Shown: positions 1-64,000, counted from the first letter of the stretch. The stretch is 64,000 nucleotides of DNA from Ignavibacteria bacterium (GCA_016178595.1 JACOSY010000014.1:68256-132255), one strand, 5' to 3'. Notes: generated by a model not told the origin, from the letters alone. Translations and numbers: made by a program.

Positions 1-29
1 ATGGTTAATATTCCTCTTAATGGCATTCC

Positions 30-1311
30 CTATTGTTGTCTTCCAATTGTCAGTATCGCTCTTCCGTTCTTCGATCCGACTGCCGCCGCCATATTTCCTT
101 TCACGGCAACAGCGCTATAGGCAGCGTCAGGGACGTCGGTGGTGAGGATTTTCCAGTCAACGCCGTTATAGTGTGCAACGAGCCCGAACGAGCCAACAAC
201 AATAATGTTGTTGAGGCTTGTTCCTCTTACAGAACTTGGATAAACATTGGTGCCGAAGTCAACCTTCTGCCATGTGTTCGTTTTGTTCTCGTACAATCCC
301 GAGCCGCCGCCAACGTAGAAAGGAAATCCTTGATGCGTCCATAGATTAAGCACGACGTCTCTTTGGGCATCCCAGGCAATAGAGTCGATCTTTCCATCGA
401 CCAGCTTCAGAATTTTCCTATCCTTGAACTGAAAAATATCCGAAACCGCGCAGTAAACCTCCTCCTTGCCGCTTGCTGGATTGGTGACGCCCCAGACATC
501 GTTGATGGGGGTCGCAGTGCCACTTTGAAGTCTCTGCCAAGTATTACCATCAGAGTGAACGATAGTTCCGTTATATCCAACGAAATACATATCCGATTGG
601 CTGCTTCCCCAAATCTTGGTTGCAGAGCCGGCACCATTACCTGCAAATTCCTCCCATCCGGCTCCTTTAAGATGGTGAACGCTCCCAGCACAGATCCACA
701 CGTCGCTAGCTGTGAAGGCAAAGAGTGCGGTTGCCTCGGTATAGAATTGTGTGTTAGGTCCGCAGTCTGGCCAGAAGAGACGACAGTTGTACAAGATCGT
801 CAAGGGCTTCGAAGTGCGTCCATCCGAGCTAACCACGTTGTAGGGGGGATTCTGCACTGCCCCCGTTGAATCTCTCACGCTCACTTCACCGACAGCATAA
901 ATGTTGCTATCATCTATAATGGTTACATCTCGTAATCCACTATCATCCCCGCCACCGAGCACGAATGATTGCCAAGTAAAGCTGTGGCTTGTCGGAGTAA
1001 GCGTCTGTACCTGTACTGGGTTGCTCTTTACCGTTGTCGTTCCCTTCCATAACAAAGACGCCTGATAGCTGTACGCCGTATTCTCCGTCAGGCCGGTGTC
1101 AGCGAATATCGTATCGAATTGTTTCTGCAGCAGGCGGTTGCGCCACTGTAAGGCTCAGATACGCTTCCCGTACTCCTGCGTCGATCATTGTGAGCTTTAC
1201 TCTGTTTGTGTCAACCGGAGGCTCGGTGCCCGCATCGTGGCAATCAAGCGCAAGATTTAACAGGGGCACGACGATGATGAGTGTAGCGAATTTGCAAGAA
1301 GAGAAGTTCAT
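30..1311 (-). pseudogene. Lipoprotein of a tandem repeat family, copy A, frame-broken
   Basis: Two open stretches in different frames make up one gene. The upstream piece (1311 down to about 1110) has a lipoprotein signal with lipobox LALDC and the start of a fibronectin-like strand region (VKLTMIDAGVREAYLSL). The downstream piece (to 30) starts in the same fold (DTIFADTGLTENTAYSYQAS is readable just upstream of its first Met) and continues as about 300 residues of repeated beta strands with W-G and IVVGSFG-type signatures, resembling YCF48/two-component propellers. Ends GRAILTIGRQ. The break lies at the edge of a 141-bp segment identical to copy B. Function unknown; an exported, membrane-anchored propeller lipoprotein is inferred. 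Similar proteins are often labelled glucosyltransferase, but I see no support for that activity. Confidence 0.6.
976..1116. repeat. 141-bp exact direct repeat, unit 1
   Basis: Base-for-base identical to 2281-2421, while flanking parts of the two lipoprotein copies differ at roughly one base in ten. Its right end coincides with the frame break of copy A. Confidence 0.9.
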
Positions 1312-1877
1312 CTCTATTCCTACCTTTCAGTCAATACTGTCGTCCGATTGTGAGGACGGCTCTTCCGTTTCTTGATCCGGCTGCCGCCACCATGCTTCCT
1401 TTTACGGCAACAGCGCTATAGGCAGCATCAGGGATGTCGGGGGTGAGGATTTTCCAGTCGATACCATTGTAATGAGCAATGAATCCGAACGAGCCGACGA
1501 CGACAATATTGTTGAGGCTTGTTCCTCTTACAGAACTTGGATAAACATTGGTGCCGAAGTCAACCTTCTGCCATGTGTTCGTTTTGTTCTCGTATAACCC
1601 ATGCCCGCCGCCAACATAGAGCGGGAATCCCTGGTGAGTCCAGACTGTGACAACAACATCTCTTTGGGCATCCCAGGCAATAGAGTCGATCTTTCCATCG
1701 ACCAACTTCAGAATTTTCCTATCCTTGAACTGAAAAATATCCGAAACGGCGCAATAGACTTCCTGTTTCCCGCTCACGGGGTTGTCCGCACCCCAGATAT
1801 CATTTATTGAAGTTGTCGTGCCACTTTCAATCCGCTGCCAGCCGTTACCTATGTATGAAAAAATGTTTCCCTTATCG

Positions 1878-1885
1878 CCCCCCCC
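1878..1885. repeat. Homopolymer C8/G8 tract at the internal frame break of copy B
   Basis: Eight C on the plus strand (G on the coding strand). Deleting one base reconnects the two parts of copy B in frame. Copy A has no such long tract at the equivalent place. Confidence 0.85.
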
Positions 1886-2280
1886 AGATCTGAGATCGAG
1901 AAAAACCGAAAAATGAAGTTATCCCCCCAAATGTTGTATCATTTAGATTCGTAAACAGGAATTGGTCCCCTCCCCAATTTTGACCGTCGTACCAGATAAC
2001 CTGTCCGCCTGTACTTACGCAGATGTTAGTTGAACTGATAGAATAGATCGCCTTTAGTTCGCCCGTGATATAAGAGTTTGTGTTCCAAATCCTCGTTGGG
2101 ATCCGAACCAACTGCGAGTCTTTACCATTCCAGTGAACGGCATTGTAAGGATTCGGGTCAACTTGCCCGCTTGAATCTCTCACGCTTACTTCACCGACAG
2201 CATAAATGTTGCTATCATCTATGACGGTTACATCCCGAAGCCAGCTATCATCGCCGCCTCCAAGCACAAAGGTCTGCCAG

Positions 2281-2421
2281 GTAAAGCTGTGGCTTGTCGG
2301 AGTAAGCGTCTGTACCTGTACTGGGTTGCTCTTTACCGTTGTCGTTCCCTTCCATAACAAAGACGCCTGATAGCTGTACGCCGTATTCTCCGTCAGGCCG
2401 GTGTCAGCGAATATCGTATCG
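2281..2421. repeat. 141-bp exact direct repeat, unit 2
   Basis: Identical to 976-1116. The right boundary again coincides with the frame break between the signal-peptide part and the propeller part of copy B. Confidence 0.9.
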
Positions 2422-2615
2422 GCTGTGCAATGGCAAGGCTCAGATACGCTTCCCTTACTCCTGCGTCGATCACTGTGAGCTTTACTCTATTTGTGTCGAT
2501 CGGAGGCTCGGTGCCCGCATCGTGGCAATCAAGCGCAAGATTTAACAGGGGCACGATGATAATGAGTGTAGCAAACTTGCAAGAAGCGATTTTCATAACT
2601 GCACCTATCTCTTAG

Positions 2616-2669
2616 TCAACTTTGTCTTCCAATTGTCAGTATTGCTCTTCCGTTCTTCGATCCTACTGC
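2616..2669 (-). pseudogene. 3' remnant of a third lipoprotein copy
   Basis: Reads AVGSKNGRAILTIGRQS then stop on the minus strand, almost the same as the last 17 residues of copy A. The reading frame meets a stop codon three codons further upstream, so only the tail of a third tandem copy survives. Confidence 0.7.
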
Positions 2670-3130
2670 AACAACAAGCTACCCTGAAACCGTCAGCCCT
2701 TCATACGTGCCATCGGGCAAGTTGGACGCCTGGCACAGTCTTTAATCTTAGCCACGCATCAGTCACGCTATGTCTTCAAGTGTAAGCTGCAAGTTGCCTG
2801 TCAATGGCCCTGTCGTATCGCTCCGGCAGGCAAATCCCCCTATCGTAAGGATAGTCAAAAGCCAGATGGAAATATTGAATGTCGTTTCGGTATCTCCCTG
2901 TTGTTGAACTCCTCATGAGTATACATATTGCTCGCACCATTGTCAAGACTTTTTCGCCGCATGTTGAACGCCACGAGCCGTAATTTTGTTTCGGTGTCAC
3001 TTTCCTTTCGGCAGTGGCTCAGTTTGGGCTGCATTGAGATTGCTTCTCCCGCTCTTCGAGCGGGATCGCAAAGACGGTTCTTTATCATAGTGCATTCCAA
3101 ACTGAACCTGTGCCTTACTTTCTCACTCGT
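2670..3130. other. Non-coding stretch with one hairpin
   Basis: No credible gene on either strand. A perfect 7-bp hairpin CCCGCTC-TTC-GAGCGGG sits at 3048-3064, in a context (TGCTTCTCC before, GATCGCAAAGAC after) that looks like a dispersed repeat. The rest shows nothing I can interpret. Confidence 0.5.
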
Positions 3131-3228
3131 GCCCGATCACGCCGATCAGGGATCGGCTACTACGCCATCCTGTGTAGTAGCGGGTCCCCGACCCGCGTAC
3201 CCGATCACGCCGATCAGGAGATCGCCTG
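3131..3228 (+). repeat. Composite REP-like repeat R1
   Basis: Composite of four parts: palindrome GCCGATC-AGG-GATCGGC (3141-3157); inverted arms GCTACTAC (3156-3163) and GTAGTAGC (3174-3181); hairpin CGGGT-CCCCG-ACCCG (3181-3195); and a second, degenerate GCCGATC palindrome (about 3210-3225). Nearly identical to the composite at 6457-6560 and related to shorter copies at 5350-5394, 6921-6966 and 7243-7266. The layout resembles BIMEs associated with RAYT transposases; the RAYT gene lies 3.4 kb away. Confidence 0.85.
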
Positions 3229-3240
3229 AGCGTCTCGGCA

Positions 3241-3276
3241 AAATACAAGGCCGCACCCGTGATCTCGGATGCGGCC
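3241..3276 (-). terminator. Probable rho-independent terminator of the T9SS protein gene
   Basis: On the minus strand, GGCCGCA ... TGCGGCC forms a 7-bp stem (extended by CCG/CGG inside) followed by TTGTATTTT. It lies 28 bp past the stop codon of the gene at 3305. Confidence 0.6.
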
Positions 3277-3304
3277 CGTTGCACACAATAGATCAATCAA
3301 CTAA

Positions 3305-5088
3305 CTATCTTAGCAACAGTAACTTCTTCGTTTCACTGAACGTCGTTCCATCATCGGCGACTGCCGTCATGCGATAGAAGTACCACCCGCTCGGTAAGCC
3401 TGATCCGTCGAACTCGACATTCCTATAACCTGCCGACACACGCTCCTCGACGAGCTGGGTCACCTTCCGTCCCAGTAAATCGTACACTGCTATGCTTACT
3501 CCTGCGTCGGTCGGTAGTCCATAACTTATCAGTGTCGTCGGGTTGAAAGGGTTCGGATAATTCTGGCCCAGGAAGATATGATCAGGGCGTGTCGTTGAAG
3601 TGATCGTGGGGGGCAAGCTCGGGTCTAGCTTCTGTGAAACTGGAACTGTCACCTGCGCAGACGCACTTGCCGTATTACCCGCCGCATCTCTCGCCGTATA
3701 GGTTGCTGTATATGTCCTCCCCGATCCGAGACCCGCGCGCTCTGCGCGCAGCTTGAAAGCGAGATCAGGAGTTCCTATGGCTGCATCCTGGATATCCCCC
3801 GGTAGATCTCCGTCGCCGAGTCCATTGTCAGGCTCATTGCTCGTAAGAGATGAGAGAATGAAGGTCGCTCCAGGACAGTTGTCGGAGATCGACACGGTCG
3901 CGGTAATGTCACGAAGCGTGTGGTTCGGTGGAGTCAGGACCGTGGGACTTAGCGATACTGAGATCGTCGGTGGCTGGTGATCAGCGACTGTAACGTTGAA
4001 CGAACAGCTTTGTCCGATTTGCGTGCTGCAAGCGATCGGCGTTGTACCGACCGGGAAGAAAGAACCGGACGGCGGAGTGCAGGTGACGGCGCCGCAACTG
4101 CTGGTGGGCGGCGTATAAGTAACAGTCGCACCACATTGACCCGCAGCGGCATTGACGACGATGTCTGAAGGACAATCGAGCGATGGATTATTGATTGTCA
4201 TTACGTACCACCAGTTGAGGACAACGCCGATGGACGAGTCATTGGAGACAAAAGCTCGATCTGTCCACCCTGATGAAACGTTCCCTGGCATTCGGCGGGA
4301 CTTAAGTGCTCATAGAATTTCCACAGGCGCGACGGGTTCGGGACATTCGTTGTCGAGTACGTCCAGGTTGTCCCCACATCGTTCACCACGTGAAAATTAG
4401 GACTATGGACACGCATCGTTACAAAGAATACATCACCGCAATTGACATTCAGCGGCACACCTATAAGGGACATCGCAAGTGAGTTTACGCTGTTTGGGTG
4501 GTCTATTACCGGGACGCCGGTGAAACCCCAAAGGTTAGCACCAAATGGTGGAAACGATGGGGTGGTACCGGGGATGGTCGAGTGCCAGGTAGTATCAGTT
4601 GCATCTTCGGGGAAAGCCGCAAGACCCTGATCGATGTCGTTGGTGCTCGTCCAGTATCCCCAGTTGACGCATGGCGGCGGGTATGGCGGATTCCCGGGTC
4701 CACTATGTGCGTTGATAGTCGATGCGTAGACTTTGAGAAGTATTATGGAATCCAACGCACCGACACTGGACCCGGATACCCAGAAGATCGTATCGATCGA
4801 CCCTGAAGCCGGGCTCTCAAACCACATTGCCACAACATCTTTGTGAAACGCGATGAATGTGCCATCGATTGGGTTGATATCCGGCGGATACCCGAACCTC
4901 ATATCCTGCACTGATGCTGATTGGCGTTTCTGCTTTTGTTGTACTCTAAACTTCTCAATCACCTGACGTGCACTCTCTCCACTCTTGAGTGGAATGACGT
5001 CGTTGTTCGGTGAAACGAGATAACGCTTCTGGCCGTGAGCCAATGGAGTGAGAAAAAGCAGTATGAGAAACAGAAGGCTGTACTTCAT
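3305..5088 (-). pseudogene. Secreted T9SS-sorted protein with HYR domain, one frameshift
   Basis: N-terminal part (5088 to about 4290): signal peptide (MKYSLLFLILLFLTPLAHG), then about 270 residues of an unrecognised extracellular domain ending WKFYEHLSP. C-terminal part in another frame (about 4290 to 3305): a HYR-like domain (DCPSDIVVNAAAGQCGATV... with paired Cys), a second Ig-like domain (PPTISVSLSPTVLTPPNHTL), and a C-terminal type IX sorting domain (NYPNPFNPTTLISYGLP, VYDLLGRKV, LPSGWYFYRM). The frames overlap at 4201-4320, so one indel suffices; a short G run (CAGGGTGG, minus strand, about 4267-4274) is a plausible site. Strong Shine-Dalgarno AGGAGGAG precedes the ATG. The intact product would be about 590 residues, secreted by T9SS and surface-attached or released. 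Error versus true decay is undecided. Confidence 0.7.
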
Positions 5089-5349
5089 AACTCCTCCTAT
5101 GAAAGATTATTTGTTGGATGAATTGAGATCTGCCTAAGAGAGAGGAACACGAAGTGCCACGGTGAAAATTCAGCACGATGTTGTGAGCGAGTTACCTCCT
5201 TTCTGGATTTAGATGGTCAGGACTGGACTACGAACCTTCATGCAATTAAGCAAAAGGGAGGAAAGATGCAATGGGGGAAAACCCTATTTCTGTGTTAACG
5301 GAGAAAACGGGAATCTTCAGGAGATGTGGCAAATAACGTCTGTAGTAAC

Positions 5350-5394
5350 GAGTCCTCGGCCCGCGTCCTCGATCACGCCAATCAGCGGATCGGT
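5350..5394 (+). repeat. Degenerate REP-like repeat R4
   Basis: CCGCGTCCTCGATCACGCC followed by AATCAGCGGATCGG matches the second half of R1 (CCGCGTACCCGATCACGCC, then the GATC palindrome) with several substitutions, so it is an older copy of the same family. Confidence 0.65.
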
Positions 5395-5433
5395 CGACAA
5401 TTCTAGCAGACTATTGAAAAAGGGAATCCATAG

Positions 5434-5572
5434 CCACGAGCTTCAGCTCGTGGAGAAGAATCCTAGAAAATCATGATGGGTTTTAACCCATTCCATCAAA
5501 GGGACCCGTTTTCCAGGGGCTAAAGCCCGTCGATTTTTTTGGATACCGATAACCACGACCTGAAGGTCGTGG
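5434..5572. repeat. Cluster of four small palindromes, second repeat family
   Basis: Two related perfect palindromes bound the unit: CCACGAGCTTCAGCTCGTGG (5434-5453) and CCACGACCTGAAGGTCGTGG (5553-5572). Between them lie ATGGGTTTTAACCCAT (5476-5491) and GGGCTAAAGCCC (5517-5528). All have 5-9 bp stems and 2-nt loops. The set looks like a BIME-type mosaic, distinct in sequence from the GATC family. No ORF spans it. Confidence 0.8.
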
Positions 5573-5653
5573 CAAATAGTACCGTGGAGTATTTTTCATC
5601 AGCCTGCTAAGAACCGTCAGGCTCGTAGAGCTACTACGACATCCTGTGATGTT

Positions 5654-6295
5654 TTATTGTTGTCTGGAAGGCAGGAGCGAGTCGACATTCTGCACGACCC
5701 CGGGGCGCCAGTTGTTCCATCCGAGCCGTTCGACGACGATGGAATTCGTTACCTGCAAATCTCTCCAGCGCGACAATTTGTTCGCATCCAACTCGCCGAG
5801 TTCGATTTCAAACCTGGCGCCGGTAGTGGGGGCAGTTCTCCCCGAAATCCATCCAAGAAGAATAAGCTCGTATGTTCCCGGAGAGGTAATGGAAAAATTA
5901 TCCTCTTCTTCCGACGCTTTGAACAACAGTTGTTTGGTCACCTCGCCGCGTCCCGGAACTGCGACGGGACACGCCATCGACTCATCCTGCAGCTCACCTT
6001 TGTCGTCGATTTTCTGGAATGCATACGGCGCAAACATGTATCCGCTCTTCGACCCGTGCCGGAGGAGCAGAAGCCCGAACCGTTCCATCACGACCATGCG
6101 AGCGCCGGTGTTGGATGCACTTACGGAAATTCCAATCGAGGCTGTTCCGAGAACGTCATGAAAGATATAGACGCGGGAACCGACGCGAAGATCAGGCTCT
6201 GCCGATCGGAGGACGGTGACGTAAAATGATAGAGCGGATATGCCGAGGGCGAGGATCGATAATACGATCGAGATTCGTTCTTTGAAGGTCGTCAT
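5654..6295 (-). CDS. Hypothetical membrane-anchored protein, 213 aa
   Basis: One predicted N-terminal membrane segment (residues about 9-28, ISIVLSILALGISALSFYVT) followed by a soluble beta-rich domain of about 180 residues with no motif I recognise. The positive-inside rule (MTTFKER before the helix) predicts the domain outside the cytoplasm or in the periplasm. It stands alone between repeat clusters, with no co-directional partner. Start chosen at the ATG that keeps the short basic N-tail. No ribosome binding site is obvious. The fold is not assigned; a stand-alone accessory gene is the safest description. Confidence 0.55.
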   Translation of the reverse strand: MTTFKERISIVLSILALGISALSFYVTVLRSAEPDLRVGSRVYIFHDVLGTASIGISVSASNTGARMVVMERFGLLLLRHGSKSGYMFAPYAFQKIDDKGELQDESMACPVAVPGRGEVTKQLLFKASEEEDNFSITSPGTYELILLGWISGRTAPTTGARFEIELGELDANKLSRWRDLQVTNSIVVERLGWNNWRPGVVQNVDSLLPSRQQ

Positions 6296-6456
6296 GGTTT
6301 TTAGCAGAACGTTTTTCTATTCTCTCTGGTGTTCAATACTCTCCGTTCATTCCGTCCCCGCAAACGCCTTCGTCAAAAACTCTCAACCTCCAGCTTCAAC
6401 GGTTAATGTAGATATTCCCTCGCGTAGAGTCAAGCCTTTCTTGCTTTCTCTCTCGT

Positions 6457-6560
6457 GCCCGATCACGCCGATCAGGGGATCGGCTACTACGCCATCCCGT
6501 GTAGTAGCGGGTCCCCCGACCCGCGTACCCGTTTACGCCGATCAGGGGATCGGCTACTAC
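6457..6560 (+). repeat. Composite REP-like repeat R2, directly upstream of the RAYT gene
   Basis: Two perfect 18-bp palindromes GCCGATCAGGGGATCGGC (6467-6484 and 6537-6554), each followed by TACTAC, joined by the GTAGTAGC arm and the CGGGTCCCCCGACCCG hairpin. About 95% like R1 over about 100 bp. It ends 54 bp before the transposase start, in the same orientation as the gene. Confidence 0.9.
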
Positions 6561-6613
6561 GACTCTTGATTTTTTAATAATATTCCTTGTTATTGATAGG
6601 TAGAGGAGGAAAC

Positions 6614-7207
6614 ATGAAACACTTACCACGCAAACCACCCAGATATGCTCAAGACAATTCGCCCTATTTTCTCACCTTCTGCACATTCAAGCGACGTCCA
6701 CTTTTGCATTTTTCTGGTGTTCCTGAAATGCTCGTGGACAATCTACACTTCTACGAACATAAAATTGATAAAGTCGTCGCTTATAGCATCATGCCAGATC
6801 ATCTCCATTTACTTGTCGAAGTCAAGGAGATAAAGACACTAACGGCTTTTCTACGGGATTTCAAAAAGTATACAGCAAAAGAAATTCTACAAATGCTGAT
6901 TCATCATACTATCGAGTTCTCGACCCACGCTCTCGGACTACGCCGATCAGTGGATCAGCCACTACAGGTTGATCGCATCTGGCAGCCAGGAACGATGGAT
7001 CATTGCATACGCATGACGTGGGATGGCAAAGACTACGAAAATCATCTCTCATATTTGTTCTTTAACTCGAAGAAACATCTTGATATTGCGCCCAAGGATT
7101 TTCCGTGGCATAACTTCATGGAGTTTGTTGAGCAAGGAGTATTTGATCAAAGCTTCTTTGCAGTGGATGATAAAGTTGTCAAGAAGTGTGCAATCTATGA
7201 GAAATAA
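6614..7207 (+). CDS. REP-associated tyrosine transposase (RAYT, Y1/IS200-like HUH family)
   Basis: A 197-residue Y1 transposase. Seen: FLTFCTFKRRPLL near the N-terminus, the HUH motif in YSIMPDHLHLLVEV (HLH), a candidate catalytic Tyr in DFKKYTAKEI, then IWQPGTMDH and ENHLSYLFFNSKKH typical of RAYTs. HUH enzymes of this family cut and join single-stranded DNA at hairpin foot sequences; RAYTs are single-copy domesticated relatives linked to REP palindromes. The ATG at 6614 has a strong Shine-Dalgarno (GAGGAGG at 6603), so it is preferred over an upstream TTG. REP repeats flank the gene at 6537-6554 and 7243-7260, and a degenerate copy lies in frame inside it (6921-6966), encoding an extra segment of about 16-20 residues (THALGLRRSVDQPLQVDR) between the Tyr helix and IWQPG. 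Whether activity is retained is unknown. Confidence 0.88.
   Translation: MKHLPRKPPRYAQDNSPYFLTFCTFKRRPLLHFSGVPEMLVDNLHFYEHKIDKVVAYSIMPDHLHLLVEVKEIKTLTAFLRDFKKYTAKEILQMLIHHTIEFSTHALGLRRSVDQPLQVDRIWQPGTMDHCIRMTWDGKDYENHLSYLFFNSKKHLDIAPKDFPWHNFMEFVEQGVFDQSFFAVDDKVVKKCAIYEK
6921..6966 (+). repeat. REP-like repeat inside the RAYT coding sequence
   Basis: CGACCCACGCTCTCGGACTA followed by CGCCGATCAGTGGATCAGCC and ACTAC aligns with the second half of R1 (CGACCCGCGTACCCGATCAC, then GCCGATCAGG...GATCGGCTACTAC). The core palindrome has one mismatch. The reading frame of the transposase stays open through it. Confidence 0.75.
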
Positions 7208-7242
7208 ATGGTGCTAAGACCGTTTGAAGAATATGCTGGAAT

Positions 7243-7266
7243 GCCGATCAGGGGATCGGCTACTAC
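7243..7266 (+). repeat. REP-like repeat R3 downstream of the RAYT gene
   Basis: Perfect GCCGATCAGGGGATCGGC plus TACTAC, 36 bp past the transposase stop and in the same orientation as R1 and R2. Confidence 0.9.
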
Positions 7267-7276
7267 CTACCACTGT

Positions 7277-7305
7277 TTGACTTTCACTCATATTACTCGT
7301 ATTTT
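7277..7305 (+). promoter_or_regulatory. Predicted promoter of acyP-ispF
   Basis: TTGACT (7277-7282), 17-nt spacer, TATTTT (7300-7305). It lies 21 bp before the acyP ATG and just after repeat R3, and matches the spacing and -10 type of other promoters in this window. Confidence 0.55.
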
Positions 7306-7326
7306 CTCACAGCATTTTCGAAAGCC

Positions 7327-7599
7327 ATGGACGTTCGTGCGCATATTACAGTTCAAGGAATGGTGCAAGGCGTTGGCTTTCGGTACTTCGTCTACAACAA
7401 AGCAAAACAATCAGGCCTAGCCGGATTCGTCAAGAATCTCTATGATGGCAATGTCGAGATCGTCGTGGAAGGTGACCGTTCGATCATCGAAGAGTTTATT
7501 AAAGAAGTGAAAGTCGGGCCGCGCCCCGCACGGGTTACCGACCTCAAGATCAGTTGGCAGAAACCGGAACAACAATTTCATGAATTCACGATTCGATAA
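7327..7599 (+). CDS. acyP: Acylphosphatase
   Basis: A 90-residue protein, the usual length for acylphosphatase, which hydrolyses carboxyl-phosphate bonds such as acetyl phosphate or 1,3-bisphosphoglycerate in the cytoplasm. The signature [14 protein letters not shown] (residues about 8-21) holds the phosphate loop and catalytic Arg, and the catalytic Asn is in [16 protein letters not shown] (about 40-43). The start ATG is followed by DVRAHITV, the first beta strand, so nothing is missing. It is the first gene after the RAYT region, 28 bp before ispF, and probably cotranscribed with it from the promoter at 7277. Confidence 0.93.
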
Positions 7600-7627
7600 C
7601 TAAAGAGTACGCCGGCAGAAGAGCATC

Positions 7628-8119
7628 ATGCGTTTCGGTTTCGGATACGATGTACATCGGATGGTGGTCAATCGCAAGCTCATCCTCGGCGGCGTCGATA
7701 TTCCATACTTCAAGGGATTGCTCGGGCACTCCGATGCGGACGTCGTTTGCCATGCATTCGCCGATGCACTTCTTGGAGCTGCTGCGCTCGGCGATATTGG
7801 CAAGCACTTTCCCGATACGGATCCCCGCTTCGAAGAGATCTCCAGCCTTGTGCTCTTAAAGCATGTTGTCGATCTCATTCGCGCGAGCAATTTTGAAATT
7901 ATCAACATCGATGCGACTGTGTTGTTGCAACAGCCGAAGATTGCTCCGTATACCAAACGTATGCGTGAGAATGTCGCGCAGGCGCTGGGTATCAAGATCG
8001 AGCAAGTTTCCATCAAGGCAACGACGAACGAAGAGCTTGGATTTATCGGGATGGGAGAAGGCGCCGCCGCCTATGCAGTTGCATCGATTCAGGATAATCA
8101 AATCAAATTGAACCTATAG
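7628..8119 (+). CDS. ispF: 2-C-methyl-D-erythritol 2,4-cyclodiphosphate synthase
   Basis: A 163-residue enzyme of the non-mevalonate isoprenoid pathway that cyclises CDP-methylerythritol 2-phosphate to MEcPP with release of CMP. Metal ligands are in GYDVHRM (Asp, His near residues 8-10) and in the histidine of the later GHSDADVVCHAFADALLGAA. Also present are GDIGKHFPDTD and the C-terminal IKATTNEELGFIGMGEGAAA, the family's usual closing motif. Length matches the trimeric family (about 157-165). It lies between acyP and a PAP2 phosphatase on the same strand. Confidence 0.96.
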   Translation: MRFGFGYDVHRMVVNRKLILGGVDIPYFKGLLGHSDADVVCHAFADALLGAAALGDIGKHFPDTDPRFEEISSLVLLKHVVDLIRASNFEIINIDATVLLQQPKIAPYTKRMRENVAQALGIKIEQVSIKATTNEELGFIGMGEGAAAYAVASIQDNQIKLNL

Positions 8120-8192
8120 TTACAAGCACGGACTCGTTGTCCTTTCATACCGATGTTCACTCATCGCGTGGACATCTCATTCGATTCACTTT

Positions 8193-8819
8193 ATGATTGA
8201 TTTCCTCTACGGCATTGACAAAACCGTATTTTACTTCTGCAATCAGACTCTCGCGAATCCGGTCTCCGATGTGTTCATGCCATTCCTCACCGATCTGAAC
8301 CAGCACTGGTACGGACTTACACTCTTCGCCGCCCTGTGGCTTTTGTTGATCTGGAAAGGAGGAAGGAAGGGACAAATCGTCGGCCTGCTGCTCATTCCTC
8401 TTATCACAATGAGCGATCAGTTGAGCAGCAGCATCGTCAAACATATCGTCGCGCGCCCGCGGCCATGCCACGACATCGATGGAATTCCGTTCCTCTCGAA
8501 TATTCACATGCTTGTTCCGTGCGGCAGCGGCTACTCATTCCCGTCATCTCATGCCGTGAACAATTTTGCTGTTGCGACCTTTTTATCGTATTATTATCGG
8601 AAATGGAGCTGGGCAGTATTTATATTTGCCGGCCTGGTCGGTTGTTCGAGAATTGCCGTCGGTGTTCACTACCCGTCCGATGTTCTTGGCGGCGGCATGA
8701 TCGGATGTGCCTGCGCATCAATCATTATTTTGCTATGGAAAATTGTTGAGCGACGTTACCCAATCCTCGTTATCACACCAGATTATTCTCGCCACGAGAC
8801 TACGTCCGGCGAGCAGTGA
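8193..8819 (+). CDS. PAP2-family membrane phosphatase
   Basis: A 208-residue integral membrane protein with about five or six hydrophobic segments. All three PAP2 motifs are seen: KHIVARPRP (motif 1), PSSHAVNNF (motif 2, catalytic His) and SRIAVGVHYPSDVLGG (motif 3, nucleophile His and Asp). The family dephosphorylates lipid pyrophosphates or phosphates on the outer side of the inner membrane; undecaprenyl pyrophosphate phosphatase or phosphatidylglycerophosphate phosphatase activity is possible but not decided by sequence. Its 3' end overlaps the assigned start of lnt, and ispF upstream makes polyprenyl precursors, which fits a lipid-carrier role only as inference. Confidence 0.88.
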   Translation: MIDFLYGIDKTVFYFCNQTLANPVSDVFMPFLTDLNQHWYGLTLFAALWLLLIWKGGRKGQIVGLLLIPLITMSDQLSSSIVKHIVARPRPCHDIDGIPFLSNIHMLVPCGSGYSFPSSHAVNNFAVATFLSYYYRKWSWAVFIFAGLVGCSRIAVGVHYPSDVLGGGMIGCACASIIILLWKIVERRYPILVITPDYSRHETTSGEQ

Positions 8820-10464
8820 CCGCGCCAGAAACCTCCGGCTGGCTGTGGCATCCGGTCTCTTGCTCGGACTTTCATTCCCGCCCATTCCAACAGGCGTCCT
8901 GGCGTTCGTGGCATTCGTGCCATTGTTCTTCCTCTTCGAATCTATTCAATCTTATGGAAGAGCCTTCCGTTACGCGTATGTGACATTCTTCGTGTTCAAC
9001 GCCGTTACTCTTTATTGGACGGGAGGATTTACTCACGCACGAGATATTTATTTGATGATGGCCGGCGGCTTGCTGTTGATTGCTCATCCGCTTTTTTTCT
9101 GTGTGCCCGTGCTCGCATGGACTGCCTTCTCTCGCCGCTTCGGTTACAAACGATCGCTGATGGCATTCCCTTTCTTCTGGGTTTCGTCCGAGTATTTGCA
9201 TTCGCTGACGCAGGTTTCGTTTCCATGGAATATCATAGGGAATTCACAATCGTACGATCTCACCATAATCCAGTTCATCTCTTTCACCGGCGTGTATGCC
9301 CTCTCTTTTTGGATTCTTATTATCAATATCGCGGCGTATTTTTTTCTGAAGAGAATGGAATTGAGAGAATGGAGATTTCGTTCTCCGAAGACTATTGGAA
9401 GTCTGATCGGTATCCTGCTGATCTATATTCTCCCAATGTTGTATGGGCTGAACGTGCTGAGAAATGCGGAAAGTTCGGAGGGCAAGAAACGCGTCCGAAT
9501 AGGGATGGTGCAGCCCAACATCGATCCGTTCGAGAAATGGCAAGACTCACCTGAGTATTCACTGGGTATTCTTGAAAAGTTGACAAACGAAATTGCCCGG
9601 GAGCCGGTCGATCTCGTGATCTGGCCGGAGACGGCAATCCCTTTATATATCCTCCATCCGAACAATGTCTTTTATTTTCAGAATCTCAGGCGGGAAGTTG
9701 ATTCCCTGGGAATCAATCTTCTCACAGGAATACCGGATATTTATTTTTATCATGAAGGAGAATCTATTCCGAAAAGCAGCAAAATATCCTCGAGCGGGCG
9801 ACGGTACGATACGTACAACAGTTCCATGCTTCTCGAGGCACATACTACGGAGATTCAGAAATACGCGAAGATGAACTTAGTGCCTTTCGCAGAACGGGTG
9901 CCGTTCTCCGAGGTGTTGAGTTTCCTGAATGCGATACGGTGGAACTTTGGCCTTGGCGGTTGGGCGATCGGGCAAGACACGACGGTCTTCCACTTCTCAA
10001 CGCCAGGAGAAACAAACATCCGTTTCTCGAATCTTATCTGTTACGAATCGATCTACCCGGGATTCGTCGCGAGTTTTGTGCGGAAGGGTGCCCAGTTTCT
10101 TACTGTTATCACGAACGACAGTTGGTGGGGAAATACATCTGGCGCATATCAACACAAGCAGTTTGCCGTCCTTCGCGCGATAGAAAATCGCCGTTGGGTA
10201 GTGCAGTGTGCAAACGGCGGGGTATCGTGCATCGTCGATCCGTACGGTTTTATTGTCCAATCGACCGAGATGTACACGCAGCGATTTCTTATCGGTGACA
10301 TTGGATTACGCGATGATCTAACGTTCTATGCGCGTCATGGCGATTGGTTTGCAGAGTTTTGTTTAGTCTTGAGTATGTTCATGCTTGCTGCTGTTCTGGG
10401 TTCAGCTGTGTATTCATCCATTCGAAAGAGAGAACAGAATGAAATATATCGACCTCCGGAGTGA
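8707..10464 (+). CDS. lnt: Apolipoprotein N-acyltransferase
   Basis: Transfers an acyl chain to the N-terminal Cys of lipoproteins in the inner membrane. N-terminal hydrophobic helices (SGLLLGLSFPPIPTGVLAFV onward) are followed by a nitrilase-like periplasmic domain with the Glu-Lys-Cys triad: WPETAIP (about 309), KMNLVPFAERVPF (about 388) and LICYESIYPGF (about 445), then NDSWWGNTSGAYQH. The last C-terminal helix is present. The start is uncertain: the GTG at 8707 overlaps the PAP2 gene by 113 bases and adds about 45 residues before the first helix; a GTG near 8847 would give a shorter, more usual N-terminus. The window encodes several lipoproteins that would be its substrates. Confidence 0.9.
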   Translation: MPAHQSLFCYGKLLSDVTQSSLSHQIILATRLRPASSDRARNLRLAVASGLLLGLSFPPIPTGVLAFVAFVPLFFLFESIQSYGRAFRYAYVTFFVFNAVTLYWTGGFTHARDIYLMMAGGLLLIAHPLFFCVPVLAWTAFSRRFGYKRSLMAFPFFWVSSEYLHSLTQVSFPWNIIGNSQSYDLTIIQFISFTGVYALSFWILIINIAAYFFLKRMELREWRFRSPKTIGSLIGILLIYILPMLYGLNVLRNAESSEGKKRVRIGMVQPNIDPFEKWQDSPEYSLGILEKLTNEIAREPVDLVIWPETAIPLYILHPNNVFYFQNLRREVDSLGINLLTGIPDIYFYHEGESIPKSSKISSSGRRYDTYNSSMLLEAHTTEIQKYAKMNLVPFAERVPFSEVLSFLNAIRWNFGLGGWAIGQDTTVFHFSTPGETNIRFSNLICYESIYPGFVASFVRKGAQFLTVITNDSWWGNTSGAYQHKQFAVLRAIENRRWVVQCANGGVSCIVDPYGFIVQSTEMYTQRFLIGDIGLRDDLTFYARHGDWFAEFCLVLSMFMLAAVLGSAVYSSIRKREQNEIYRPPE

Positions 10465-11470
10465 TACCGTCACAAAACCTTCACGAGCCATGCTCGAAGC
10501 GATGATGAAGGCCGAAGTAGGAGATGATGTTTTTGGCGAAGATCCGACTGTCAACAACCTACAAGAGCGGATTGCGATTATGTTTGGAAAAGAAGCCGCT
10601 CTCTTTGTCCCAAGTGGCACGATGGGAAACGAAGTTTCCATCAAAGTACACACCCAGCCGGGAGATGAAATCGTTGTTGAACAAGATTCGCACATCTTTG
10701 TCTATGAAACTGCAGCGCCATCGCTTCTTTCAGGTGTTCAGATGAAGCCGATTGCCGGCGAACATGGAATGATAACTGTTGAGCAGCTGAAGCGAGCAAT
10801 CCGACCCAAAGCGTATTACATGCCACCGACGAAACTCATTTGTATCGAGAACACACACGGTCGTTCCGGGGGAACTGTTTTCTCAATCGACGAGATGAAA
10901 CGAATTGCCGACTTCGCTCGTGCGGAAAAAATCAAAGTTCATCTTGATGGCGCAAGACTCTGGAACGCATCGGTTGCCTCCGGAGTTTCGCTCAACGAAT
11001 ATGCCCGGCATGTCGATTCGTTGTCCGTGTGCTTCTCTAAGGGTCTGGGTGCTCCGGTTGGTTCAATCATAGTGAGTGATCGGGAATTTATCGAGCATGC
11101 ACGCAAGTATCGCAAGGTATTCGGTGGGGGAATGAGACAAGCGGGGATTCTTGCCGCAGCAGCACATTATGCACTTGACCATAACGTCGAACGCTTGAAG
11201 GAAGATCATCAGAAGGCAAGAGTTTTTGCAGAACAGATTGCCAGGGTGAAACAGTTCGAGATTAATCTGAATGATGTTCAGAGCAACATGGCCATTGCCG
11301 ATATTAAAGGCACAGGAAAATCTCAAGTGGAAGTGTTAACCCTTTTAAAATCAAAAGCGATCTTGTTGACGCCTGAACGTGAATCTTCGATTCGTGCCGT
11401 CATGCATCTCGATGTTTCCATGGATGAGGTGAAGCAGGCAGCAACGACGCTGCAATCTCTCTTTTCATAG
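10439..11470 (+). CDS. ltaE: Low-specificity L-threonine aldolase
   Basis: A 343-residue PLP enzyme cleaving L-threonine or L-allo-threonine to glycine and acetaldehyde. The start MKYIDLRSDTVTKPS is the classic N-terminus of the family. PLP-contacting residues are in FVPSGTMGNEV, ENTHGRSGG and VHLDGARLWNA, and the Schiff-base Lys in SVCFSKGLGAPVGS. The ATG at 10439 overlaps the end of lnt by 26 bases and has a purine-rich GAGAGAAC upstream; longer in-frame starts inside lnt lack homologous residues. Followed after 13 bp by a thioesterase gene, so lnt-ltaE-thioesterase probably form one transcript. Confidence 0.94.
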   Translation: MKYIDLRSDTVTKPSRAMLEAMMKAEVGDDVFGEDPTVNNLQERIAIMFGKEAALFVPSGTMGNEVSIKVHTQPGDEIVVEQDSHIFVYETAAPSLLSGVQMKPIAGEHGMITVEQLKRAIRPKAYYMPPTKLICIENTHGRSGGTVFSIDEMKRIADFARAEKIKVHLDGARLWNASVASGVSLNEYARHVDSLSVCFSKGLGAPVGSIIVSDREFIEHARKYRKVFGGGMRQAGILAAAAHYALDHNVERLKEDHQKARVFAEQIARVKQFEINLNDVQSNMAIADIKGTGKSQVEVLTLLKSKAILLTPERESSIRAVMHLDVSMDEVKQAATTLQSLFS

Positions 11471-11483
11471 CGTAACGTACAGT

Positions 11484-11936
11484 ATGGATCGATCGCAGTT
11501 TAAATTTAAGACACAGCTCCGGGTTAGGAATTACGAAGTAGATTGGCAAGGAATCGTCCATAACGCCAATTATTTCCTATACTTTGAATTAGGACGCATA
11601 GAGTATTTAAAGCACCTGGGTATCAAGCTGGACATCAGCACGATTCAAAGTGAATCGAAGGTTGTACTGGTGCGAAACGAAGTCGATTATAAATCGCCTG
11701 CACGTTTCGACGATCTCTTGGATGTCTATTCGCGAGTCAGCTATATCAAGGACTCAAGCTTTGGGTTCGAAGGTCTCATCGAAGTTACCTCTTCACAGCT
11801 TCTCGTCTCTGAGAACGTGGCTGTCCACGTTTGGCTTCATCCACAGTCGAATGCTCCGATCACGGTTCCGGATAGTTTTCGGCAAATCGTGCAAAAATTT
11901 GAAGGAAGTTCCGTTGAGATGATTGGGCGAAAGTAG
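11484..11936 (+). CDS. Acyl-CoA thioesterase, 4-hydroxybenzoyl-CoA thioesterase (hot-dog) family
   Basis: A 150-residue single hot-dog domain. RVRNYEVDWQGIVHNANYFLYFELGRIEYL carries the conserved Asp-x-x-G-x-x-x-x-x-x-Y/F pattern of YbgC/FadM-like thioesterases that hydrolyse acyl-CoA or acyl-ACP. VRNEVDYKSPARFDDLLDVYSRV is the second typical strand pair. Substrate is not predictable. Last gene before the promoter and terminator of the rimP cluster. Confidence 0.88.
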   Translation: MDRSQFKFKTQLRVRNYEVDWQGIVHNANYFLYFELGRIEYLKHLGIKLDISTIQSESKVVLVRNEVDYKSPARFDDLLDVYSRVSYIKDSSFGFEGLIEVTSSQLLVSENVAVHVWLHPQSNAPITVPDSFRQIVQKFEGSSVEMIGRK

Positions 11937-11958
11937 CAAACGCTGGGAAAGAATTAAC

Positions 11959-11987
11959 TTGCTATTCAGTTATTCTGTTCGTATATT
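11959..11987 (+). promoter_or_regulatory. Predicted promoter upstream of the rimP-nusA-infB cluster
   Basis: TTGCTA (11959-11964), 17-nt spacer, TATATT (11982-11987). The predicted start near 11994 is only about 15 nt before the hairpin at 12008, and about 90 nt before the rimP ATG. Confidence 0.55.
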
Positions 11988-12007
11988 GTACGAGCCTTCA
12001 CTCAAAG

Positions 12008-12032
12008 AAAGTCCCACCTTCGGGACTTTTTT
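12008..12032 (+). terminator. Rho-independent terminator or attenuator before rimP
   Basis: AAAGTCCC-ACCTTC-GGGACTTTTTT: a GC-rich stem followed by a run of T. It could end the lnt-ltaE-thioesterase transcript, but it lies downstream of the predicted rimP promoter, so it would also sit in the rimP leader. Confidence 0.75.
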
Positions 12033-12085
12033 CGTTACATGGGCATCAAAATTCATACTCGCTTGTTGTCTATCAGAAAATTTCA

Positions 12086-12538
12086 ATGTCACTCATTGAA
12101 CAAGTTGAAGAGATTGCACGTCCTGTTGTTGAGGGAAGAAACGCATTTATTGTCGATCTATCTATTCGAGGTAACCAGGGCCAAAAAGTTGTTGAGCTAT
12201 TCATTGACACAGATACCGGAGTGACAACAGAACAGTGCGCTCATGTAAGTCGAGAACTCTCTCACGCGCTCGACAATGCGGATCTTATTCGCGGGCAATA
12301 TCACCTTGTTGTCTCTTCACCCGGGATCGATCGTCCGTTGAAATATCCTCGCCAGTACTCGAAAAATATCGGGAGAAGTCTTGCCGTCACTGTAAGAGAG
12401 GGCGATCAGGTTGGAAGGATTAGTGGAGAACTTCTGGACGTAACAGGAGAAGGAATCACATTGAAGACAGGGAAAGACGACAGTCGATCGGTTAGGTTCG
12501 ATGAGATTGTCGACGTGAGCGTGCGCGCTCCGTGGTGA
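12086..12538 (+). CDS. rimP: Ribosome maturation factor RimP
   Basis: A 150-residue protein needed for 30S subunit maturation. Seen: an N-terminal alpha/beta domain with VVEGRNAFIVDLSIRGNQGQ and ELFIDTDTGVTTEQCAHVSR, then the highly conserved LVVSSPGIDRPLKYPRQYSKNIGR, and a C-terminal SH3-like barrel (VTVREGDQVGRISGELLDVT). The family normally precedes nusA, as here (42 bp apart). Start ATG at 12086 is followed by SLIEQVEEIARPVV, the usual first helix. Confidence 0.95.
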   Translation: MSLIEQVEEIARPVVEGRNAFIVDLSIRGNQGQKVVELFIDTDTGVTTEQCAHVSRELSHALDNADLIRGQYHLVVSSPGIDRPLKYPRQYSKNIGRSLAVTVREGDQVGRISGELLDVTGEGITLKTGKDDSRSVRFDEIVDVSVRAPW

Positions 12539-12580
12539 AGACCCGTAGTAACAAGTTTCATACATCGTCAAGAGGCTGCA

Positions 12581-13960
12581 ATGAATTACGAAATCGTTGA
12601 ATCATTCTCACAGATGGCCCGTGAAAAGCGAATCGATAAAGATATGCTTGCGGGCATTATCGAAGATGTCTTTGCCATGATGGTCCGAAAGAAGTATGGA
12701 CAGGAGGTTCGGTTCGATGTTGTTGTAAACATGGATAAAGGAGATATCGAGATTTACCTCGAGAAGGTTATCGTTGAGCACATAACGGATCCGAGCAAGG
12801 AAATCGATTTGGAAACGGTCCGCCAAAAGAGCGACGAACCGCTGAACATCGGTGACGACTTTGTGGAGGTTATTGACTTGCAAAGCTTTGGACGGCGTCT
12901 GATTATCAGTGCAAAACAAAATCTTAATCAACGGATCAAAGAAGTTGAAAAAGAAATTGTTTACAACGAGTACAGCAACACCGTCGGTGAAATCCTCGTA
13001 GGCGAGATTTACCAGATCCGCAAGGGAGAAATCCTTGTCATCCACAACAGAAACGAAATCGTACTGCCAAAGAATGAGCAGATCGCCAGGGAGCGATACC
13101 GTAAAGGGGAGACTCTCCGGGCGATCGTGAAGGAAGTACGCAAGAGCACATCAGGACCCCAGGTCGTGATCTCGCGGGCAGATCCCAAGTTTCTCTCGAA
13201 ATTATTCGAAATTGAAATCCCGGAAATTTATGATGGCATCATTGAGATCAAGGCTGTCGCACGTGAAGCGGGTGAGCGTTCCAAAGTCGCTGTAGAATCG
13301 CACGATGACCGCATCGATGCCGTCGGGGCATGCGTTGGTATGAAAGGTGTCCGTATTCATGCGATAGTCCGTGAATTGAATAATGAAAATATCGACGTTA
13401 TAAATTACTCTGATAATCCGGTTGTGTTCATTCAGCGCTCTCTCTCCCCTGCAAAGCTCAAGAGTGTCGAAGTCGACGAGGCAACGAAGACAGCAACGGT
13501 GCATGTCGATAAAGATCAAGTCTCGCTTGCGATCGGGCGAAACGGTCAGAATATCCGTCTTGCTTCGAAGCTTGCAGGCTACGAGATCAATCTCGTGAAG
13601 GAGGGAATGGAGGAAGAATATGATATGGACCTCGAGGAGTTCAAGGTTGAATTAGGTGAACCCCTTTACGAGCGCCTTATCGATGAAGGATTTGATACTG
13701 CACGAAAAATTATTGAAGCGAAGTCCGATGATCTCCTTGAGATCGAAGGGTTGACGGAAGAGCGTATCCGCGATATCAAAGAGATGATGCAGCGCGAACT
13801 CGAAGAAGCGGACATTGAAGAGGATGACGACGAAGAAACTATCGAGCCAGCCGCTGCACTCGTTCCGCAACCAGCGGATGGTAGTGACAAGACCAGCGTC
13901 GATGATCCTGCTGCTGGTGATGAGCAAGGGGAAAAGAAATCTCAAGAGTCCGAAGTCTAA
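12581..13960 (+). CDS. nusA: Transcription termination/antitermination factor NusA
   Basis: A 459-residue RNA polymerase-binding factor. Domains in order: N-terminal polymerase-binding domain (1-130), S1 domain (about 135-200, NTVGEILVGEIYQIRKGEIL), KH1 and KH2 (about 230-370, with the GACVGMKGVRIHAI and LAIGRNGQNIRLASKLAG GXXG loops), and a helix-hairpin-helix segment (DLLEIEGLTEERIRDIKEMM) before a strongly acidic tail of about 60 residues. The stop TAA shares its last A with the infB ATG, so translation is likely coupled. Confidence 0.97.
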   Translation: MNYEIVESFSQMAREKRIDKDMLAGIIEDVFAMMVRKKYGQEVRFDVVVNMDKGDIEIYLEKVIVEHITDPSKEIDLETVRQKSDEPLNIGDDFVEVIDLQSFGRRLIISAKQNLNQRIKEVEKEIVYNEYSNTVGEILVGEIYQIRKGEILVIHNRNEIVLPKNEQIARERYRKGETLRAIVKEVRKSTSGPQVVISRADPKFLSKLFEIEIPEIYDGIIEIKAVAREAGERSKVAVESHDDRIDAVGACVGMKGVRIHAIVRELNNENIDVINYSDNPVVFIQRSLSPAKLKSVEVDEATKTATVHVDKDQVSLAIGRNGQNIRLASKLAGYEINLVKEGMEEEYDMDLEEFKVELGEPLYERLIDEGFDTARKIIEAKSDDLLEIEGLTEERIRDIKEMMQRELEEADIEEDDDEETIEPAAALVPQPADGSDKTSVDDPAAGDEQGEKKSQESEV

Positions 13961-16716
13961 TGCACATGACGGAGAAATCCCACCCACATAAGAAGATCTA
14001 TCAGCTTGCGAAAGAGATTAATATCTCTCACGAGACGCTGATGGAGTATCTCAAGAAGAAGGGACATAACGTCAAGAGCCACATGTCCGTGGTGACTGAT
14101 GAGATGATGCATGATATCATGTCTCATTTCAAGAAAGAAAAAGAGGTTGCGGAGAAGCACCAGCGGAAGATCCAGACCATTCGGGAAGCGAGAAAGAAAG
14201 TCGATACAAAGGTCTCTGCGACTGCCGGTGGAGATGAGGGGCGACTCAAGGTTGCTGCCAAGAAATCTAAGGGAGAGGAAACGTCGGCCACACCTGTCGT
14301 AACATCCAAGACGCCCGTTATCGAAAAGCGTTCCTTGATTAACGAGGCACCGGACATTGAACCTGTATCCGTAGAGCACGAACTTGCCACGCAAGAGTTG
14401 AGGGAAGTTGAACAGATCGAAGCAGAACCGGAAGAACAGAGTACGTCTGCCGATGTCATCGACGTGCCAATAGTGTCCGACACTTCCCCACCGGGAGAAG
14501 CTGGTGAAAAGCCTCCCATTCCGGAAAAGAAGCCGAAGGCAGATTTCCTTGCACGTCGATCGAACAAGATGGGTCTTAAGATCAAAGGTAAGATTGATCT
14601 TGAAGAACTCAATCGAACAAACGCTCTTCACGAAGGCACAGCGCCGGCTGATGGGGACCAAACAGAGACGACCGAAGAAGCCGCCAAGAAGAAAAAAAAG
14701 AAGAAGAAGCGTATTCGCACCGAGGCTCCGACAACGACTGCCCCGAGGACGGAAGATACTGATGATCTGGCGAGAAAGGCGAAGAAAAAGAAGAAACTTC
14801 GTTTCCAGGAAGTCGATCAGCAAGAAGTCGATGAAGCCATCAAGCGAACACTGGCCGAGATGGACGACAGCAGTGTCGCGACGCGAGCGACCTTCAAGAG
14901 AAAGAGAAAAGAAAAGCGCATGATGGAAGAGCAGCAGAAACTCCAGGAGCAGGAGAAGGAGCAATCGATTCTTCGCGTGACGGAGTTCGTCTCCGTTCAC
15001 GAACTTGCCAATCTCATGAGCGTCAACGTTGCCGACGTCATCAAAAAATGTATTGAGCTCGGCATGATGGTGTCCATCAATCAACGTCTCGATAAAGATA
15101 CGATCACACTTGTTGCGGACGAGTATGGCCTTGAGGTACGATTCGTCTCTGAGCTTGAGGAAGAAGATGTTGAAGAGGAGGCTGAAGATGAGAGCACGCT
15201 TGAATCACGACCACCGGTTGTGACCATCATGGGCCATGTCGATCACGGCAAGACTTCGCTTCTCGATTACATTCGACGCAGTAACGTTGTCGCGGGTGAA
15301 GCCGGTGGTATTACACAGCACATCGGTGCATATCAGGTTGCGATTAACGATACGAAGTATATCACGTTCCTTGATACGCCGGGTCACGAGGCCTTTACCG
15401 CTATGCGTGCCCGTGGTGCTCAACTGACGGATATTGTTATCCTCGTCGTCGCTGCGGATGATAGCGTGATGCCACAGACTGTTGAGGCCATCAGCCATGC
15501 ACAGGCAGCAAACGTTCCAATCATCATCGCAATCAACAAGGTCGACAAGCCTGAAGCGAACCCGGACCGTATCCGTCAGCAGCTTGCCGAACGAAATATT
15601 CTTGTTGAAGAATGGGGCGGCAAGTACCAATGTGTGGAGATTTCAGCACGGAACGGTAAGAATATCGATACCCTCCTTGAAAAGATTGTCCTTGAATCAG
15701 AACTGCTCGACATGAGAGCCAATCCGAACACGCCTGCCCGTGGCACCGTTATCGAAGCGAGAGTAGACAAGGGGAAAGGAACTGTTGCAACGATACTCGT
15801 TCAAAAGGGGATGCTCAAGATTGGCGACGCCTTCGTAGCTGGAACGCAAAGTGGAAAAGTGCGTGCAATGTATGATGAGCGCAGCCGTCGCGTCGAAGTC
15901 GCAAAGTCATCGACACCCGTCCAGATTCTCGGTTTTGACGGTGTTCCGCAGGCCGGCGATACGTTTGTTGTCGTCGATAACGATCGCGAAGCACGGGAAA
16001 TCAGTTTGCGTCGCACGCAATTAAAACGCGAGCAGGATTTCCGCCTCATTCGCAGCGTGTCGCTTGATGAACTCTCCAAGAGGATTCAGGAAGGACAGGT
16101 AAAAGAGCTCAAAGTCATCGTGAAGGGCGACGTCGACGGCTCCGTGGGCGCGCTCGCAGACTCGCTCATGAAAATTCAGCATGAAGAAGTGCGCGTAAAC
16201 GTTATTCATCGCGCCGTTGGTTCTATTACCGAATCCGACGTGTTGCTCGCTACGGCATCTGGAGCGGTCATTATCGGTTTCCACGTTCGTCCGAACCTGA
16301 ATGCCCGGCGGCTTTCCGAACAAGAAAGTGTCGATATCAGATTCTACAACATCATCTATGACGCCATCGAAGACGTTAAGAAAGCTCTCGAAGGTCTTCT
16401 CGCGCCGGAACAGCGTGAAGAAATTACAGCTACTGTGGAAGTTCGAGAAACATTCAAGGTGCCTAAAATTGGAACCGTAGCCGGCTGCTATGTGCAGGAT
16501 GGCGCGATCAGTCGTGGCAACAAGGTGCGGTTAGTTCGTGATGGTATCGTTATCTTCGAAGGCGGCCTCACTTCGCTGCGGCGATTCAAAGATGATGTGC
16601 GCGAAGTCGAGGCAGGTTTCGAGTGCGGCATCGGTCTTGAAGGCTTCAACGACATCAAGGTTGGTGATTCTATCGAAGCATTCAAGATCATTGAAACAAT
16701 GCGAAAGCTCGTCTAA
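13960..16716 (+). CDS. infB: Translation initiation factor IF-2
   Basis: A 918-residue GTPase that places fMet-tRNA on the 30S subunit. An IF2 N-terminal domain (residues 7-45, [20 protein letters not shown]), a long charged linker with two poly-Lys tracts (about 240-290), a second IF2 N-type domain (about 343-395), then the G domain with [10 protein letters not shown] (about 424), DTPGHEAF (471) and NKVD (525), followed by domains II-IV. The ATG overlaps the nusA stop (TAATG); an alternative ATG six bases later is possible. Length is in the range for FCB bacteria with long N-terminal linkers. Confidence 0.98.
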
Positions 16717-16725
16717 GGAGATTTC

Positions 16726-17079
16726 ATGTCATTACGCACCGAGCGAGTTGCTTCGCTCTTGAAAGAAGAAGTCGGAATGTACGTTGCGCGCGAATACCGT
16801 GATGCCCTGTACGGGTTTATCACCATCACCGACGTCCATATGTCCCCGGATCTTCGCATTGCCAAGATTTACGTGAGTGTGATGGGGAATGGCGAAGTCA
16901 AAGAACGGACAATGAAAATGCTCGAAGAGAAAAAAGGGGAAATCCGGGCATTCATCGGCTCACATATGCGCTTGAAGTTTACGCCGTCAGTGCTGTTCTA
17001 CATCGATGAAACGCTCGACAGGGTTGATCGGATCGATCAACTGATTAAGCAGATTCACAAAGACGACGAGAAAGAGTAA
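16726..17079 (+). CDS. rbfA: Ribosome-binding factor A
   Basis: A 117-residue KH-like factor for 16S rRNA 5' end maturation. Seen: RTERVASLLKEEVGMYVAREY, ITITDVHMSPDLRIAKIYVSV and the C-terminal LKFTPSVLFYIDETLDRVDRI, all standard. The start has Shine-Dalgarno AAGGAG eight bases upstream, 10 bp after the infB stop. The gene that usually follows, truB, is absent; ribF starts 26 bp later. Confidence 0.95.
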   Translation: MSLRTERVASLLKEEVGMYVAREYRDALYGFITITDVHMSPDLRIAKIYVSVMGNGEVKERTMKMLEEKKGEIRAFIGSHMRLKFTPSVLFYIDETLDRVDRIDQLIKQIHKDDEKE

Positions 17080-17105
17080 TTCTATTTAATGCCTCAGCGA
17101 GGGTA

Positions 17106-18044
17106 ATGATCGTTGCTCGTTCAGCGCGGGATGTTGGATTCGAACCGAACACTGTCGTCACAGTAGGGACGTTTGACGGTGTTCATGCAGGACATCGATC
17201 AATTATTGATGAAGTGATTCGTCAGGCGAGAGCTAACGCGTCGCGGAGTGTGGTAGTCACCTTCGATCCGCATCCGCGCACGGTTGTCGGTCGTGGTCCG
17301 GTGCAGCTGCTGACGACACTTTCTGAGAGGCTCGATTTGATCGGCCAGCACAACGTTGACGCGGTCCTTGTTCTGGAGTTTACGTATGGCTTCTCCCGAC
17401 AGACTTCGCGCGAATTCTACGAGCGTTACATCATCAAAGGAACCGGAGTGCGCGAAGTAATCATCGGTTACGATCACATGTTCGGTCGTAATCGCGAAGC
17501 TGGAACACGAGAACTTCAGCAGCTCGGTCGCGAGTTGGGGTTTACAACGACAATCGTCGATCCTGTTACGATTGATGGAGACGTCGTCAACAGTTCGAAA
17601 ATTCGCGAGATGCTACTAGAGGGAAATGTCGAGCGCACTCAACGTTTTCTCCGACGGCCCTATGCACTTGAAGGAACGGTTATTCATGGAGATGGGCGTG
17701 GAGCCCGGATCGGATTTCCAACGGCGAACGTAGAGGTTCCAAGCGAGGAAAAGCTCGTCCCGGCGAACGGCGTGTATTTGGTGTTAGTCGATGTCGGAAG
17801 CCGGAAGTTGTACGGAATGCTGAATATCGGCATCCGGCCGACCTTCAATGCCGGAACGCAGCGTGTAATCGAGGCGCACGTATTCGATTTCACCGACGAC
17901 ATCTATGGTCAACGCCTGCAAATACAATTTTTGAAACGACTACGAGCTGAGAAAAAGTTCGGATCTGTAGAAGCGCTCGTGCAGCAACTTCATCATGATC
18001 GCAGCGAAAGCTTGAAACACATTTCAGCATTACAAACAAAATAG
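17106..18044 (+). CDS. ribF: Bifunctional riboflavin kinase / FAD synthetase
   Basis: A 312-residue enzyme that phosphorylates riboflavin to FMN and adenylates FMN to FAD. The N-terminal nucleotidyltransferase half shows [17 protein letters not shown] (HxGH motif) and [14 protein letters not shown]; the C-terminal kinase half starts near residue 185 with [20 protein letters not shown] and contains NGVYLVLV and [11 protein letters not shown]. Length matches the family. Followed by rpsO 19 bp later. No FMN riboswitch precedes it. Confidence 0.96.
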
Positions 18045-18063
18045 CATTTATAGAGGAGAATGT

Positions 18064-18333
18064 ATGCCGCTCACAAAAGAACAGAAGCAAGACCTCATTA
18101 CGAAGTACGGCAAATCCGCAACCGATTCCGGTTCTCCCGAAGTTCAAATCGCGTTGCTCACGACCCGCATCAACGAACTTGCACCGCATTTCGATCATCA
18201 CGTGAAAGATCATCACTCGCGTCATGGATTGTTGAAGATGGTCGGCAAGCGCCGCAAACTTCTTGAGTACCTGCAGGAAAAAAGCGTCGATCGGTATCGG
18301 AAGGTCATCCAGGAACTTGATCTGCGCAAATAG
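18064..18333 (+). CDS. rpsO: 30S ribosomal protein S15
   Basis: An 89-residue primary 16S rRNA-binding protein, full family length. Signature seen: [20 protein letters not shown] and [26 protein letters not shown]. Shine-Dalgarno GAGGAG lies just upstream of the ATG. The rpsO-pnp pair is conserved across bacteria; here pnp follows after 53 bp. Confidence 0.98.
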
Positions 18334-18386
18334 GACATACTGCATTAGGCAGATGGTACAAGAACGAAAGAGAAAAAACTAATACT

Positions 18387-20657
18387 ATGGTAATAACAAA
18401 AGAATTGGAGATCGGTGGACGAAAGCTCTCCATCGAGACAGGAAAGTACGCAAAGCAGGCTGATGGTGCCGTCATGGTGCGCTACGGCGACACGATGGTG
18501 CTTGCAACTGTCGTCGCAAATAAAGAAGCGAAACAAGGACAAGACTTTTTTCCTCTGCAAGTGGAGTATCGCGAAAAGACTGCAGCAGCAGGAAAAATTC
18601 CCGGAGGGTATTTTAAGCGAGAGGGACGACCATCCGAGAAAGAAGTCCTTTCTTCCCGATTGATCGATCGACCTATCAGGCCACTCTTTCCCGAAGGGTT
18701 CAGGTGTGAAACACAGGTGATGCTCACCGTCTTTTCCGCTGACCAGGAGAACGATAGCGATGTTCTTGGTGCAATTGGTGCCTCGGCGGCACTGATCATC
18801 TCGGATATTCCCTTTAATGGTCCTATAGCGGAAGTCCGCGTCGGTCGCATCGATGGTCAGCTCGTCATCAATCCGACATTCCAGCAGCTTGAAACAAGTG
18901 ACATGGATGTTAGTGTCGCAGGCACGATGACCTCCATTAATATGGTTGAAGGCGAAGCCAAAGAGATTTCCGAACAGGAGATGCTTGATGCACTGAAATT
19001 CGCGCATGAACAGATCAAATCGATTTGTTCTCTCCAACTTCAGCTTCAGAAGGAGGCCGGAAGGCCGAAGCGCGAAGTTCCGATAAATCCACTGAAGAAA
19101 CCTCTGCATGATCTCCTCTCGAAAATCGCTCGCGGAGACATTCACGCGATTACTCACAAGGTTTTGATGAAGGACGAGCGGAGCAAGGCAAATGAAGAAA
19201 TGCGCACGAAGGCGATCGAATCCTTGCTGAATCAAATTGGCTCGCTCGACGCTGCATCGAGCGGTGTCGAAAAGATCGAAGACCCCGCCGCATTCATCGA
19301 ATTGAACAATCGTCTCATTTCTGAAATCCTTCACGACATCGAGTATGAGGAAATGCGAACTATGATCCTCGACGAAGGCAAGCGACTCGATGGTCGCGGT
19401 GTAACGGATATCCGTCCCATCGTATGCGAAGTGGGAGTTTTGCCGCGCACGCACGGCTCTGCGCTCTTCCAACGCGGTGAGACGCAGAGCTTGACATCGA
19501 CAACACTCGGTACGAAGACGGATGAGCAGTTTCTTGACGGTCTTCTTCCCGAGACAACAAAGCGCTTCATGCTGCATTACAACTTTCCACCGTATTCGGT
19601 CGGTGAAGTTGGACGCCTGGGATCAACCGGTCGTCGTGAAATTGGCCATGGAAACCTCGCTGAGCGTTCACTCAAGAAGGTGCTTCCACCCGAAGCGGAA
19701 TTTCCCTATACCGTTCGTATTGTTTCCGAAATCCTGGAGTCGAACGGCTCATCCTCAATGGCAACCGTTTGCGCGGGTTCGCTCTCATTAATGGATGCAG
19801 GTGTACCAGTGAAGAAAGCCGTTGCCGGCATCGCAATGGGTTTGATCAAAGAAGATAACCGGACGGCAATTCTCAGTGACATCCTCGGAAACGAAGATCA
19901 TCTTGGCGACATGGACTTCAAAGTCGCAGGAACGAAAGATGGCATCACGGCTTTCCAAATGGACATCAAGATCCAGGGCATTTCATTTGAGATCTTTGAA
20001 AAGGCACTTGCACAAGCCCGGGCGGGAAGAATGAGAATTTTGGAAATCATGAACCAGGCCATAAGCGAGCCGTGCAAGGAGCTTTCGAAGTATGCCCCTC
20101 GTCTCACAACAATGAAGATTCCAACCGACATGATCGGTGCTGTCATTGGACCTGGAGGAAAGATGATCCGCCAAATCGTGAAAGACTCCGGCGCAGAGGT
20201 CAACATCGAGGACGACGGAACGATCGTCATTGCCTCGGTGAGTGCGGAAGGAAGTGAAAAAGCCTTCAAGATGATCAGCAAGATCATTGAAGTACCCGAG
20301 GTTGGTAAAGTGTACCACGGCAGGGTCACACGCATCATGGACTTTGGCGCATTCGTCGAGTTCCTCCCAGGCAAGGAAGGCTTGATACACATTTCTCACA
20401 TTGATATGAGTCGCGTCAACAAGGTAACGGACGTCATCAACATCGGAGACGAATTCGATGTGAAACTGATCAAGAAAGATGAAGAGGGACGATACAATCT
20501 CAGCAGGAAGGCGTTGATGCCCGGCTATGATGCCGAGGCCGAAGCTGCCCGGGATGCTGAACGGCAGAGAGATCGTGGTCCTCGGAGAGACGGCGGCGGC
20601 GGCCATCGACGTGACGGCGGTGGCGGACACCGAGGAGGCGGTCCCCACCATCGGTAA
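18387..20657 (+). CDS. pnp: Polyribonucleotide nucleotidyltransferase (PNPase)
   Basis: A 756-residue trimeric 3'-5' exoribonuclease. Two RNase PH domains (about 12-230 and 320-540, separated by the all-alpha domain), with GGYFKREGRPSEKEVLSSRL in the first and LFQRGETQSL plus GSSSMATVCAGSLSLMDAGV in the second. Then a KH domain (IGAVIGPGGKMIRQI, about 592) and an S1 domain (GKVYHGRVTRIMDFGAFVEF, about 640). The C-terminus ends in a low-complexity tail rich in Gly, Arg, Asp and His (about 40 residues, repeated RRDGGGGH), which is unusual in sequence but common in position. A terminator follows. Confidence 0.98.
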   Translation: MVITKELEIGGRKLSIETGKYAKQADGAVMVRYGDTMVLATVVANKEAKQGQDFFPLQVEYREKTAAAGKIPGGYFKREGRPSEKEVLSSRLIDRPIRPLFPEGFRCETQVMLTVFSADQENDSDVLGAIGASAALIISDIPFNGPIAEVRVGRIDGQLVINPTFQQLETSDMDVSVAGTMTSINMVEGEAKEISEQEMLDALKFAHEQIKSICSLQLQLQKEAGRPKREVPINPLKKPLHDLLSKIARGDIHAITHKVLMKDERSKANEEMRTKAIESLLNQIGSLDAASSGVEKIEDPAAFIELNNRLISEILHDIEYEEMRTMILDEGKRLDGRGVTDIRPIVCEVGVLPRTHGSALFQRGETQSLTSTTLGTKTDEQFLDGLLPETTKRFMLHYNFPPYSVGEVGRLGSTGRREIGHGNLAERSLKKVLPPEAEFPYTVRIVSEILESNGSSSMATVCAGSLSLMDAGVPVKKAVAGIAMGLIKEDNRTAILSDILGNEDHLGDMDFKVAGTKDGITAFQMDIKIQGISFEIFEKALAQARAGRMRILEIMNQAISEPCKELSKYAPRLTTMKIPTDMIGAVIGPGGKMIRQIVKDSGAEVNIEDDGTIVIASVSAEGSEKAFKMISKIIEVPEVGKVYHGRVTRIMDFGAFVEFLPGKEGLIHISHIDMSRVNKVTDVINIGDEFDVKLIKKDEEGRYNLSRKALMPGYDAEAEAARDAERQRDRGPRRDGGGGHRRDGGGGHRGGGPHHR

Positions 20658-20693
20658 CAGAGAGGCTGAGAGCGATCTCAGTTCGTCTTATCA

Positions 20694-20733
20694 CCCGCTT
20701 GTGGTTCGCTCACTGCAAGCGGGTTTAATTTTT
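20694..20733 (+). terminator. Terminator of the rimP-pnp cluster
   Basis: CCCGCTTG ... CAAGCGGG (8-bp stem, 14-nt loop) followed by TTTAATTTTT, 36 bp after the pnp stop. Confidence 0.75.
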
Positions 20734-20923
20734 CCATCCTGAATCAAAATCTGGCGCCACTCCTCCGGGTCGGTTGCATTCCTTCGTCATCAGCAGAGGA
20801 TATCACTGAAGCAAGCGATACAGGCTGAGTGTACTGGGCAACGACTACGTCAGCCGCGGGTCATCAGTGTTGAAAGTCGCGTTGAGGGAATCGTCGTCAA
20901 CACTTGGAAGAGGTATCGCCGTT

Positions 20924-22573
20924 TTAGACGTGGAGAATCTGATGTTTGAACTGCGTGATCTGAAGTTCGCCGAGAAGCCACTTCGTGAATTCAAGCCCAT
21001 GCTTGTTCAGGAAATAGATAATATTAAATTCACGTTCTTGGAGATTCCCGTTCGGCATGATTTGATTGACGACTTTCTGTACCTGGCGGAGCGCTACTTC
21101 GTGCTTTCGCTTCTGCGCGTCGTTCGCTCTCTGTTTCAGTGCCGTAAGATGTCCATCGATTCGTTCGCGGGTTGACTCCAGCGGACCCATGAGTGTTGGG
21201 TCGATATAATTCAACCCAAACCGCATCTCGTTGAGCGTATCGGCGATACGCTGGGCCGCTTCCGTGAACATGTCGTCGATCGTCACTTCCGAGATCAACT
21301 GAATGACCTTATCATTGATACTCCGATAGTTCTCGAAGAATTCCATGACGTCGAGCTGGTATTTCTCCATGATCTTGAGCTGCCGTTCTTCGAGAACTGT
21401 CGCGCTTGCTCGTGGATAGATAATCGGCATCGTCAGGTCGTAATACTGGTAGACGGGCTTCAGTTGGGCAAAGTACGCCACCTCCGACGGCCCGCCAACG
21501 TAGGCGAGGGTGGGAAGGATCGTATCCTGGCAGATCGGGCGAAGCGCAACATTCGGACTGATCATCTCCGGATTTTCTTCTACCATGCGAATCAATTCTT
21601 CCTTCGAGAAATACTGGCGGGTTCCACGCAGCGCGAAGTCGTTCTCGCGCGGCTCGATAAAGTATCGCCCGCCCTTGTAGAAGAGGAAAAGATTCATCGC
21701 TTTCGTTTTCATCTGCGCGTGGTAATTCACTTCAAGCTCGGCACTCTGTTGGATAATGAGCTGCGAGACGCGAGGGAATTCGTTGATTTCTTTCAAGAAG
21801 ACGGAGGAGAGAAGCTGCTTCAAACGGCGATCGTTGGAAGAGATAAAGACGAGTCCTTCATCTTCAAAAAGGGAATTCATGAGTTGCGCGAATGCACGAT
21901 TGAAGGTCGATGAGGGCGTGTATGTTTTGCGAATCGTCTGGAGAATGGATTCGCGGAACTCCGAATTCGTCAGTGTCTTTTGCAGCTGATCGAAGAAGAG
22001 ATCGAGCGAGCCGTTCAGTTCGATTTCTCCGACTGCACCGAGGTTTTTTTGGATTTTCTTCCCTTTGAGGAGATACTCGATTGTGACGGGTTGGTGCTCG
22101 TTGTTGAGAAGGCCAACCTTATTCACTTCTTCAAAGTCGTGATCTTCACCTTCCAGCCAAAATACAGGAACGAAATTGTACTGCGGATGGGCTTCATGCA
22201 ACTGTCGCGCAAGCTTCACAGCAGTAATAGTTTTATACACGGTATACAAAGGACCGCCGAGAATACCAACCTGCTGTCCGGTGACGATTGCGAACGTATT
22301 TTCCTCCGCAAGTTGGTGAATATGCTCTAACGTTTTGTCCGAACTCCCGTAGGCGCGGTTTTGTTCCTCGAGCACTTCTACGAGCGTGGTGCGGTGCCGC
22401 ACCTGTCGACGAAGCCTTTCAGCATGGGCGGAAAAACTCTGAAGGAAGTGGAAATCGACTTCAAAATATTGCTTCACTTTCTGAAAGTCATTCACGTAAT
22501 CACAGTACAATTTTGAGAATCCACCTTCAGTGTTTCTCAAGTCGTTGAAGTTTATCCAGTGCAGATCGTTCAT
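20924..22573 (-). CDS. bshC: Bacillithiol biosynthesis cysteine-adding enzyme BshC
   Basis: A 549-residue BshC, which adds cysteine to glucosaminyl-malate in the last step of bacillithiol synthesis. Seen: IVTGQQVGILGGPLYTVYK near residue 115, VPVFWLEGEDHDFEEVN (nucleotide-binding-like core), SSNDRRLKQL, and the C-terminal coiled-coil with QVQKVVNQIMPNGNLQERE. An in-frame longer start (22693) exists but lies upstream of a promoter-like pair on the minus strand (22640-22612), so the ATG at 22573 is chosen. bshA and bshB are not in this window. Converges with pnp; about 190 bp between the pnp terminator and its stop hold nothing recognisable. Confidence 0.92.
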   Translation of the reverse strand: MNDLHWINFNDLRNTEGGFSKLYCDYVNDFQKVKQYFEVDFHFLQSFSAHAERLRRQVRHRTTLVEVLEEQNRAYGSSDKTLEHIHQLAEENTFAIVTGQQVGILGGPLYTVYKTITAVKLARQLHEAHPQYNFVPVFWLEGEDHDFEEVNKVGLLNNEHQPVTIEYLLKGKKIQKNLGAVGEIELNGSLDLFFDQLQKTLTNSEFRESILQTIRKTYTPSSTFNRAFAQLMNSLFEDEGLVFISSNDRRLKQLLSSVFLKEINEFPRVSQLIIQQSAELEVNYHAQMKTKAMNLFLFYKGGRYFIEPRENDFALRGTRQYFSKEELIRMVEENPEMISPNVALRPICQDTILPTLAYVGGPSEVAYFAQLKPVYQYYDLTMPIIYPRASATVLEERQLKIMEKYQLDVMEFFENYRSINDKVIQLISEVTIDDMFTEAAQRIADTLNEMRFGLNYIDPTLMGPLESTRERIDGHLTALKQRANDAQKRKHEVALRQVQKVVNQIMPNGNLQEREFNIIYFLNKHGLEFTKWLLGELQITQFKHQILHV

Positions 22574-22611
22574 ACGCGTGAATCGTAGTATGGTTGGAAG
22601 CGGCTGTGGAG

Positions 22612-22640
22612 AATATACTCTTTCATAGCACGAGAAGCAA
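22612..22640 (-). promoter_or_regulatory. Predicted promoter of bshC
   Basis: On the minus strand TTGCTT (22640-22635), 17-nt spacer, TATATT (22617-22612). The predicted transcription start near 22605 leaves a leader of about 32 nt before the ATG at 22573. Confidence 0.55.
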
Positions 22641-22700
22641 GCAGAGCGACTCTCGATCGAAAGGTTGGTGAAAAGGTTTTGCAGAATGAGCATACGTTGG

Positions 22701-22729
22701 TTGCTTCATATATGTTTTTTTACTATATT
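22701..22729 (+). promoter_or_regulatory. Predicted promoter of the Rieske/cytochrome b operon
   Basis: TTGCTT (22701-22706), 17-nt spacer, TATATT (22724-22729): the same hexamers and spacing as the divergent bshC promoter 60 bp away. ATG of the Rieske gene is 41 bp downstream. Confidence 0.6.
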
Positions 22730-22769
22730 TTCTCGCTTCGAACTCCCTGAAATCATACAGAGTAAGGTG

Positions 22770-23477
22770 ATGGATAATCAGAATGCAGCAAAGGTGGAAC
22801 CCTCACCGTTGAGTTCTTCAGAAACAACGACATCGACACGCGATGTCGCTGCAAAAACAGAAGTTGAATCCCTGAAACCCTCTACGGCGCAGCCGATAAA
22901 GCCGGCGGCTGCCGCCACGGCCAAACCTGCCGCAGCACAGGCAGTGAAAAAACCCAAGCAGGATAAACCACCGGAGAACGATCTGGGCATTTGGCGCATC
23001 AGCCGTCGGAATTTCTTTTCGGTTGCTGGATGGGCAGCCTTTTTCGTGTTCCTCGCAACTTCTACTATCGGCACCCTGCGGATGATGTTTCCCCGGATAC
23101 TCTACGAACCGCCGTCTGCCTTCAAAGCCGGATTTCCCGAGGATTACCTTGTCGGTGAGGTGAGCGAAAAGTATAAAGACGACTTTCGCGTTTGGATTGT
23201 GCGTGAGCCTGAAGGCTTTTATGCGCTTTCCGCTATTTGCACTCACCTGGGATGTACGCCGCGGTGGTTAGCAGCAGACAACAAGTTTAAGTGCCCATGT
23301 CACGGAAGCGGGTTTCGTCGGACCGGCGTCAACTTCGAAGGCCCGGCGCCCCGTCCGCTCGAACGATTAAAAATCTCGCTTGCAGATGATGGACAGATTC
23401 TCGTCGATCGAAACATTAAGTTCCGATTCGAGAATGGCGATTGGATCAAACCAGAATGTTATTTGAAATATAGCTAA
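22770..23477 (+). CDS. Rieske iron-sulfur protein of a cytochrome bc-type complex
   Basis: A 235-residue quinol oxidase subunit. A cytoplasmic N-terminal extension of about 70 residues rich in Ala, Pro, Lys and Thr precedes ISRRNFFSVAGWAAFFVF, a twin-arginine-type motif leading into the single membrane anchor. The C-terminal Rieske fold holds the 2Fe-2S ligands in CTHLGCTPRW and CPCHGSGF (two Cys and two His) with the extra disulfide Cys pair. Start ATG 22770 chosen because longer frames begin before the predicted promoter. First gene of a four-gene operon with both cytochrome b parts and an octahaem cytochrome c. Confidence 0.93.
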   Translation: MDNQNAAKVEPSPLSSSETTTSTRDVAAKTEVESLKPSTAQPIKPAAAATAKPAAAQAVKKPKQDKPPENDLGIWRISRRNFFSVAGWAAFFVFLATSTIGTLRMMFPRILYEPPSAFKAGFPEDYLVGEVSEKYKDDFRVWIVREPEGFYALSAICTHLGCTPRWLAADNKFKCPCHGSGFRRTGVNFEGPAPRPLERLKISLADDGQILVDRNIKFRFENGDWIKPECYLKYS

Positions 23478-23504
23478 GTCGATTAGACTCTTCGAGGATG
23501 AGAG

Positions 23505-24281
23505 ATGTTCAAGATTCGTGAAAAGCTGCAACAAACGGAAGTCTGGAAGTCGATTTTTCGGCACAACTATCAAGACACTAATCGCAATCGTGCTCTTCAA
23601 ATCGTTGACAACGTCTTTCTTCACCTTCATCCCGTCCGAATCTCGCGACACGCGACAAACCTCGGCTTCACATGGGGAATGGGTGGTATCACCTTCCTAC
23701 TGTTCATCGTACTGACGATTACCGGCGTTATTCTCATGTTCTATTATCGACCTGCTGCAGAGTACGCTTACGAGGACATGAAGTACTTGATGAACGACGT
23801 CGCCTTCGGCCCTCTCATCCGTAATATGCACCGATGGGCAGCGCACGCGATGGTGATTACGGTGATGCTTCACATGTTCCGTGTTTTCCTCACTGGATCG
23901 TACAAAGCACCGCGGCAATTCAACTGGGTCGTCGGCGTCCTCTTGCTCGTCCTTACATTATTGCTGAGTTTCACAGGGTATCTTCTTCCGTGGGATCAGC
24001 TCGCGATCTGGGCTGTGACGGTCGGAACGAACATGGCGCGTGCTACTCCTCTCCTCGGCCATGAAGGACCATTCGGACAACAGCTCGGAATGCGAATCGA
24101 TAACGATGTACGTTTTGTGCTTCTTGGTGGAACACAAGTCGGCCCGCCGACACTGTTGCGCTTCTATGTCGGTCATTGTATTTTCCTTCCTCTCATTGCT
24201 ACGATCTTTATGGTAGTTCACTTCTGGAGAATTCGTAAGGATGGCGGCATTTCCGGACCGGCAGGTAATGGTAAAGAGTAA
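23505..24281 (+). CDS. Cytochrome b, N-terminal half (cytochrome b6-like)
   Basis: A 258-residue membrane protein with four main helices, carrying the two b haems. Haem ligands: His109 and His123 in NMHRWAAH...VMLHMF, and His224 and His239 in GHCIFLPL...[12 protein letters not shown]. The 15-residue step in the second pair is the b6f-type spacing (14 in mitochondrial-type cytochrome b). [20 protein letters not shown] and [15 protein letters not shown] are standard. Being split from the C-terminal half also resembles b6f. Start ATG has GAGGATGAG in front. Forms a complex with the Rieske protein and the next two gene products. Confidence 0.95.
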
Positions 24282-24306
24282 ACTATTCGGACAGTAGAAA
24301 AGTACT

Positions 24307-25194
24307 ATGCGCAATCTCTGGGTTCTCATCTCTAAACCCGACAACATACCGATTGTCGGCCTTCTGTTTCTCGTTATTCTGTACACATGGTATTCGTTAT
24401 CCAAGGCGCTGAAAAACGATCGCCAGGGGTTTCTCGACGAATCGACGTTGAGCGAGAAGATTCAGGTGTGGCCAAATCTTGTGCGCGTCGAATTCTTGGG
24501 CACTCTCTTCGTAATGGTTGTCCTTGTGTTCTGGTCGTTCCTTATCGATGCACCGCTGGAAGAACCTGCGAATCCAACACTTACTCCAAATCCATCGAAG
24601 GCACCGTGGTACTTTCTTGGTCTCCAGGAAATGCTCGTCTACTTTGATCCCTGGATTGCCGGCGTTGTCCTTCCGACATTCATCATCCTTGGCCTGATGG
24701 CCATTCCGTACATCGATATCAATGAGAAGGGGAATGGCTACTACACCTTCAAGGAGCGAAGTTGGTCGATTCTTATTTTTTGTTTTGGATTCATTGTTCT
24801 CTGGGTGTCACTCATCGTTCTCGGCACTTTTTGGCGCGGCCCTGGCTGGTATTTCTTCTTTCCGTGGGAGCCATGGGATACGCATCGAGTTGTCGCTCTC
24901 ACGAACATCGATCTTTCGGAATTCTTCGGCGTCCATACCAGGAGTGCGGACTACAGTCTGAATCCTGCTGCGTTCATCTTTGGCGCAGTCCTTGTGCTTG
25001 GCTATTATTCATTGATTCCACTCTACTGGATTTTAAAGAAGGATAAGAGTGGACTCCTGAAGAAGCTCGGCCCGATTCGGTATAACGTAACAGCATTTCT
25101 CTTCCTCACGATGATGTCGTTGCCGATCAAAATGGTTCTCCGTATCGGCTTCAACATCAAGTACGTGTGGGTCACTCCCTGGTTTAACATCTAA
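24307..25194 (+). CDS. Cytochrome b, C-terminal half (subunit IV-like)
   Basis: A 295-residue membrane protein. An N-terminal helix (IPIVGLLFLVILYTWYSL) is followed by the subunit IV core LRVEFLGTLFVMVVLVFWSFLI, then NPSKAPWYFLGLQEMLVYFD. This aligns with the PEWY loop of the quinol site, but the Glu is replaced: the residues are A-P-W-Y. Four further helices and a loop with FFPWEPWDTHR extend it well beyond the roughly 160 residues of plant subunit IV. Located 25 bp after the b6-like gene. The extra helices may bind the large cytochrome c encoded next (inference). Confidence 0.92.
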   Translation: MRNLWVLISKPDNIPIVGLLFLVILYTWYSLSKALKNDRQGFLDESTLSEKIQVWPNLVRVEFLGTLFVMVVLVFWSFLIDAPLEEPANPTLTPNPSKAPWYFLGLQEMLVYFDPWIAGVVLPTFIILGLMAIPYIDINEKGNGYYTFKERSWSILIFCFGFIVLWVSLIVLGTFWRGPGWYFFFPWEPWDTHRVVALTNIDLSEFFGVHTRSADYSLNPAAFIFGAVLVLGYYSLIPLYWILKKDKSGLLKKLGPIRYNVTAFLFLTMMSLPIKMVLRIGFNIKYVWVTPWFNI

Positions 25195-25209
25195 CACCGA
25201 TCGTATCGT

Positions 25210-27789
25210 ATGAAAGGTTTGTTTGGGTTTTTTACTACGCGGGCTCAACAGCCCATTGAAACACGAGACTATGGAAAACTATACTTTGTCCTCTCCGGTC
25301 TTCTCTTCCTTGGGACGATGTGGGCTGTACTCGATGAAGTTTCGACGCGCCGTCCATGGAAAGAGACTCAAAACGAATACTTTGCACTGAGTGCGAAGAA
25401 ATGGGGAGAGAAGCTTACCGAAGCTCTTGCCAGTTTTGATACGGCAGCGTATGCACAACTTCGTGAAGATTCAATTGCGGCAGAGCAAAAACTAACGTCG
25501 CCCGGAATACTTGCAGCACGGAAAGAGATCGCCGCGCTGGAAGAAAATTTGCTCGATCTCAATCGCGACTACACGTTTGCCAAAAGCCGAGGAGACGAGG
25601 CGTATTATTTTTGGAAAAAGTCGATCCACGAAGGAATTGAGAACAAAGGTTATAAACAAAAGCTGGATGAGTCTCAGGCAACGATGAGTGAGACGAATAT
25701 AAAGATTGAGCAGCTCAATGGACGTCACGATTCGCTTGCGAGATTCGTTCGAGCGTTCCGTGACACCCTGAAGGCTGTACGCTCAAGGCTTAAAGATCTC
25801 TACGCTTCAATTGAGATAGCGAACGGCAAAATCGAAAAGGCAAAGACCTCGACCATTTTGATCCGCCAAGTCATGGAAAATAATTTCGATCGTTCAAACT
25901 TCGGAATTCCCAAAGCTCGTATCGATCGATGCCAGACATGCCACATGGGTTGGAAAGATGAGCTCATGGAGGATGCGCCGCAGCCCTATACGAAGCACCC
26001 GCTTCCTGAGCTCCTCAAGATACACAATCCGGAAACGTTCGGTTGCACGCCGTGTCACCGGGGACAAGGCCCGGCGCTGACGGCCGGCATGGCGCACGGT
26101 CATGATGACCATTACTGGGAATGGCCGCTCTTGAAGGGAAAAGAAGTCTACGCATCGTGCAATGGCTGTCATACGAATCGATCCTACCTGAAGTATGGTG
26201 ATCGATTCAACAAAGCGAAGCAGATGGTGGAAGAGTCGGGCTGCTTTGGCTGTCACGAGGTGAAAGGCTTCAATGAACTTTCCAAGATCGGCCCCGAGCT
26301 CAATCAGCTCGTTGCCAAAACGAAACCGGAATGGCTTTTCCGATGGGTACGGAATCCGAAAGATTATAATCCACACACACGCATGCCGAATTTCCGCTTC
26401 TCGAATGAACAGGCTGAAGCGGTTGCGGCATATCTCTGGAATGTTGGTAAGCAAGCTGACGTTCATCCGCAGAAGGGAATCAGCGGCGGCGGCAGTGCCG
26501 AGCACGGTCAAGAGTTGATCAACACAATTGGCTGCAAGGGTTGTCATGTCGTTGGTGATGACACACGCATGCGACAATCTCGCGGCTTCAGCTACGACAT
26601 CGCGCCGGAACTCAGTCGCGCAGGCAGCAAGCTTGATCCTGATTGGGCATTCGAATGGATCAAGAACCCACGCAAGTATCGTCCGAACACCCGAATGCCA
26701 AACCTCCGCCTGAGCGATCAAGAAGCACGCGACATCGTCGCATACCTGATGACGCTGCAGGATAACCGACAGTTCGAGCAAGTAAATTTTAATCTTGATG
26801 ATCCCGAGAAAGCAAAGCGTGGGGATAAGCTCATTCGTGAATATGGATGCACCGGTTGCCACCAAATTCAGGGAATGGAAAAGGAAGGCAAAGTCAGTGT
26901 TTCATTGTCGAACTTTGGCAGAAAGAGAGTGGACGAACTTGACTTTGGCGACACGCATGTGCCTCACAATTGGGATGATTGGGTTTTCGGAAAGATCCAT
27001 GATACGCGCCAGTATACGACAGATCGCATCATCTCGAAGATGCCCGTGTTCGCTTTTGCAGATAGTGAGATCATCACGCTCAGAACGCTCTTGCGAGGCA
27101 TGACCAAGGAGGAACCGGAAGGAGACTATCAACAGAAGTTCGATAAAAATCTGCAAGTGATTGAATCCGGCCGTTATCTGACGCACTACTACAATTGCAT
27201 CAATTGTCATCAAATTGAAGAGATTGGCGGTTCGATCAAGGCAACGCTCGATGATGAGGGATTGGCGCCGCCATATCTCTTACCGGAAGGATCGAAAGTA
27301 CAAGAAGTCTGGCTTCATGATTTCCTGAAGGGACCAACGCCCATCCGTCCGTGGTTAAAGGTTCGCATGCCGACGTTTAGTCTTACCGATGACGAGATAG
27401 GTACGATTACCAACTACTTCCTCGCACTCCATAAGAAAGAACTCGAACTGCGAGACTACCAGGCCCTTCCGATCGAAGCGAAATATGTTACCGAAGGGAA
27501 AAAACTCTTCGAGGAATTGCAGTGTCTGAGTTGCCATTACACCGGCACGATTCCGGAAGGAAAGACGCCTGCCGATCTTGCGCCGAATCTCGCAATGGCA
27601 AAGTATCGTCTGAAGCCGGATTGGATTCTGGAATGGATCGCGCGACCGGATTCCATCGCACCGGGAACGAAGATGCCGAACTTCTACCCCGATATGCAAT
27701 CGCCCGACCCACAGATTTTCAATGGCGATGCGAAAGAACAAATTCGTGCATTACGTGATCACATCTTCACGCTACCGAAATCGCAGTAG
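25210..27789 (+). CDS. Octahaem c-type cytochrome of the bc complex
   Basis: An 859-residue protein with one N-terminal membrane helix (about 24-44, YFVLSGLLFLGTMWAVLDEV), a coiled-coil region (about 95-215), and eight CXXCH haem c sites: CQTCH (241), CTPCH (279), CNGCH (317), CFGCH (344), CKGCH (441), CTGCH (547), CINCH (663) and CLSCH (772). The later sites each begin a mono-haem-like module that ends with a Met ligand motif (TRMPNFRF, TRMPNLRL, SKMPVFAF, VRMPTFSL, TKMPNFYP), so it looks like a chain of cytochrome c domains. It stands where cytochrome c1 or f would be and probably takes electrons from the Rieske centre on the outer side of the membrane. 15 bp after the previous gene; a terminator follows. 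Confidence 0.93.
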   Translation: MKGLFGFFTTRAQQPIETRDYGKLYFVLSGLLFLGTMWAVLDEVSTRRPWKETQNEYFALSAKKWGEKLTEALASFDTAAYAQLREDSIAAEQKLTSPGILAARKEIAALEENLLDLNRDYTFAKSRGDEAYYFWKKSIHEGIENKGYKQKLDESQATMSETNIKIEQLNGRHDSLARFVRAFRDTLKAVRSRLKDLYASIEIANGKIEKAKTSTILIRQVMENNFDRSNFGIPKARIDRCQTCHMGWKDELMEDAPQPYTKHPLPELLKIHNPETFGCTPCHRGQGPALTAGMAHGHDDHYWEWPLLKGKEVYASCNGCHTNRSYLKYGDRFNKAKQMVEESGCFGCHEVKGFNELSKIGPELNQLVAKTKPEWLFRWVRNPKDYNPHTRMPNFRFSNEQAEAVAAYLWNVGKQADVHPQKGISGGGSAEHGQELINTIGCKGCHVVGDDTRMRQSRGFSYDIAPELSRAGSKLDPDWAFEWIKNPRKYRPNTRMPNLRLSDQEARDIVAYLMTLQDNRQFEQVNFNLDDPEKAKRGDKLIREYGCTGCHQIQGMEKEGKVSVSLSNFGRKRVDELDFGDTHVPHNWDDWVFGKIHDTRQYTTDRIISKMPVFAFADSEIITLRTLLRGMTKEEPEGDYQQKFDKNLQVIESGRYLTHYYNCINCHQIEEIGGSIKATLDDEGLAPPYLLPEGSKVQEVWLHDFLKGPTPIRPWLKVRMPTFSLTDDEIGTITNYFLALHKKELELRDYQALPIEAKYVTEGKKLFEELQCLSCHYTGTIPEGKTPADLAPNLAMAKYRLKPDWILEWIARPDSIAPGTKMPNFYPDMQSPDPQIFNGDAKEQIRALRDHIFTLPKSQ

Positions 27790-27814
27790 AGCGCGTCAGA
27801 TACTCCAGCAGGGG

Positions 27815-27848
27815 AAAAACCTCTCGTAGCGTAGCGAGAGGTTTTTTT
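27815..27848. terminator. Bidirectional terminator between the cytochrome operon and the purine phosphorylase gene
   Basis: AAAAACCTCTCG-TAGCGTAG-CGAGAGGTTTTTTT: a 9-bp stem with A-run and T-run on either side, so it can serve both convergent transcripts. Confidence 0.88.
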
Positions 27849-27870
27849 ATTGGAGATGCCCAACCGTCGC

Positions 27871-28686
27871 TTACTCAAGTCGCTCGATGATTGCATCAAG
27901 AAGAGTGCTGAAGGAATGTTGCACCTGGCGCGCCACCTCCGTTACCTCACGATGCGTGAGTTTCTGATTTGTCATACCCGTACTGAGATTCGTGATACAC
28001 GAAATTCCGCCAACGCGCATACCGAGTGCGTGTGCAAGTGAAGCTTCATTGACGGTCGACATTCCCACGGCGTCTGCTCCGATCATCTTCGACATTCGCA
28101 CCTCGGCTGCAGTTTCATACGATGGTCCCTGCACTCCGCAGTACACCCCTCTCTTCAAGGATATTCCTTTCGATTGGGCTGCGTCCGCGATGAGCGCCTG
28201 AAGTGCGGGATCGTAGACGGGAGTGTTATGATGGTGAGGCATATAGCCGCGGATTGCGTTTTTAAAGGTGAGGTTGATATGGTCCGTGATGAGCATAAGA
28301 TCGGCCGGCTTAAAGCCGGGGTTAACTCCGCCGGCGGCATTAGTAACAAGTAACGTACGGACGCCGAGTGCCCGTGCAACTCGTATCGGGTAAAGAATGG
28401 ATTCGATGTTGCCGCTCTCGTAATAGTGTACCCTTCCCTGAAAGACCAGGAGAGTTTTCCCATGTAGTTTCCCGATCAGAAATTTGCCGCTATGTCCTTC
28501 AATAGTCGACGTTGGATAATGAGGAATCGCTGCCGTGTTCATCGCCTGTGTCGATGCCATGGAGTCTGCAAAATAGCCAAGACCCGAGCCGAGCACTATT
28601 CCAATACGTGGCCGCTGCCGTATTGTTTGTCGAATAAAGCTGACAGATTCCTTGAGCTTCCGCTCGATGAAACGTTCGTTATTCAT
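27871..28686 (-). CDS. Purine nucleoside phosphorylase
   Basis: A 271-residue trimeric-type phosphorylase that splits inosine or guanosine to base and ribose 1-phosphate. Seen: PRIGIVLGSGLGYFAD (phosphate loop), GHSGKFLIGKLHGKTLLVFQGR with the family's active-site His, LLVTNAAGGVNPGFKPADLMLITDHINL, GVYCGVQGPSYET, and MIGADAVGMSTVNE. Start ATG 28686 chosen: the longer frame upstream runs into the permease gene and has no homologous residues. Last gene of a nucleoside uptake and salvage operon; 12 bp after the permease stop. Confidence 0.95.
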   Translation of the reverse strand: MNNERFIERKLKESVSFIRQTIRQRPRIGIVLGSGLGYFADSMASTQAMNTAAIPHYPTSTIEGHSGKFLIGKLHGKTLLVFQGRVHYYESGNIESILYPIRVARALGVRTLLVTNAAGGVNPGFKPADLMLITDHINLTFKNAIRGYMPHHHNTPVYDPALQALIADAAQSKGISLKRGVYCGVQGPSYETAAEVRMSKMIGADAVGMSTVNEASLAHALGMRVGGISCITNLSTGMTNQKLTHREVTEVARQVQHSFSTLLDAIIERLE

Positions 28687-28697
28687 GAAGGCTCTGC

Positions 28698-29597
28698 CTA
28701 CGCACTCTCTTTTTCGTACGGAATACCATCTGCGGCTGGTGCGGTTGCACGACCGATGAAGCCGCAGAGGATGATCATCGTCAGGAGATAGGGGATCATT
28801 TGAATAAGCTGCGCTACATTCGATTGCTCTTGTAACACAAGCGACAAACTCTCGGCAAAGCCGAAGAGGAGCGATGCGGCGACTGCTCCAATAGGGGTCC
28901 ACTTTCCAATGATCATCGCAGCAAGAGCAATGAAACCCCGCCCCGCCGCCATACCGTCGGTAAAGCTATGCTGATCGAGTGCCAGCCAAGCGCCGGCGAG
29001 CCCGGTAAACGCACCGCTGAGTAATACTCCAATGTGACGCATCTTGTCAACGGATATCCCGAGTGTATCAGCAGCTTCCGGATGCTCACCCACCGCACGG
29101 AGGCGTAAGCCAAAACGTGTTCGAAATAATGTGAAGTGTGATATGAGCAGGAGGAAGAGCGTGCAAAAAAGAAATGGATTGCCGAGTATAGGCAAAGCGG
29201 GGAGAAATGTCCATTGCTCAAGACCTACAATCCGCGCAGAATTACTTGAGCTATTGAAGATGAGCTGGCAGAAAAACTTTGTGATCCCTAGGGCAAAGAG
29301 GTTAATTCCAATGCCGCTGACGATCTGGTCGGCTTTGAATGTAACTGAGACGATACTGTGAAAGAGCGCCGTGAGAATTCCGGCGCTAATACCACAGAGA
29401 ATCCCTACCAGGACGCTTTCGGTATAGAATACACCGACAGTCGTCGCGAATGCGCTTATAAGCAGAATTCCTTCCAAGGCAATATTGACAACACCGCCGC
29501 GTTCACTAAACGTAGCTCCGAGGGCAGGCAGTGCGTAGGGTATAGATATCCTGAGCGATTGGGCAAGAAAGGCGATATTAAGGATGGATTCAAGCAT
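28698..29597 (-). CDS. Nucleoside ABC transporter permease (BmpC/NupQ-like)
   Basis: A 299-residue inner membrane permease with eight or more helices. Seen: IPYALPALGATFSERGGVVNIALEGILL, the standard opening of the family with the ERGG...NIALEG segment, the EAA-like loop RLRAVGEHPEAADTLGISVDKMRH, and GLAGAWLALDQHSFTDGMAAGRGFIALA. Overlaps the preceding permease by 8 bases, so expression is coupled. Pairs with the other permease, the double ATPase and the BmpA-type binding protein to import nucleosides. Confidence 0.92.
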   Translation of the reverse strand: MLESILNIAFLAQSLRISIPYALPALGATFSERGGVVNIALEGILLISAFATTVGVFYTESVLVGILCGISAGILTALFHSIVSVTFKADQIVSGIGINLFALGITKFFCQLIFNSSSNSARIVGLEQWTFLPALPILGNPFLFCTLFLLLISHFTLFRTRFGLRLRAVGEHPEAADTLGISVDKMRHIGVLLSGAFTGLAGAWLALDQHSFTDGMAAGRGFIALAAMIIGKWTPIGAVAASLLFGFAESLSLVLQEQSNVAQLIQMIPYLLTMIILCGFIGRATAPAADGIPYEKESA

Positions 29598-30663
29598 GAA
29601 CCTCGGCAGCGACGGATTGCTTTTGGAGTCGAACCATATGACGATCTATTACTTTGCTCAAAACGATGATGCAAAGTATGACGATGGCTTGCAGAATGTT
29701 TGCCAACTCTTTTGGGACAATCGTATTAATCGTAAGACTGCCATATTGCAGAATGCCGAAAAAGATTGATGTCAACACGATACCGATTGGGTTATTGCGT
29801 GCAAGCAATGCAACTGCTATACCGATAAAGCCTGCACCCTCGGAAAAACCAAGCTCAAAATAATGTTTGTATCCCATTACGAAATTCATTCCTGCCAGAC
29901 CCGCCAGGCCGCCACCAAGTGTGAGTGTACCAATCATGTGACGTTCTACGTGTATGCCAGCATACCGTGCCGCATTGAGGTTGAGCCCAGTCGCACGAAG
30001 TTCATATCCCAGACTAGTCTTCCAGAGGTAGACATGAAGTAGAAGGGCGGCACCAATTGCGATGAAAAGACTCAGGTTGACCGGCGCACCGTGAAAGCTC
30101 TCAAAAAAGAAATCGAGGCGTGAGAGATGCGCCGCAGGGACAATGTCGGGTGTGTGAACAGTAGCAGGAACAAAGAATACATTGCTTACGAAATAGTTCA
30201 CAAGAGCGGCCGCAATAAAATTCATCATGATCGTGTTGATGACTTCATGTGCACCAAACGTAGCCTTGAGCAGACCCGGAATTATTCCCCAGCATGCTCC
30301 GCCAATGAAACCGGCTAATATGCAAAGTGGAAGCAAAAAAATCGCCGGCAGGATTCCAAAAACATTCCCGACAAAGGCTATGCAAAATGCGCCGATGATA
30401 AGTTGGCCCTCGGCTCCGATATTGAACAAACCGGCACGGAAGCAGATCGCAGAAGCGAGTCCGGTGAATATCAAGGGAGTTGCCTTGAAAAGTACTTGAC
30501 CGATTCCGTAGGCATTCCCAAGTGTATCGGAAAAAAATTGGCTATAGACTGCCAAAGGATCTTTTCCAATGATAGCGATAAAAATCCCTCCGATTGCAAA
30601 AGAAATGATTAACGCAAGTACTGGACCAGCTATGTTATATCCAAGTTTTGTTAAAGTTTGCAT
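29590..30663 (-). CDS. Nucleoside ABC transporter permease (BmpD/NupP-like)
   Basis: A 357-residue permease with about ten hydrophobic segments. Seen: DTLGNAYGIGQVLFKATPLIFTGLASAICFRAGLFNIGAEGQLIIGA (family opening with FNIGAEGQ), the loop LRATGLNLNAARYAGIHVERHM, and GGLAGLAGMNFVMGYKHYFELG followed by GFIGIAVALLARNNPIG. ATG at 30663 (7 bp after the ATPase stop) preferred to a GTG at 30693 that would overlap the ATPase. Works with the neighbouring permease and ATPase. Confidence 0.92.
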   Translation of the reverse strand: MQTLTKLGYNIAGPVLALIISFAIGGIFIAIIGKDPLAVYSQFFSDTLGNAYGIGQVLFKATPLIFTGLASAICFRAGLFNIGAEGQLIIGAFCIAFVGNVFGILPAIFLLPLCILAGFIGGACWGIIPGLLKATFGAHEVINTIMMNFIAAALVNYFVSNVFFVPATVHTPDIVPAAHLSRLDFFFESFHGAPVNLSLFIAIGAALLLHVYLWKTSLGYELRATGLNLNAARYAGIHVERHMIGTLTLGGGLAGLAGMNFVMGYKHYFELGFSEGAGFIGIAVALLARNNPIGIVLTSIFFGILQYGSLTINTIVPKELANILQAIVILCIIVLSKVIDRHMVRLQKQSVAAEVHA

Positions 30664-30670
30664 TTGAGTG

Positions 30671-32176
30671 TTATGCAGATTTTTTTTTCGCACCGGTCAT
30701 GTACATTCCAATCTCACGTTCGTCTGTATCCGCTGTCAGGAATACCTTCGTAATTTCCCCTTCATACATGACTGCGATACGGTCCGAGAGTTTCAAGATT
30801 TCTCCGAGATCGGACGAGACAAGGAGTATTGCTTTTCCCTTGTTTCTTTCGCTGATTAATGAATTGTGGATGAAATCGATAGCACGGATATCAAGGCCAC
30901 GAGTCGGTTGGCTTGCGACGATCAACGGAACATTCTTCGATAACTCGCGAGCAACAACAATTTTTTGCTGGTTTCCTCCAGAAAAGTTTCTCGCCGGGAG
31001 GGATAATTCTTCAGGTCGGATATCAAATGAATGTATCAGTTCACTCGAATAAGATCGAGTTTCAGAATCCTGAAGAAAATAATAATGTCGAAATCGTAAC
31101 TCTTGTTGTCGTCCAAGGATAAGATTTTCCTGTAATGTAAAATCAAGAATAAGACCAAACCGTAATCGATCTTCCGGGATGTGAGCAAGTGCTTGATGAC
31201 CATGTGTGGGCGAGAGGGAATGGGAGCCGATGGATATTTCCCCGACTTGAAATGGACGCAGGCCTGCGATGACTTGGACAAGCTCACTCTGTCCATTTCC
31301 CTCAACACCGGCGATCCCGATAATTTCACCTTCTTTGACGTTCAGCGAGACATTCCTAACAGCAAGAACTCCTCTGTCGCCTTTTGCAGAAACCTGCTCC
31401 ATGATGAGAATGTCTTTGTGTGCGATGAATGGCCTCTTCGAAATCGGCGGGCCGATCTCTTCTCCAATCATTAGTCGTGCAAGTTCCGTCTGCGTAGTAG
31501 ACTTTGTTTCTCGTGTACCCACGATCTTGCCATGTCGCATGATTGTTATACGATTGCTAATGGTCATGACCTCGGAGAGCTTATGAGTAATGAGAATAAT
31601 TGTTTTCCCTTCACTTTTAAGTTGAAGAAGTACTTTGAAGAGGTCGTCAATTTCCTGTGGAGTAAGAATCGGTGTCGGCTCGTCGAGTATAATAATTTGA
31701 GCGTTACGATAAAGAATCTTGAGAATCTCGATACGCTGTTGGAATCCGATCGAGACTTGTTCGATCTTTGCAGAAGGATCTATATGTAAACGGTATGTTT
31801 GCGATAATTCAGTAAGTTGTTTCGCTGCAAGAGGAAGATTTAAAATCCCTAATCTGTTTGTTTCCTCTTTTCCAAGAATGATATTCTCAGTCACCGTCAA
31901 AGGAGGAATAAGCATGAAGTGTTGGTGGACCATGCCGACACCGAGTGTTATAGCATCGGAAGGTTTCTGAATTTTGACTTCGCGGCCATTGATATAAATT
32001 TGACCGGCATCGGGTGTGTAGAAGCCGTACAAGATGCGCATGAGAGTGGATTTTCCAGCACCATTCTCGCCGATCAGAGCATGTATCTCGCCTTCGTGAA
32101 CCTGAAAATCTACTTGGTGATTTGCTGTAAAGTGGCCAAAACGCTTCGTGATATGTTGCATCTCAACAGCGTACAT
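30671..32176 (-). CDS. Nucleoside ABC transporter ATP-binding protein, double ATPase (NupO-like)
   Basis: A 501-residue protein with two fused ABC domains. Domain 1 (about 1-230): Walker A GENGAGKST, Q-loop region VGMVHQHFML, Walker B IIILDEPTPILTP; the signature is the degenerate QVSIGFQQR. Domain 2 (about 250-490): degenerate Walker A GVEGNGQSE, good signature NFSGGNQQK and weak Walker B PLIVASQPTRGLD. This asymmetry is normal for sugar and nucleoside importers of this type. Encoded between the binding protein and two permeases, so it energises nucleoside uptake. Confidence 0.94.
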   Translation of the reverse strand: MYAVEMQHITKRFGHFTANHQVDFQVHEGEIHALIGENGAGKSTLMRILYGFYTPDAGQIYINGREVKIQKPSDAITLGVGMVHQHFMLIPPLTVTENIILGKEETNRLGILNLPLAAKQLTELSQTYRLHIDPSAKIEQVSIGFQQRIEILKILYRNAQIIILDEPTPILTPQEIDDLFKVLLQLKSEGKTIILITHKLSEVMTISNRITIMRHGKIVGTRETKSTTQTELARLMIGEEIGPPISKRPFIAHKDILIMEQVSAKGDRGVLAVRNVSLNVKEGEIIGIAGVEGNGQSELVQVIAGLRPFQVGEISIGSHSLSPTHGHQALAHIPEDRLRFGLILDFTLQENLILGRQQELRFRHYYFLQDSETRSYSSELIHSFDIRPEELSLPARNFSGGNQQKIVVARELSKNVPLIVASQPTRGLDIRAIDFIHNSLISERNKGKAILLVSSDLGEILKLSDRIAVMYEGEITKVFLTADTDEREIGMYMTGAKKKSA

Positions 32177-32194
32177 GCGGGAGGGAGCATGTTA

Positions 32195-33211
32195 TTATTG
32201 GTAGGGAACGGTTATTTCACCCGAGACAATCTTCCTGCGGGTCTCTTCAACTTTGGTGTGAACATCATCTGGAATGAGGCTCTTATTATTTTGGTCATAC
32301 ACGTAGTCGACGCCATTTGACTTAAGATCGAATATCATAGCGCGTCCACCAACGAATGTACTTTCCTTAGCAGCTTTGATCGACTGAAAAACTGCAGTAT
32401 CAACAATTTTTGTCATACTCGTAAGGATGTTTCCTGGCGCTTCATGATACTGATCGGAATCAACGCCTATCGCAAGTTTCTTCAGCTCGCGTGCCGCCTC
32501 AAAAACCCCCAATCCGGTGACGCCAGAAGCATGGTAGATAATATCAGCGCCTCGTGTGTACTGACCCAGTGCCAGTTCTTTCCCTTTGCCCGGGTTCTTA
32601 AAAGCTTCTCCGGTTGTGCCTGCATAACCCACTAACACCTCGCACTTCGGATTCGCGTATCTTGCTCCTGCAATATATCCAGCCTCAAATTTTTTGATGA
32701 GAGGCGATTGCATTCCACCAATAAAGCCAATGACATTTGTCTTTGTGAGAAGTGCTGCAAGAGTACCCACGAGAAATGAGCCTTCTTCTTCTCTAAAGAG
32801 AAGAGCAACGAGGTTGGGTGGGAGCGGCCTTGTCGAGTCATAAGTATAATCGACACAGGCAAATTTCTTTGAAGGAAATTCTCTTGCAATTGTCGTGATA
32901 TCATCTGTAAAAATAAAGCCAATACCGAAGATTAAAGCAATATCTTTATGATTCGCTAATTGACGAAGTGCAGCCTCTCTATCAGCTCCCGGTCCCGGTT
33001 CGATATACTCGAAATCCATGCCGAGTTCTTTCTTAGCCTTCTCAAGTCCACGGTATGCGGCATCATTAAATGATTTATCACCCCGACCACCAACATCGAA
33101 GACAAGTCCAACCTTCATCTTCGTTGGTTGTTCCTGCTGGTCTGCTTTTCTAGCACATCCGACAAGGAAGAGAATAAGTGTTATAGTAAGAAGAAGAGTG
33201 AATAATCTCAT
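32195..33211 (-). CDS. BmpA-family nucleoside-binding lipoprotein
   Basis: A 338-residue periplasmic or surface lipoprotein. Signal with lipobox FLVGCAR, then KMKVGLVFDVGGRGDKSFNDAAYRGL, the standard Bmp/PnrA opening, followed by IALIFGIGFIFTDDI, GFIGGMQSPLIKKFEAGYIAGARYANP and YHASGVTGLGVFEAA. The ATG at 33211 has GAGG six bases upstream; earlier ATG (33217) and TTG (33223) codons are less well placed. Its start abuts the thymidine kinase stop. It would deliver purine or pyrimidine nucleosides to the ABC importer. Confidence 0.93.
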   Translation of the reverse strand: MRLFTLLLTITLILFLVGCARKADQQEQPTKMKVGLVFDVGGRGDKSFNDAAYRGLEKAKKELGMDFEYIEPGPGADREAALRQLANHKDIALIFGIGFIFTDDITTIAREFPSKKFACVDYTYDSTRPLPPNLVALLFREEEGSFLVGTLAALLTKTNVIGFIGGMQSPLIKKFEAGYIAGARYANPKCEVLVGYAGTTGEAFKNPGKGKELALGQYTRGADIIYHASGVTGLGVFEAARELKKLAIGVDSDQYHEAPGNILTSMTKIVDTAVFQSIKAAKESTFVGGRAMIFDLKSNGVDYVYDQNNKSLIPDDVHTKVEETRRKIVSGEITVPYQ

Positions 33212-33219
33212 GAGCATCC

Positions 33220-33801
33220 TCAATCTACATCATTTGGTGGAACGAAACACTTACGACATCGTGCTTCATAGACATTGTGTGCTCCCACAACGACAAGCTC
33301 GTGCTGATTCGTAATGCGTTGTGTACGATCTGCGGGATTTCCGCAAACCATACAAATTGCCAGAGTCTTTGTGATGTACTCTGCAACGGCAAGGAGTTGG
33401 GGCATCGGCTCGAAGGGCTTTCCACGATAGTCTTGATCGAGTCCAGCAACGATGACGCGCTTACCCATGTCAGCCAATTTTTCGCACACTGCGACTAAGT
33501 CCGATGAGAAGAATTGTCCTTCATCGATCCCAATAACTTGAGCGTCTTTCGATAACTGAATAATTTCCTGTGGATTATCAATTACAGTTGAAATTAAGGA
33601 TTGCTCGCTATGCGAAACAATATGGTTCATACTATAGCGATTATCGATCCGTGGCTTAAAGATCATTACTTTCTGCTTTGCGATTTGAGCTCGTCTTAGC
33701 CGTCGAATGAGTTCTTCTGTTTTGCCACTAAACATACATCCACTTACTACTTCAATCCAGCCAGTGTTTTGCGGTGTATTATGTAGTGTTACATCTTCCA
33801 T
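33220..33801 (-). CDS. tdk: Thymidine kinase
   Basis: A 193-residue type II thymidine kinase that phosphorylates imported thymidine. Walker A VSGCMFSGKTEELIRRLRR, RIDNRYS, the DEGQFF segment (catalytic Glu), the lid and a zinc site made by CMVCGNPADRTQR and CRKC. The ATG at 33801 follows the cytidine deaminase stop (TGA-G-ATG), so it is preferred over an upstream start inside cdd. Part of the salvage operon. Confidence 0.96.
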   Translation of the reverse strand: MEDVTLHNTPQNTGWIEVVSGCMFSGKTEELIRRLRRAQIAKQKVMIFKPRIDNRYSMNHIVSHSEQSLISTVIDNPQEIIQLSKDAQVIGIDEGQFFSSDLVAVCEKLADMGKRVIVAGLDQDYRGKPFEPMPQLLAVAEYITKTLAICMVCGNPADRTQRITNQHELVVVGAHNVYEARCRKCFVPPNDVD

Positions 33802-33802
33802 C

Positions 33803-34213
33803 TCATGTTTTTCGGGGGAATTTTCGAAGTGCGTATTTGGTGAATGGAAGTGGGAGAAGCTCACTCGACTTCATGATTTTCATTGCCCCGTCATTGCTGG
33901 TTAAGATTATATCTATATCACCAGCAAGATCCATAATGACTTGACGGCAGGCACCACAAGGCGGAATGAGTTCATCGGAATCACTTGTGATCGCTAGTGC
34001 TGTGAATGTAGGCCTTGACTCAGAAAGTGCCTTGAAGAGAGCGGTGCGCTCGGCGCAGATGGTAAGGCTATAAGAACTATTCTCGATATTGCATCCGGTG
34101 TAAATCTTCCCAGACTTAGTGAGAACGGCTGCTCCGACCCGGAAGTTTGAGTACGGCGCGTATGAGTATCGTTTAGCTTTTTTCGCAGCTTGTACGAGAG
34201 TTGAGTACTTCAC
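33803..34213 (-). CDS. cdd: Cytidine deaminase
   Basis: A 136-residue tetrameric-type enzyme converting cytidine to uridine. Zinc and catalytic residues: TICAERTALF (Cys, Glu) and PPCGACRQVI (two Cys); substrate residues in TGCNIENSSYSLT. Starts with GTG (34213); YSTLVQAAKKAKRYSYAPYSNFRVGAAV is the standard N-terminus. First gene of the salvage operon, downstream of a predicted promoter at 34271-34243. Confidence 0.96.
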   Translation of the reverse strand: MKYSTLVQAAKKAKRYSYAPYSNFRVGAAVLTKSGKIYTGCNIENSSYSLTICAERTALFKALSESRPTFTALAITSDSDELIPPCGACRQVIMDLAGDIDIILTSNDGAMKIMKSSELLPLPFTKYALRKFPRKT

Positions 34214-34242
34214 GTATCTTTAATCATGAATAGAGCACGCAA

Positions 34243-34271
34243 AATATAGGTAAATTGACTCTGAGAATCAA
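34243..34271 (-). promoter_or_regulatory. Predicted promoter of the nucleoside salvage operon
   Basis: Minus strand TTGATT (34271-34266), 17-nt spacer, TATATT (34248-34243); the -35 overlaps the stop codon of the upstream methyltransferase gene. The cdd start is 30 bp downstream of the -10. Confidence 0.6.
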
Positions 34272-34951
34272 GGAGCCTTTTCCGCACGAACGATGATGAG
34301 CCTTTCGAAAAAGAGATTTTTCTCACGCACTCGTTGAAATGAAAAACAGGATTGTCTAAAGAGATCCTTCAGCAATTCAATATCCATGTCAGAAGAGAAG
34401 ATACAAAACACTTTTCCTGTCGGTGTGAGATAATGGGCTGCCCTGGGAATGAACAATCGTAGCACTTGATAGTCATTTCCACCCTTCCATGCTGTTTCTG
34501 AAGCATCGAGTGGTAACCCTTTGTAAAATGGTGGATTGAAAAATATGTATTCAAACTTCTCTTGATCTTCAATCGTTTCGAACAGATTACTCAACTGCAC
34601 ACTGATGGTGGAAGCCAACTCATTCAACTCGGCATTTCTACGCGTAGCGTGAACGGCAACAGGATTGATGTCGATACTGCGAACCCGGGCACCTCTTGAA
34701 GCGGCAACAAGGGAGAGGATGCCGGAACCACATCCCATATCAAGTACATTGAGTGAATCGAGCTTAAGCTCTTGAATATAATGGGCAAAAAACTTGCTGC
34801 TGAAGTAAAGTTGCGGATGAAAAACACTCGGTGGAACTTCAAGCTCAAAGCCGAGCAATGTTGTCTTGTCATTCCTCAGAAGTTTCGGTTTGGCATACAG
34901 GTGATAAAGCAGCAAAAAAAAAGCTCGTCTGAACAAGTTTGAGGCGAGCAT
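34268..34951 (-). CDS. Class I methyltransferase, NPPF-type
   Basis: A 227-residue Rossmann methyltransferase. SAM-binding motif I LNVLDMGCGSGILSL (about 68-82), acidic motif II VRSIDINPVAVHATRRNAELN, and motif IV FNPPFYKG, the N/D-PPY/F active site that methylates planar nitrogen (N6-adenine, Gln or guanine N2; HemK/RsmC-like). N-terminal about 60 residues contain FHPQLYFSSKFFAHYI, as in small-molecule or rRNA methylases. Starts 1 bp after the stop of the radical SAM gene upstream (TAG-A-ATG spacing), so it belongs to that operon; could modify its product or be an rRNA/protein methylase. Confidence 0.82.
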   Translation of the reverse strand: MLASNLFRRAFFLLLYHLYAKPKLLRNDKTTLLGFELEVPPSVFHPQLYFSSKFFAHYIQELKLDSLNVLDMGCGSGILSLVAASRGARVRSIDINPVAVHATRRNAELNELASTISVQLSNLFETIEDQEKFEYIFFNPPFYKGLPLDASETAWKGGNDYQVLRLFIPRAAHYLTPTGKVFCIFSSDMDIELLKDLFRQSCFSFQRVREKNLFFERLIIVRAEKAP

Positions 34952-34952
34952 T

Positions 34953-36392
34953 CTACCAATTTACCCGGTGAAGGAGTTTGTGTCTGACGAAGTTGATGAC
35001 TTCCTTTTCCACAGGAAGCCTATAGTAATCTCTTTTCACTCGTTGCGATGCCAGATATCTTAAAGGCACTAAAATCCCATTTTTTCGCTCCTGCTCCGTG
35101 GCAAATTTTGTGTAAAACTTAAAGCGCTCGACATATTCGCGTTCAGAATTTTTTACCCAATAGCCTGCGTACATGATGAAATCAATGTCACTCCACTCTG
35201 CAAGTGTCTGGGGAACTCGATAGCCTTTCTTCACGATGTACTCGAAGAGCTCAGTCCCCGGGTACGGTGTGAAGAAGAAGATATTGAATTCAAAACGAGG
35301 ATCGATGCGCTTGATCTCTTTGATTGTGTCGAGAGTTTTAAGCGTGTTATCGAATCCTTCTTCCGGAAATCCAACAATAAATCCGAACGAGGCTCCAATT
35401 CCATGCTTCGAGAGTTTTTCTGCCGAGATGATTGCTTCTTCAGCAAGGGTATCTTTCTTCATCAAGTCGAGCATTTCTTGAGAACCTGACTCTGCGCCGA
35501 TCATGACTTTTCGGAGACGCGCGCGCGCGACTTCCTGTAGAAAATCATCGGTGAGCGGTGCAATTTGGTCGGCTCTCGACGTTGCTGCCCAGGTGAAGTT
35601 CATGCCGTGCCGATTGATGCCCGTGCAAAACTCGAGGACGCGATTCCGGTTGGCAAAAAAATTTTCGTCCTGGAAGAGCACGTCGTCTACGCGATACTTC
35701 TTCACTGCTTCGAAGACGTCGAAGAGCATACGTGATCCCTTCAGACCCGACCATCGGCGATTATAGACGTACGGATCTGCACAGAAGGCACAACGATACG
35801 GACAACCTTGTGATGAGTAAAAATCGATTTGTCTCATCCCTTTCAACCGGAAGTATGTCTCGAATGGGACGAGATCGTAGTCGTATGCAGGGAAGTTGTT
35901 GATGTCGATAAATTTGCGTTCTGCGTTCTCATGAAACTTTCCATTCTTGAGATAGGCAAGTCCGAGTACCGTGTCGAAGCCGTCATTCGCATCGAGCGCA
36001 TCCAGTAATTCTAAAAAAGTCATCTCCCCTTGGCCGAAGATGCAGTAATCCGCAAAGCCTTCCCGTATGCACTGTTCGGGATAGATGGAAGGATGCCATC
36101 CGCCCCAGATGACCGGAACATCCGGCGCAACATGCTTCGTCATCTGCGAAATTGCTGCGGCATCTTTGACGGGAGTTCCGGTAATAACGGAAACTCCGAC
36201 ACAAACCGCATCGGGCAAAAGCTCGCGGACTTTGTCATGGGCATGTCGCGTACTCTTTTCAATTCGCGCATCAATAATCTTGACGTCGTACCGTTCACGG
36301 TCAATGACTGAAGCAAGCGCCAGGAATTGAAGCGGCAGGGTGTAGTACGGAGCGGCGGGGTTATAGAAAATGATTGTACGTTTCTTAGGCAT
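34953..36392 (-). CDS. B12-binding-type radical SAM protein, cluster paralogue 4
   Basis: A 479-residue protein. N-terminal cobalamin-binding-like Rossmann domain (about 1-145, with VGVSVITGTP and VPVIWGGWHPSIYPEQ, but no DxHxxG), then a radical SAM core with CPYRCAFC (Cys197, 201, 204), EFNIFFFTPYPGTELFEYI and the ESGSQEMLDLMKK segment. The C-terminus (about 400-479) is basic and unassigned. Such proteins methylate or rearrange unactivated carbons in lipids, hopanoids and natural products; substrate unknown here. Starts 8 bases inside the end of paralogue 3 (ATG in CAGTATGCC) and is followed at 1 bp by a methyltransferase. A TTG start 18 bases earlier is less likely. Confidence 0.85.
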   Translation of the reverse strand: MPKKRTIIFYNPAAPYYTLPLQFLALASVIDRERYDVKIIDARIEKSTRHAHDKVRELLPDAVCVGVSVITGTPVKDAAAISQMTKHVAPDVPVIWGGWHPSIYPEQCIREGFADYCIFGQGEMTFLELLDALDANDGFDTVLGLAYLKNGKFHENAERKFIDINNFPAYDYDLVPFETYFRLKGMRQIDFYSSQGCPYRCAFCADPYVYNRRWSGLKGSRMLFDVFEAVKKYRVDDVLFQDENFFANRNRVLEFCTGINRHGMNFTWAATSRADQIAPLTDDFLQEVARARLRKVMIGAESGSQEMLDLMKKDTLAEEAIISAEKLSKHGIGASFGFIVGFPEEGFDNTLKTLDTIKEIKRIDPRFEFNIFFFTPYPGTELFEYIVKKGYRVPQTLAEWSDIDFIMYAGYWVKNSEREYVERFKFYTKFATEQERKNGILVPLRYLASQRVKRDYYRLPVEKEVINFVRHKLLHRVNW

Positions 36393-37872
36393 ACTGTTCG
36401 GCGCCTTCAATTTCCGGTTGACGGTATTTCAAAATTTTGGAAAGGACAAACCGTATCTCGTACGGCGCAGTGTAAAAATTCCTCCGATATCGCCAGCCGC
36501 TGAGCATGCGAAGGAATTGTTTTTTTGCTGCCGTAAGTTTCAAATCCGACACGGTGGGATAGTAGGCATTGAGGACACGCTCAAAATTTCGGATCTTTAT
36601 AAGGTGGTGTGGACGAAGCCAGGGGGTCGCCGACTCTTTCCGCAGATCAAGGTGTTGCCATTCAGGACTTACCCATTCTTCAAGTGTTCTTGGATAATCA
36701 AACCCATGCTTCTTAGCTTCCTCGAATATCGTTGCTCCCGGCAAGAAGACGGGGGCATAAACGTAAAAAATAATCTCTGCAAACGGATTGATCTCTTTGA
36801 TTTTACGGATGTATTGGATGTCTCTCTCGATGCTTGCATCCACATCAGTGCTTGGGGAGCCGAAGATGAATGAATATTCAGGTATGATATCGAATTGTTT
36901 GATTCGCTTGGTAAATTCCAATACGAGATCGGGTGTTTGTGTGCCTCCTTTGTTCATAAGTTCGAGTGTATCGGATGAACTCGATTCAGCGCCCATGAAG
37001 ATCATCGTGCAGCCGCTTGTTCGCATCAGGTCGAGCGTCGAGTCAGAGTATTGCATCAACGTGTCGATGCGTGCATCGCCCCACCAGGCGATTCCTTTTC
37101 CCGCTATCGCTTCTGCGAATGTCCGCGTGCGTTTCTCGGAAACAAAAAAATTATCGTCGAAAAACTCAACGGAGTCAATGCCATACTGCTTCTGTAATTC
37201 CAGGAGATCGTCTGCAACTCTTAAGGGGTTCTTCGCTAACCAGCGCCCTTCGTATACGGCAGCAATTGCACAGAACCCGCAGAGAAACGGACAACCATAG
37301 CTTGAGTGATAGCCTATTGTCCGGCGTCCAAGGTATGTTCTTGCGAGATAGTGTTGCATGTTGACTCGATGGTAGGGAAGAGGAGGGAGAATATCGGGAT
37401 GGACAAACTCTCTGGGAGCGGTGCGAATTACTTTTCCATCTCTATGAAATGCAATCCCGTGAATGTTATCGATCGGTTGATGAACTTCCAGTGCGTCAAT
37501 CAACTCGGAGAACGAGAATTCCCCTTGGCCGGAGACGACGTAATCGACGTAATCGACAGAGAGAACGGTATCCGTGTGTATCGTCGGGAATGTGCCACCC
37601 CATATAATGATCAGATGAGGATGCGCAGCTTTCATTTTTTTGGAAATAGCTACGGCACGAACGAGTTGTGGTCCAGGCATTACGGTCAACGCAAGGTACT
37701 TGACCTCCTGCTTCGACATGATAGTCGAGAGCGTTCGATCGATGTCGTGATCGAAGTTCTCATCCACGATGGCATATGGATATTTTCCTTCGAGGCCGGA
37801 TGCTACCGCAAGCACCGAAAGAGGAATGCGGTGGTTCCATCGAGCGCTTCGGGGATTAACCAGAACAATCAT
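36385..37872 (-). CDS. B12-binding-type radical SAM protein, cluster paralogue 3
   Basis: A 495-residue protein with the same layout as its downstream neighbour: N-terminal Rossmann domain (LIIIWGGTFPTIHTDTVL, GQGEFSFSELIDAL), radical SAM core CPFLCGFC (Cys194, 198, 201), [29 protein letters not shown] and FYVYAPVFLPGATIFEEAK. It shares clear blocks with paralogue 4 (GRW/RRW after the cluster, FFDDNFF/FQDENFF), so the two arose by duplication. Overlaps paralogue 4 by 8 bases. Function in the cluster unknown. Confidence 0.85.
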   Translation of the reverse strand: MIVLVNPRSARWNHRIPLSVLAVASGLEGKYPYAIVDENFDHDIDRTLSTIMSKQEVKYLALTVMPGPQLVRAVAISKKMKAAHPHLIIIWGGTFPTIHTDTVLSVDYVDYVVSGQGEFSFSELIDALEVHQPIDNIHGIAFHRDGKVIRTAPREFVHPDILPPLPYHRVNMQHYLARTYLGRRTIGYHSSYGCPFLCGFCAIAAVYEGRWLAKNPLRVADDLLELQKQYGIDSVEFFDDNFFVSEKRTRTFAEAIAGKGIAWWGDARIDTLMQYSDSTLDLMRTSGCTMIFMGAESSSSDTLELMNKGGTQTPDLVLEFTKRIKQFDIIPEYSFIFGSPSTDVDASIERDIQYIRKIKEINPFAEIIFYVYAPVFLPGATIFEEAKKHGFDYPRTLEEWVSPEWQHLDLRKESATPWLRPHHLIKIRNFERVLNAYYPTVSDLKLTAAKKQFLRMLSGWRYRRNFYTAPYEIRFVLSKILKYRQPEIEGAEQYA

Positions 37873-37915
37873 AACGATATCGATTCAATACCGACGCGTA
37901 TAGTCGGAGCTGCTG

Positions 37916-39184
37916 CTATCGAGCACGATGCCCGGATGGGATACTCAGGAAATCATTTGCCGAATACGGCAGTTCCATCTGTCGTTTCGAGATCCGAGCA
38001 AAGAGCCATAGGAGAAGAACGCTTCCATAGACTCTCGGAAATCCCAAAATTCCCATCCAGCTATCCTGAAACAATGATATATGATACGGAATTTTTGGCG
38101 AAAGAAGCAAGAGAGCGATCCCAAATATGAGCGAGTTTGTCGAATCAGTGCCGTACGACAAGTATCTATAACACAAGAAAATAGCCGGCAAGAGCAGAGT
38201 GTAGTGATAGTCATAAAGTATTGGTGCAGTCAATACGCCGATAATGATTGCAACCATCAGTGGAAGCGGGGATCTACGATCACGGTCCTTTGCAAGCCGA
38301 TACAGTACGATGAGAGCACCGATGAACAGCGTTAGAAGTAGAGGTCGTATAACTTCCGGCATATTAAATAACGGGTGAGGATTCCATTGATCGCGAAGAA
38401 ATATCCAACTTACCAAGCTCTGTATGTTCTGCCGGAACGTCGCTGCAGGAGGCATGGAGGCAATAAGTTGTGTGAGAGAGGATGCATAGGAAGACCACGT
38501 CTCGATTCCAACAACGAACGACGAAATAACAATTAGTGCCAAGTATAGTGCAATGGTGTAGAAAACAATTTTCCAACGCTTCTGAAAAAGAGCTAAGACC
38601 AGAAACATAAGTCCATAGCCTTTGAGCGCTAGAAGAAACGTAATGACGATTGCTGAAAGGATCTGTTTTTCTTTTACCCATGTTTTAAATAGAATGACAT
38701 GTAAGAGAAGGAGCGGTGCATAAACTTGTCCCCAAACAAAATTGATGTACAACGGCGAGAATCCGAAGACAAATGCAGTGAACGTGAACGTTTCCGTACT
38801 TCTCAGCGAAAAAATTTGTTGGAGGAGATACAGTGAAAGAACAGTACAGGCGAGTGAGAACATTTCCCACGCGAGCTTAGCCTTTGTGATAGGCAAGAAA
38901 GAAAATGGAGCCATCAGGAATGCGAGTGTCGGGGGATTAGCCCTGAAGTAATCTTCCGATTCCAGGCCGGTGAAGTGTAAGGTTCTCTCCGTGAAAGCAT
39001 GGTCGTCATATAATAAACGCATGTCATCGCCGGCGAGAAGCATGGCACCGCCGGTGTAATACGCAATAAATCCGCCCGTTGGTCTGGCAACATACGATAC
39101 GATTCGAATGAAGAAGAAGCCGATCGATACTACTGCAATACTCATAGCGATAATTCTCAGTCGAGCTGGATGCATGGACATCAC
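37916..39184 (-). CDS. Polyprenol-phosphate-type integral membrane glycosyltransferase (GT87/DUF2029)
   Basis: A 422-residue protein with about ten transmembrane helices. N-terminal FIAYYTGGAMLLAGDDMRLLYDDHAF and FRANPPTLAFLMAPFSFLP are the extracytoplasmic loop motifs of the GT87 mannosyltransferase-like family, which transfer sugars from polyprenyl-phosphate donors on the outer side of the membrane. The acidic residues needed in the first loop (DD) are present. Neighbours: B12 radical SAM genes and other glycosyltransferases on the same strand, 43 bp and 19 bp apart, so it probably acts on the same glycan or glycolipid. Confidence 0.78.
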   Translation of the reverse strand: MMSMHPARLRIIAMSIAVVSIGFFFIRIVSYVARPTGGFIAYYTGGAMLLAGDDMRLLYDDHAFTERTLHFTGLESEDYFRANPPTLAFLMAPFSFLPITKAKLAWEMFSLACTVLSLYLLQQIFSLRSTETFTFTAFVFGFSPLYINFVWGQVYAPLLLLHVILFKTWVKEKQILSAIVITFLLALKGYGLMFLVLALFQKRWKIVFYTIALYLALIVISSFVVGIETWSSYASSLTQLIASMPPAATFRQNIQSLVSWIFLRDQWNPHPLFNMPEVIRPLLLTLFIGALIVLYRLAKDRDRRSPLPLMVAIIIGVLTAPILYDYHYTLLLPAIFLCYRYLSYGTDSTNSLIFGIALLLLSPKIPYHISLFQDSWMGILGFPRVYGSVLLLWLFARISKRQMELPYSANDFLSIPSGHRAR

Positions 39185-39203
39185 GCAGGGTTTCGCCGCT
39201 GTT

Positions 39204-40235
39204 CTAAAATTTGTTCAACAGTGCTTGGGTCGGTTGAATGTTGAGCGTACAAACACACGTCTTACATCTCTCAAGCGAATAGTGCTTGACTTGTTCGCGC
39301 GTGAATTGAGCCTCGGGCAGCTTCATCAGCTCATCTAATCTTTTCTCATGAATATTGCCAAATCCTGGCAGGAAAAAACATGGTTGAACATCGCCCGTCG
39401 AGGTGATCACGGCGGAGACCATCGGCGCATTGCAGACGTTTCGGGGAAAATCACACTTGCCGTTGAGTGCTTTAAAATACTGCACGAGATGTCTCAGCTT
39501 CGCAGGAGATTCGGAGATAAAGCTGCTCTCAAAATCAGCAGTATGATCGGCAATCAATTGCTCGACCATGTCGCTGAATTCGTCCGCCTCTTGTTCATCC
39601 AACATACTCATGCGATCGGGTGTGATCGCTTCACTTCCAGTCCGGCCAAAACTATCTGAGAGCACATCGACAGCGAGAAAGGAGATTCTCTGAACGCCGA
39701 GCGATCTGGCAAGATCCACAATCGTTCCAAGTTCGCGGAAGTTCTGCTTTTGAACGACACACCGGATGGAAACTTTATTGTTGCCGAGAAGGGAGACAGC
39801 TTGACGGATTCCTTGTACAATGCAATCGAAAGAATCGACGCCTCGAATAGCGTTGTGAACGTCTGCGGTTGGTCCATCGAGCGAGACGATAACCTCGCTC
39901 AGATACGAACAGATATCCGCCAAACGTTTTTCGAGCAAAAGGCCGTTCGTCAACAATGTTTGCTTCACACGATACCGACCGAAGGCTTTGCAAATAAGAG
40001 AGAAGTCGCATCGCATCAAGGGCTCGCCGCCCGAGTAGACAATGTGCCGCAACCCGTAGTCGTGGAGGGAGCGGGCGAGGGTTTCGATCTCCGAGAGCGT
40101 CAACTCGTTCGGGAGAGGGTTACGATAGAAGCACATACGACACTTCAAATTGCATCCTTCAGTGACATAGAGAATGACGATCGGAAGTGTCTGCGACGTC
40201 GTCGAGATAGTATTTAACCAGGCGCGAACGTTCAT
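39204..40235 (-). CDS. Radical SAM protein with SPASM-like C-terminus
   Basis: A 343-residue protein. Radical SAM cluster CNLKCRMC (Cys28, 32, 35), SGGEPLMR, LTNGLLL and SLDGPTADVHNAIRG are typical of AslB/MoaA-like members. The C-terminus adds Cys residues in CDFPRNVCNAPMVSAVITSTGDVQPCFF and ERCKTCVC, a SPASM-type auxiliary cluster region; spacing is shorter than in the peptide-modifying anaerobic sulfatase-maturing enzymes. Such enzymes modify peptides or small molecules. No precursor peptide is evident nearby, so the substrate is unknown. Unlike its four neighbours, it has no B12 domain. Confidence 0.85.
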   Translation of the reverse strand: MNVRAWLNTISTTSQTLPIVILYVTEGCNLKCRMCFYRNPLPNELTLSEIETLARSLHDYGLRHIVYSGGEPLMRCDFSLICKAFGRYRVKQTLLTNGLLLEKRLADICSYLSEVIVSLDGPTADVHNAIRGVDSFDCIVQGIRQAVSLLGNNKVSIRCVVQKQNFRELGTIVDLARSLGVQRISFLAVDVLSDSFGRTGSEAITPDRMSMLDEQEADEFSDMVEQLIADHTADFESSFISESPAKLRHLVQYFKALNGKCDFPRNVCNAPMVSAVITSTGDVQPCFFLPGFGNIHEKRLDELMKLPEAQFTREQVKHYSLERCKTCVCTLNIQPTQALLNKF

Positions 40236-40256
40236 GGGTACTGCAATGTTTCTTCA

Positions 40257-40277
40257 ACTGATCGTTACGCGATCAGT
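40257..40277. other. 8-bp hairpin in the leader of the SPASM radical SAM gene
   Basis: ACTGATCG-TTACG-CGATCAGT, 22 bp before the ATG at 40235. There is no T-run, so it is not a terminator. It could be an RNA structure or protein site. No gene in the 106-bp gap 40236-40341. Confidence 0.45.
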
Positions 40278-40341
40278 ATAAAATACGGAAAATACTTGAG
40301 AAGATGGACATCCTTCTTACACAAAATTATGCCAAGGAAAA

Positions 40342-41493
40342 TCAACCCAGGTGGAGCTGGTTGTATACCATTGACAACTGCTCAATAGCTCGATCGAGAT
40401 TATGGGTTTGCGACCATTGATATGCGCCTTCCCTGAGCTTTGTGTAGCGATCAGGAGCATCGACCAGGCTGAATACTCCACGGGCGAGAGACTCATAGTC
40501 GCCTACATCAACGACTATTGCACGATCGCGACCAAGATCGGAAAGAAGGCCGACATTCGTTCCACACACAACCACGCCGGATGCTGCTGCTTCAGCGATC
40601 ACGACTCCGCCTCCTTCATGCAGCGAAGTATGCAGCAAGAGATCAGCCCAGCCGTAGTGCTCGAGGAGTTGCTGCTGTGTTTGGAAGCCGAGGAATTCAG
40701 TCCTCTCACTCACTTCAAGTTTCTTCGCGAGTGCCTGAATCTCTCCACTCATATAATCTCGTCCGGCAATGCGTAACCGGCAATCGATTTTTTCTGCAAC
40801 GAGTGCAAATGCTTTAAGGAGTGTTGATTGGTCCTTTACCGCATTTACGTTTGCCACATGCAGGCAACGCAAAGGAGTATGAGGAAATGCTTTTCCATTC
40901 TGACGAAAGACACTTGTATCGACAGATGGCGGGATGATATGAATATCCCCTCGTCCGATTCCGTATCGTTGCAAGCCTTCTGCCTGAAAATGAGTCAACG
41001 CAATGAGAGCATCGGCGCGACGACACGTCCAGAGTGTTAATCGTTTTGCTAAAGAACTTTGCATATTCCCATAACCGATCTGCGGAAGGTTTGCCGTCTC
41101 ACCGCCAAGCACACTCACAACGCTCGCACAATGAAGAAACTTTCCAAGGATCACTGCGGCGAATCCCGTTGGAAGCGCCCAGAACCCGTGAATGATCTCG
41201 AACGGTGCTTGTCGATAGTCTCTCAAGATTTCTTTTGTGAGAGCGGACATTTGCGACAGTACATGATCGGACTGTTTCAAGTGGAGATTACGCACGACGG
41301 CATTTCCACAACGATAATCAGCCGGTTCTGAAGATGGACTGATCAAAGGATAGACCGTGAGTGAGAAATGATCCGAAAGGCGAGCGATGAACTGGACAAC
41401 GGACGGAATATGAATGCCGGACGCTTCATCTCCAACACCGCCAGGGACGGATATCGCAATTCGGTGTAATCTATTTTTACTTTTGGTTATCAC
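40342..41493 (-). CDS. Glycosyltransferase family 4-type protein
   Basis: A 383-residue GT-B glycosyltransferase. N-terminal acceptor domain begins IAISVPGGVGDEASGIHIPSV; C-terminal donor domain has VANVNAVKDQSTLLKAFALV, RLRIAGRDYMSGEIQ, FLGFQTQQQLLEHYGWADLLLHTSLHEGGGVVIAEAAASG (the E-x7-E-type nucleotide-sugar motif) and VDVGDYESLARGVFSLV. It ends at 40342 and its start overlaps the heptosyltransferase-like gene by 17 bases. Donor and acceptor sugars are not predictable. Confidence 0.88.
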   Translation of the reverse strand: MITKSKNRLHRIAISVPGGVGDEASGIHIPSVVQFIARLSDHFSLTVYPLISPSSEPADYRCGNAVVRNLHLKQSDHVLSQMSALTKEILRDYRQAPFEIIHGFWALPTGFAAVILGKFLHCASVVSVLGGETANLPQIGYGNMQSSLAKRLTLWTCRRADALIALTHFQAEGLQRYGIGRGDIHIIPPSVDTSVFRQNGKAFPHTPLRCLHVANVNAVKDQSTLLKAFALVAEKIDCRLRIAGRDYMSGEIQALAKKLEVSERTEFLGFQTQQQLLEHYGWADLLLHTSLHEGGGVVIAEAAASGVVVCGTNVGLLSDLGRDRAIVVDVGDYESLARGVFSLVDAPDRYTKLREGAYQWSQTHNLDRAIEQLSMVYNQLHLG

Positions 41494-42526
41494 CGTTCAC
41501 CGGAATGTTCTGCGATGCAGTATCCAGAAGTTGTTGAAGCGTTTCGAGGATCATGTGAGGTTCAAAGCGTGTTAAGCAGTGAACATCGTCATAACGACAT
41601 GTCGGCTGTCCGCAATCGCCACACGGAAGATCGCCGGAGTGAAAACAGCGAACGTGGGTACCGATCGGCCGCGACTGACGATGATCGGTTGACCCAAAGA
41701 GTACGACCGTTGGGATGCCGGATGCCCATGCCATGTGCATCAAACCGGAATCCTCGGTAACCATCGCAGCGGAATATTGCAAGAGACAAAATGCCTCGGC
41801 AAGCGAAGTCTTTGAAACGAGATCAATGAGGTTCTTACCGAGATGTTCCTGTAGATAGCGTGCGTGTTCTGCAATTCGCGGTGTCCCTACAATAATGAAC
41901 TGTGTGTCATGATGTCGCAACCATAAGTTTGCGAGCGAAACATAATTCTCGATCTGCCAATTTCTTGTCTTCCACAAACCGGCGGGATTTAAGACGATGA
42001 GCGATGCATGTTCGTTCCAGCCATTCTCTCTGAGGAGAACCTGTGCTTTCATCTCGTACTTGTTTTCAAAGCGTAACGCACATGATGGCTCAACATCGAG
42101 ACCGATTTCATGAAGAGTGGCACGGACGCGATCTGCTGCCGAAAGAGGAGAATAACGATCGAATTGACACCAAATTTTCGGTACGAGGCTTCGACGGATC
42201 ATCTTCGTGATCCAATTCCCTTGTAGATCAAGAACAATATTGTAACCATGCTTGGGGAATTCCCAGGAATTGCGGAGTGTATGGTATAACCGTCCGTACC
42301 GACTTGAGCAATAAGGAAACGTTCGAACATTATCGAACAGTGTCAGCGCACTCGCAAGCGGCGCAATATCTTCGCGAGTCAGCAAGTCTATCTGCGCAGA
42401 TGGAAAGCGATTACGTAGTCCCTGGCAATACGGTATTGTAATGGCTACATCACCGACAGCGTGCAATCGAATCACAAGTATCGAAACCCGATCTCCTGCT
42501 AAATGAAGGATGCTTCTGCTTTTCAT
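41477..42526 (-). CDS. Glycosyltransferase family 9 (heptosyltransferase-like) protein
   Basis: A 349-residue GT9 protein. SILVIRLHAVGDVAITIPYCQGLRNRFPSAQIDLLT at the N-terminus, LNPAGLWKTRNWQIENYVSLA and VTEDSGLMHMAWASGIPTVVLFGSTDHRQSRPIG at the donor site are characteristic of ADP-heptose transferases and relatives that build lipopolysaccharide core or similar glycans. C-terminal CGDCGQPTCRYDDVHCL resembles the Cys-rich tail of WaaF-type proteins. In the cluster between a GT4 gene and a methyltransferase. Confidence 0.88.
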   Translation of the reverse strand: MKSRSILHLAGDRVSILVIRLHAVGDVAITIPYCQGLRNRFPSAQIDLLTREDIAPLASALTLFDNVRTFPYCSSRYGRLYHTLRNSWEFPKHGYNIVLDLQGNWITKMIRRSLVPKIWCQFDRYSPLSAADRVRATLHEIGLDVEPSCALRFENKYEMKAQVLLRENGWNEHASLIVLNPAGLWKTRNWQIENYVSLANLWLRHHDTQFIIVGTPRIAEHARYLQEHLGKNLIDLVSKTSLAEAFCLLQYSAAMVTEDSGLMHMAWASGIPTVVLFGSTDHRQSRPIGTHVRCFHSGDLPCGDCGQPTCRYDDVHCLTRFEPHMILETLQQLLDTASQNIPVNGDNQK

Positions 42527-42658
42527 ATTTGTGTTGAGTTACAGACGATTCCCCGAACGGATATCGGTAGGAACGTGGTCAGTAAAGTCAACGATCTTCA
42601 TGCGGAAGTCCATGTACGCTCATCGTACAAGAATGTTGTTGTACGTTCGTCTTTCGGA

Positions 42659-43471
42659 TTACGACTTGCGGCGGGCTTCGATCACGAAATGATCGCCAAG
42701 CGAATGCCATGGAGAACGTGAGCGGATTGTTTCATCAAGCCGGAGAAGCCGAGCCGTAAGTTGTGAATGGCGAAGTACGAACGATCGAGAGTTAGGCGAG
42801 GGTGACAGGATACTCAGTCCGTATACATGTTCGATCTCGAAATAGGGCGAAAGAATTCGAATAAATTCCTTCGGCGTATAGTAGCAAACTTCGACAGTCG
42901 AACTTCCAAGACGAACGGTAGTCGGTTGCCTCCGCATGCGCCGGAACGCAGAGCGTAGGTTACCTCGAAGCAAGAAGCTGACCATTTCCCATAGCGAGAA
43001 TTTGTTGATCATACATACGACAACGCTCGCATGAGGCTTGAGAAGTCCCGAAAGAGTTTCAAGAACGGGATCAATGTTTGACGTGCAATTCAATCCGCCA
43101 AAATTCGAGAATGCACCATCGAACTTCATCCTGCCGAGCGTTACGAGATGCTCGAATGAACGTTGTTGAAAACGAATGAGCTGCGAAACTCCTTTTTCCC
43201 GAGCCTTCTCTTCTGCGCCGGCGATCATCCTTTCTGACGAATCAATCGCGGTAACCTGAACGCCGTTCTCGGCAAGCATGATCGCGTCTGTTCCGGTTCC
43301 ACAGTTAAGCTCCAGTACGTGGTCTCCCGTTTTGAAATGTGCGAGAAGGCTTCGCCAAAAAATCGGACGAATGCGTGCAGTTATCGGATTGTCTTCGAAG
43401 ACCTGATCGTATGTTTGCGCTAGGACGTCAAAACTTGCTGGAAAATTGACTGGATGGGAAGGGCTTGTCAT
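42659..43471 (-). CDS. SAM-dependent methyltransferase
   Basis: A 270-residue class I methyltransferase. Motif I is GDHVLELNCGTGTDAIMLAENG (the usual GxGxG reads as NCGTGT, about residues 55-60), followed by VTAIDSSERMIAGAEEKA and the later motif FDGAFSNFGGLNCTSNIDPVLETLSGLLKPHASVV, typical of small-molecule methylases. Overlaps the preceding radical SAM gene by 4 bases (ATGA), so it is translationally coupled. The 132-bp gap downstream holds only a 24-codon frame. Likely methylates an intermediate of this cluster (inference). Confidence 0.83.
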   Translation of the reverse strand: MTSPSHPVNFPASFDVLAQTYDQVFEDNPITARIRPIFWRSLLAHFKTGDHVLELNCGTGTDAIMLAENGVQVTAIDSSERMIAGAEEKAREKGVSQLIRFQQRSFEHLVTLGRMKFDGAFSNFGGLNCTSNIDPVLETLSGLLKPHASVVVCMINKFSLWEMVSFLLRGNLRSAFRRMRRQPTTVRLGSSTVEVCYYTPKEFIRILSPYFEIEHVYGLSILSPSPNSRSFVLRHSQLTARLLRLDETIRSRSPWHSLGDHFVIEARRKS

Positions 43472-44853
43472 GAGCGTTGAGTCTTTGTCAGTTCCATCCC
43501 AAGGCGTGCCAGTTTTGCCTTCGCGAAGGAGGAGGCAATTTTCATGAAATCCTTATGGCCATTCTGGCGAAGCTTATGCTGCTTCACTTCATTGACGAGA
43601 TAGCGGTTGGCGAACCAGTAAAACCGATCGGAATAGCGCCCCGAAAATTGAAGATTGCGATCGGTTCCCGAGGCCCAAGCAGCCGGTTCTGAAATTCGGC
43701 CGGAAACTTCCTTGTAGAACTCTGTGCCTTTGATCGGGTACGCGACCGTCGTGAGAAAGGTGTCGGCATTGGTTTGCTTGAGGTGATCCGTTGTTTCGTC
43801 AATGTCCGAGAGGTGCTCGCCGGGATAACCGAGCATAACGAAAAGTCCGATTTGGATTCCATATTTCTGAGCAACTGTTGTCGTGGACTGAATTTCTTCG
43901 ACTGTCACCTTTCGCTGCATGGCATCAAGAATGCGCTGTGAGCCGCTCTCCGATCCATACCAGATGCGGAAAGCGCCAAGCTCCGACATCTTTTGGAGAA
44001 TTTCTTCGTTCAGACGATCCGCGCGCGAGATGCACTCGAACGGAATGCGAATATTCCGGCGCTTCATTTCATCATAGAAATCATGAAACCAGCGGTGATG
44101 AATGGTGAAAACATCATCCGCGAACCACAACATGTCCGGCGTATATCGTTGAAGCAAATACTCGATTTCATCGACAACATTCTTTGCAGAACGGCGGCGA
44201 TGCGTCTCGCCATAGATGGAGCGGCTGCACCATGTGCATGTGAAGGGACAACCGCGTGCACAAATAAGCGAAACCGATCCCATCCCGTGATGAATGCGCC
44301 ACGTGCTTACATACGTATCCATGTCGATCGCTTCTCGATCAGGTAATGGAATCGAGTCAAGATCCTGGATGAGCGGGCGCGGGGATGTGCGAATGATGTT
44401 TCCATCATCCCGCCGGTAGACAATCCCGGCAATAGAACCCAATGAAGAACCCGTGTAAAGCGCCGGAACAAGCTCGCGCATCGTTTCCTCGCCTTCGCCT
44501 ATGACGGCCACGTCCGCACCATACTGAATGTACGCCTCGGCATACTCCGGCACGTCGGGTCCGCCAACAACAACCTTGCAGCGCTGAGCCTTGCAGTATT
44601 GGATCTGTTCGAGCACATTCATCTTTGTCATGAGGTTGCTGTAAATGCCTACGATGGTCGGACGGTTGGTATTGATGAATGTCTGAAAGTCGGATTTTCG
44701 TTTGAAGGTCGTATCGAATACCTGGGCACTTAACGCATGTGCTTTCAGATAAGCAGAAATGCTCAGGATGCCGAGCGTGGGATAGGGCTTCATGATACGC
44801 TTCTCGGCTTCATCTTCATGAAGAAAATAGCCGTGTGTGAGAAGGAGATCCAT
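43468..44853 (-). CDS. B12-binding-type radical SAM protein, cluster paralogue 2
   Basis: A 461-residue protein: Rossmann-like N-terminus (MDLLLTHGYFLHEDEAEKRI, VVVGGPDVPEYAEAYIQYGADVAVIGEGEE), radical SAM cluster CPFTCTWC (Cys202, 206, 209), DMLWFADDVFTIHHRWFHDF, YGSESGSQRILDAMQRKVT and GLFVMLGYPGEHLSD. Strongly related to the upstream paralogue 1 (both open with LLxTHxYFL and share LWF-DD-F). Ends with basic residues. 1 bp after paralogue 1 and overlapping the methyltransferase by 4 bases. Confidence 0.87.
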   Translation of the reverse strand: MDLLLTHGYFLHEDEAEKRIMKPYPTLGILSISAYLKAHALSAQVFDTTFKRKSDFQTFINTNRPTIVGIYSNLMTKMNVLEQIQYCKAQRCKVVVGGPDVPEYAEAYIQYGADVAVIGEGEETMRELVPALYTGSSLGSIAGIVYRRDDGNIIRTSPRPLIQDLDSIPLPDREAIDMDTYVSTWRIHHGMGSVSLICARGCPFTCTWCSRSIYGETHRRRSAKNVVDEIEYLLQRYTPDMLWFADDVFTIHHRWFHDFYDEMKRRNIRIPFECISRADRLNEEILQKMSELGAFRIWYGSESGSQRILDAMQRKVTVEEIQSTTTVAQKYGIQIGLFVMLGYPGEHLSDIDETTDHLKQTNADTFLTTVAYPIKGTEFYKEVSGRISEPAAWASGTDRNLQFSGRYSDRFYWFANRYLVNEVKQHKLRQNGHKDFMKIASSFAKAKLARLGMELTKTQRS

Positions 44854-44854
44854 A

Positions 44855-46321
44855 TTAATTGGCGTGATGCTCCAACCGGTTCAGTTCGGATTCAGCCGAG
44901 GGGAGCGTGACGGTGTGATACGCAAGAGCGATCATCCTTCGAATGGAGTATCTATTGATCGCGGATGGATTGGCCAGACAGTGTTTCAGAATATCGCGTC
45001 CTTGCCAGATGCGAAATTTTTTATGGGTGATTGTATGAAGTGCCCTGTAGAAATCAGTCGTGTACGCACCATGATACATGATAGCAAGGTCCTGGCTATC
45101 GACCCAGTTTTGCTTTGCGCCTAACTGTTGTCTCACAGTCTCATAAAATTTCGTTCCGGGCAGCGGATACGAAACCGAAATACCGATCTCATCGGGCTTG
45201 CAATCCTTCACCATCCGGAGTGTCAGTTCTATTTCACGACGTGTTTCGCCGGGGTAACCGTACTGCAGGAAAAATCCCACACGCATCCCGAACTGGCGGA
45301 GCTGTTTCGCTGACGTGTAAATTTGTTCGACGGTCGTTCCTTTTTCCATGGCATCGAGGATATGTTGCGATCCGGATTCCGCGCCGATCCAGACCGTCTG
45401 GCAACCTGCACGGGCAAGCTGTCGGATGGTTTCATCCTTCAACAGAAGATCGGCACGTGAAAGACATTTGAACGGAATGTGAGCATCATGTGTGATCACG
45501 GCATCTGCAAAACGTGGTACCCATTCTGGTTTAAGTCCGAAAATATCGTCGCAAAACCACAGATGGTCCGGATGGTAATCCTTTTTCATCATTGCCATTT
45601 CTTCAACGACATTTTCGGGAGTCCGCGAGTGGTAAACCTGTCCGTAGATCGGTTTCGCACACCAGTTGCAGTGGAACGGGCAGCCGCGAGTGGTCACGAT
45701 ATTCATTGAAAAATAGCCATGACGTTTGCGCCATATTCGTCGGTATGTTTCTATGTCCGCAAGATCGCGAGCAGGGAAGGGAAGACGGTCAAGATCGTGA
45801 AGAACTTCCCGCTTCGGCGTGCGTTGAACCGTACCATCCGATCTGTATGCGATCCCGTTGATGATCGCAGGGCTGCCGTATGACGTGAAAATGTGCTGGA
45901 GCAATTCACACAATGTTTGTTCTCCCTCGCCGATCACGACATAATCAGCGCCATGCTCGATGTAGTTTTCCGCATGGTCGGCCGGATCGGAACCGTGCAC
46001 GATAACAATGCAACCGTGCTCTTTGGCGATCCTGCTGATGGAGAAAGCGGCATCGCGCATTCTGCTGAGGCACATTTTCGTGAGATAATTGAAATCATCA
46101 TCGTAGAGCACGACGACCTTCGGCTTTTCCTCATCGATGGCCGCTGCAATCTCTTTCTCACTTTGAGCAAGCATGCTGTCGAAAAGAGCCACAGAGTAGC
46201 CAAGGGAACGCACCTGGGCGGCAGCGTATAACGTGCCGAGGGGAGCGTACGGCATCATCGCCTTGAACTCTTTAGGATCAAAGCAAAGAAAATAGGAATG
46301 TGTGAAGAGAATGTCAGCCAT
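44855..46321 (-). CDS. B12-binding-type radical SAM protein, cluster paralogue 1
   Basis: A 488-residue protein: Rossmann-like N-terminus (ADILFTHSYFLCFDPKEF, IVIVHGSDPADHAENYIEHGADYVVIGEGEQTL), radical SAM cluster CPFHCNWC (Cys214, 218, 221), DHLWFCDDIFGLKPEWV, IGAESGSQHILDAMEKGTT and VGFFLQYGYPGETRREIE. C-terminal segment about 100 residues, unassigned. First of a tandem pair with paralogue 2 (1 bp gap). Cobalamin binding is inferred from the fold and synteny, since no DxHxxG is seen. Confidence 0.87.
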   Translation of the reverse strand: MADILFTHSYFLCFDPKEFKAMMPYAPLGTLYAAAQVRSLGYSVALFDSMLAQSEKEIAAAIDEEKPKVVVLYDDDFNYLTKMCLSRMRDAAFSISRIAKEHGCIVIVHGSDPADHAENYIEHGADYVVIGEGEQTLCELLQHIFTSYGSPAIINGIAYRSDGTVQRTPKREVLHDLDRLPFPARDLADIETYRRIWRKRHGYFSMNIVTTRGCPFHCNWCAKPIYGQVYHSRTPENVVEEMAMMKKDYHPDHLWFCDDIFGLKPEWVPRFADAVITHDAHIPFKCLSRADLLLKDETIRQLARAGCQTVWIGAESGSQHILDAMEKGTTVEQIYTSAKQLRQFGMRVGFFLQYGYPGETRREIELTLRMVKDCKPDEIGISVSYPLPGTKFYETVRQQLGAKQNWVDSQDLAIMYHGAYTTDFYRALHTITHKKFRIWQGRDILKHCLANPSAINRYSIRRMIALAYHTVTLPSAESELNRLEHHAN

Positions 46322-46342
46322 GATGGAGTGCGGCTCGAAGAA

Positions 46343-47251
46343 TCACGTCATGCCGTGCTGGCGAAGTTTTTCCGCGTACAAGTCCAATATCTTGTTGCTA
46401 AAGTTTCCCACGAAAGCGCGGGACTCGTATGCAGTCGAATGAAAAATACTTTCTCTCGTCGAATCATCATAGTGAGGATATCGTTTTCTCCAGACACGTT
46501 TCATCGTGTTCATCAACGAACGATCGAGTGTACCCGCCCATCCTCCGCGGAATGACAGCTCCGACAATTTCTGCAGGAAACTTGATCTGCTGTTCGCGTC
46601 ATCGATGGAAAACGCAAAAAGTCGATAGTTGGGAAAGTATTCGTGGATCCAATTGTTTGCATTCATGAATTTGAGAAACAGGGTTTGGTTGAAGAGCGGC
46701 TTCAGATGCGCGACCTCGGTCGCCGTATAGTAATTTCGCTCTTCCATTGCAAGATGGTTTGCATCGAGGAAAAAGTTCAGGCAGAAGTACTTCTTCCGAT
46801 TCACAAGGAAGATTTTTTTGAAAAGGATGAGAAGAGTTCTGCAAATCCACAATCGACCGGGTTCCGTGACGATGACATAATCGATATCGCTATCAGGATT
46901 TGCCACGCCTTTCGATAAATCTCCCGAAAGGAAAACAGCCCGAACGAAGGGAAAGCGCTTCATGATGTGAGACATGAATCGGGCAATCTTCATTCTTTGT
47001 CTCGCCCTCTTTTGACGCTCAAGCCGTATTCTCCCGGTATCGGATGCTTTGGATGGAATTGCGAAGAAGTCTCCCCGTGAAGCGATGACCCCATTCGCAG
47101 CAAGATCATTCAGAATGCCAATGAAGCTCTGCTCGGACAAAGAATTCCGAGGGAGCAAATGGTAAAGCTCGCGCGCCGTCAGCGGATGATCGAAAATGTC
47201 GTAGTAGAGCAGCGTGCGAAAGATTTGAGTGCTAACCTCAGAAAGCGGCAT
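46343..47251 (-). CDS. Nucleotidyltransferase-domain protein with winged-helix N-terminus
   Basis: A 302-residue protein. The N-terminal 80 residues (LLYYDIFDHPLTARELYHLLPRN) look like a winged-helix domain. Then comes a nucleotidyltransferase core, AVFLSGDLSKGVANPDSDIDYVIVTEPG, with the G-S/G-x(n)-D-x-D catalytic pattern (DSDIDY), and a C-terminal helical region rich in aromatic residues. Such proteins are not assigned a substrate by sequence. It is the first gene of the radical SAM/glycosyltransferase cluster, 21 bp before paralogue 1, and 65 bp from the MITE-like element. Confidence 0.8.
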   Translation of the reverse strand: MPLSEVSTQIFRTLLYYDIFDHPLTARELYHLLPRNSLSEQSFIGILNDLAANGVIASRGDFFAIPSKASDTGRIRLERQKRARQRMKIARFMSHIMKRFPFVRAVFLSGDLSKGVANPDSDIDYVIVTEPGRLWICRTLLILFKKIFLVNRKKYFCLNFFLDANHLAMEERNYYTATEVAHLKPLFNQTLFLKFMNANNWIHEYFPNYRLFAFSIDDANSRSSFLQKLSELSFRGGWAGTLDRSLMNTMKRVWRKRYPHYDDSTRESIFHSTAYESRAFVGNFSNKILDLYAEKLRQHGMT

Positions 47252-47308
47252 TCAACACCGAAATAGTACTTAAATAAGTTAGGCATTTTTCTGAAGATTG
47301 CAAATTCC

Positions 47309-47583
47309 TCCGGTTGGGTAGTGCATCAGTTTGAAGATTGTCGTGATGAATCCCAATTGAATGGACCTCACCCGTTACCTATGTCTCCGGTCTATATACC
47401 TCTCCTATAAGGAGAGGGCGTTTGCAAATCCTCCACATAAGCGTGCGGAGCAATTTCATCCTCTCCTCTTATGCCGAAGGCATCCCTTCGGGAGGAGAGG
47501 ATTATTCCGAAGGGATTCCTTTGGGATAGGTGAGGTCTGGAGTGTAGCTCTACAAATTCAAACTGAGGCACTACCTCCGGTTG
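47309..47583. mobile_element. MITE-like element with terminal inverted repeats and 8-bp target duplication
   Basis: Left end GGTAGTGCATCAGTTTGAA (47317-47335), right end TTCAAACTGAGGCACTACC (47557-47575): 19-bp inverted repeats with one mismatch. TCCGGTTG flanks both ends directly (47309-47316 and 47576-47583). Inside, GACCTCACC and GGTGAGGTC form a second inverted pair, around palindromes CCTCTCCTATAAGGAGAGG and CCTCTCC...GGAGAGG with the hairpin GCCGAAGGCATCCCTTCGG. No ORF worth reporting; 259 bp without the duplications. A non-autonomous transposon copy, probably mobilised in trans by an IS not in this window. Confidence 0.85.
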
Positions 47584-47591
47584 ACCAGTAT

Positions 47592-47619
47592 TTGAAGTTT
47601 GGAAAGTATTTCCTATATT
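47592..47619 (+). promoter_or_regulatory. Predicted promoter of the PASTA gene
   Basis: TTGAAG (47592-47597), 16-nt spacer, TATATT (47614-47619). It lies just outside the right end of the MITE-like element and 32 bp before the PASTA start. Confidence 0.5.
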
Positions 47620-47650
47620 TTTTGCACAGCAAATTCACATTGTTGATCGG

Positions 47651-48427
47651 ATGGCCTTGGATCGCAGGAAAGCCTTCACTTCACGCCGGGCGAAGAAGAT
47701 ATACATCGCTCTCGCCTTTCTCATACTTCTTTTCTTCGTCTGTAACAATTTTCTCTTACCGTGGTACGTCAGTTCGGGAGGGATTGTGGAAGTCCCAACA
47801 GTTATTGGCAAGGATTTCGACAGTGCGCGAGTACTGCTGGTATCGCTTGGTTTGGAGCCACGGAAAGGGGAGACTCGTTTGGACCGTGAGCATCCTGCCG
47901 GAATTGTCATCGTTCAAAACCCGATGCCCGGCGATCACGTGAAGCGAGGTCGTCGAGTCTATCTCACCATCAGCGAAGGAGAAGTACCCGCAATCGTACC
48001 GAGTGTCAAAGGACGCACGGTACGCGATGCGCGCTTTGCTCTTGAACAGGAAGGATTGAAGATGGGGACGATCGACTATCAACCCTCCGACGAATTTCCT
48101 GCAAACACCATCATTGAACAGACGCCGGGAGCCGGTGGAAAGGTCAAGCGTGATGCATACGTTTCGGTGACGGTGAGTCAGGGGACATTGTCTCAAAAGA
48201 TTTCCGTACCGGATCTTGCTGGAAAAACTCTGACCGAAGCGACCACCTTGCTTACCAATGCAGGGCTGCGCGTCGGGAATATCAGTTACCTTCCTTCAAC
48301 AGACCTGTTACCGAATACGGTCATTGAGCAGTACCCGCGTGGCGGCGAGCTTGTCTCGAATGGCCAATTGATCGATCTCTTCGTAGTTCAAGGCGGAGAG
48401 AAAAAGAAAGAATTCCTCGAAAACTGA
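47651..48427 (+). CDS. PASTA-domain membrane protein
   Basis: A 258-residue protein with a short cytoplasmic basic N-tail (residues 1-17), a transmembrane helix (about 18-38, IYIALAFLILLFFVCNNFLL) and three PASTA domains outside (about 45-110, 113-180, 186-250). Each has the VP..V/L-G..-A...L...GL pattern (VPTVIGKDFDSARVLLVSLGL, VPSVKGRTVRDARFALEQEGL, VPDLAGKTLTEATTLLTNAGL). PASTA domains bind muropeptides or beta-lactams in Ser/Thr kinases and PBPs, but this protein has no kinase or transpeptidase. It could be a cell-wall sensor or scaffold. Followed by rpe 10 bp later, so probably cotranscribed. Confidence 0.9.
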   Translation: MALDRRKAFTSRRAKKIYIALAFLILLFFVCNNFLLPWYVSSGGIVEVPTVIGKDFDSARVLLVSLGLEPRKGETRLDREHPAGIVIVQNPMPGDHVKRGRRVYLTISEGEVPAIVPSVKGRTVRDARFALEQEGLKMGTIDYQPSDEFPANTIIEQTPGAGGKVKRDAYVSVTVSQGTLSQKISVPDLAGKTLTEATTLLTNAGLRVGNISYLPSTDLLPNTVIEQYPRGGELVSNGQLIDLFVVQGGEKKKEFLEN

Positions 48428-48437
48428 CTTTCACAGC

Positions 48438-49100
48438 ATGCCTATGCTCAAGATAGCTCCTTCTCTGCTCTCGGCTGATTTCCGAAATCTTGAAAAACAG
48501 ATACGACTTATTGAACGCGGCGAAGCGGATTGGGTTCATCTCGATATCATGGATGGGCATTTTGTTCCGAACATTACATTTGGTCCCGCTGTCGTCAAGG
48601 CAGTTCGCAAACTCACAAAGCTTTCCCTCGATGCACATTTGATGATTGAAAAGCCTGAACGGTATCTGAAGGCTTTCAAGAACGCAGGTGTGGATAGGTT
48701 GACGGTTCATGTCGAGGCATGTCAGCATCTGCGCCGCACTGTTCAGCAAATCAAGAAGCTCGGGATGAAGGCCGGTGTTACGCTGAAGCCTGCCACTCCT
48801 GCTAAAACATTGAAGAATATCATGCCGTACGTTGATCTTGTGCTTGTCATGACTGTTCATCCCGGATTCAGCGGACAAAAATTTATCGAGTCGATGCTGC
48901 CAAAGATCCGTGAGGTTGCAGGGATGATCAGGTCGTCCGGACGTGCTATTGAGCTTGAGGTTGATGGGGGCGTCGACGAGCATAATGCCGCTGCACTGAT
49001 CCGAGCCGGTGCTACAGTCTTAGTGGCAGGGTATTCAATCTTTTCCAGGCGGAGTATTCCATCGGCGATTAAGCGTCTTCGCAACGCTGCGCAGGCCTAA
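48438..49100 (+). CDS. rpe: Ribulose-phosphate 3-epimerase
   Basis: A 220-residue TIM-barrel enzyme of the pentose phosphate pathway. Seen: IAPSLLSADFRNLEKQI (first strand), HLDIMDGHFVPNITFGP with the metal His and Asp, LDAHLMIEKPERYLKAF, VDLVLVMTVHPGFSGQKFI and LEVDGGVDEHNAAALIRAGATVLVAGY. All catalytic residues are present. Start ATG 48438 is followed by the second M two codons later; either gives the standard N-terminus. Follows the PASTA gene by 10 bp. Confidence 0.97.
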   Translation: MPMLKIAPSLLSADFRNLEKQIRLIERGEADWVHLDIMDGHFVPNITFGPAVVKAVRKLTKLSLDAHLMIEKPERYLKAFKNAGVDRLTVHVEACQHLRRTVQQIKKLGMKAGVTLKPATPAKTLKNIMPYVDLVLVMTVHPGFSGQKFIESMLPKIREVAGMIRSSGRAIELEVDGGVDEHNAAALIRAGATVLVAGYSIFSRRSIPSAIKRLRNAAQA

Positions 49101-49129
49101 ATTTTTTATTTTCTCGGTTAAAAAATATC

Positions 49130-49158
49130 TTGACATTCTCTGTTCATTACCTTATATT
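49130..49158 (+). promoter_or_regulatory. Predicted promoter of the Lrp/AsnC-glnA pair
   Basis: TTGACA (49130-49135), 17-nt spacer, TATATT (49153-49158): a near-consensus pair and the best promoter in the window. Transcription would start near 49165. Confidence 0.75.
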
Positions 49159-49174
49159 CTAAGGCAATAGTTCA

Positions 49175-49200
49175 ATATGCCTTAAATTAATAAGGCATAT
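49175..49200. promoter_or_regulatory. Palindromic operator-like site for the Lrp/AsnC regulator
   Basis: Perfect 10-bp arms ATATGCCTTA and TAAGGCATAT around AATTAA. It lies about 10-35 nt downstream of the predicted start, and a third AAGGCA half-site lies at 49161. The position in the leader of the regulator gene suggests autoregulation by the Lrp-type protein. Confidence 0.65.
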
Positions 49201-49231
49201 CGCTGTTTTTCCTCCAAAATGAATATCCCTT

Positions 49232-49684
49232 ATGTTAGACGACATCGATGTAAAGATTATAGAAATTCTCCAAAAGAACGGCCGGACGCGGAGAAATGAC
49301 CTTGCCGAAGCTGTCGGACTTTCCCTTCCGTCGGTAAGCGATCGACTGAGGAAGCTGGAAGAGGGAGGAATCATCACAGGCTACGTCGCGACCGTACACC
49401 CGAAGAAGCTTGGGAAAGACATCACTGCCTTCATCATGGTGACAGTCGATTCCTCCAAGCATTATCACAATTTTATCGAACATGCCGTTGCGACCGATGA
49501 GATTCTTGAATGCCATGCCATCACGGGTGAAGGATCACACCTCATGAAAATCCGGACAGAAAATACAGCGACACTCGAAAAACTCCTTGCAAAAATTCAA
49601 TCGTGGTCAGGTGTTACCGGTACAAGAACACATCTCGTCCTATCTTCACCCAAAGAAACCACTAGAATTAAGACTACAAAATAA
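49232..49684 (+). CDS. Lrp/AsnC-family transcriptional regulator
   Basis: A 150-residue regulator. N-terminal winged-helix (LDDIDVKIIEILQKNGRTRRNDLAEAVGLSLPSVSDRLRKLEEGGII, residues 1-48), then the RAM/AsnC_trans_reg effector domain (AFIMVTVDSSKHYHNFIEHAVATDEILECHAITGEGSHLMKIRTEN, about 75-135) that binds amino acids and drives octamer assembly. Located 16 bp before glutamine synthetase, so it probably controls nitrogen assimilation and itself via the palindrome at 49175-49200. Which amino acid it senses cannot be read from the sequence. Confidence 0.9.
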   Translation: MLDDIDVKIIEILQKNGRTRRNDLAEAVGLSLPSVSDRLRKLEEGGIITGYVATVHPKKLGKDITAFIMVTVDSSKHYHNFIEHAVATDEILECHAITGEGSHLMKIRTENTATLEKLLAKIQSWSGVTGTRTHLVLSSPKETTRIKTTK

Positions 49685-49700
49685 TCGAGAGGAAACAACA

Positions 49701-51065
49701 ATGGCAAAGAAGGCAACCGGGAAAACAGCCGGAGTGACGAAACGCGACATCCTTGAATTAGCGAAGCACGACACGGTACAGTTTGTTCAACTCCAGTTTA
49801 CAGATCTCAATGGACTTTTGAAAGGCGTCACGATTCCGATTTCCAAGTTGCAAGGAGCGCTCGAGGATGGCTTGTGGTTTGACGGTTCGTCCATCGAAGG
49901 GTTCACGAGAATTTTTGAAAGCGATATGTATCTCGAGCTCGATGTGAATACGTATTCGGTTATTCCGTGGACACGAAACAACGGCGCAGTCGTTGCCCGC
50001 TTCATGTGCGACGTCTACATGCCGGATGGAAAGCCGTTCGAGGGTGACCCGCGATTTATTTTGAAACGACAGCTCGAACGAGCCCGAAAGCTCGGCTACA
50101 TTTTCAATGTTGGACCTGAGCTGGAATTTTTTCTCTTCCGAAAAGAAAACCATCGGCTTATGCCGCTGCCGCATGACACTGCAGGATACTTCGACCAGAC
50201 AACCGACCTTGCCGTGGAGATTCGTCAGGAAATGACCGCAGCACTTCATGGGTTCGGTATCGATGTGGAGGCGCTGCACCATGAAGTTGCCGTCGGACAG
50301 CACGAGATCGACTTCCGTTATTCGGATGCTCTCACGATTGCTGATCAGGCATCGACGCTGAAATTTACGCTGAAGTATGTCGCGGCGCACCACAATCTGC
50401 ACGCGACCTTCATGCCGAAGCCAATCGCAGGCATTAACGGGTCGGGAATGCATGTCCACCAAAGTTTCTTTAGCCCGGAGGGGAAGAATTTATTTTTCGA
50501 TGCGAAAGATGAGTACCATCTCTCCAAACTCGCGAAGTCGTTCATCATGGGCCAACTCACGCACATCAAGGCGATGAATGCAATCTTGAACCCGACCATC
50601 AATTCCTACAAGCGCCTGGTGGTTGGATATGAAGCGCCTGTGTACATTGCCTGGGGCCAGCGAAATCGTTCAGCGCTTATCCGTATCCCGAGATATACAC
50701 CCGGACGTGAAAAGGCCGTCCGTGCAGAATTACGCTGCCCTGATCCTGCTGCAAACCCTTACCTGGCATTTGCCGTGATGCTCGCTGCAGGCCTCGACGG
50801 AATCGAAAAGAAAATGGTGCCCCCGCCTCCGGTCGAGGAAAACATATACGAATTCAGTGAGGAAGAGGCGAAGAAACGCAATATCGGCGTGCTCGCGCGC
50901 GATATTACCGAAGCGGTTGAGCAGCTTGAAAAAGATAAGGTAATCCGTGCGGCACTTGGCGATTACGCCTTCGAAAAGTTCAAGGGTCTCAAGCGCAAGG
51001 AATGGGATGAGTACCGTATGCAGGTGACCCCATGGGAGATCGATCAGTATCTCGAGAAGTACTGA
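49701..51065 (+). CDS. glnA: Glutamine synthetase, type I
   Basis: A 454-residue type I enzyme that makes glutamine from glutamate, ammonia and ATP. Seen: WFDGSSIEGFTRIFESDMYL (beta-grasp, Asp latch), GPELEFFLF, GMHVHQSFF, NPTINSYKRLVVGYEAPVYIAWGQRNRSALIRIP and the RCPDPAANPYLAFAVMLAAGLDG C-terminal region. The region of the adenylylation tyrosine reads NIYEFSEEE rather than NLYDLPPEE, so the E. coli-type covalent control is unlikely; length fits the GSI-alpha group. Start ATG 49701 with GAGAGGA in front; N-terminus MAKKATGKTAG extends slightly. Directly after the Lrp-type regulator. Confidence 0.96.
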   Translation: MAKKATGKTAGVTKRDILELAKHDTVQFVQLQFTDLNGLLKGVTIPISKLQGALEDGLWFDGSSIEGFTRIFESDMYLELDVNTYSVIPWTRNNGAVVARFMCDVYMPDGKPFEGDPRFILKRQLERARKLGYIFNVGPELEFFLFRKENHRLMPLPHDTAGYFDQTTDLAVEIRQEMTAALHGFGIDVEALHHEVAVGQHEIDFRYSDALTIADQASTLKFTLKYVAAHHNLHATFMPKPIAGINGSGMHVHQSFFSPEGKNLFFDAKDEYHLSKLAKSFIMGQLTHIKAMNAILNPTINSYKRLVVGYEAPVYIAWGQRNRSALIRIPRYTPGREKAVRAELRCPDPAANPYLAFAVMLAAGLDGIEKKMVPPPPVEENIYEFSEEEAKKRNIGVLARDITEAVEQLEKDKVIRAALGDYAFEKFKGLKRKEWDEYRMQVTPWEIDQYLEKY

Positions 51066-51114
51066 GCAGCGCTTTCGACATCATAGAATCCGGCCAAAAT
51101 AATTTACTCGAGAG

Positions 51115-51155
51115 AACGCCCCGCGTTTGTTTATCAACGCAGGGCGTTTCTTTTC
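51115..51155 (+). terminator. Terminator of the Lrp-glnA transcript
   Basis: AACGCCCCGCGTT ... AACGCAGGGCGTT (13-bp stem with one mismatch) then TCTTTT. 49 bp after the glnA stop. Confidence 0.8.
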
Positions 51156-51164
51156 CTCAAGAAC

Positions 51165-51193
51165 TTGAGATTTGAGGATAAGTTTCTTATTTT
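51165..51193 (+). promoter_or_regulatory. Predicted promoter of the crotonase-apt pair, leaderless or nearly so
   Basis: TTGAGA (51165-51170), 17-nt spacer, TATTTT (51188-51193). The predicted start near 51200 touches the ATG at 51201. Confidence 0.5.
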
Positions 51194-51200
51194 GTGCCGC

Positions 51201-51983
51201 ATGCCATATTCAGCAATAACCTATTCTGTCGAACAACGGTCTGCGCTCATCACGCTCAACCGCCCCGAACGTCGCAACGCATTGGACGACGTGATGATCC
51301 GCGAACTCACGGAAGTCTTCACGCTGCTGAATCGCAATACACAAGCCCGAACGGTGATTCTTACTGGCTCGGGTTCTTCGTTTTGCTCAGGCATGGATCT
51401 CGATTACCTGCAGCGCTTCTCTCAGCTTGGTCAGCAGGAGAACCTCGAAGACGCACACAGCTTTCTCCGACTTCTTCTGCTCATTCACAATCTGAAGAAG
51501 CCTGTTATTGCAATGGTGAATGGTCCGGCGCTCGGCGGCGGATGCGGCATTGCTGCAGCTTGCGATTTCGTTTATGCAGCCCGAGAAAAAGCGAAAGTCG
51601 GCGTGCCGGAGGTGCGCCTCGGATTTGTTCCGGCTGTCATTCTTGTTTTCCTGATCAAGCGAATGGGGGAAGGCGCCGCGCGTGAATGTGTTCTCCGTGG
51701 CGACATCCTGAATGCCGCGACCGCAAAGGACAGAAGACTTGTGACGGAAGTTGTCGACGATGATAAGCTTTCTTCCGCAGTGTTCGCATTCGCAGAAGAG
51801 CTTGCGCGAACGACAAGTTCTTCATCGATTGCCTTGACGAAAGATCTCTTCATGCGATTTGATGAGATGGAAGCGAAGGATGCGGTTGACTACGCGGCGC
51901 AACTCAACGCGCTTGCACGAAAGACCGACGACTTCAGAAAAGGTATCGATTCGTTCCTGAACAAGGAGAAACTCGAATGGTAG
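51201..51983 (+). CDS. Enoyl-CoA hydratase/isomerase family protein
   Basis: A 260-residue crotonase-fold protein. Oxyanion-hole residues are in SSFCSGMDLDYLQ and NGPALGGGCGIAAACDFVYAA; the second catalytic Glu is in VGVPEVRLGFVPA. The first Glu of classical enoyl-CoA hydratases (GGGCEL) is replaced by Gly (GGGCGI), the pattern seen in methylglutaconyl-CoA hydratase-like members. So the substrate is probably not a straight-chain enoyl-CoA, but this is inference. Start ATG 51201 chosen because the longer frame begins inside the predicted promoter. Overlaps apt by 7 bases. Confidence 0.88.
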   Translation: MPYSAITYSVEQRSALITLNRPERRNALDDVMIRELTEVFTLLNRNTQARTVILTGSGSSFCSGMDLDYLQRFSQLGQQENLEDAHSFLRLLLLIHNLKKPVIAMVNGPALGGGCGIAAACDFVYAAREKAKVGVPEVRLGFVPAVILVFLIKRMGEGAARECVLRGDILNAATAKDRRLVTEVVDDDKLSSAVFAFAEELARTTSSSSIALTKDLFMRFDEMEAKDAVDYAAQLNALARKTDDFRKGIDSFLNKEKLEW

Positions 51984-52516
51984 ATGCTCGCGCAGAACGT
52001 CTCCGCCGGTATATCCGCAATGTTCCGGATTTCCCGAAGAAGGGAATTATGTTTCGGGATATTACAACACTTCTCCAAGACAAGGAAGCGTTTTATCAGG
52101 CGATCGATATCCTTCACGATCGTTACCAGGGAAGCCGGCTCCAGAAGATCGTGAGTATTGAATCACGCGGCTTTATCTTCGGAAGCGCACTGGCGTACTG
52201 CCTCCATGCAGGCTTCGTTCCTGTCCGCAAACCTAAAAAGCTTCCATCCAAAACGATTCGAGAAGAGTATCAGCTCGAGTATGGCACGGATGCACTCGAA
52301 ATGCACGTCGATGCTATCGAGAACGGAGAGCGAGTGCTCATCGTCGATGACCTTGTGGCAACAGGAGGGACTGCAGTTGCAGCGTGTAATCTTGTGAAGA
52401 AATTAGGAGGAGAGGTCGCAGGCATTGCCTTTTTGATCGAGCTTTCATTCTTGAATCCGCGGGCAAAGCTTAAAAACTATGACGTGTATTCGATGATCGC
52501 CTATGATTCGGAGTAG
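51977..52516 (+). CDS. apt: Adenine phosphoribosyltransferase
   Basis: A 179-residue enzyme converting adenine and PRPP to AMP. Seen: RRYIRNVPDFPKKGIMFRDITTLL (family start), ESRGFIFGSALAYCL, VRKPKKLPSKTIREEYQLEYG (base-binding loop) and the PRPP motif VLIVDDLVATGGTAVAA. Length is standard. The ATG overlaps the crotonase stop (ATGG TAG), so translation is coupled. Complements the purine salvage operon 18-24 kb away (PNP). Confidence 0.97.
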   Translation: MVDARAERLRRYIRNVPDFPKKGIMFRDITTLLQDKEAFYQAIDILHDRYQGSRLQKIVSIESRGFIFGSALAYCLHAGFVPVRKPKKLPSKTIREEYQLEYGTDALEMHVDAIENGERVLIVDDLVATGGTAVAACNLVKKLGGEVAGIAFLIELSFLNPRAKLKNYDVYSMIAYDSE

Positions 52517-52517
52517 A

Positions 52518-52534
52518 AGTGCGACAATCGCACT
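52518..52534. other. Perfect 7-bp hairpin after apt
   Basis: AGTGCGA-CAA-TCGCACT, starting one base after the apt stop, followed by CACACTTTTCTTC. Possible weak terminator, but no immediate T-run. Confidence 0.4.
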
Positions 52535-52598
52535 CACACTTTTCTTCGTACAGTATCCTCGTTCTCACTCCGTTATGACTGTAAGATTTCCCTCTTGA

Positions 52599-53981
52599 AT
52601 GATGAAAACAATCATTGAACCATTCAAGATCAAAACGGTTGAGCCTATCCGGTTTACAACTGTTGACGAGCGCACATCGATCCTGCAAGATGCGGGGTAT
52701 AATCCGTTCATGATACGCGCAGACGATGTGCTCATAGACCTCTTGACCGATAGCGGAACATCGGCAATGAGCGCTGAGCAATGGGCCGGTATCATGCAGG
52801 GAGATGAATCGTATGCCGGCGCGCGGAGTTTTTTTCGGTTCGAGAAGGTCGCGAAGGAGCTCACAGGATTCACATACATTATCCCGACACATCAGGGGAG
52901 AGCAGCGGAGAAGATCCTCTTGACACTCCTTGGTGGACCGGGCAAGTGTTTCCCGAACAACACCCACTTCGATACGACGCGTGCAAACATCGAGTTCTCC
53001 GGTGCAGAGGCGTTCGATCTTTTGAACCCGGCTGGAAAAGATCCTTCGGCAATCGCCGACTTCAAAGGGAATATGGATGTCGAGGCGCTCGATCGGTTCA
53101 TCCGCGAGAAAGGACCGAGCAACGTTCCGCTTGTCATGCTCACGGTAACGAACAATGCCGGCGGTGGACAACCGGTTTCGATGCTCAATATCCGGCAAAC
53201 GAAGGAGGTTGCCGCGAAGTATGGCATTCCGCTATTCCTTGACGCGTGCCGGTTTGCCGAAAATGCATTCTTCATCAAGAAGCGTGAGCCTGGCTATCGC
53301 GATAAGTCTGTCAAGGAAATTGTGCAGGAAATGTTTTCGTATGCTGATGGCTGCACGATGAGCGCAAAGAAGGATGCGTTGGTGAACATGGGCGGCTTTC
53401 TTGGTTTGAATGACGACACGCTGGCCGTGAATGCGCGAAACATTCTCATTGTCACAGAAGGATTCCCAACATACGGCGGTCTCGCAGGGCGAGATCTTGA
53501 AGCGATGGCACAGGGACTCACAGAAGCGTTGGACGAGCATTACCTGACCTATCGCCTTCGCTCGGTGGAATATCTGGGGGAAAAGCTCACCCAGGCCGGC
53601 GTTCCTATTCTACAACCACCCGGGGGACACGCCATCTACCTCGATGCAAAACGCTTTGCTCCACACATCCCACCTCAACAATTTCCCGGTCAGTCGATTG
53701 TCTGTGAATTGTATCGGCTCGGTGGCATCCGATCGGTAGAGATTGGCAGCGTTATGTTTGGGAAGAGTGATAAGCTTACGGGAAAGTTTATAGCGCCGGC
53801 ACTCGAGCTTGTACGGCTTGCCATCCCCCGGCGGGTCTACACGCAAAGCCACATCGACTACGTCATCGAGTGCGTCATCGAAGTGTATAACAACCGCGCA
53901 TCGTTGCGCGGCTTCAAAATCGTCTTGGAAGCAGCGTTGCTTCGGCACTTTACCGCTCGTTTCGGGGTGCTTCAGGAATGA
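52599..53981 (+). CDS. tnaA: Tryptophanase (beta-eliminating lyase family)
   Basis: A 460-residue PLP enzyme that breaks tryptophan into indole, pyruvate and ammonia. Family hallmarks: IDLLTDSGTSAMS, IPTHQGRAAE, TVTNNAGGGQPVSMLN, DACRFAENA, SAKKDALVNMGGFL (PLP Lys) and GFPTYGGLAGRD. Specificity residues favour tryptophanase over tyrosine phenol-lyase: Asp in HFDTTRAN (Thr in tyrosine phenol-lyase) and Ile in SVEIGSVM (Arg in tyrosine phenol-lyase). Overall similarity in places is also close to tyrosine phenol-lyase (SAMSAEQWAG), so the call is by residues. Followed at a 4-base overlap by a membrane protein gene; no tnaC-like leader peptide is seen. Confidence 0.88.
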   Translation: MMKTIIEPFKIKTVEPIRFTTVDERTSILQDAGYNPFMIRADDVLIDLLTDSGTSAMSAEQWAGIMQGDESYAGARSFFRFEKVAKELTGFTYIIPTHQGRAAEKILLTLLGGPGKCFPNNTHFDTTRANIEFSGAEAFDLLNPAGKDPSAIADFKGNMDVEALDRFIREKGPSNVPLVMLTVTNNAGGGQPVSMLNIRQTKEVAAKYGIPLFLDACRFAENAFFIKKREPGYRDKSVKEIVQEMFSYADGCTMSAKKDALVNMGGFLGLNDDTLAVNARNILIVTEGFPTYGGLAGRDLEAMAQGLTEALDEHYLTYRLRSVEYLGEKLTQAGVPILQPPGGHAIYLDAKRFAPHIPPQQFPGQSIVCELYRLGGIRSVEIGSVMFGKSDKLTGKFIAPALELVRLAIPRRVYTQSHIDYVIECVIEVYNNRASLRGFKIVLEAALLRHFTARFGVLQE

Positions 53982-54685
53982 TTGTCTGTTCTATCTGTCA
54001 TACGAATAATCATCATCTCGCAGTGACGTGCTCATCGTGCGGCGGCTATCTCCAAACGCGAGTGGACACGTTAGATCTTTTTTCGACGGCGTGGCGAGTG
54101 ATCGAGCGCCCCTTTAAGGCATTCCATACGATCGCAATTGCGCGGCACAAGAATTACGTGCTTCTGCTTTCTGCGCTGGCGGGTCTTGCGATAGTCTTCA
54201 CATTGTTTTGGGCGATTACAGCTGCTCGCTATGCAGAATCAACGTTGAACATTCTCATTGCGGGATTTGTGGTCGGTCCTCTGTTCGGAATTGTGCTGTT
54301 GCTTTTTCTTTCAATTCTCATCGTCACAATCGCTCGTGTCTTCGGTTTCCATACCCGGATGAAAGGTACGTTCGCAGTCGTCGCGTATGCATCCATACCG
54401 TGGGTATTCATTGGCCTTTTCATTTTCCCGGTCGAGGTGCTGACATTCGGTACATACTTATTTTCGAACAACCCTTCGCCGTATACGATCAAGCCGCTGT
54501 CATTTATCGTCCTCCTTATCTTGCATGGAACGTTTGCCCTCTGGAACCTGCTCCTCCTTCTGGTTGGTATCCGGGTATTGTGTGATGCATCGTGGCAGAA
54601 GGCGATAGCAATCTGGTCGATTTCCATTGCTATCATCTGTGGAATTTTCTATGGAACGTTACAGTTACTTCTCGTAGCCCGATAA
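53978..54685 (+). CDS. Yip1-like membrane protein with N-terminal zinc ribbon
   Basis: A 235-residue protein. Zinc-ribbon-like Cys pairs CSICHTNNHHLAVTCSSC at residues 4-21, then a linker (TAWRVIERPFKAFHTIAIARH) and five hydrophobic segments (from about 55) of the Yip1 type, with GVSLPL-like turns replaced by YASIPWVFIGLFIFPVE. Family members are of unknown role in bacteria, perhaps in membrane trafficking or regulation. ATG overlaps the tryptophanase stop (ATGA), so it is in that operon. Confidence 0.75.
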   Translation: MIVCSICHTNNHHLAVTCSSCGGYLQTRVDTLDLFSTAWRVIERPFKAFHTIAIARHKNYVLLLSALAGLAIVFTLFWAITAARYAESTLNILIAGFVVGPLFGIVLLLFLSILIVTIARVFGFHTRMKGTFAVVAYASIPWVFIGLFIFPVEVLTFGTYLFSNNPSPYTIKPLSFIVLLILHGTFALWNLLLLLVGIRVLCDASWQKAIAIWSISIAIICGIFYGTLQLLLVAR

Positions 54686-54691
54686 GGTCGA

Positions 54692-55063
54692 ATGGATCAA
54701 GAGACATTTGAGAAGATCGTCGAACGAGTGTTTGATAGGCTGCCGGATAAATTCCGGGAAGCGATCGAAAATGTGGGTGTCTTCACGGAGGACTACCCGT
54801 CGGAGGAATTAGTTCACAAGCTGCATTTGCCGTCGAAGTACCATTTGCTCGGATTGTATCAGGGTGTGCCGCTCACACTGCGAGGAACGTGGTATGGCAT
54901 GACGCCAATCGCACCGGATAAGATTTCACTCTACAAGCAGAACATTGAAGCCCGTTCTCGGACGGATGAAGAGGTCGAACAGATGATTTATGAGGTTCTT
55001 ATCCACGAGATCGGACACTATTTCGGAATGAACGAAGAAGAAATCCGTGCCGCAGGATATTAA
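54692..55063 (+). CDS. Small zinc metallopeptidase (zincin, DUF1025-like)
   Basis: A 123-residue protein. Metal site VLIHEIGHYFGMNEEEIRAAG: HExGH with a Glu downstream (EE at about 113) fits the family's HEIGHxxGxxE/D. Upstream IENVGVFTEDYPSEEL and LYQGVPLT are typical of this group. Size matches small stand-alone members. Substrate unknown. It follows the Yip1-like gene by 6 bp. Confidence 0.85.
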   Translation: MDQETFEKIVERVFDRLPDKFREAIENVGVFTEDYPSEELVHKLHLPSKYHLLGLYQGVPLTLRGTWYGMTPIAPDKISLYKQNIEARSRTDEEVEQMIYEVLIHEIGHYFGMNEEEIRAAGY

Positions 55064-55111
55064 AAAATATTTTTGTATATTACGTCGGTTCATACATTGC
55101 GAAAGGAAATT

Positions 55112-55408
55112 ATGGGGAAGGTGATATTCACAATTTCGTACGATGTTATTCCGGAACAACGTGACGAGTATTTGGCCCTTACACGGGAAATGAAGACCCA
55201 TCTTGTTGAGAAGAATGCCAAAAACTATTCCGTCTATGAGCAGAAAGGGAAGAAAAACTCCTTTTCTGAAGTCTTTGTTTGCAGCAGCAGGGAAGAATAT
55301 GACCAGCTGGAAGACCAAGACGAGCAGATGTCCCAATATATTGACCGGCTTGAATCCCTCCTTGCCGATGGCAAGATGAAGTACACGACCCTCGTTGAAG
55401 TCGAGTAG
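55112..55408 (+). CDS. Hypothetical 98-aa protein
   Basis: Starts MGKVIFTISYDVIPEQRDEYL with GAAAGGA before the ATG. It resembles small antibiotic-biosynthesis-monooxygenase-like (ferredoxin-fold, dimeric alpha/beta barrel) proteins in the pattern of an N-terminal strand, helix and later EVFVCSSREEYDQLEDQD, but I do not recognise catalytic residues. Between a metallopeptidase and a hemerythrin gene, same strand. An in-frame upstream start has no binding site. Confidence 0.7.
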   Translation: MGKVIFTISYDVIPEQRDEYLALTREMKTHLVEKNAKNYSVYEQKGKKNSFSEVFVCSSREEYDQLEDQDEQMSQYIDRLESLLADGKMKYTTLVEVE

Positions 55409-55428
55409 CGCCTGCCGCACATACACAC

Positions 55429-55908
55429 ATGAAGAAGGTAACGGATCCGATTGCTCAGTTGATGCAAGAGCATAATGAAGCACTGGTACAGCTCAAACTC
55501 TTGAACAAGGCAGTCAACGCATTTCGTCAGGATGGATTTTCAGCAAGGCATTTTCGCCAGATTCAAGCGTCACTCCGCTTCATTGAAGAAGAAGTGAGTG
55601 TACACAACCACAAAGAGGAAAGTGCGCTGTTCCCCGTGCTCGAGCGCTACGTTGAAGGCCCGACCCGCATCATGCGCAACGATCATAAACAATTGCGGCG
55701 CGGATTTGTACGGTTGAGCGATGCCATTGGGAATGTGGAGCGAAACCGCGATAGCTTTAAGGCGATCAGAACGTTGTCAACAATCGCACAGAATGTCGTT
55801 CTATTGTTCGTAAACCACATCCACAAAGAAAATTATATTCTGTTTCCACTCGTGCAGAAATTCCTCACCAAGGACGAGCTGCGCGAGATTGCGAAGATGA
55901 TGTTGTAG
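55429..55908 (+). CDS. Hemerythrin-like HHE-domain protein
   Basis: A 159-residue four-helix-bundle protein. Candidate di-iron ligands: LMQEHNEAL, VHNHKEESALFPVLE (HxxxE), MRNDHKQLRRGF and NHIHKENYILFPLVQKF (HxxxE). These match the hemerythrin HHE pattern of oxygen- or NO-related sensing or storage proteins. No fused domain. Followed after 63 bp by a response regulator, a common pairing, though co-regulation is inference. Confidence 0.85.
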   Translation: MKKVTDPIAQLMQEHNEALVQLKLLNKAVNAFRQDGFSARHFRQIQASLRFIEEEVSVHNHKEESALFPVLERYVEGPTRIMRNDHKQLRRGFVRLSDAIGNVERNRDSFKAIRTLSTIAQNVVLLFVNHIHKENYILFPLVQKFLTKDELREIAKMML

Positions 55909-55971
55909 TATGGAAGGCACGCACAGAACCATGTCAGGGCGTTACATGACCACATATGTTGTTTTGAACGT

Positions 55972-56355
55972 ATGCAGAAAACACCGTCAATAATTTTGAT
56001 TGAAGACGAAGACCAACAGCGCGAAGTGCTGCACATGGTCTTTGAATCGCAGGGATATAGCATCCGGAGTGTTTCGACAGCCGAGGAGGCATTGATCCAC
56101 CTTGATGCGGCAGGTCCCGACCTCATCGTTACAGACGTCAAGCTTCCCGGCATTGATGGTTTTACATTCTGTGAACAGGTTCGCGAGCATGCGAAATTTC
56201 AAAACCTGCCGTTTGTTTTCATCACGGGCTACAATGATTTGAAAGTAATTGCGCGTGTCAAAGATTTAGGCTCGGTCGGTTACATAACAAAGCCGTACGA
56301 TATCGAAACACTCATCGACGTGGTAAAGAAATACATTTCCGTACCGGAGGCGTAG
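55972..56355 (+). CDS. Single-domain response regulator
   Basis: A 127-residue receiver domain. Acidic pocket IEDED (residues 10-14), phosphorylation Asp in LIVTDVKLPGIDG (about 54), Thr/Ser in FVFITGYND (about 82), and Lys in YITKPYD (about 104). No output domain, so it acts by protein contacts or in a phosphorelay. No kinase adjacent; the nearest kinase here is at 62-64 kb. Confidence 0.92.
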   Translation: MQKTPSIILIEDEDQQREVLHMVFESQGYSIRSVSTAEEALIHLDAAGPDLIVTDVKLPGIDGFTFCEQVREHAKFQNLPFVFITGYNDLKVIARVKDLGSVGYITKPYDIETLIDVVKKYISVPEA

Positions 56356-56364
56356 AGGGCCGAG

Positions 56365-58176
56365 TTACTTTCGTGCTTCAAGCGTTGCCGTAAGCGATAC
56401 TTCCTGAGTTCTCCGTTTTACCCGCACGACCACCACATCGCCCGGTTTGTACTTGCCAAGCAGGTGTGTGAAGTCGTAAATGTTTTTCACATCGGCCTCA
56501 CCAAACTTGATGATGATATCGTCCCCCTGTAAGCCTGCTTTTTCCGCAGCACTGCCCGGTCGCACACCGGTGATCTTCAATCCAACGATGTCCTCTGCAT
56601 AATCGGGAATGACGCCAAGGCTCACGCGTATGCCTTGCCGATCTCCTCCAGAAGCAATCATCGGCGTTGTCGTCTTTGTGAAGAACGGGCGCTCCGGCTC
56701 GTTCGCGATACCGGTCGCGATTCGTGCAACGTACTCTGCGATCTTCTGCTCTCCGCTGTAGTTCAATTTATCCCACGTATCGGCAGGGCGATGATACTCT
56801 TTATGGAGCCCCGTAAAGAAGAACATGACGGGGATATTCCTGCCATAAAATGATGCATGGTCGCTTGGACCATATCCGTCGGGCTTCAGTTTGAGTTGGA
56901 TGGTGCTGTCCCGGTTTTCCCGTCTCACGATGTCTTCCCACTTTGGGGATGTCCCCATGCCTTCGACGATGAGAGTGCTATTCTTCATTCGTCCGATCAT
57001 ATCCATATTGAGCATTGCAATTGTTGAATCGAGAGGGATGAGAGGATTTTTGACGTAATGATCCGATCCTAATAAACCTTCTTCTTCACCGGAGAAGGAG
57101 AGGAAAAGAATGCTTCGTTTCAGTGACTGTCGGTGAGATGAAAGGTACTGTGCAATTTCAAGAAGGCCGGCAGTGCCGGATGCGTTATCGTCGGCGCCGG
57201 GATGGACGGCAACCGTATCAGGCTGCAGCGAACCTTCACCGCCCATGCCAAGATGGTCCATATGAGCACCAAGCAGCACAACCTGACCTTTCAAAGCCGG
57301 GTCAGTTCCTTCAAGAAATCCTGCAATGTTAGCGCTTGTGCTGTAGACTCGCTCCGTTTGTGCCTGGAGAGTTGCTTCCAAATTCGGTAGCGCGAACGAT
57401 TCCGGTTTCTGCGTTGTGTTGATCCGCTGCTGGATTTCCGTCAAGCTCTTTCCGACTATCTGAAGAAGAGAATCCATATCAATCCATCGAAGTGCGGCAA
57501 CAGCAATTCCGGCAGACTTTGTTACAGGATATTTGAACGGGATGAGGTCCGTGCCTTCCTCGCCCGCAGCGCCAGAGAGCAAGAGAATGGCGGCCGCTCC
57601 ATGATCGCGTGCCGCGTATGCCTTCTCCATAAGTGGCTGGTAGCGCACGTAGCGGTTCTCGCCAGAACCTTTGGGAGAGTAGCGCAGCGCTACCACGATT
57701 TTTCCCTTTACATCCATTCCCGTGTAATCGTCATACTGAACGGAATCATCTTTCGCAGAGATTCCATAACCGACGAAGACAATCGGTGCGCTCACCGTTG
57801 TATTTTCTGTAAAGGAGAGAGGTCTAAACTGAGCATCCAGCTTGTAGCTCTTCTGAGTACCGTTCATGCGAACGGTGAAGGCATTCTCTCGTGTCGGCTT
57901 CACGGTCGCGATAAACTTGAAATGCTGGAAGTATGTGCCGCTATCGCCCGGGGGTTTCAGGTCGTAGCGTTGGAATTCCTTCGCTATGTATTCAGCCGCG
58001 ATCCGATTTCCCTCTTCACCGGCTCGACGTCCCTGAAGTTCGGGTGAAGCAAGGTAACGAACATGAACCCGAAGTTCTTCTTGAGTGATCTCGGGCGTTC
58101 GTGATTCTTGAAAGAAGAATGGAATACATCCGGAAAGCAGAAGGGCAATGATGCAATGCAGCTTGACGTGTTTCAT
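56365..58176 (-). CDS. M28-family metallopeptidase lipoprotein with PA and PDZ domains
   Basis: A 603-residue exported zinc aminopeptidase-like protein. Signal with lipobox LLLSGCIP (residues 12-19). PA-type insert about 130-240 (APIVFVGYGISAKDDSVQYDDYTGMDVKGKIV). Zinc ligands: GAHMDHLGMGG, HPGADDNASGTAGLLE, SGEEEGLLGSDHY, LNMDMIGRM and the last His in EYHRPADTWDKL. C-terminal PDZ (about 515-600, GLKITGVRPGSAAEKAGLQGDDIIIKFGE) is a common addition. The final 150 bp before the next gene (58346) are empty. Confidence 0.92.
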   Translation of the reverse strand: MKHVKLHCIIALLLSGCIPFFFQESRTPEITQEELRVHVRYLASPELQGRRAGEEGNRIAAEYIAKEFQRYDLKPPGDSGTYFQHFKFIATVKPTRENAFTVRMNGTQKSYKLDAQFRPLSFTENTTVSAPIVFVGYGISAKDDSVQYDDYTGMDVKGKIVVALRYSPKGSGENRYVRYQPLMEKAYAARDHGAAAILLLSGAAGEEGTDLIPFKYPVTKSAGIAVAALRWIDMDSLLQIVGKSLTEIQQRINTTQKPESFALPNLEATLQAQTERVYSTSANIAGFLEGTDPALKGQVVLLGAHMDHLGMGGEGSLQPDTVAVHPGADDNASGTAGLLEIAQYLSSHRQSLKRSILFLSFSGEEEGLLGSDHYVKNPLIPLDSTIAMLNMDMIGRMKNSTLIVEGMGTSPKWEDIVRRENRDSTIQLKLKPDGYGPSDHASFYGRNIPVMFFFTGLHKEYHRPADTWDKLNYSGEQKIAEYVARIATGIANEPERPFFTKTTTPMIASGGDRQGIRVSLGVIPDYAEDIVGLKITGVRPGSAAEKAGLQGDDIIIKFGEADVKNIYDFTHLLGKYKPGDVVVVRVKRRTQEVSLTATLEARK

Positions 58177-58345
58177 ATCGGTGCAAGAATTAGTGTTCGA
58201 TGCTATGTTCAGAAACTACGTATGTGGATGAGGACGTACTGAAAAACAAGAGGAGCAGGAAGATTGCACTGCAGGCAACGCTACCCTGAATCAAAATTTA
58301 AAACGGCAGTTAAGATGTGATACTGAGCGTCCTCGAAAGTTCCAA

Positions 58346-59413
58346 TTATGGCTCCCAATTCGCTATAAAGATGTTCGTTTCCCACCGAGCTTTTCCGTTG
58401 CGATTCGAGGCAAAGACCAACTGCTTACCATCTCGACTGAACATGGGGAAACCGTCGAAGGTTTCATTGAAGGTAATCTGTTCGAGATGTGAGCCATCCG
58501 CTTTCACCATGAAAAGATCGAAGTTCATGGGGATGCGGGAGGTGTCCGACATATTTGACGCAAAGATGATATGCTCGCCATCCGGGTGGAAGTACGGACC
58601 GAAGTTCGCAGCGTTATTATGCGTTACCTGCCGCTTGTGTGATCCATCGGCATCCATCACACAAATCTGAAGATTCATCGGCTTGATCTTCTCTTCCTTC
58701 AACAACTCTTTGTAATCTGCAATTTCCTTGTCGCTGGAGGGATGATATGCCCGGTACACGATTCGTTTTCCATCCGGAGAAAAGAAGGGACCGCCGTCAT
58801 AGCCAAGCTCATGAGTGAGTTGGCGAACGTCCGATCCATCAAGGTTCATCGTGTAAATATCGAGGTCACCGTTGCGAAGCGACGTGAAAACGATTTTATC
58901 ACCTTTGGGTGAAACCACAGCCTCAGCATCATAGCCGGGTGTGTTGGTAAGCCGCTGTGTGATGCCTCCATTCACATCCGCGATAAAAATATCATACGAG
59001 GGATACAGTTGCCAGACATAGCCTTTCTTCCGATCGGGAGCGGGAGGACATGCATCTCCGGCAAGATGCGTGGAAGCATAAAGGATACTGGTGTCACCGG
59101 GAAGGAAATAGGAACATGTCGTTCGTCCTTTCCCGGTCGAGACGAGTTTCACGGCTGAACCGTCAAGGTTCATTGTGAAAATTTGATCACACAGGAATGA
59201 GTCTCGTTGCGATTGGAAAACGAGCTTCGTGCCGCTGAATGAGAAGTACGCCTCGGCATTTTGTCCACCGTACGTGAGTTGTCGAATATTTTTGAGGTGC
59301 TTTTCGCCTGCCTTCCAAAGTGAGTCCGATGGTTGTGCTTGGAGTGGTGACATAACAGAGACGAGGAGCAGAACATAAGAGAGCACAGAGGTTTTTTTTT
59401 GAGATGGCTGCAT
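58346..59413 (-). CDS. TolB-like WD40/PD40 beta-propeller protein
   Basis: About 355 residues. Signal peptide (VLSYVLLLVSVMSPLQAQ), then repeated PD40 motifs: YFSFSGTKLVFQSQRDSFLC, VSPKGDKIVFTSLRNGDLDI, FSPDGKRIVYRAYHPSSDKE, FHPDGEHIIFASNMSDTSRI and FSRDGKQLVFASNRNGKARW, with DLDIYTMNLDGSD between. A TolB-type six-bladed propeller, probably periplasmic. The start is uncertain; the Met at 59413 begins just before the signal peptide, while 59437 adds eight residues. No tol/pal genes nearby. Confidence 0.87.
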   Translation of the reverse strand: MQPSQKKTSVLSYVLLLVSVMSPLQAQPSDSLWKAGEKHLKNIRQLTYGGQNAEAYFSFSGTKLVFQSQRDSFLCDQIFTMNLDGSAVKLVSTGKGRTTCSYFLPGDTSILYASTHLAGDACPPAPDRKKGYVWQLYPSYDIFIADVNGGITQRLTNTPGYDAEAVVSPKGDKIVFTSLRNGDLDIYTMNLDGSDVRQLTHELGYDGGPFFSPDGKRIVYRAYHPSSDKEIADYKELLKEEKIKPMNLQICVMDADGSHKRQVTHNNAANFGPYFHPDGEHIIFASNMSDTSRIPMNFDLFMVKADGSHLEQITFNETFDGFPMFSRDGKQLVFASNRNGKARWETNIFIANWEP

Positions 59414-59456
59414 ACATTCGTTGACAATAAGGAACATGAAAGAAAGACGGCAATTG

Positions 59457-59993
59457 CTACTGGAGTTTCTTTATTGCATCCTGGAGCTTATTGAATGAAG
59501 CAAGGTCACGTGCTTTATACTCCAAATCGATGTAGGCAATTTCTCCTGACTTGTCGATAACGTAGACCGTCCGTTTGTTCATGCCGTAATCGTTGTTGTA
59601 ACTGCCATACGTTCGCGCTACGGCATGGACATGATCGGCAAGTAACTTAAAGGGGAGCTTAAGCGCTTTTGCCCACTCATGATGGGAATACTCGTAATCA
59701 CCGCTGATGCCAAGAACTTCTGCATTAAGTTTTGAAAGCTCTGAGAAGTTATCGCGCATCGTACACATCTCTTTCGTGCATCCGCCGCTCCAATCCGCGG
59801 GGTAGAAAGCGAGGATGATATTTCTCTTGCCGAAGAGACTCGCGAGCGTCAGTTTATCCTCCGCTACGGAATCTTGCGTTGCATACGGCAGGGAAAAGTT
59901 TGGAGCCGGATCGCCAACCTTGAGTGAAGGTGCGGAGTTCTCTTGTGCCAAGAGAAGCAAAGGCAAGAACAACAGAATCATCGACGACTTCAT
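59457..59993 (-). CDS. Peroxiredoxin of the AhpC/TSA family, exported
   Basis: A 178-residue peroxiredoxin. Signal peptide (MKSSMILLFLPLLLLAQEN), so extracytoplasmic. Core: LKVGDPAPNFSLPYATQD, then the active site ILAFYPADWSGGCTKEMCTMRDNF, with the peroxidatic Cys in the GCTKEMC segment and a second Cys three residues on. It reads as a BCP/AhpC-like protein that removes peroxide outside the membrane. A predicted -10 TATATT (minus strand 60045-60040) lies 47 bp upstream without a good -35. Confidence 0.9.
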   Translation of the reverse strand: MKSSMILLFLPLLLLAQENSAPSLKVGDPAPNFSLPYATQDSVAEDKLTLASLFGKRNIILAFYPADWSGGCTKEMCTMRDNFSELSKLNAEVLGISGDYEYSHHEWAKALKLPFKLLADHVHAVARTYGSYNNDYGMNKRTVYVIDKSGEIAYIDLEYKARDLASFNKLQDAIKKLQ

Positions 59994-60662
59994 CAGACCT
60001 CCAAGTGTATGTAATCCTGATCGTTAATTTAGTAGGAGCAATATACAAATTTGGATAATAAAAAGCCTCCGTGCAAAGAGTCTCTCCGGAAGTGTAGTAT
60101 GTGTCTCAGCTGAAGGCACGGCATATTCTTGGAATGCACAATGGGACGTTTCCTGCTCTGGCTGGTACACCGACTGCAGTCCGTAAACATCTGCCCGGTG
60201 CGCTCATGCGAAGAATGGTGGAGCTGGAACCCGGGAAGCGTGCCTTGTTGAAATAATCGAGCGCCTGAAATAGAGAATCGTAAGGAACTACATGATGCTG
60301 CTTACGTTGTATTCTTACACAAGAATTTCATTTGACGCGCTTGCATCTAACTTAAAAAAATGTATCTTGCCAATACAGTTGACTCTCCCCTGTAACATCT
60401 ATCGGTTCCTTCTCAGTTAACATGTTCCGTGCTGAGCATTATCCGTGAGAAGAAATTCAAATCGCATCTCCACTTTATCGTTCGTTGATTGTTGAGGGAA
60501 AAAATAGGTAAAATGGGAGCCGACCTGTTCCGGGCAGCAATTCAAATTTGATGATATTTTTTAAAGTGCTTATTGCGTGCGACCGTCATCAAGTGTAACG
60601 CAAATGGAATTGGAACGATAAACAAATTTCACTCAACCATCATCTCAACAGAAGGGGTATCT
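59994..60662. other. 669-bp intergenic region with a gene remnant
   Basis: Contains the leader of the peroxiredoxin gene (minus strand), the UPF0173-type hydrolase remnant at 60101-60256, and a long leader of the SdrD-type lipoprotein gene with a possible promoter TTGCAT (60341-60346), 16-nt spacer, TATCTT (60363-60368). Nothing else recognised. Confidence 0.55.
60101..60256 (+). pseudogene. 3' remnant of a UPF0173-type metal-dependent hydrolase gene
   Basis: A 51-codon frame read as VSQLKARHILGMHNGTFPAL then AGTPTAVRKHLPG ... ELEPGKRALLK. It matches the C-terminal block of MBL-fold UPF0173 hydrolases (H-x-GTFP-L-GTP ... L-PGE/K). A stop codon lies one codon before it, so the rest of the gene is gone. 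Family recall, not a search. Confidence 0.5.
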
Positions 60663-62012
60663 ATGAAAGCAACTGTTGCTGTCATGCTTTTTGTTCTTTC
60701 TCTCGGCGTGTTCTGGTTAGGATGCGACACAATGAAGCATCCGACCGAGGTCTCGACCGGAACTTCGCCATCGCGCCATGATCGATCCGGTTCGACAAAT
60801 TCCCAAGTTGCCACTGTGATTGGCGTTCCGCTTCCACAGAGTGTAACTCTGCTCGGATTCACCGTCTACTTCGATGGGCGTACTGAGGCGAATAATCAAA
60901 CCACGTTCTTTTACCACGTTGTTGGCCCCGGTGTGAAGAGCCACTTCACGCTCGAAACGCCTTTGTGTGCGGGACCATTGGCCGCATATAGCCCGACGAC
61001 TTCAGCCAATTTCAATATAGATCCGAATGTTGGAATAAGCGGAATCGAATGGCAGTTGAGCAATGGTGCGACGGATACGAGCTCACACTATTATTCAATT
61101 ACGTTCTCCGGGTCAGTGAGAATGGGGATTATTGAGACTGCAGTTAAATCTAACGACCAATCACAGAAGGGGCTGATCGCAGGCCCTTGTGCACGGGTGT
61201 TCGATATCTCAGGTGCGGTGTTTGCCGATGCAAACTCGAATGGCTCCAAGGAACCGACCGAAACCGGCATCGCAGGAGTACGGGTCGATCTCCTCGATGG
61301 ATCGAGCACGCTTCTCGGGAGTGCATCCAGCAATTCTTTCGGACAATACCTTTTCGAAACCCTGCCAGCCGGTAACTATTTCGTGAAGGTCGACACGAAT
61401 ACCGTCACGAGTTCGACAAAGACGAAGTACTTGAGCACGACGACGCCATTGTCGATAAGCGTTACTGTCGGACCGAATTCGGCGAATAACAACTTTGGCT
61501 TCGACCCTCGAACAACTTTGCTCATCGATGATATCAAATTCGGAACGCTCCCGACAAACGGAAAGTCAGCCGGATATTGGAAGAAACAGTTCCAGGCCGC
61601 TCTCGGCAACGGAAAAGCCGATTACACGGCGGCGGCACTTCTTGCATTGCTCGATCAAGTGTCCCAACTACAGCTCAACGGACCGACGGATCCGTTTACA
61701 TTCCCGAACGGATTGGCGACTGCATTCGATATCCTCAACAATCCCACGAAGACGGATGCCGATGCATTGCGGAAGCAACTCCTCGCGACGGAATTGAATC
61801 ATGTGACCGGCCGTGGAATCATTAGTACCGATCCTGGTCTCCAACTCCTGTTGATTGGCTGGGGGGAAGCTATTCTCGTAACTTCAGGTGGCGCCGTCGC
61901 TACCATGAGCATCAAGGAAGCGCCGCGCTATAATTCAGTGACTGCCACTGCAAAAGATGCGACAGATGTTTTCTCAACAATTAATTCTGGCGGTGGTGGA
62001 GGGAGTTTCTAG
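60663..62012 (+). CDS. SdrD_B-domain lipoprotein
   Basis: About 449 residues. Lipoprotein signal with lipobox VFWLGCDT. N-terminal domain unknown (about 60-185); SdrD_B-type calcium-binding repeat RVFDISGAVFADANSNGSKEPTETGIAGVRVDLLDG (about 190-230, DANSNG Ca loop) with QYLFETLPAGNYFVKVDTNT. The C-terminal domain (about 285-420) is the GYWK type (NGKSAGYWKKQFQAAL ... LLATELNHVTGRGI) seen in many surface proteins. Ends SGGGGGSF. Start ATG 60663 with GAAGGGG upstream; the earlier frame has no signal peptide. A bidirectional terminator follows. Confidence 0.85.
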   Translation: MKATVAVMLFVLSLGVFWLGCDTMKHPTEVSTGTSPSRHDRSGSTNSQVATVIGVPLPQSVTLLGFTVYFDGRTEANNQTTFFYHVVGPGVKSHFTLETPLCAGPLAAYSPTTSANFNIDPNVGISGIEWQLSNGATDTSSHYYSITFSGSVRMGIIETAVKSNDQSQKGLIAGPCARVFDISGAVFADANSNGSKEPTETGIAGVRVDLLDGSSTLLGSASSNSFGQYLFETLPAGNYFVKVDTNTVTSSTKTKYLSTTTPLSISVTVGPNSANNNFGFDPRTTLLIDDIKFGTLPTNGKSAGYWKKQFQAALGNGKADYTAAALLALLDQVSQLQLNGPTDPFTFPNGLATAFDILNNPTKTDADALRKQLLATELNHVTGRGIISTDPGLQLLLIGWGEAILVTSGGAVATMSIKEAPRYNSVTATAKDATDVFSTINSGGGGGSF

Positions 62013-62037
62013 AAGCACCTCATGAAAACAGAAAGTG

Positions 62038-62068
62038 AAGGGGAAAGCAAATTGCTTTCCCCTTTTTT
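62038..62068. terminator. Bidirectional terminator between the SdrD lipoprotein and histidine kinase genes
   Basis: AAGGGGAAAGCAA-A-TTGCTTTCCCCTTTTTT: a 13-bp stem with T-run on the plus strand and AA on the other side. Confidence 0.85.
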
Positions 62069-62086
62069 GAACGAATGGTAAGAGCG

Positions 62087-64000
62087 TTATATCTTTTTCG
62101 GGATACGAATGATGAATTCTGTAAACTGCCCCTCCTCCGTTTCGACAACCAATTCACCTTTGTGCTGCTTCACCACGATGTCGTAGCTCAATGAAAGCCC
62201 GAGCCCGGTTCCTTTGCCAGTAGGTTTGGTGGTGAAGAACGGATCGAAGACTTTGTCGAGAACTTTCTTTGGTATGCCCGTTCCATTGTCACGGATCCGA
62301 ACCTCGGCAGCGCTTAGTAAATTCTTTGTGCAGACAAAGAGTGTGGGGGAGAAGCTACCATTGATCTGCTGCTTCTTCTCATGCGCGGCGTAGCATGCGT
62401 TATTAATGATGTTCAAAAAGACGCGGCTGAGGTCTTGTGGAACGGCATCAACGGGTTGAAGCGTCGGATCGTACTCTTTCTTGATCGTAATGTTGAAGCT
62501 GGTGTCCTGCGCACGTGCGCCGTGGTAAGCAAGATTGACATACTCATCAAGGAGCGTGTTAATATCGGTTGCAATCCGTTCTCCTGATTTCCCGCGTGAA
62601 TGCATCAACATCCCGCGCACAATACTGTCCGCGCGCTTACCATGCTCGTTAATTTTTCCTGTATTGCTCTCGATGTCCGAAATAAGGTCGCCGATCTCGC
62701 TAAACGTCGATGGATCAATTTTATCCTGCTGTTCCGTGAACAGGCCTCTAAGCTCCCGAGCAAGTTCAACAGATAATTCTGCAAAGTTGTTGACGAAGTT
62801 GAGAGGATTCTTGATTTCATGCGCGATACCTGCAGTGAGAGCACCGAGCGAAGCGAGCTTCTCCTGTACGATGAGCTGTTCTTGCGTTCGTACAATCTCT
62901 TGATGTTTCTCTTCAAGCTCGAGATTCTTTGTAGTGAGTTCTTTCGCTTGTTGGAGATTTTCTTCTGCTTTCACCGATATTTCGTGTGTGCGTACTTCGA
63001 CAATCTTTTCAAGTTCTCGGCTGCGCCGCTCAAGTTGTCTCACACGCCATCCATGAACAGCATACGCTACTCCAAGCAAAATAAGAACGTTTGACGCAAT
63101 CCACCACCACCGGAACCACAATGGCGGCTGAATTGTGAAGGAATACGTGAGCGGCGTGGCCGACCAGACATTGTTCTTGCTGCAGCCTATGACCTCGAAT
63201 CTGTACTCTTTGGAAACGAAAAATGCGGGGAGATTTGTATATCGGATGGTGAGATTCTCCTTCGATGGCGACCATTCCCGCACATCAGACCAATCTCGAT
63301 CATACCCGGCAAGACGCGTCTTGCTACGTACGAATTTTTCGTCAGTAAAACTCAACACGGCATATTCGATCTCCACAACGTTATTCCCATTCGAACTTTG
63401 TGAAATCAATGCATGCTTGAGCCGGACAATCGGAGGAGCCGCACTCTCTTTGTCCAAACTTGGTGTGTAGCGTGAGAGCCCCTTGGAAGTGCCAAAATAG
63501 ACTGTGCCATCATCTCCAACAGCAATCGAACCGAAGAACCACACTTCATTGTCGATCAGCCCATCCTGCTTTGTTACGGTTCGGATTACTTTGCGTGCCT
63601 TCGGGTCGATCTCAGCAATTCCCCCATTTGTGCCGACCCACAATGTATGCGTCGTTGGGGAGAGAGCAATACTTCCAACATTATCTGAACGAAGGCCATT
63701 CTGCGCTGTGAGGAATGTCGTCATGCCGGGAGGGCTTCCTTCGATGACTGCAAGTCCTTCGGGCATTGTAACCCATAGGGCGCCTTCGTACCACATCATC
63801 GCCTGAATTTGATTGGATGGTGCACCCTGAGCGTGGCTCCATACTTGTTCGAACAGATGCCGCTCGACCATTTTTCCGAACACGCCGCTTTTATGACCGA
63901 GTGTTGACGGAATATCGCGTACGACGAATTCTTTCAACGAATCAAGAGAAAGAGGGAAGACGCTGCGATAGAGTCCACCGTCTCGTGTACCGACCCAAAC
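62087..64000 (-). CDS. Propeller-type sensor histidine kinase, 5' end outside the window
   Basis: At least 637 residues, open to the right edge: the frame continues above the TTG at 63937 through VWVGTRDGGLYRSVF, a typical reg_prop blade, so the true start is beyond 64000. Order: two-component-propeller blades, a Y_Y_Y-type domain (RLAGYDRDWSDVREWS), one transmembrane helix (WWIASNVLILLGVAYAVHGW), a coiled coil, H-box GIAHEIKNPLNFVNNF, N-box FLNIINNACYAA, G1 IRDNGTGIP, F-box DPFFTTKP and G2 GKGTGLGLSLSYDIVVKQHKG. No receiver domain or output is seen. A sensor with an extracytoplasmic propeller; signal unknown. Confidence 0.92.
   Translation of the reverse strand, partial: VWVGTRDGGLYRSVFPLSLDSLKEFVVRDIPSTLGHKSGVFGKMVERHLFEQVWSHAQGAPSNQIQAMMWYEGALWVTMPEGLAVIEGSPPGMTTFLTAQNGLRSDNVGSIALSPTTHTLWVGTNGGIAEIDPKARKVIRTVTKQDGLIDNEVWFFGSIAVGDDGTVYFGTSKGLSRYTPSLDKESAAPPIVRLKHALISQSSNGNNVVEIEYAVLSFTDEKFVRSKTRLAGYDRDWSDVREWSPSKENLTIRYTNLPAFFVSKEYRFEVIGCSKNNVWSATPLTYSFTIQPPLWFRWWWIASNVLILLGVAYAVHGWRVRQLERRSRELEKIVEVRTHEISVKAEENLQQAKELTTKNLELEEKHQEIVRTQEQLIVQEKLASLGALTAGIAHEIKNPLNFVNNFAELSVELARELRGLFTEQQDKIDPSTFSEIGDLISDIESNTGKINEHGKRADSIVRGMLMHSRGKSGERIATDINTLLDEYVNLAYHGARAQDTSFNITIKKEYDPTLQPVDAVPQDLSRVFLNIINNACYAAHEKKQQINGSFSPTLFVCTKNLLSAAEVRIRDNGTGIPKKVLDKVFDPFFTTKPTGKGTGLGLSLSYDIVVKQHKGELVVETEEGQFTEFIIRIPKKI

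Follow-up and report, generated by a model that had tools for sequence, protein, structure and literature searches.

A modular locus of B12-domain radical SAM enzymes and glycosyltransferases in an Ignavibacteria-like genome with a probable role in surface-glycan assembly

Fixed flanks enclosing an exchanging interior are typical of O-antigen-type loci. Among the cobalamin radical SAM enzymes, TsrM, OxsB, TokK, CysS and MgmA combine B12 and radical SAM domains with a CX3CX2C motif. The radical SAM 1,2-diol dehydratase AprD4 acts on an aminosugar and is described in the title of its PDB entry as a diol dehydratase without cobalamin. The MNT nucleotidyltransferases, represented by the antitoxins of HEPN-MNT systems and by ANT enzymes, have a DxD-type catalytic motif in common. 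The locus described here, in which B12-domain radical SAM proteins are encoded beside glycosyltransferases, methyltransferases and a nucleotidyltransferase-like protein, lies on contig 11 of the 3.1 Mb draft genome (97% complete) of an Ignavibacteria-like host, within the 64,000-bp stretch of DNA that was analysed (the window). Titles and abstracts of open-licence papers on B12 radical SAM clusters in Ignavibacteria or Bacteroidota, or in O-antigen contexts, contained nothing on the locus.

The block comprises 11 intact genes, all on the minus strand, at positions 34268-47251 (approximately 13 kb). The classes assigned in a preliminary description of the sequence (radical SAM proteins, glycosyltransferases, methyltransferases and a nucleotidyltransferase-like protein) were all recovered intact with Pfam domains above cut-off. 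The first gene encodes NT (46343-47251), a nucleotidyltransferase-like protein with an N-terminal winged-helix-like part followed by an MNT-type domain. Next are RS1 (44855-46321) and RS2 (43468-44853), two B12-domain radical SAM proteins, and MT1 (42659-43471), a class I SAM methyltransferase. The middle of the block encodes a heptosyltransferase-like GT9 enzyme (41477-42526; PF01075, 82 bits; TIGR02195, 99.8 bits with a cut-off of 134.6), a GT4 glycosyltransferase (40342-41493; PF00534, 91 bits), a SPASM-domain radical SAM protein (39204-40235; PF04055, 75.7 bits; PF13186, 34.4 bits) and GT87 (37916-39184; PF09594, 88.7 bits), a multi-span membrane glycosyltransferase with approximately six membrane spans by hydropathy and of a class for which polyprenyl-phosphate sugars are the expected donors. 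Two further B12-domain radical SAM proteins, RS3 (36385-37872) and RS4 (34953-36410), precede the last gene of the unit, MT2 (34268-34951), encoding a PF05175-type methyltransferase with an FNPPF motif. The preliminary description was correct in following the genes down to 34.3 kb, but it started the block at 34953 and so left MT2 outside although naming it. The packing is also looser than the overlaps of 4-17 bp and gaps of 1-20 bp it had reported, the successive spacings from NT to MT2 being 21, 1, -4, 132, -17, 106, 19, 43, -26 and 1 bp (range -26 to 132 bp); MT2 is separated from the downstream cytidine deaminase gene by 54 bp. The occurrence of several glycosyltransferases (GT9, GT4 and GT87) in one co-directional block is a property of lipid-linked surface-glycan loci. 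Genes for an initiating transferase, flippase, polymerase, ligase or nucleotide-sugar synthesis were not found within the window's block.

The extent of the unit was defined from empty sites at the Tdk locus of ten members of the family or order without NT. The distance between the PASTA protein and cytidine deaminase genes was approximately 100-118 bp in five genomes (G013, G008, G005, G001 and G015), 315 bp in G033 and 756 bp in G024, and small remnants were present between the two genes in G023 and G018. In G013, G008 and G005 the junction corresponded to window position 34272|47590 with 13,317 bp of the window absent, the left-hand junction being located at the stop codon of MT2. The right-hand match was strong in all three genomes (57-60 versus shuffled maxima of 29), whereas the left-hand match was strong in G005 only (55 versus 29) and near chance in G013 (35 versus 31) and G008 (38 versus 35). 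The common junction indicates that the 13,317-bp cassette (34273-47589) is found in its entirety or not at all. The preliminary description had reasoned that independent insertions in relatives would argue against a single pathway; the empty sites, together with the co-occurrence and linkage of NT, RS1 and RS3 given below, show the block behaving as one unit.

Outside the unit, the fixed downstream flank contains the nucleoside salvage and uptake genes Cdd, Tdk and Bmp (32195-34213, minus strand), kept without the cassette, and the divergent fixed flank encodes the PASTA protein, Rpe, an Lrp-type regulator and glutamine synthetase (47651-51065, plus strand). Cdd and Tdk, adjoining a Bmp-type nucleoside uptake system, remain beside the PASTA gene where the cassette is missing. 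Cdd was considered as a member of the pathway and rejected because of its retention beside PASTA in the empty sites. Near the right end of the cassette, between the NT and PASTA genes, a sequence of approximately 73 bp (47399-47471) lies in a hairpin-rich stretch. It recurs in diverged form at other sites of the genome (75-90% identity; contigs 11, 59 and 27) and is possibly a small REP/MITE-like element.

Strong relatives of RS1 were found in 25 of the 345 genomes of the phylum, every one of which also encodes NT; the two genes are no more than 4.4 kb apart in 24 of these and on separate contigs in G334. RS3 relatives, found in 15 of the 345 genomes, fall entirely within the RS1 set. The hypergeometric values for co-occurrence (2e-33 and 5e-20) ignore shared ancestry and are descriptive only, and the NT-RS1 mirror-tree correlation of 0.69 was obtained with species phylogeny not controlled for. 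NT was found in 26 of 60 relatives. In the 36 loci of relatives that contain RS1, an MT1 label could be given to 27, with contig ends accounting for several of the others; RS2 was present in 9, RS3 in 14 and the SPASM protein in 9, and RS4 was encountered beyond the window in G007 only. Thus, NT, RS1 and MT1 constitute a stable core, and RS2, RS3, RS4, the SPASM protein and the glycosyltransferases vary. Fixed flanks with an exchanging interior, as found here, are a second property of lipid-linked surface-glycan loci. A search for close relatives of RS1 on plasmids found none.

The loci of relatives contain additional genes. A PglK/MsbA-like ABC protein is encoded at the locus in six relatives (L048, L088, L092, L095, L096 and L098); among NCBIfam models it scored best with MsbA and PglK, below cut-off in both cases, and PglK/WlaB was its sole full-length half-transporter match among the PDB matches listed. 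Wzy_C ligase/polymerase proteins are encoded in L098 and L095. The gene order in L098 (genome G090) is PF02397 sugar transferase, ABC protein, GT4 enzymes, RS3, methyltransferase, SPASM protein, RS1, MT1, NT and Wzy_C protein, with the sugar transferase gene 6 bp before that of the ABC protein. GT2/GT4 enzymes, a calcineurin-like phosphoesterase and more methyltransferases are also added at relatives' loci. The absence of a polymerase, flippase or exporter noted previously therefore holds for the window's block but not for the locus in general. The host has ABC exporters, none clearly orthologous to the relatives' ABC protein, and encodes LpxC and PF02397 proteins elsewhere in its genome. In one relative (L094, 15422-16570; genome G202) NT and MT1 are separated by a sulfotransferase gene, which suggests that the product there may be sulfated.

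Overall, the results point, with a probability of roughly 0.6, to a variable locus for a lipid-linked surface glycan or glycolipid tailored by radical enzymes. A glycan or glycolipid, the idea put forward in the preliminary description, is the product class best supported by the glycosyltransferases of the block and by the ABC, PF02397 and Wzy_C proteins at the relatives' locus. Additional points in favor are a fusion of RS1 and MT1 in a single 727-residue protein in G154, a fusion of MT1 to a domain resembling the sialyltransferase family GT29 in G055 (L042; 31 bits, cut-off 23), the place of AprD4 among the nearest folds to RS1, and the LpxC and PF02397 proteins of the host and its apparent use of cobalamin. 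Against this reading, the window's block has none of the initiation, flipping, polymerase, ligase or nucleotide-sugar genes listed above, and the ABC and Wzy_C evidence derives from relatives only. In addition, some loci (G041 and G053) encode NT, RS1 and MT1 with a TadA-like deaminase, and no glycosyltransferase was labelled in the DNA examined there, from which it follows that the product of the core itself need not be a glycan. The fused MT1 of L042 is encoded at 6612-8309, and MT1 of L041 (6750-8453) also has an extra C-terminal domain.

Each of RS1-RS4 contains PF02310 (B12-binding) and PF04055 (Radical_SAM) domains exceeding the cut-offs and one CX3CX2C motif, and phylogenetic analysis resolved RS1/RS2 and RS3/RS4 as two pairs of sister clades. 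No cut-off of a named NCBIfam radical SAM family was reached by any of the block's five radical SAM proteins, where the preliminary description had held that grouping with well-known housekeeping families would argue against a single pathway. TIGR04295 (B12_rSAM_oligo) has the same domain architecture as RS1-RS4, but scores were just 40-78 bits with a cut-off of 400; the AprD4 model scored no more than 80 bits with a cut-off of 500. Sequence identity of 20-30% is too low to read radical SAM function from sequence. The predicted structure of RS1 (pLDDT 85.8) is about equally near to TsrM, AprD4, MgmA and OxsB, with AprD4 resembling it in fold and extent (TM 0.68/0.72; 18% identity), and identity with TsrM, OxsB, TokK, CysS and MgmA is 15-19%. 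Since the model is similarly close to all four structures, RS1 may be a methylase or may carry out sugar chemistry other than methylation. The host appears to use cobalamin, and two B12-domain matches were located outside the block, MetH (methionine synthase) and a mutase-type B12 domain, as read from the sequence rather than by family search. BtuR (PF02572) was absent from the host genome, a result of little weight since it was the sole adenosyltransferase family searched.

The best-scoring named families for RS1-RS4 include HpnJ, BchE and TIGR04072. HpnJ and the ladderane-associated lipid family TIGR04072, together with the membrane location of GT87, are consistent with a membrane lipid or polyprenyl/hopanoid-type lipid that is modified by the radical enzymes and receives a head group from the glycosyltransferases. 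However, all of these families score far below cut-off (RS1 scored 137 with HpnJ, cut-off 577.6, and 122 with TIGR04072, cut-off 360), and no terpenoid or fatty-acid genes were recognised among the locus proteins searched; a lipid of this kind is considered unlikely.

The match of NT to NTP_transf_2 (PF01909) is marginal (21.2 bits, cut-off 21). Residues G110, K114, D122 and D124 are invariant among 36 homologs, forming an MNT-type G-S/K motif followed by DxD; NT thus retains the residues that a functional nucleotidyltransferase should have. The structural model is confident (pLDDT 92.4), and a search of PDB folds with it gave no strong match (all E >0.02), the weak matches being aminoglycoside adenylyltransferases and MNT antitoxins. 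NT has the catalytic motif in common with the MNT nucleotidyltransferases but adds to them the N-terminal winged-helix-like part and a long C-terminal region. The adenylyltransferase matches, the presence of AprD4 among the structures closest to RS1 and the patchy presence of the block as a unit would accommodate a secreted product, a small glycosylated molecule such as a pseudo-oligosaccharide. Radical SAM enzymes would tailor it in the manner of aminoglycoside clusters, and NT would be a nucleotidyltransferase serving self-protection. This alternative is judged quite improbable given the poor E values of the NT fold matches, a block without core-scaffold synthase, carrier protein or aminotransferase, and the PglK/MsbA-like, PF02397 and Wzy_C proteins at relatives' loci.

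Two enzymes of relatives' loci bear on a further alternative. An amidohydrolase resembling 5'-deoxyadenosine/aminofutalosine deaminases is encoded in eight loci, all with RS3 (L041, L045, L086, L088, L089, L090, L095 and L096), and a gene for a TadA-like deaminase comes after the core in six loci, none with RS3 (L048, L050, L054, L055, L085 and L097). The two were never found in one locus, and the host genome contains no clear ortholog of the amidohydrolase. Both enzymes, and the membership of NT in a nucleotidyltransferase family, could be reconciled with a nucleotide- or nucleoside-derived compound made by NT, RS1, MT1 and a deaminase, with the glycosyltransferases as optional decoration. 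Yet the amidohydrolase may merely clear 5'-deoxyadenosine or S-adenosylhomocysteine (SAH) produced by the radical enzymes, and the window is without either enzyme, its Cdd being part of the fixed flank, making a nucleoside product very doubtful. That unrelated genes lie together by chance, or that the block is a RiPP cluster, is scarcely credible in spite of an interior that differs in make-up between genomes. Recurrence of the same families together across the phylum, their linkage and their absence as a unit exclude chance grouping. No RiPP precursor was recognised in the window's block, where the intergenic gaps contain just short ORFs, and no protein reaches an NCBIfam RiPP family cut-off.

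For a surface glycan or glycolipid, the cassette is envisaged as a modular locus for synthesis on a lipid carrier. GT9, GT4 and GT87 would put together or lengthen a saccharide, and MT1 and MT2 would methylate the saccharide or one of its precursors. The five radical SAM enzymes would alter carbon positions by radical chemistry, whether C-methylation, dehydration of the AprD4 kind, epimerisation or another C-H reaction, with RS1 and MT1 probably working on successive intermediates. The probable role of NT is to nucleotidylate a precursor or to regulate the locus. Export in this host would depend on genes outside the locus for a flippase and an initiating transferase. A more tentative proposal, held at less than even odds, is that NT, RS1 and MT1 form an undescribed phylum-wide core that uses radical chemistry to make a new building block, either a sugar or a glycolipid, and that RS2, RS3 with the amidohydrolase, RS4 and the SPASM enzyme diversify it by lineage. 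If the surface-glycan reading is correct, loci of this type using up to five radical SAM enzymes across the phylum would represent new sugar chemistry, and the compact core, in which RS1 and MT1 are naturally fused once, is directly testable in cultured members of the phylum.

The O-antigen/capsule-type loci and PglK-type lipid-linked oligosaccharide loci resemble the window in their glycosyltransferases, fixed flanks and variable interior. The loci of relatives, unlike the window, also share with them the PF02397 transferase, the PglK/MsbA-like ABC protein and the Wzy_C protein. The window's block is distinguished from these known systems by having no initiator, flippase or polymerase and by its NT-RS1-MT1 core and its complement of four B12-domain radical SAM proteins and a SPASM protein.
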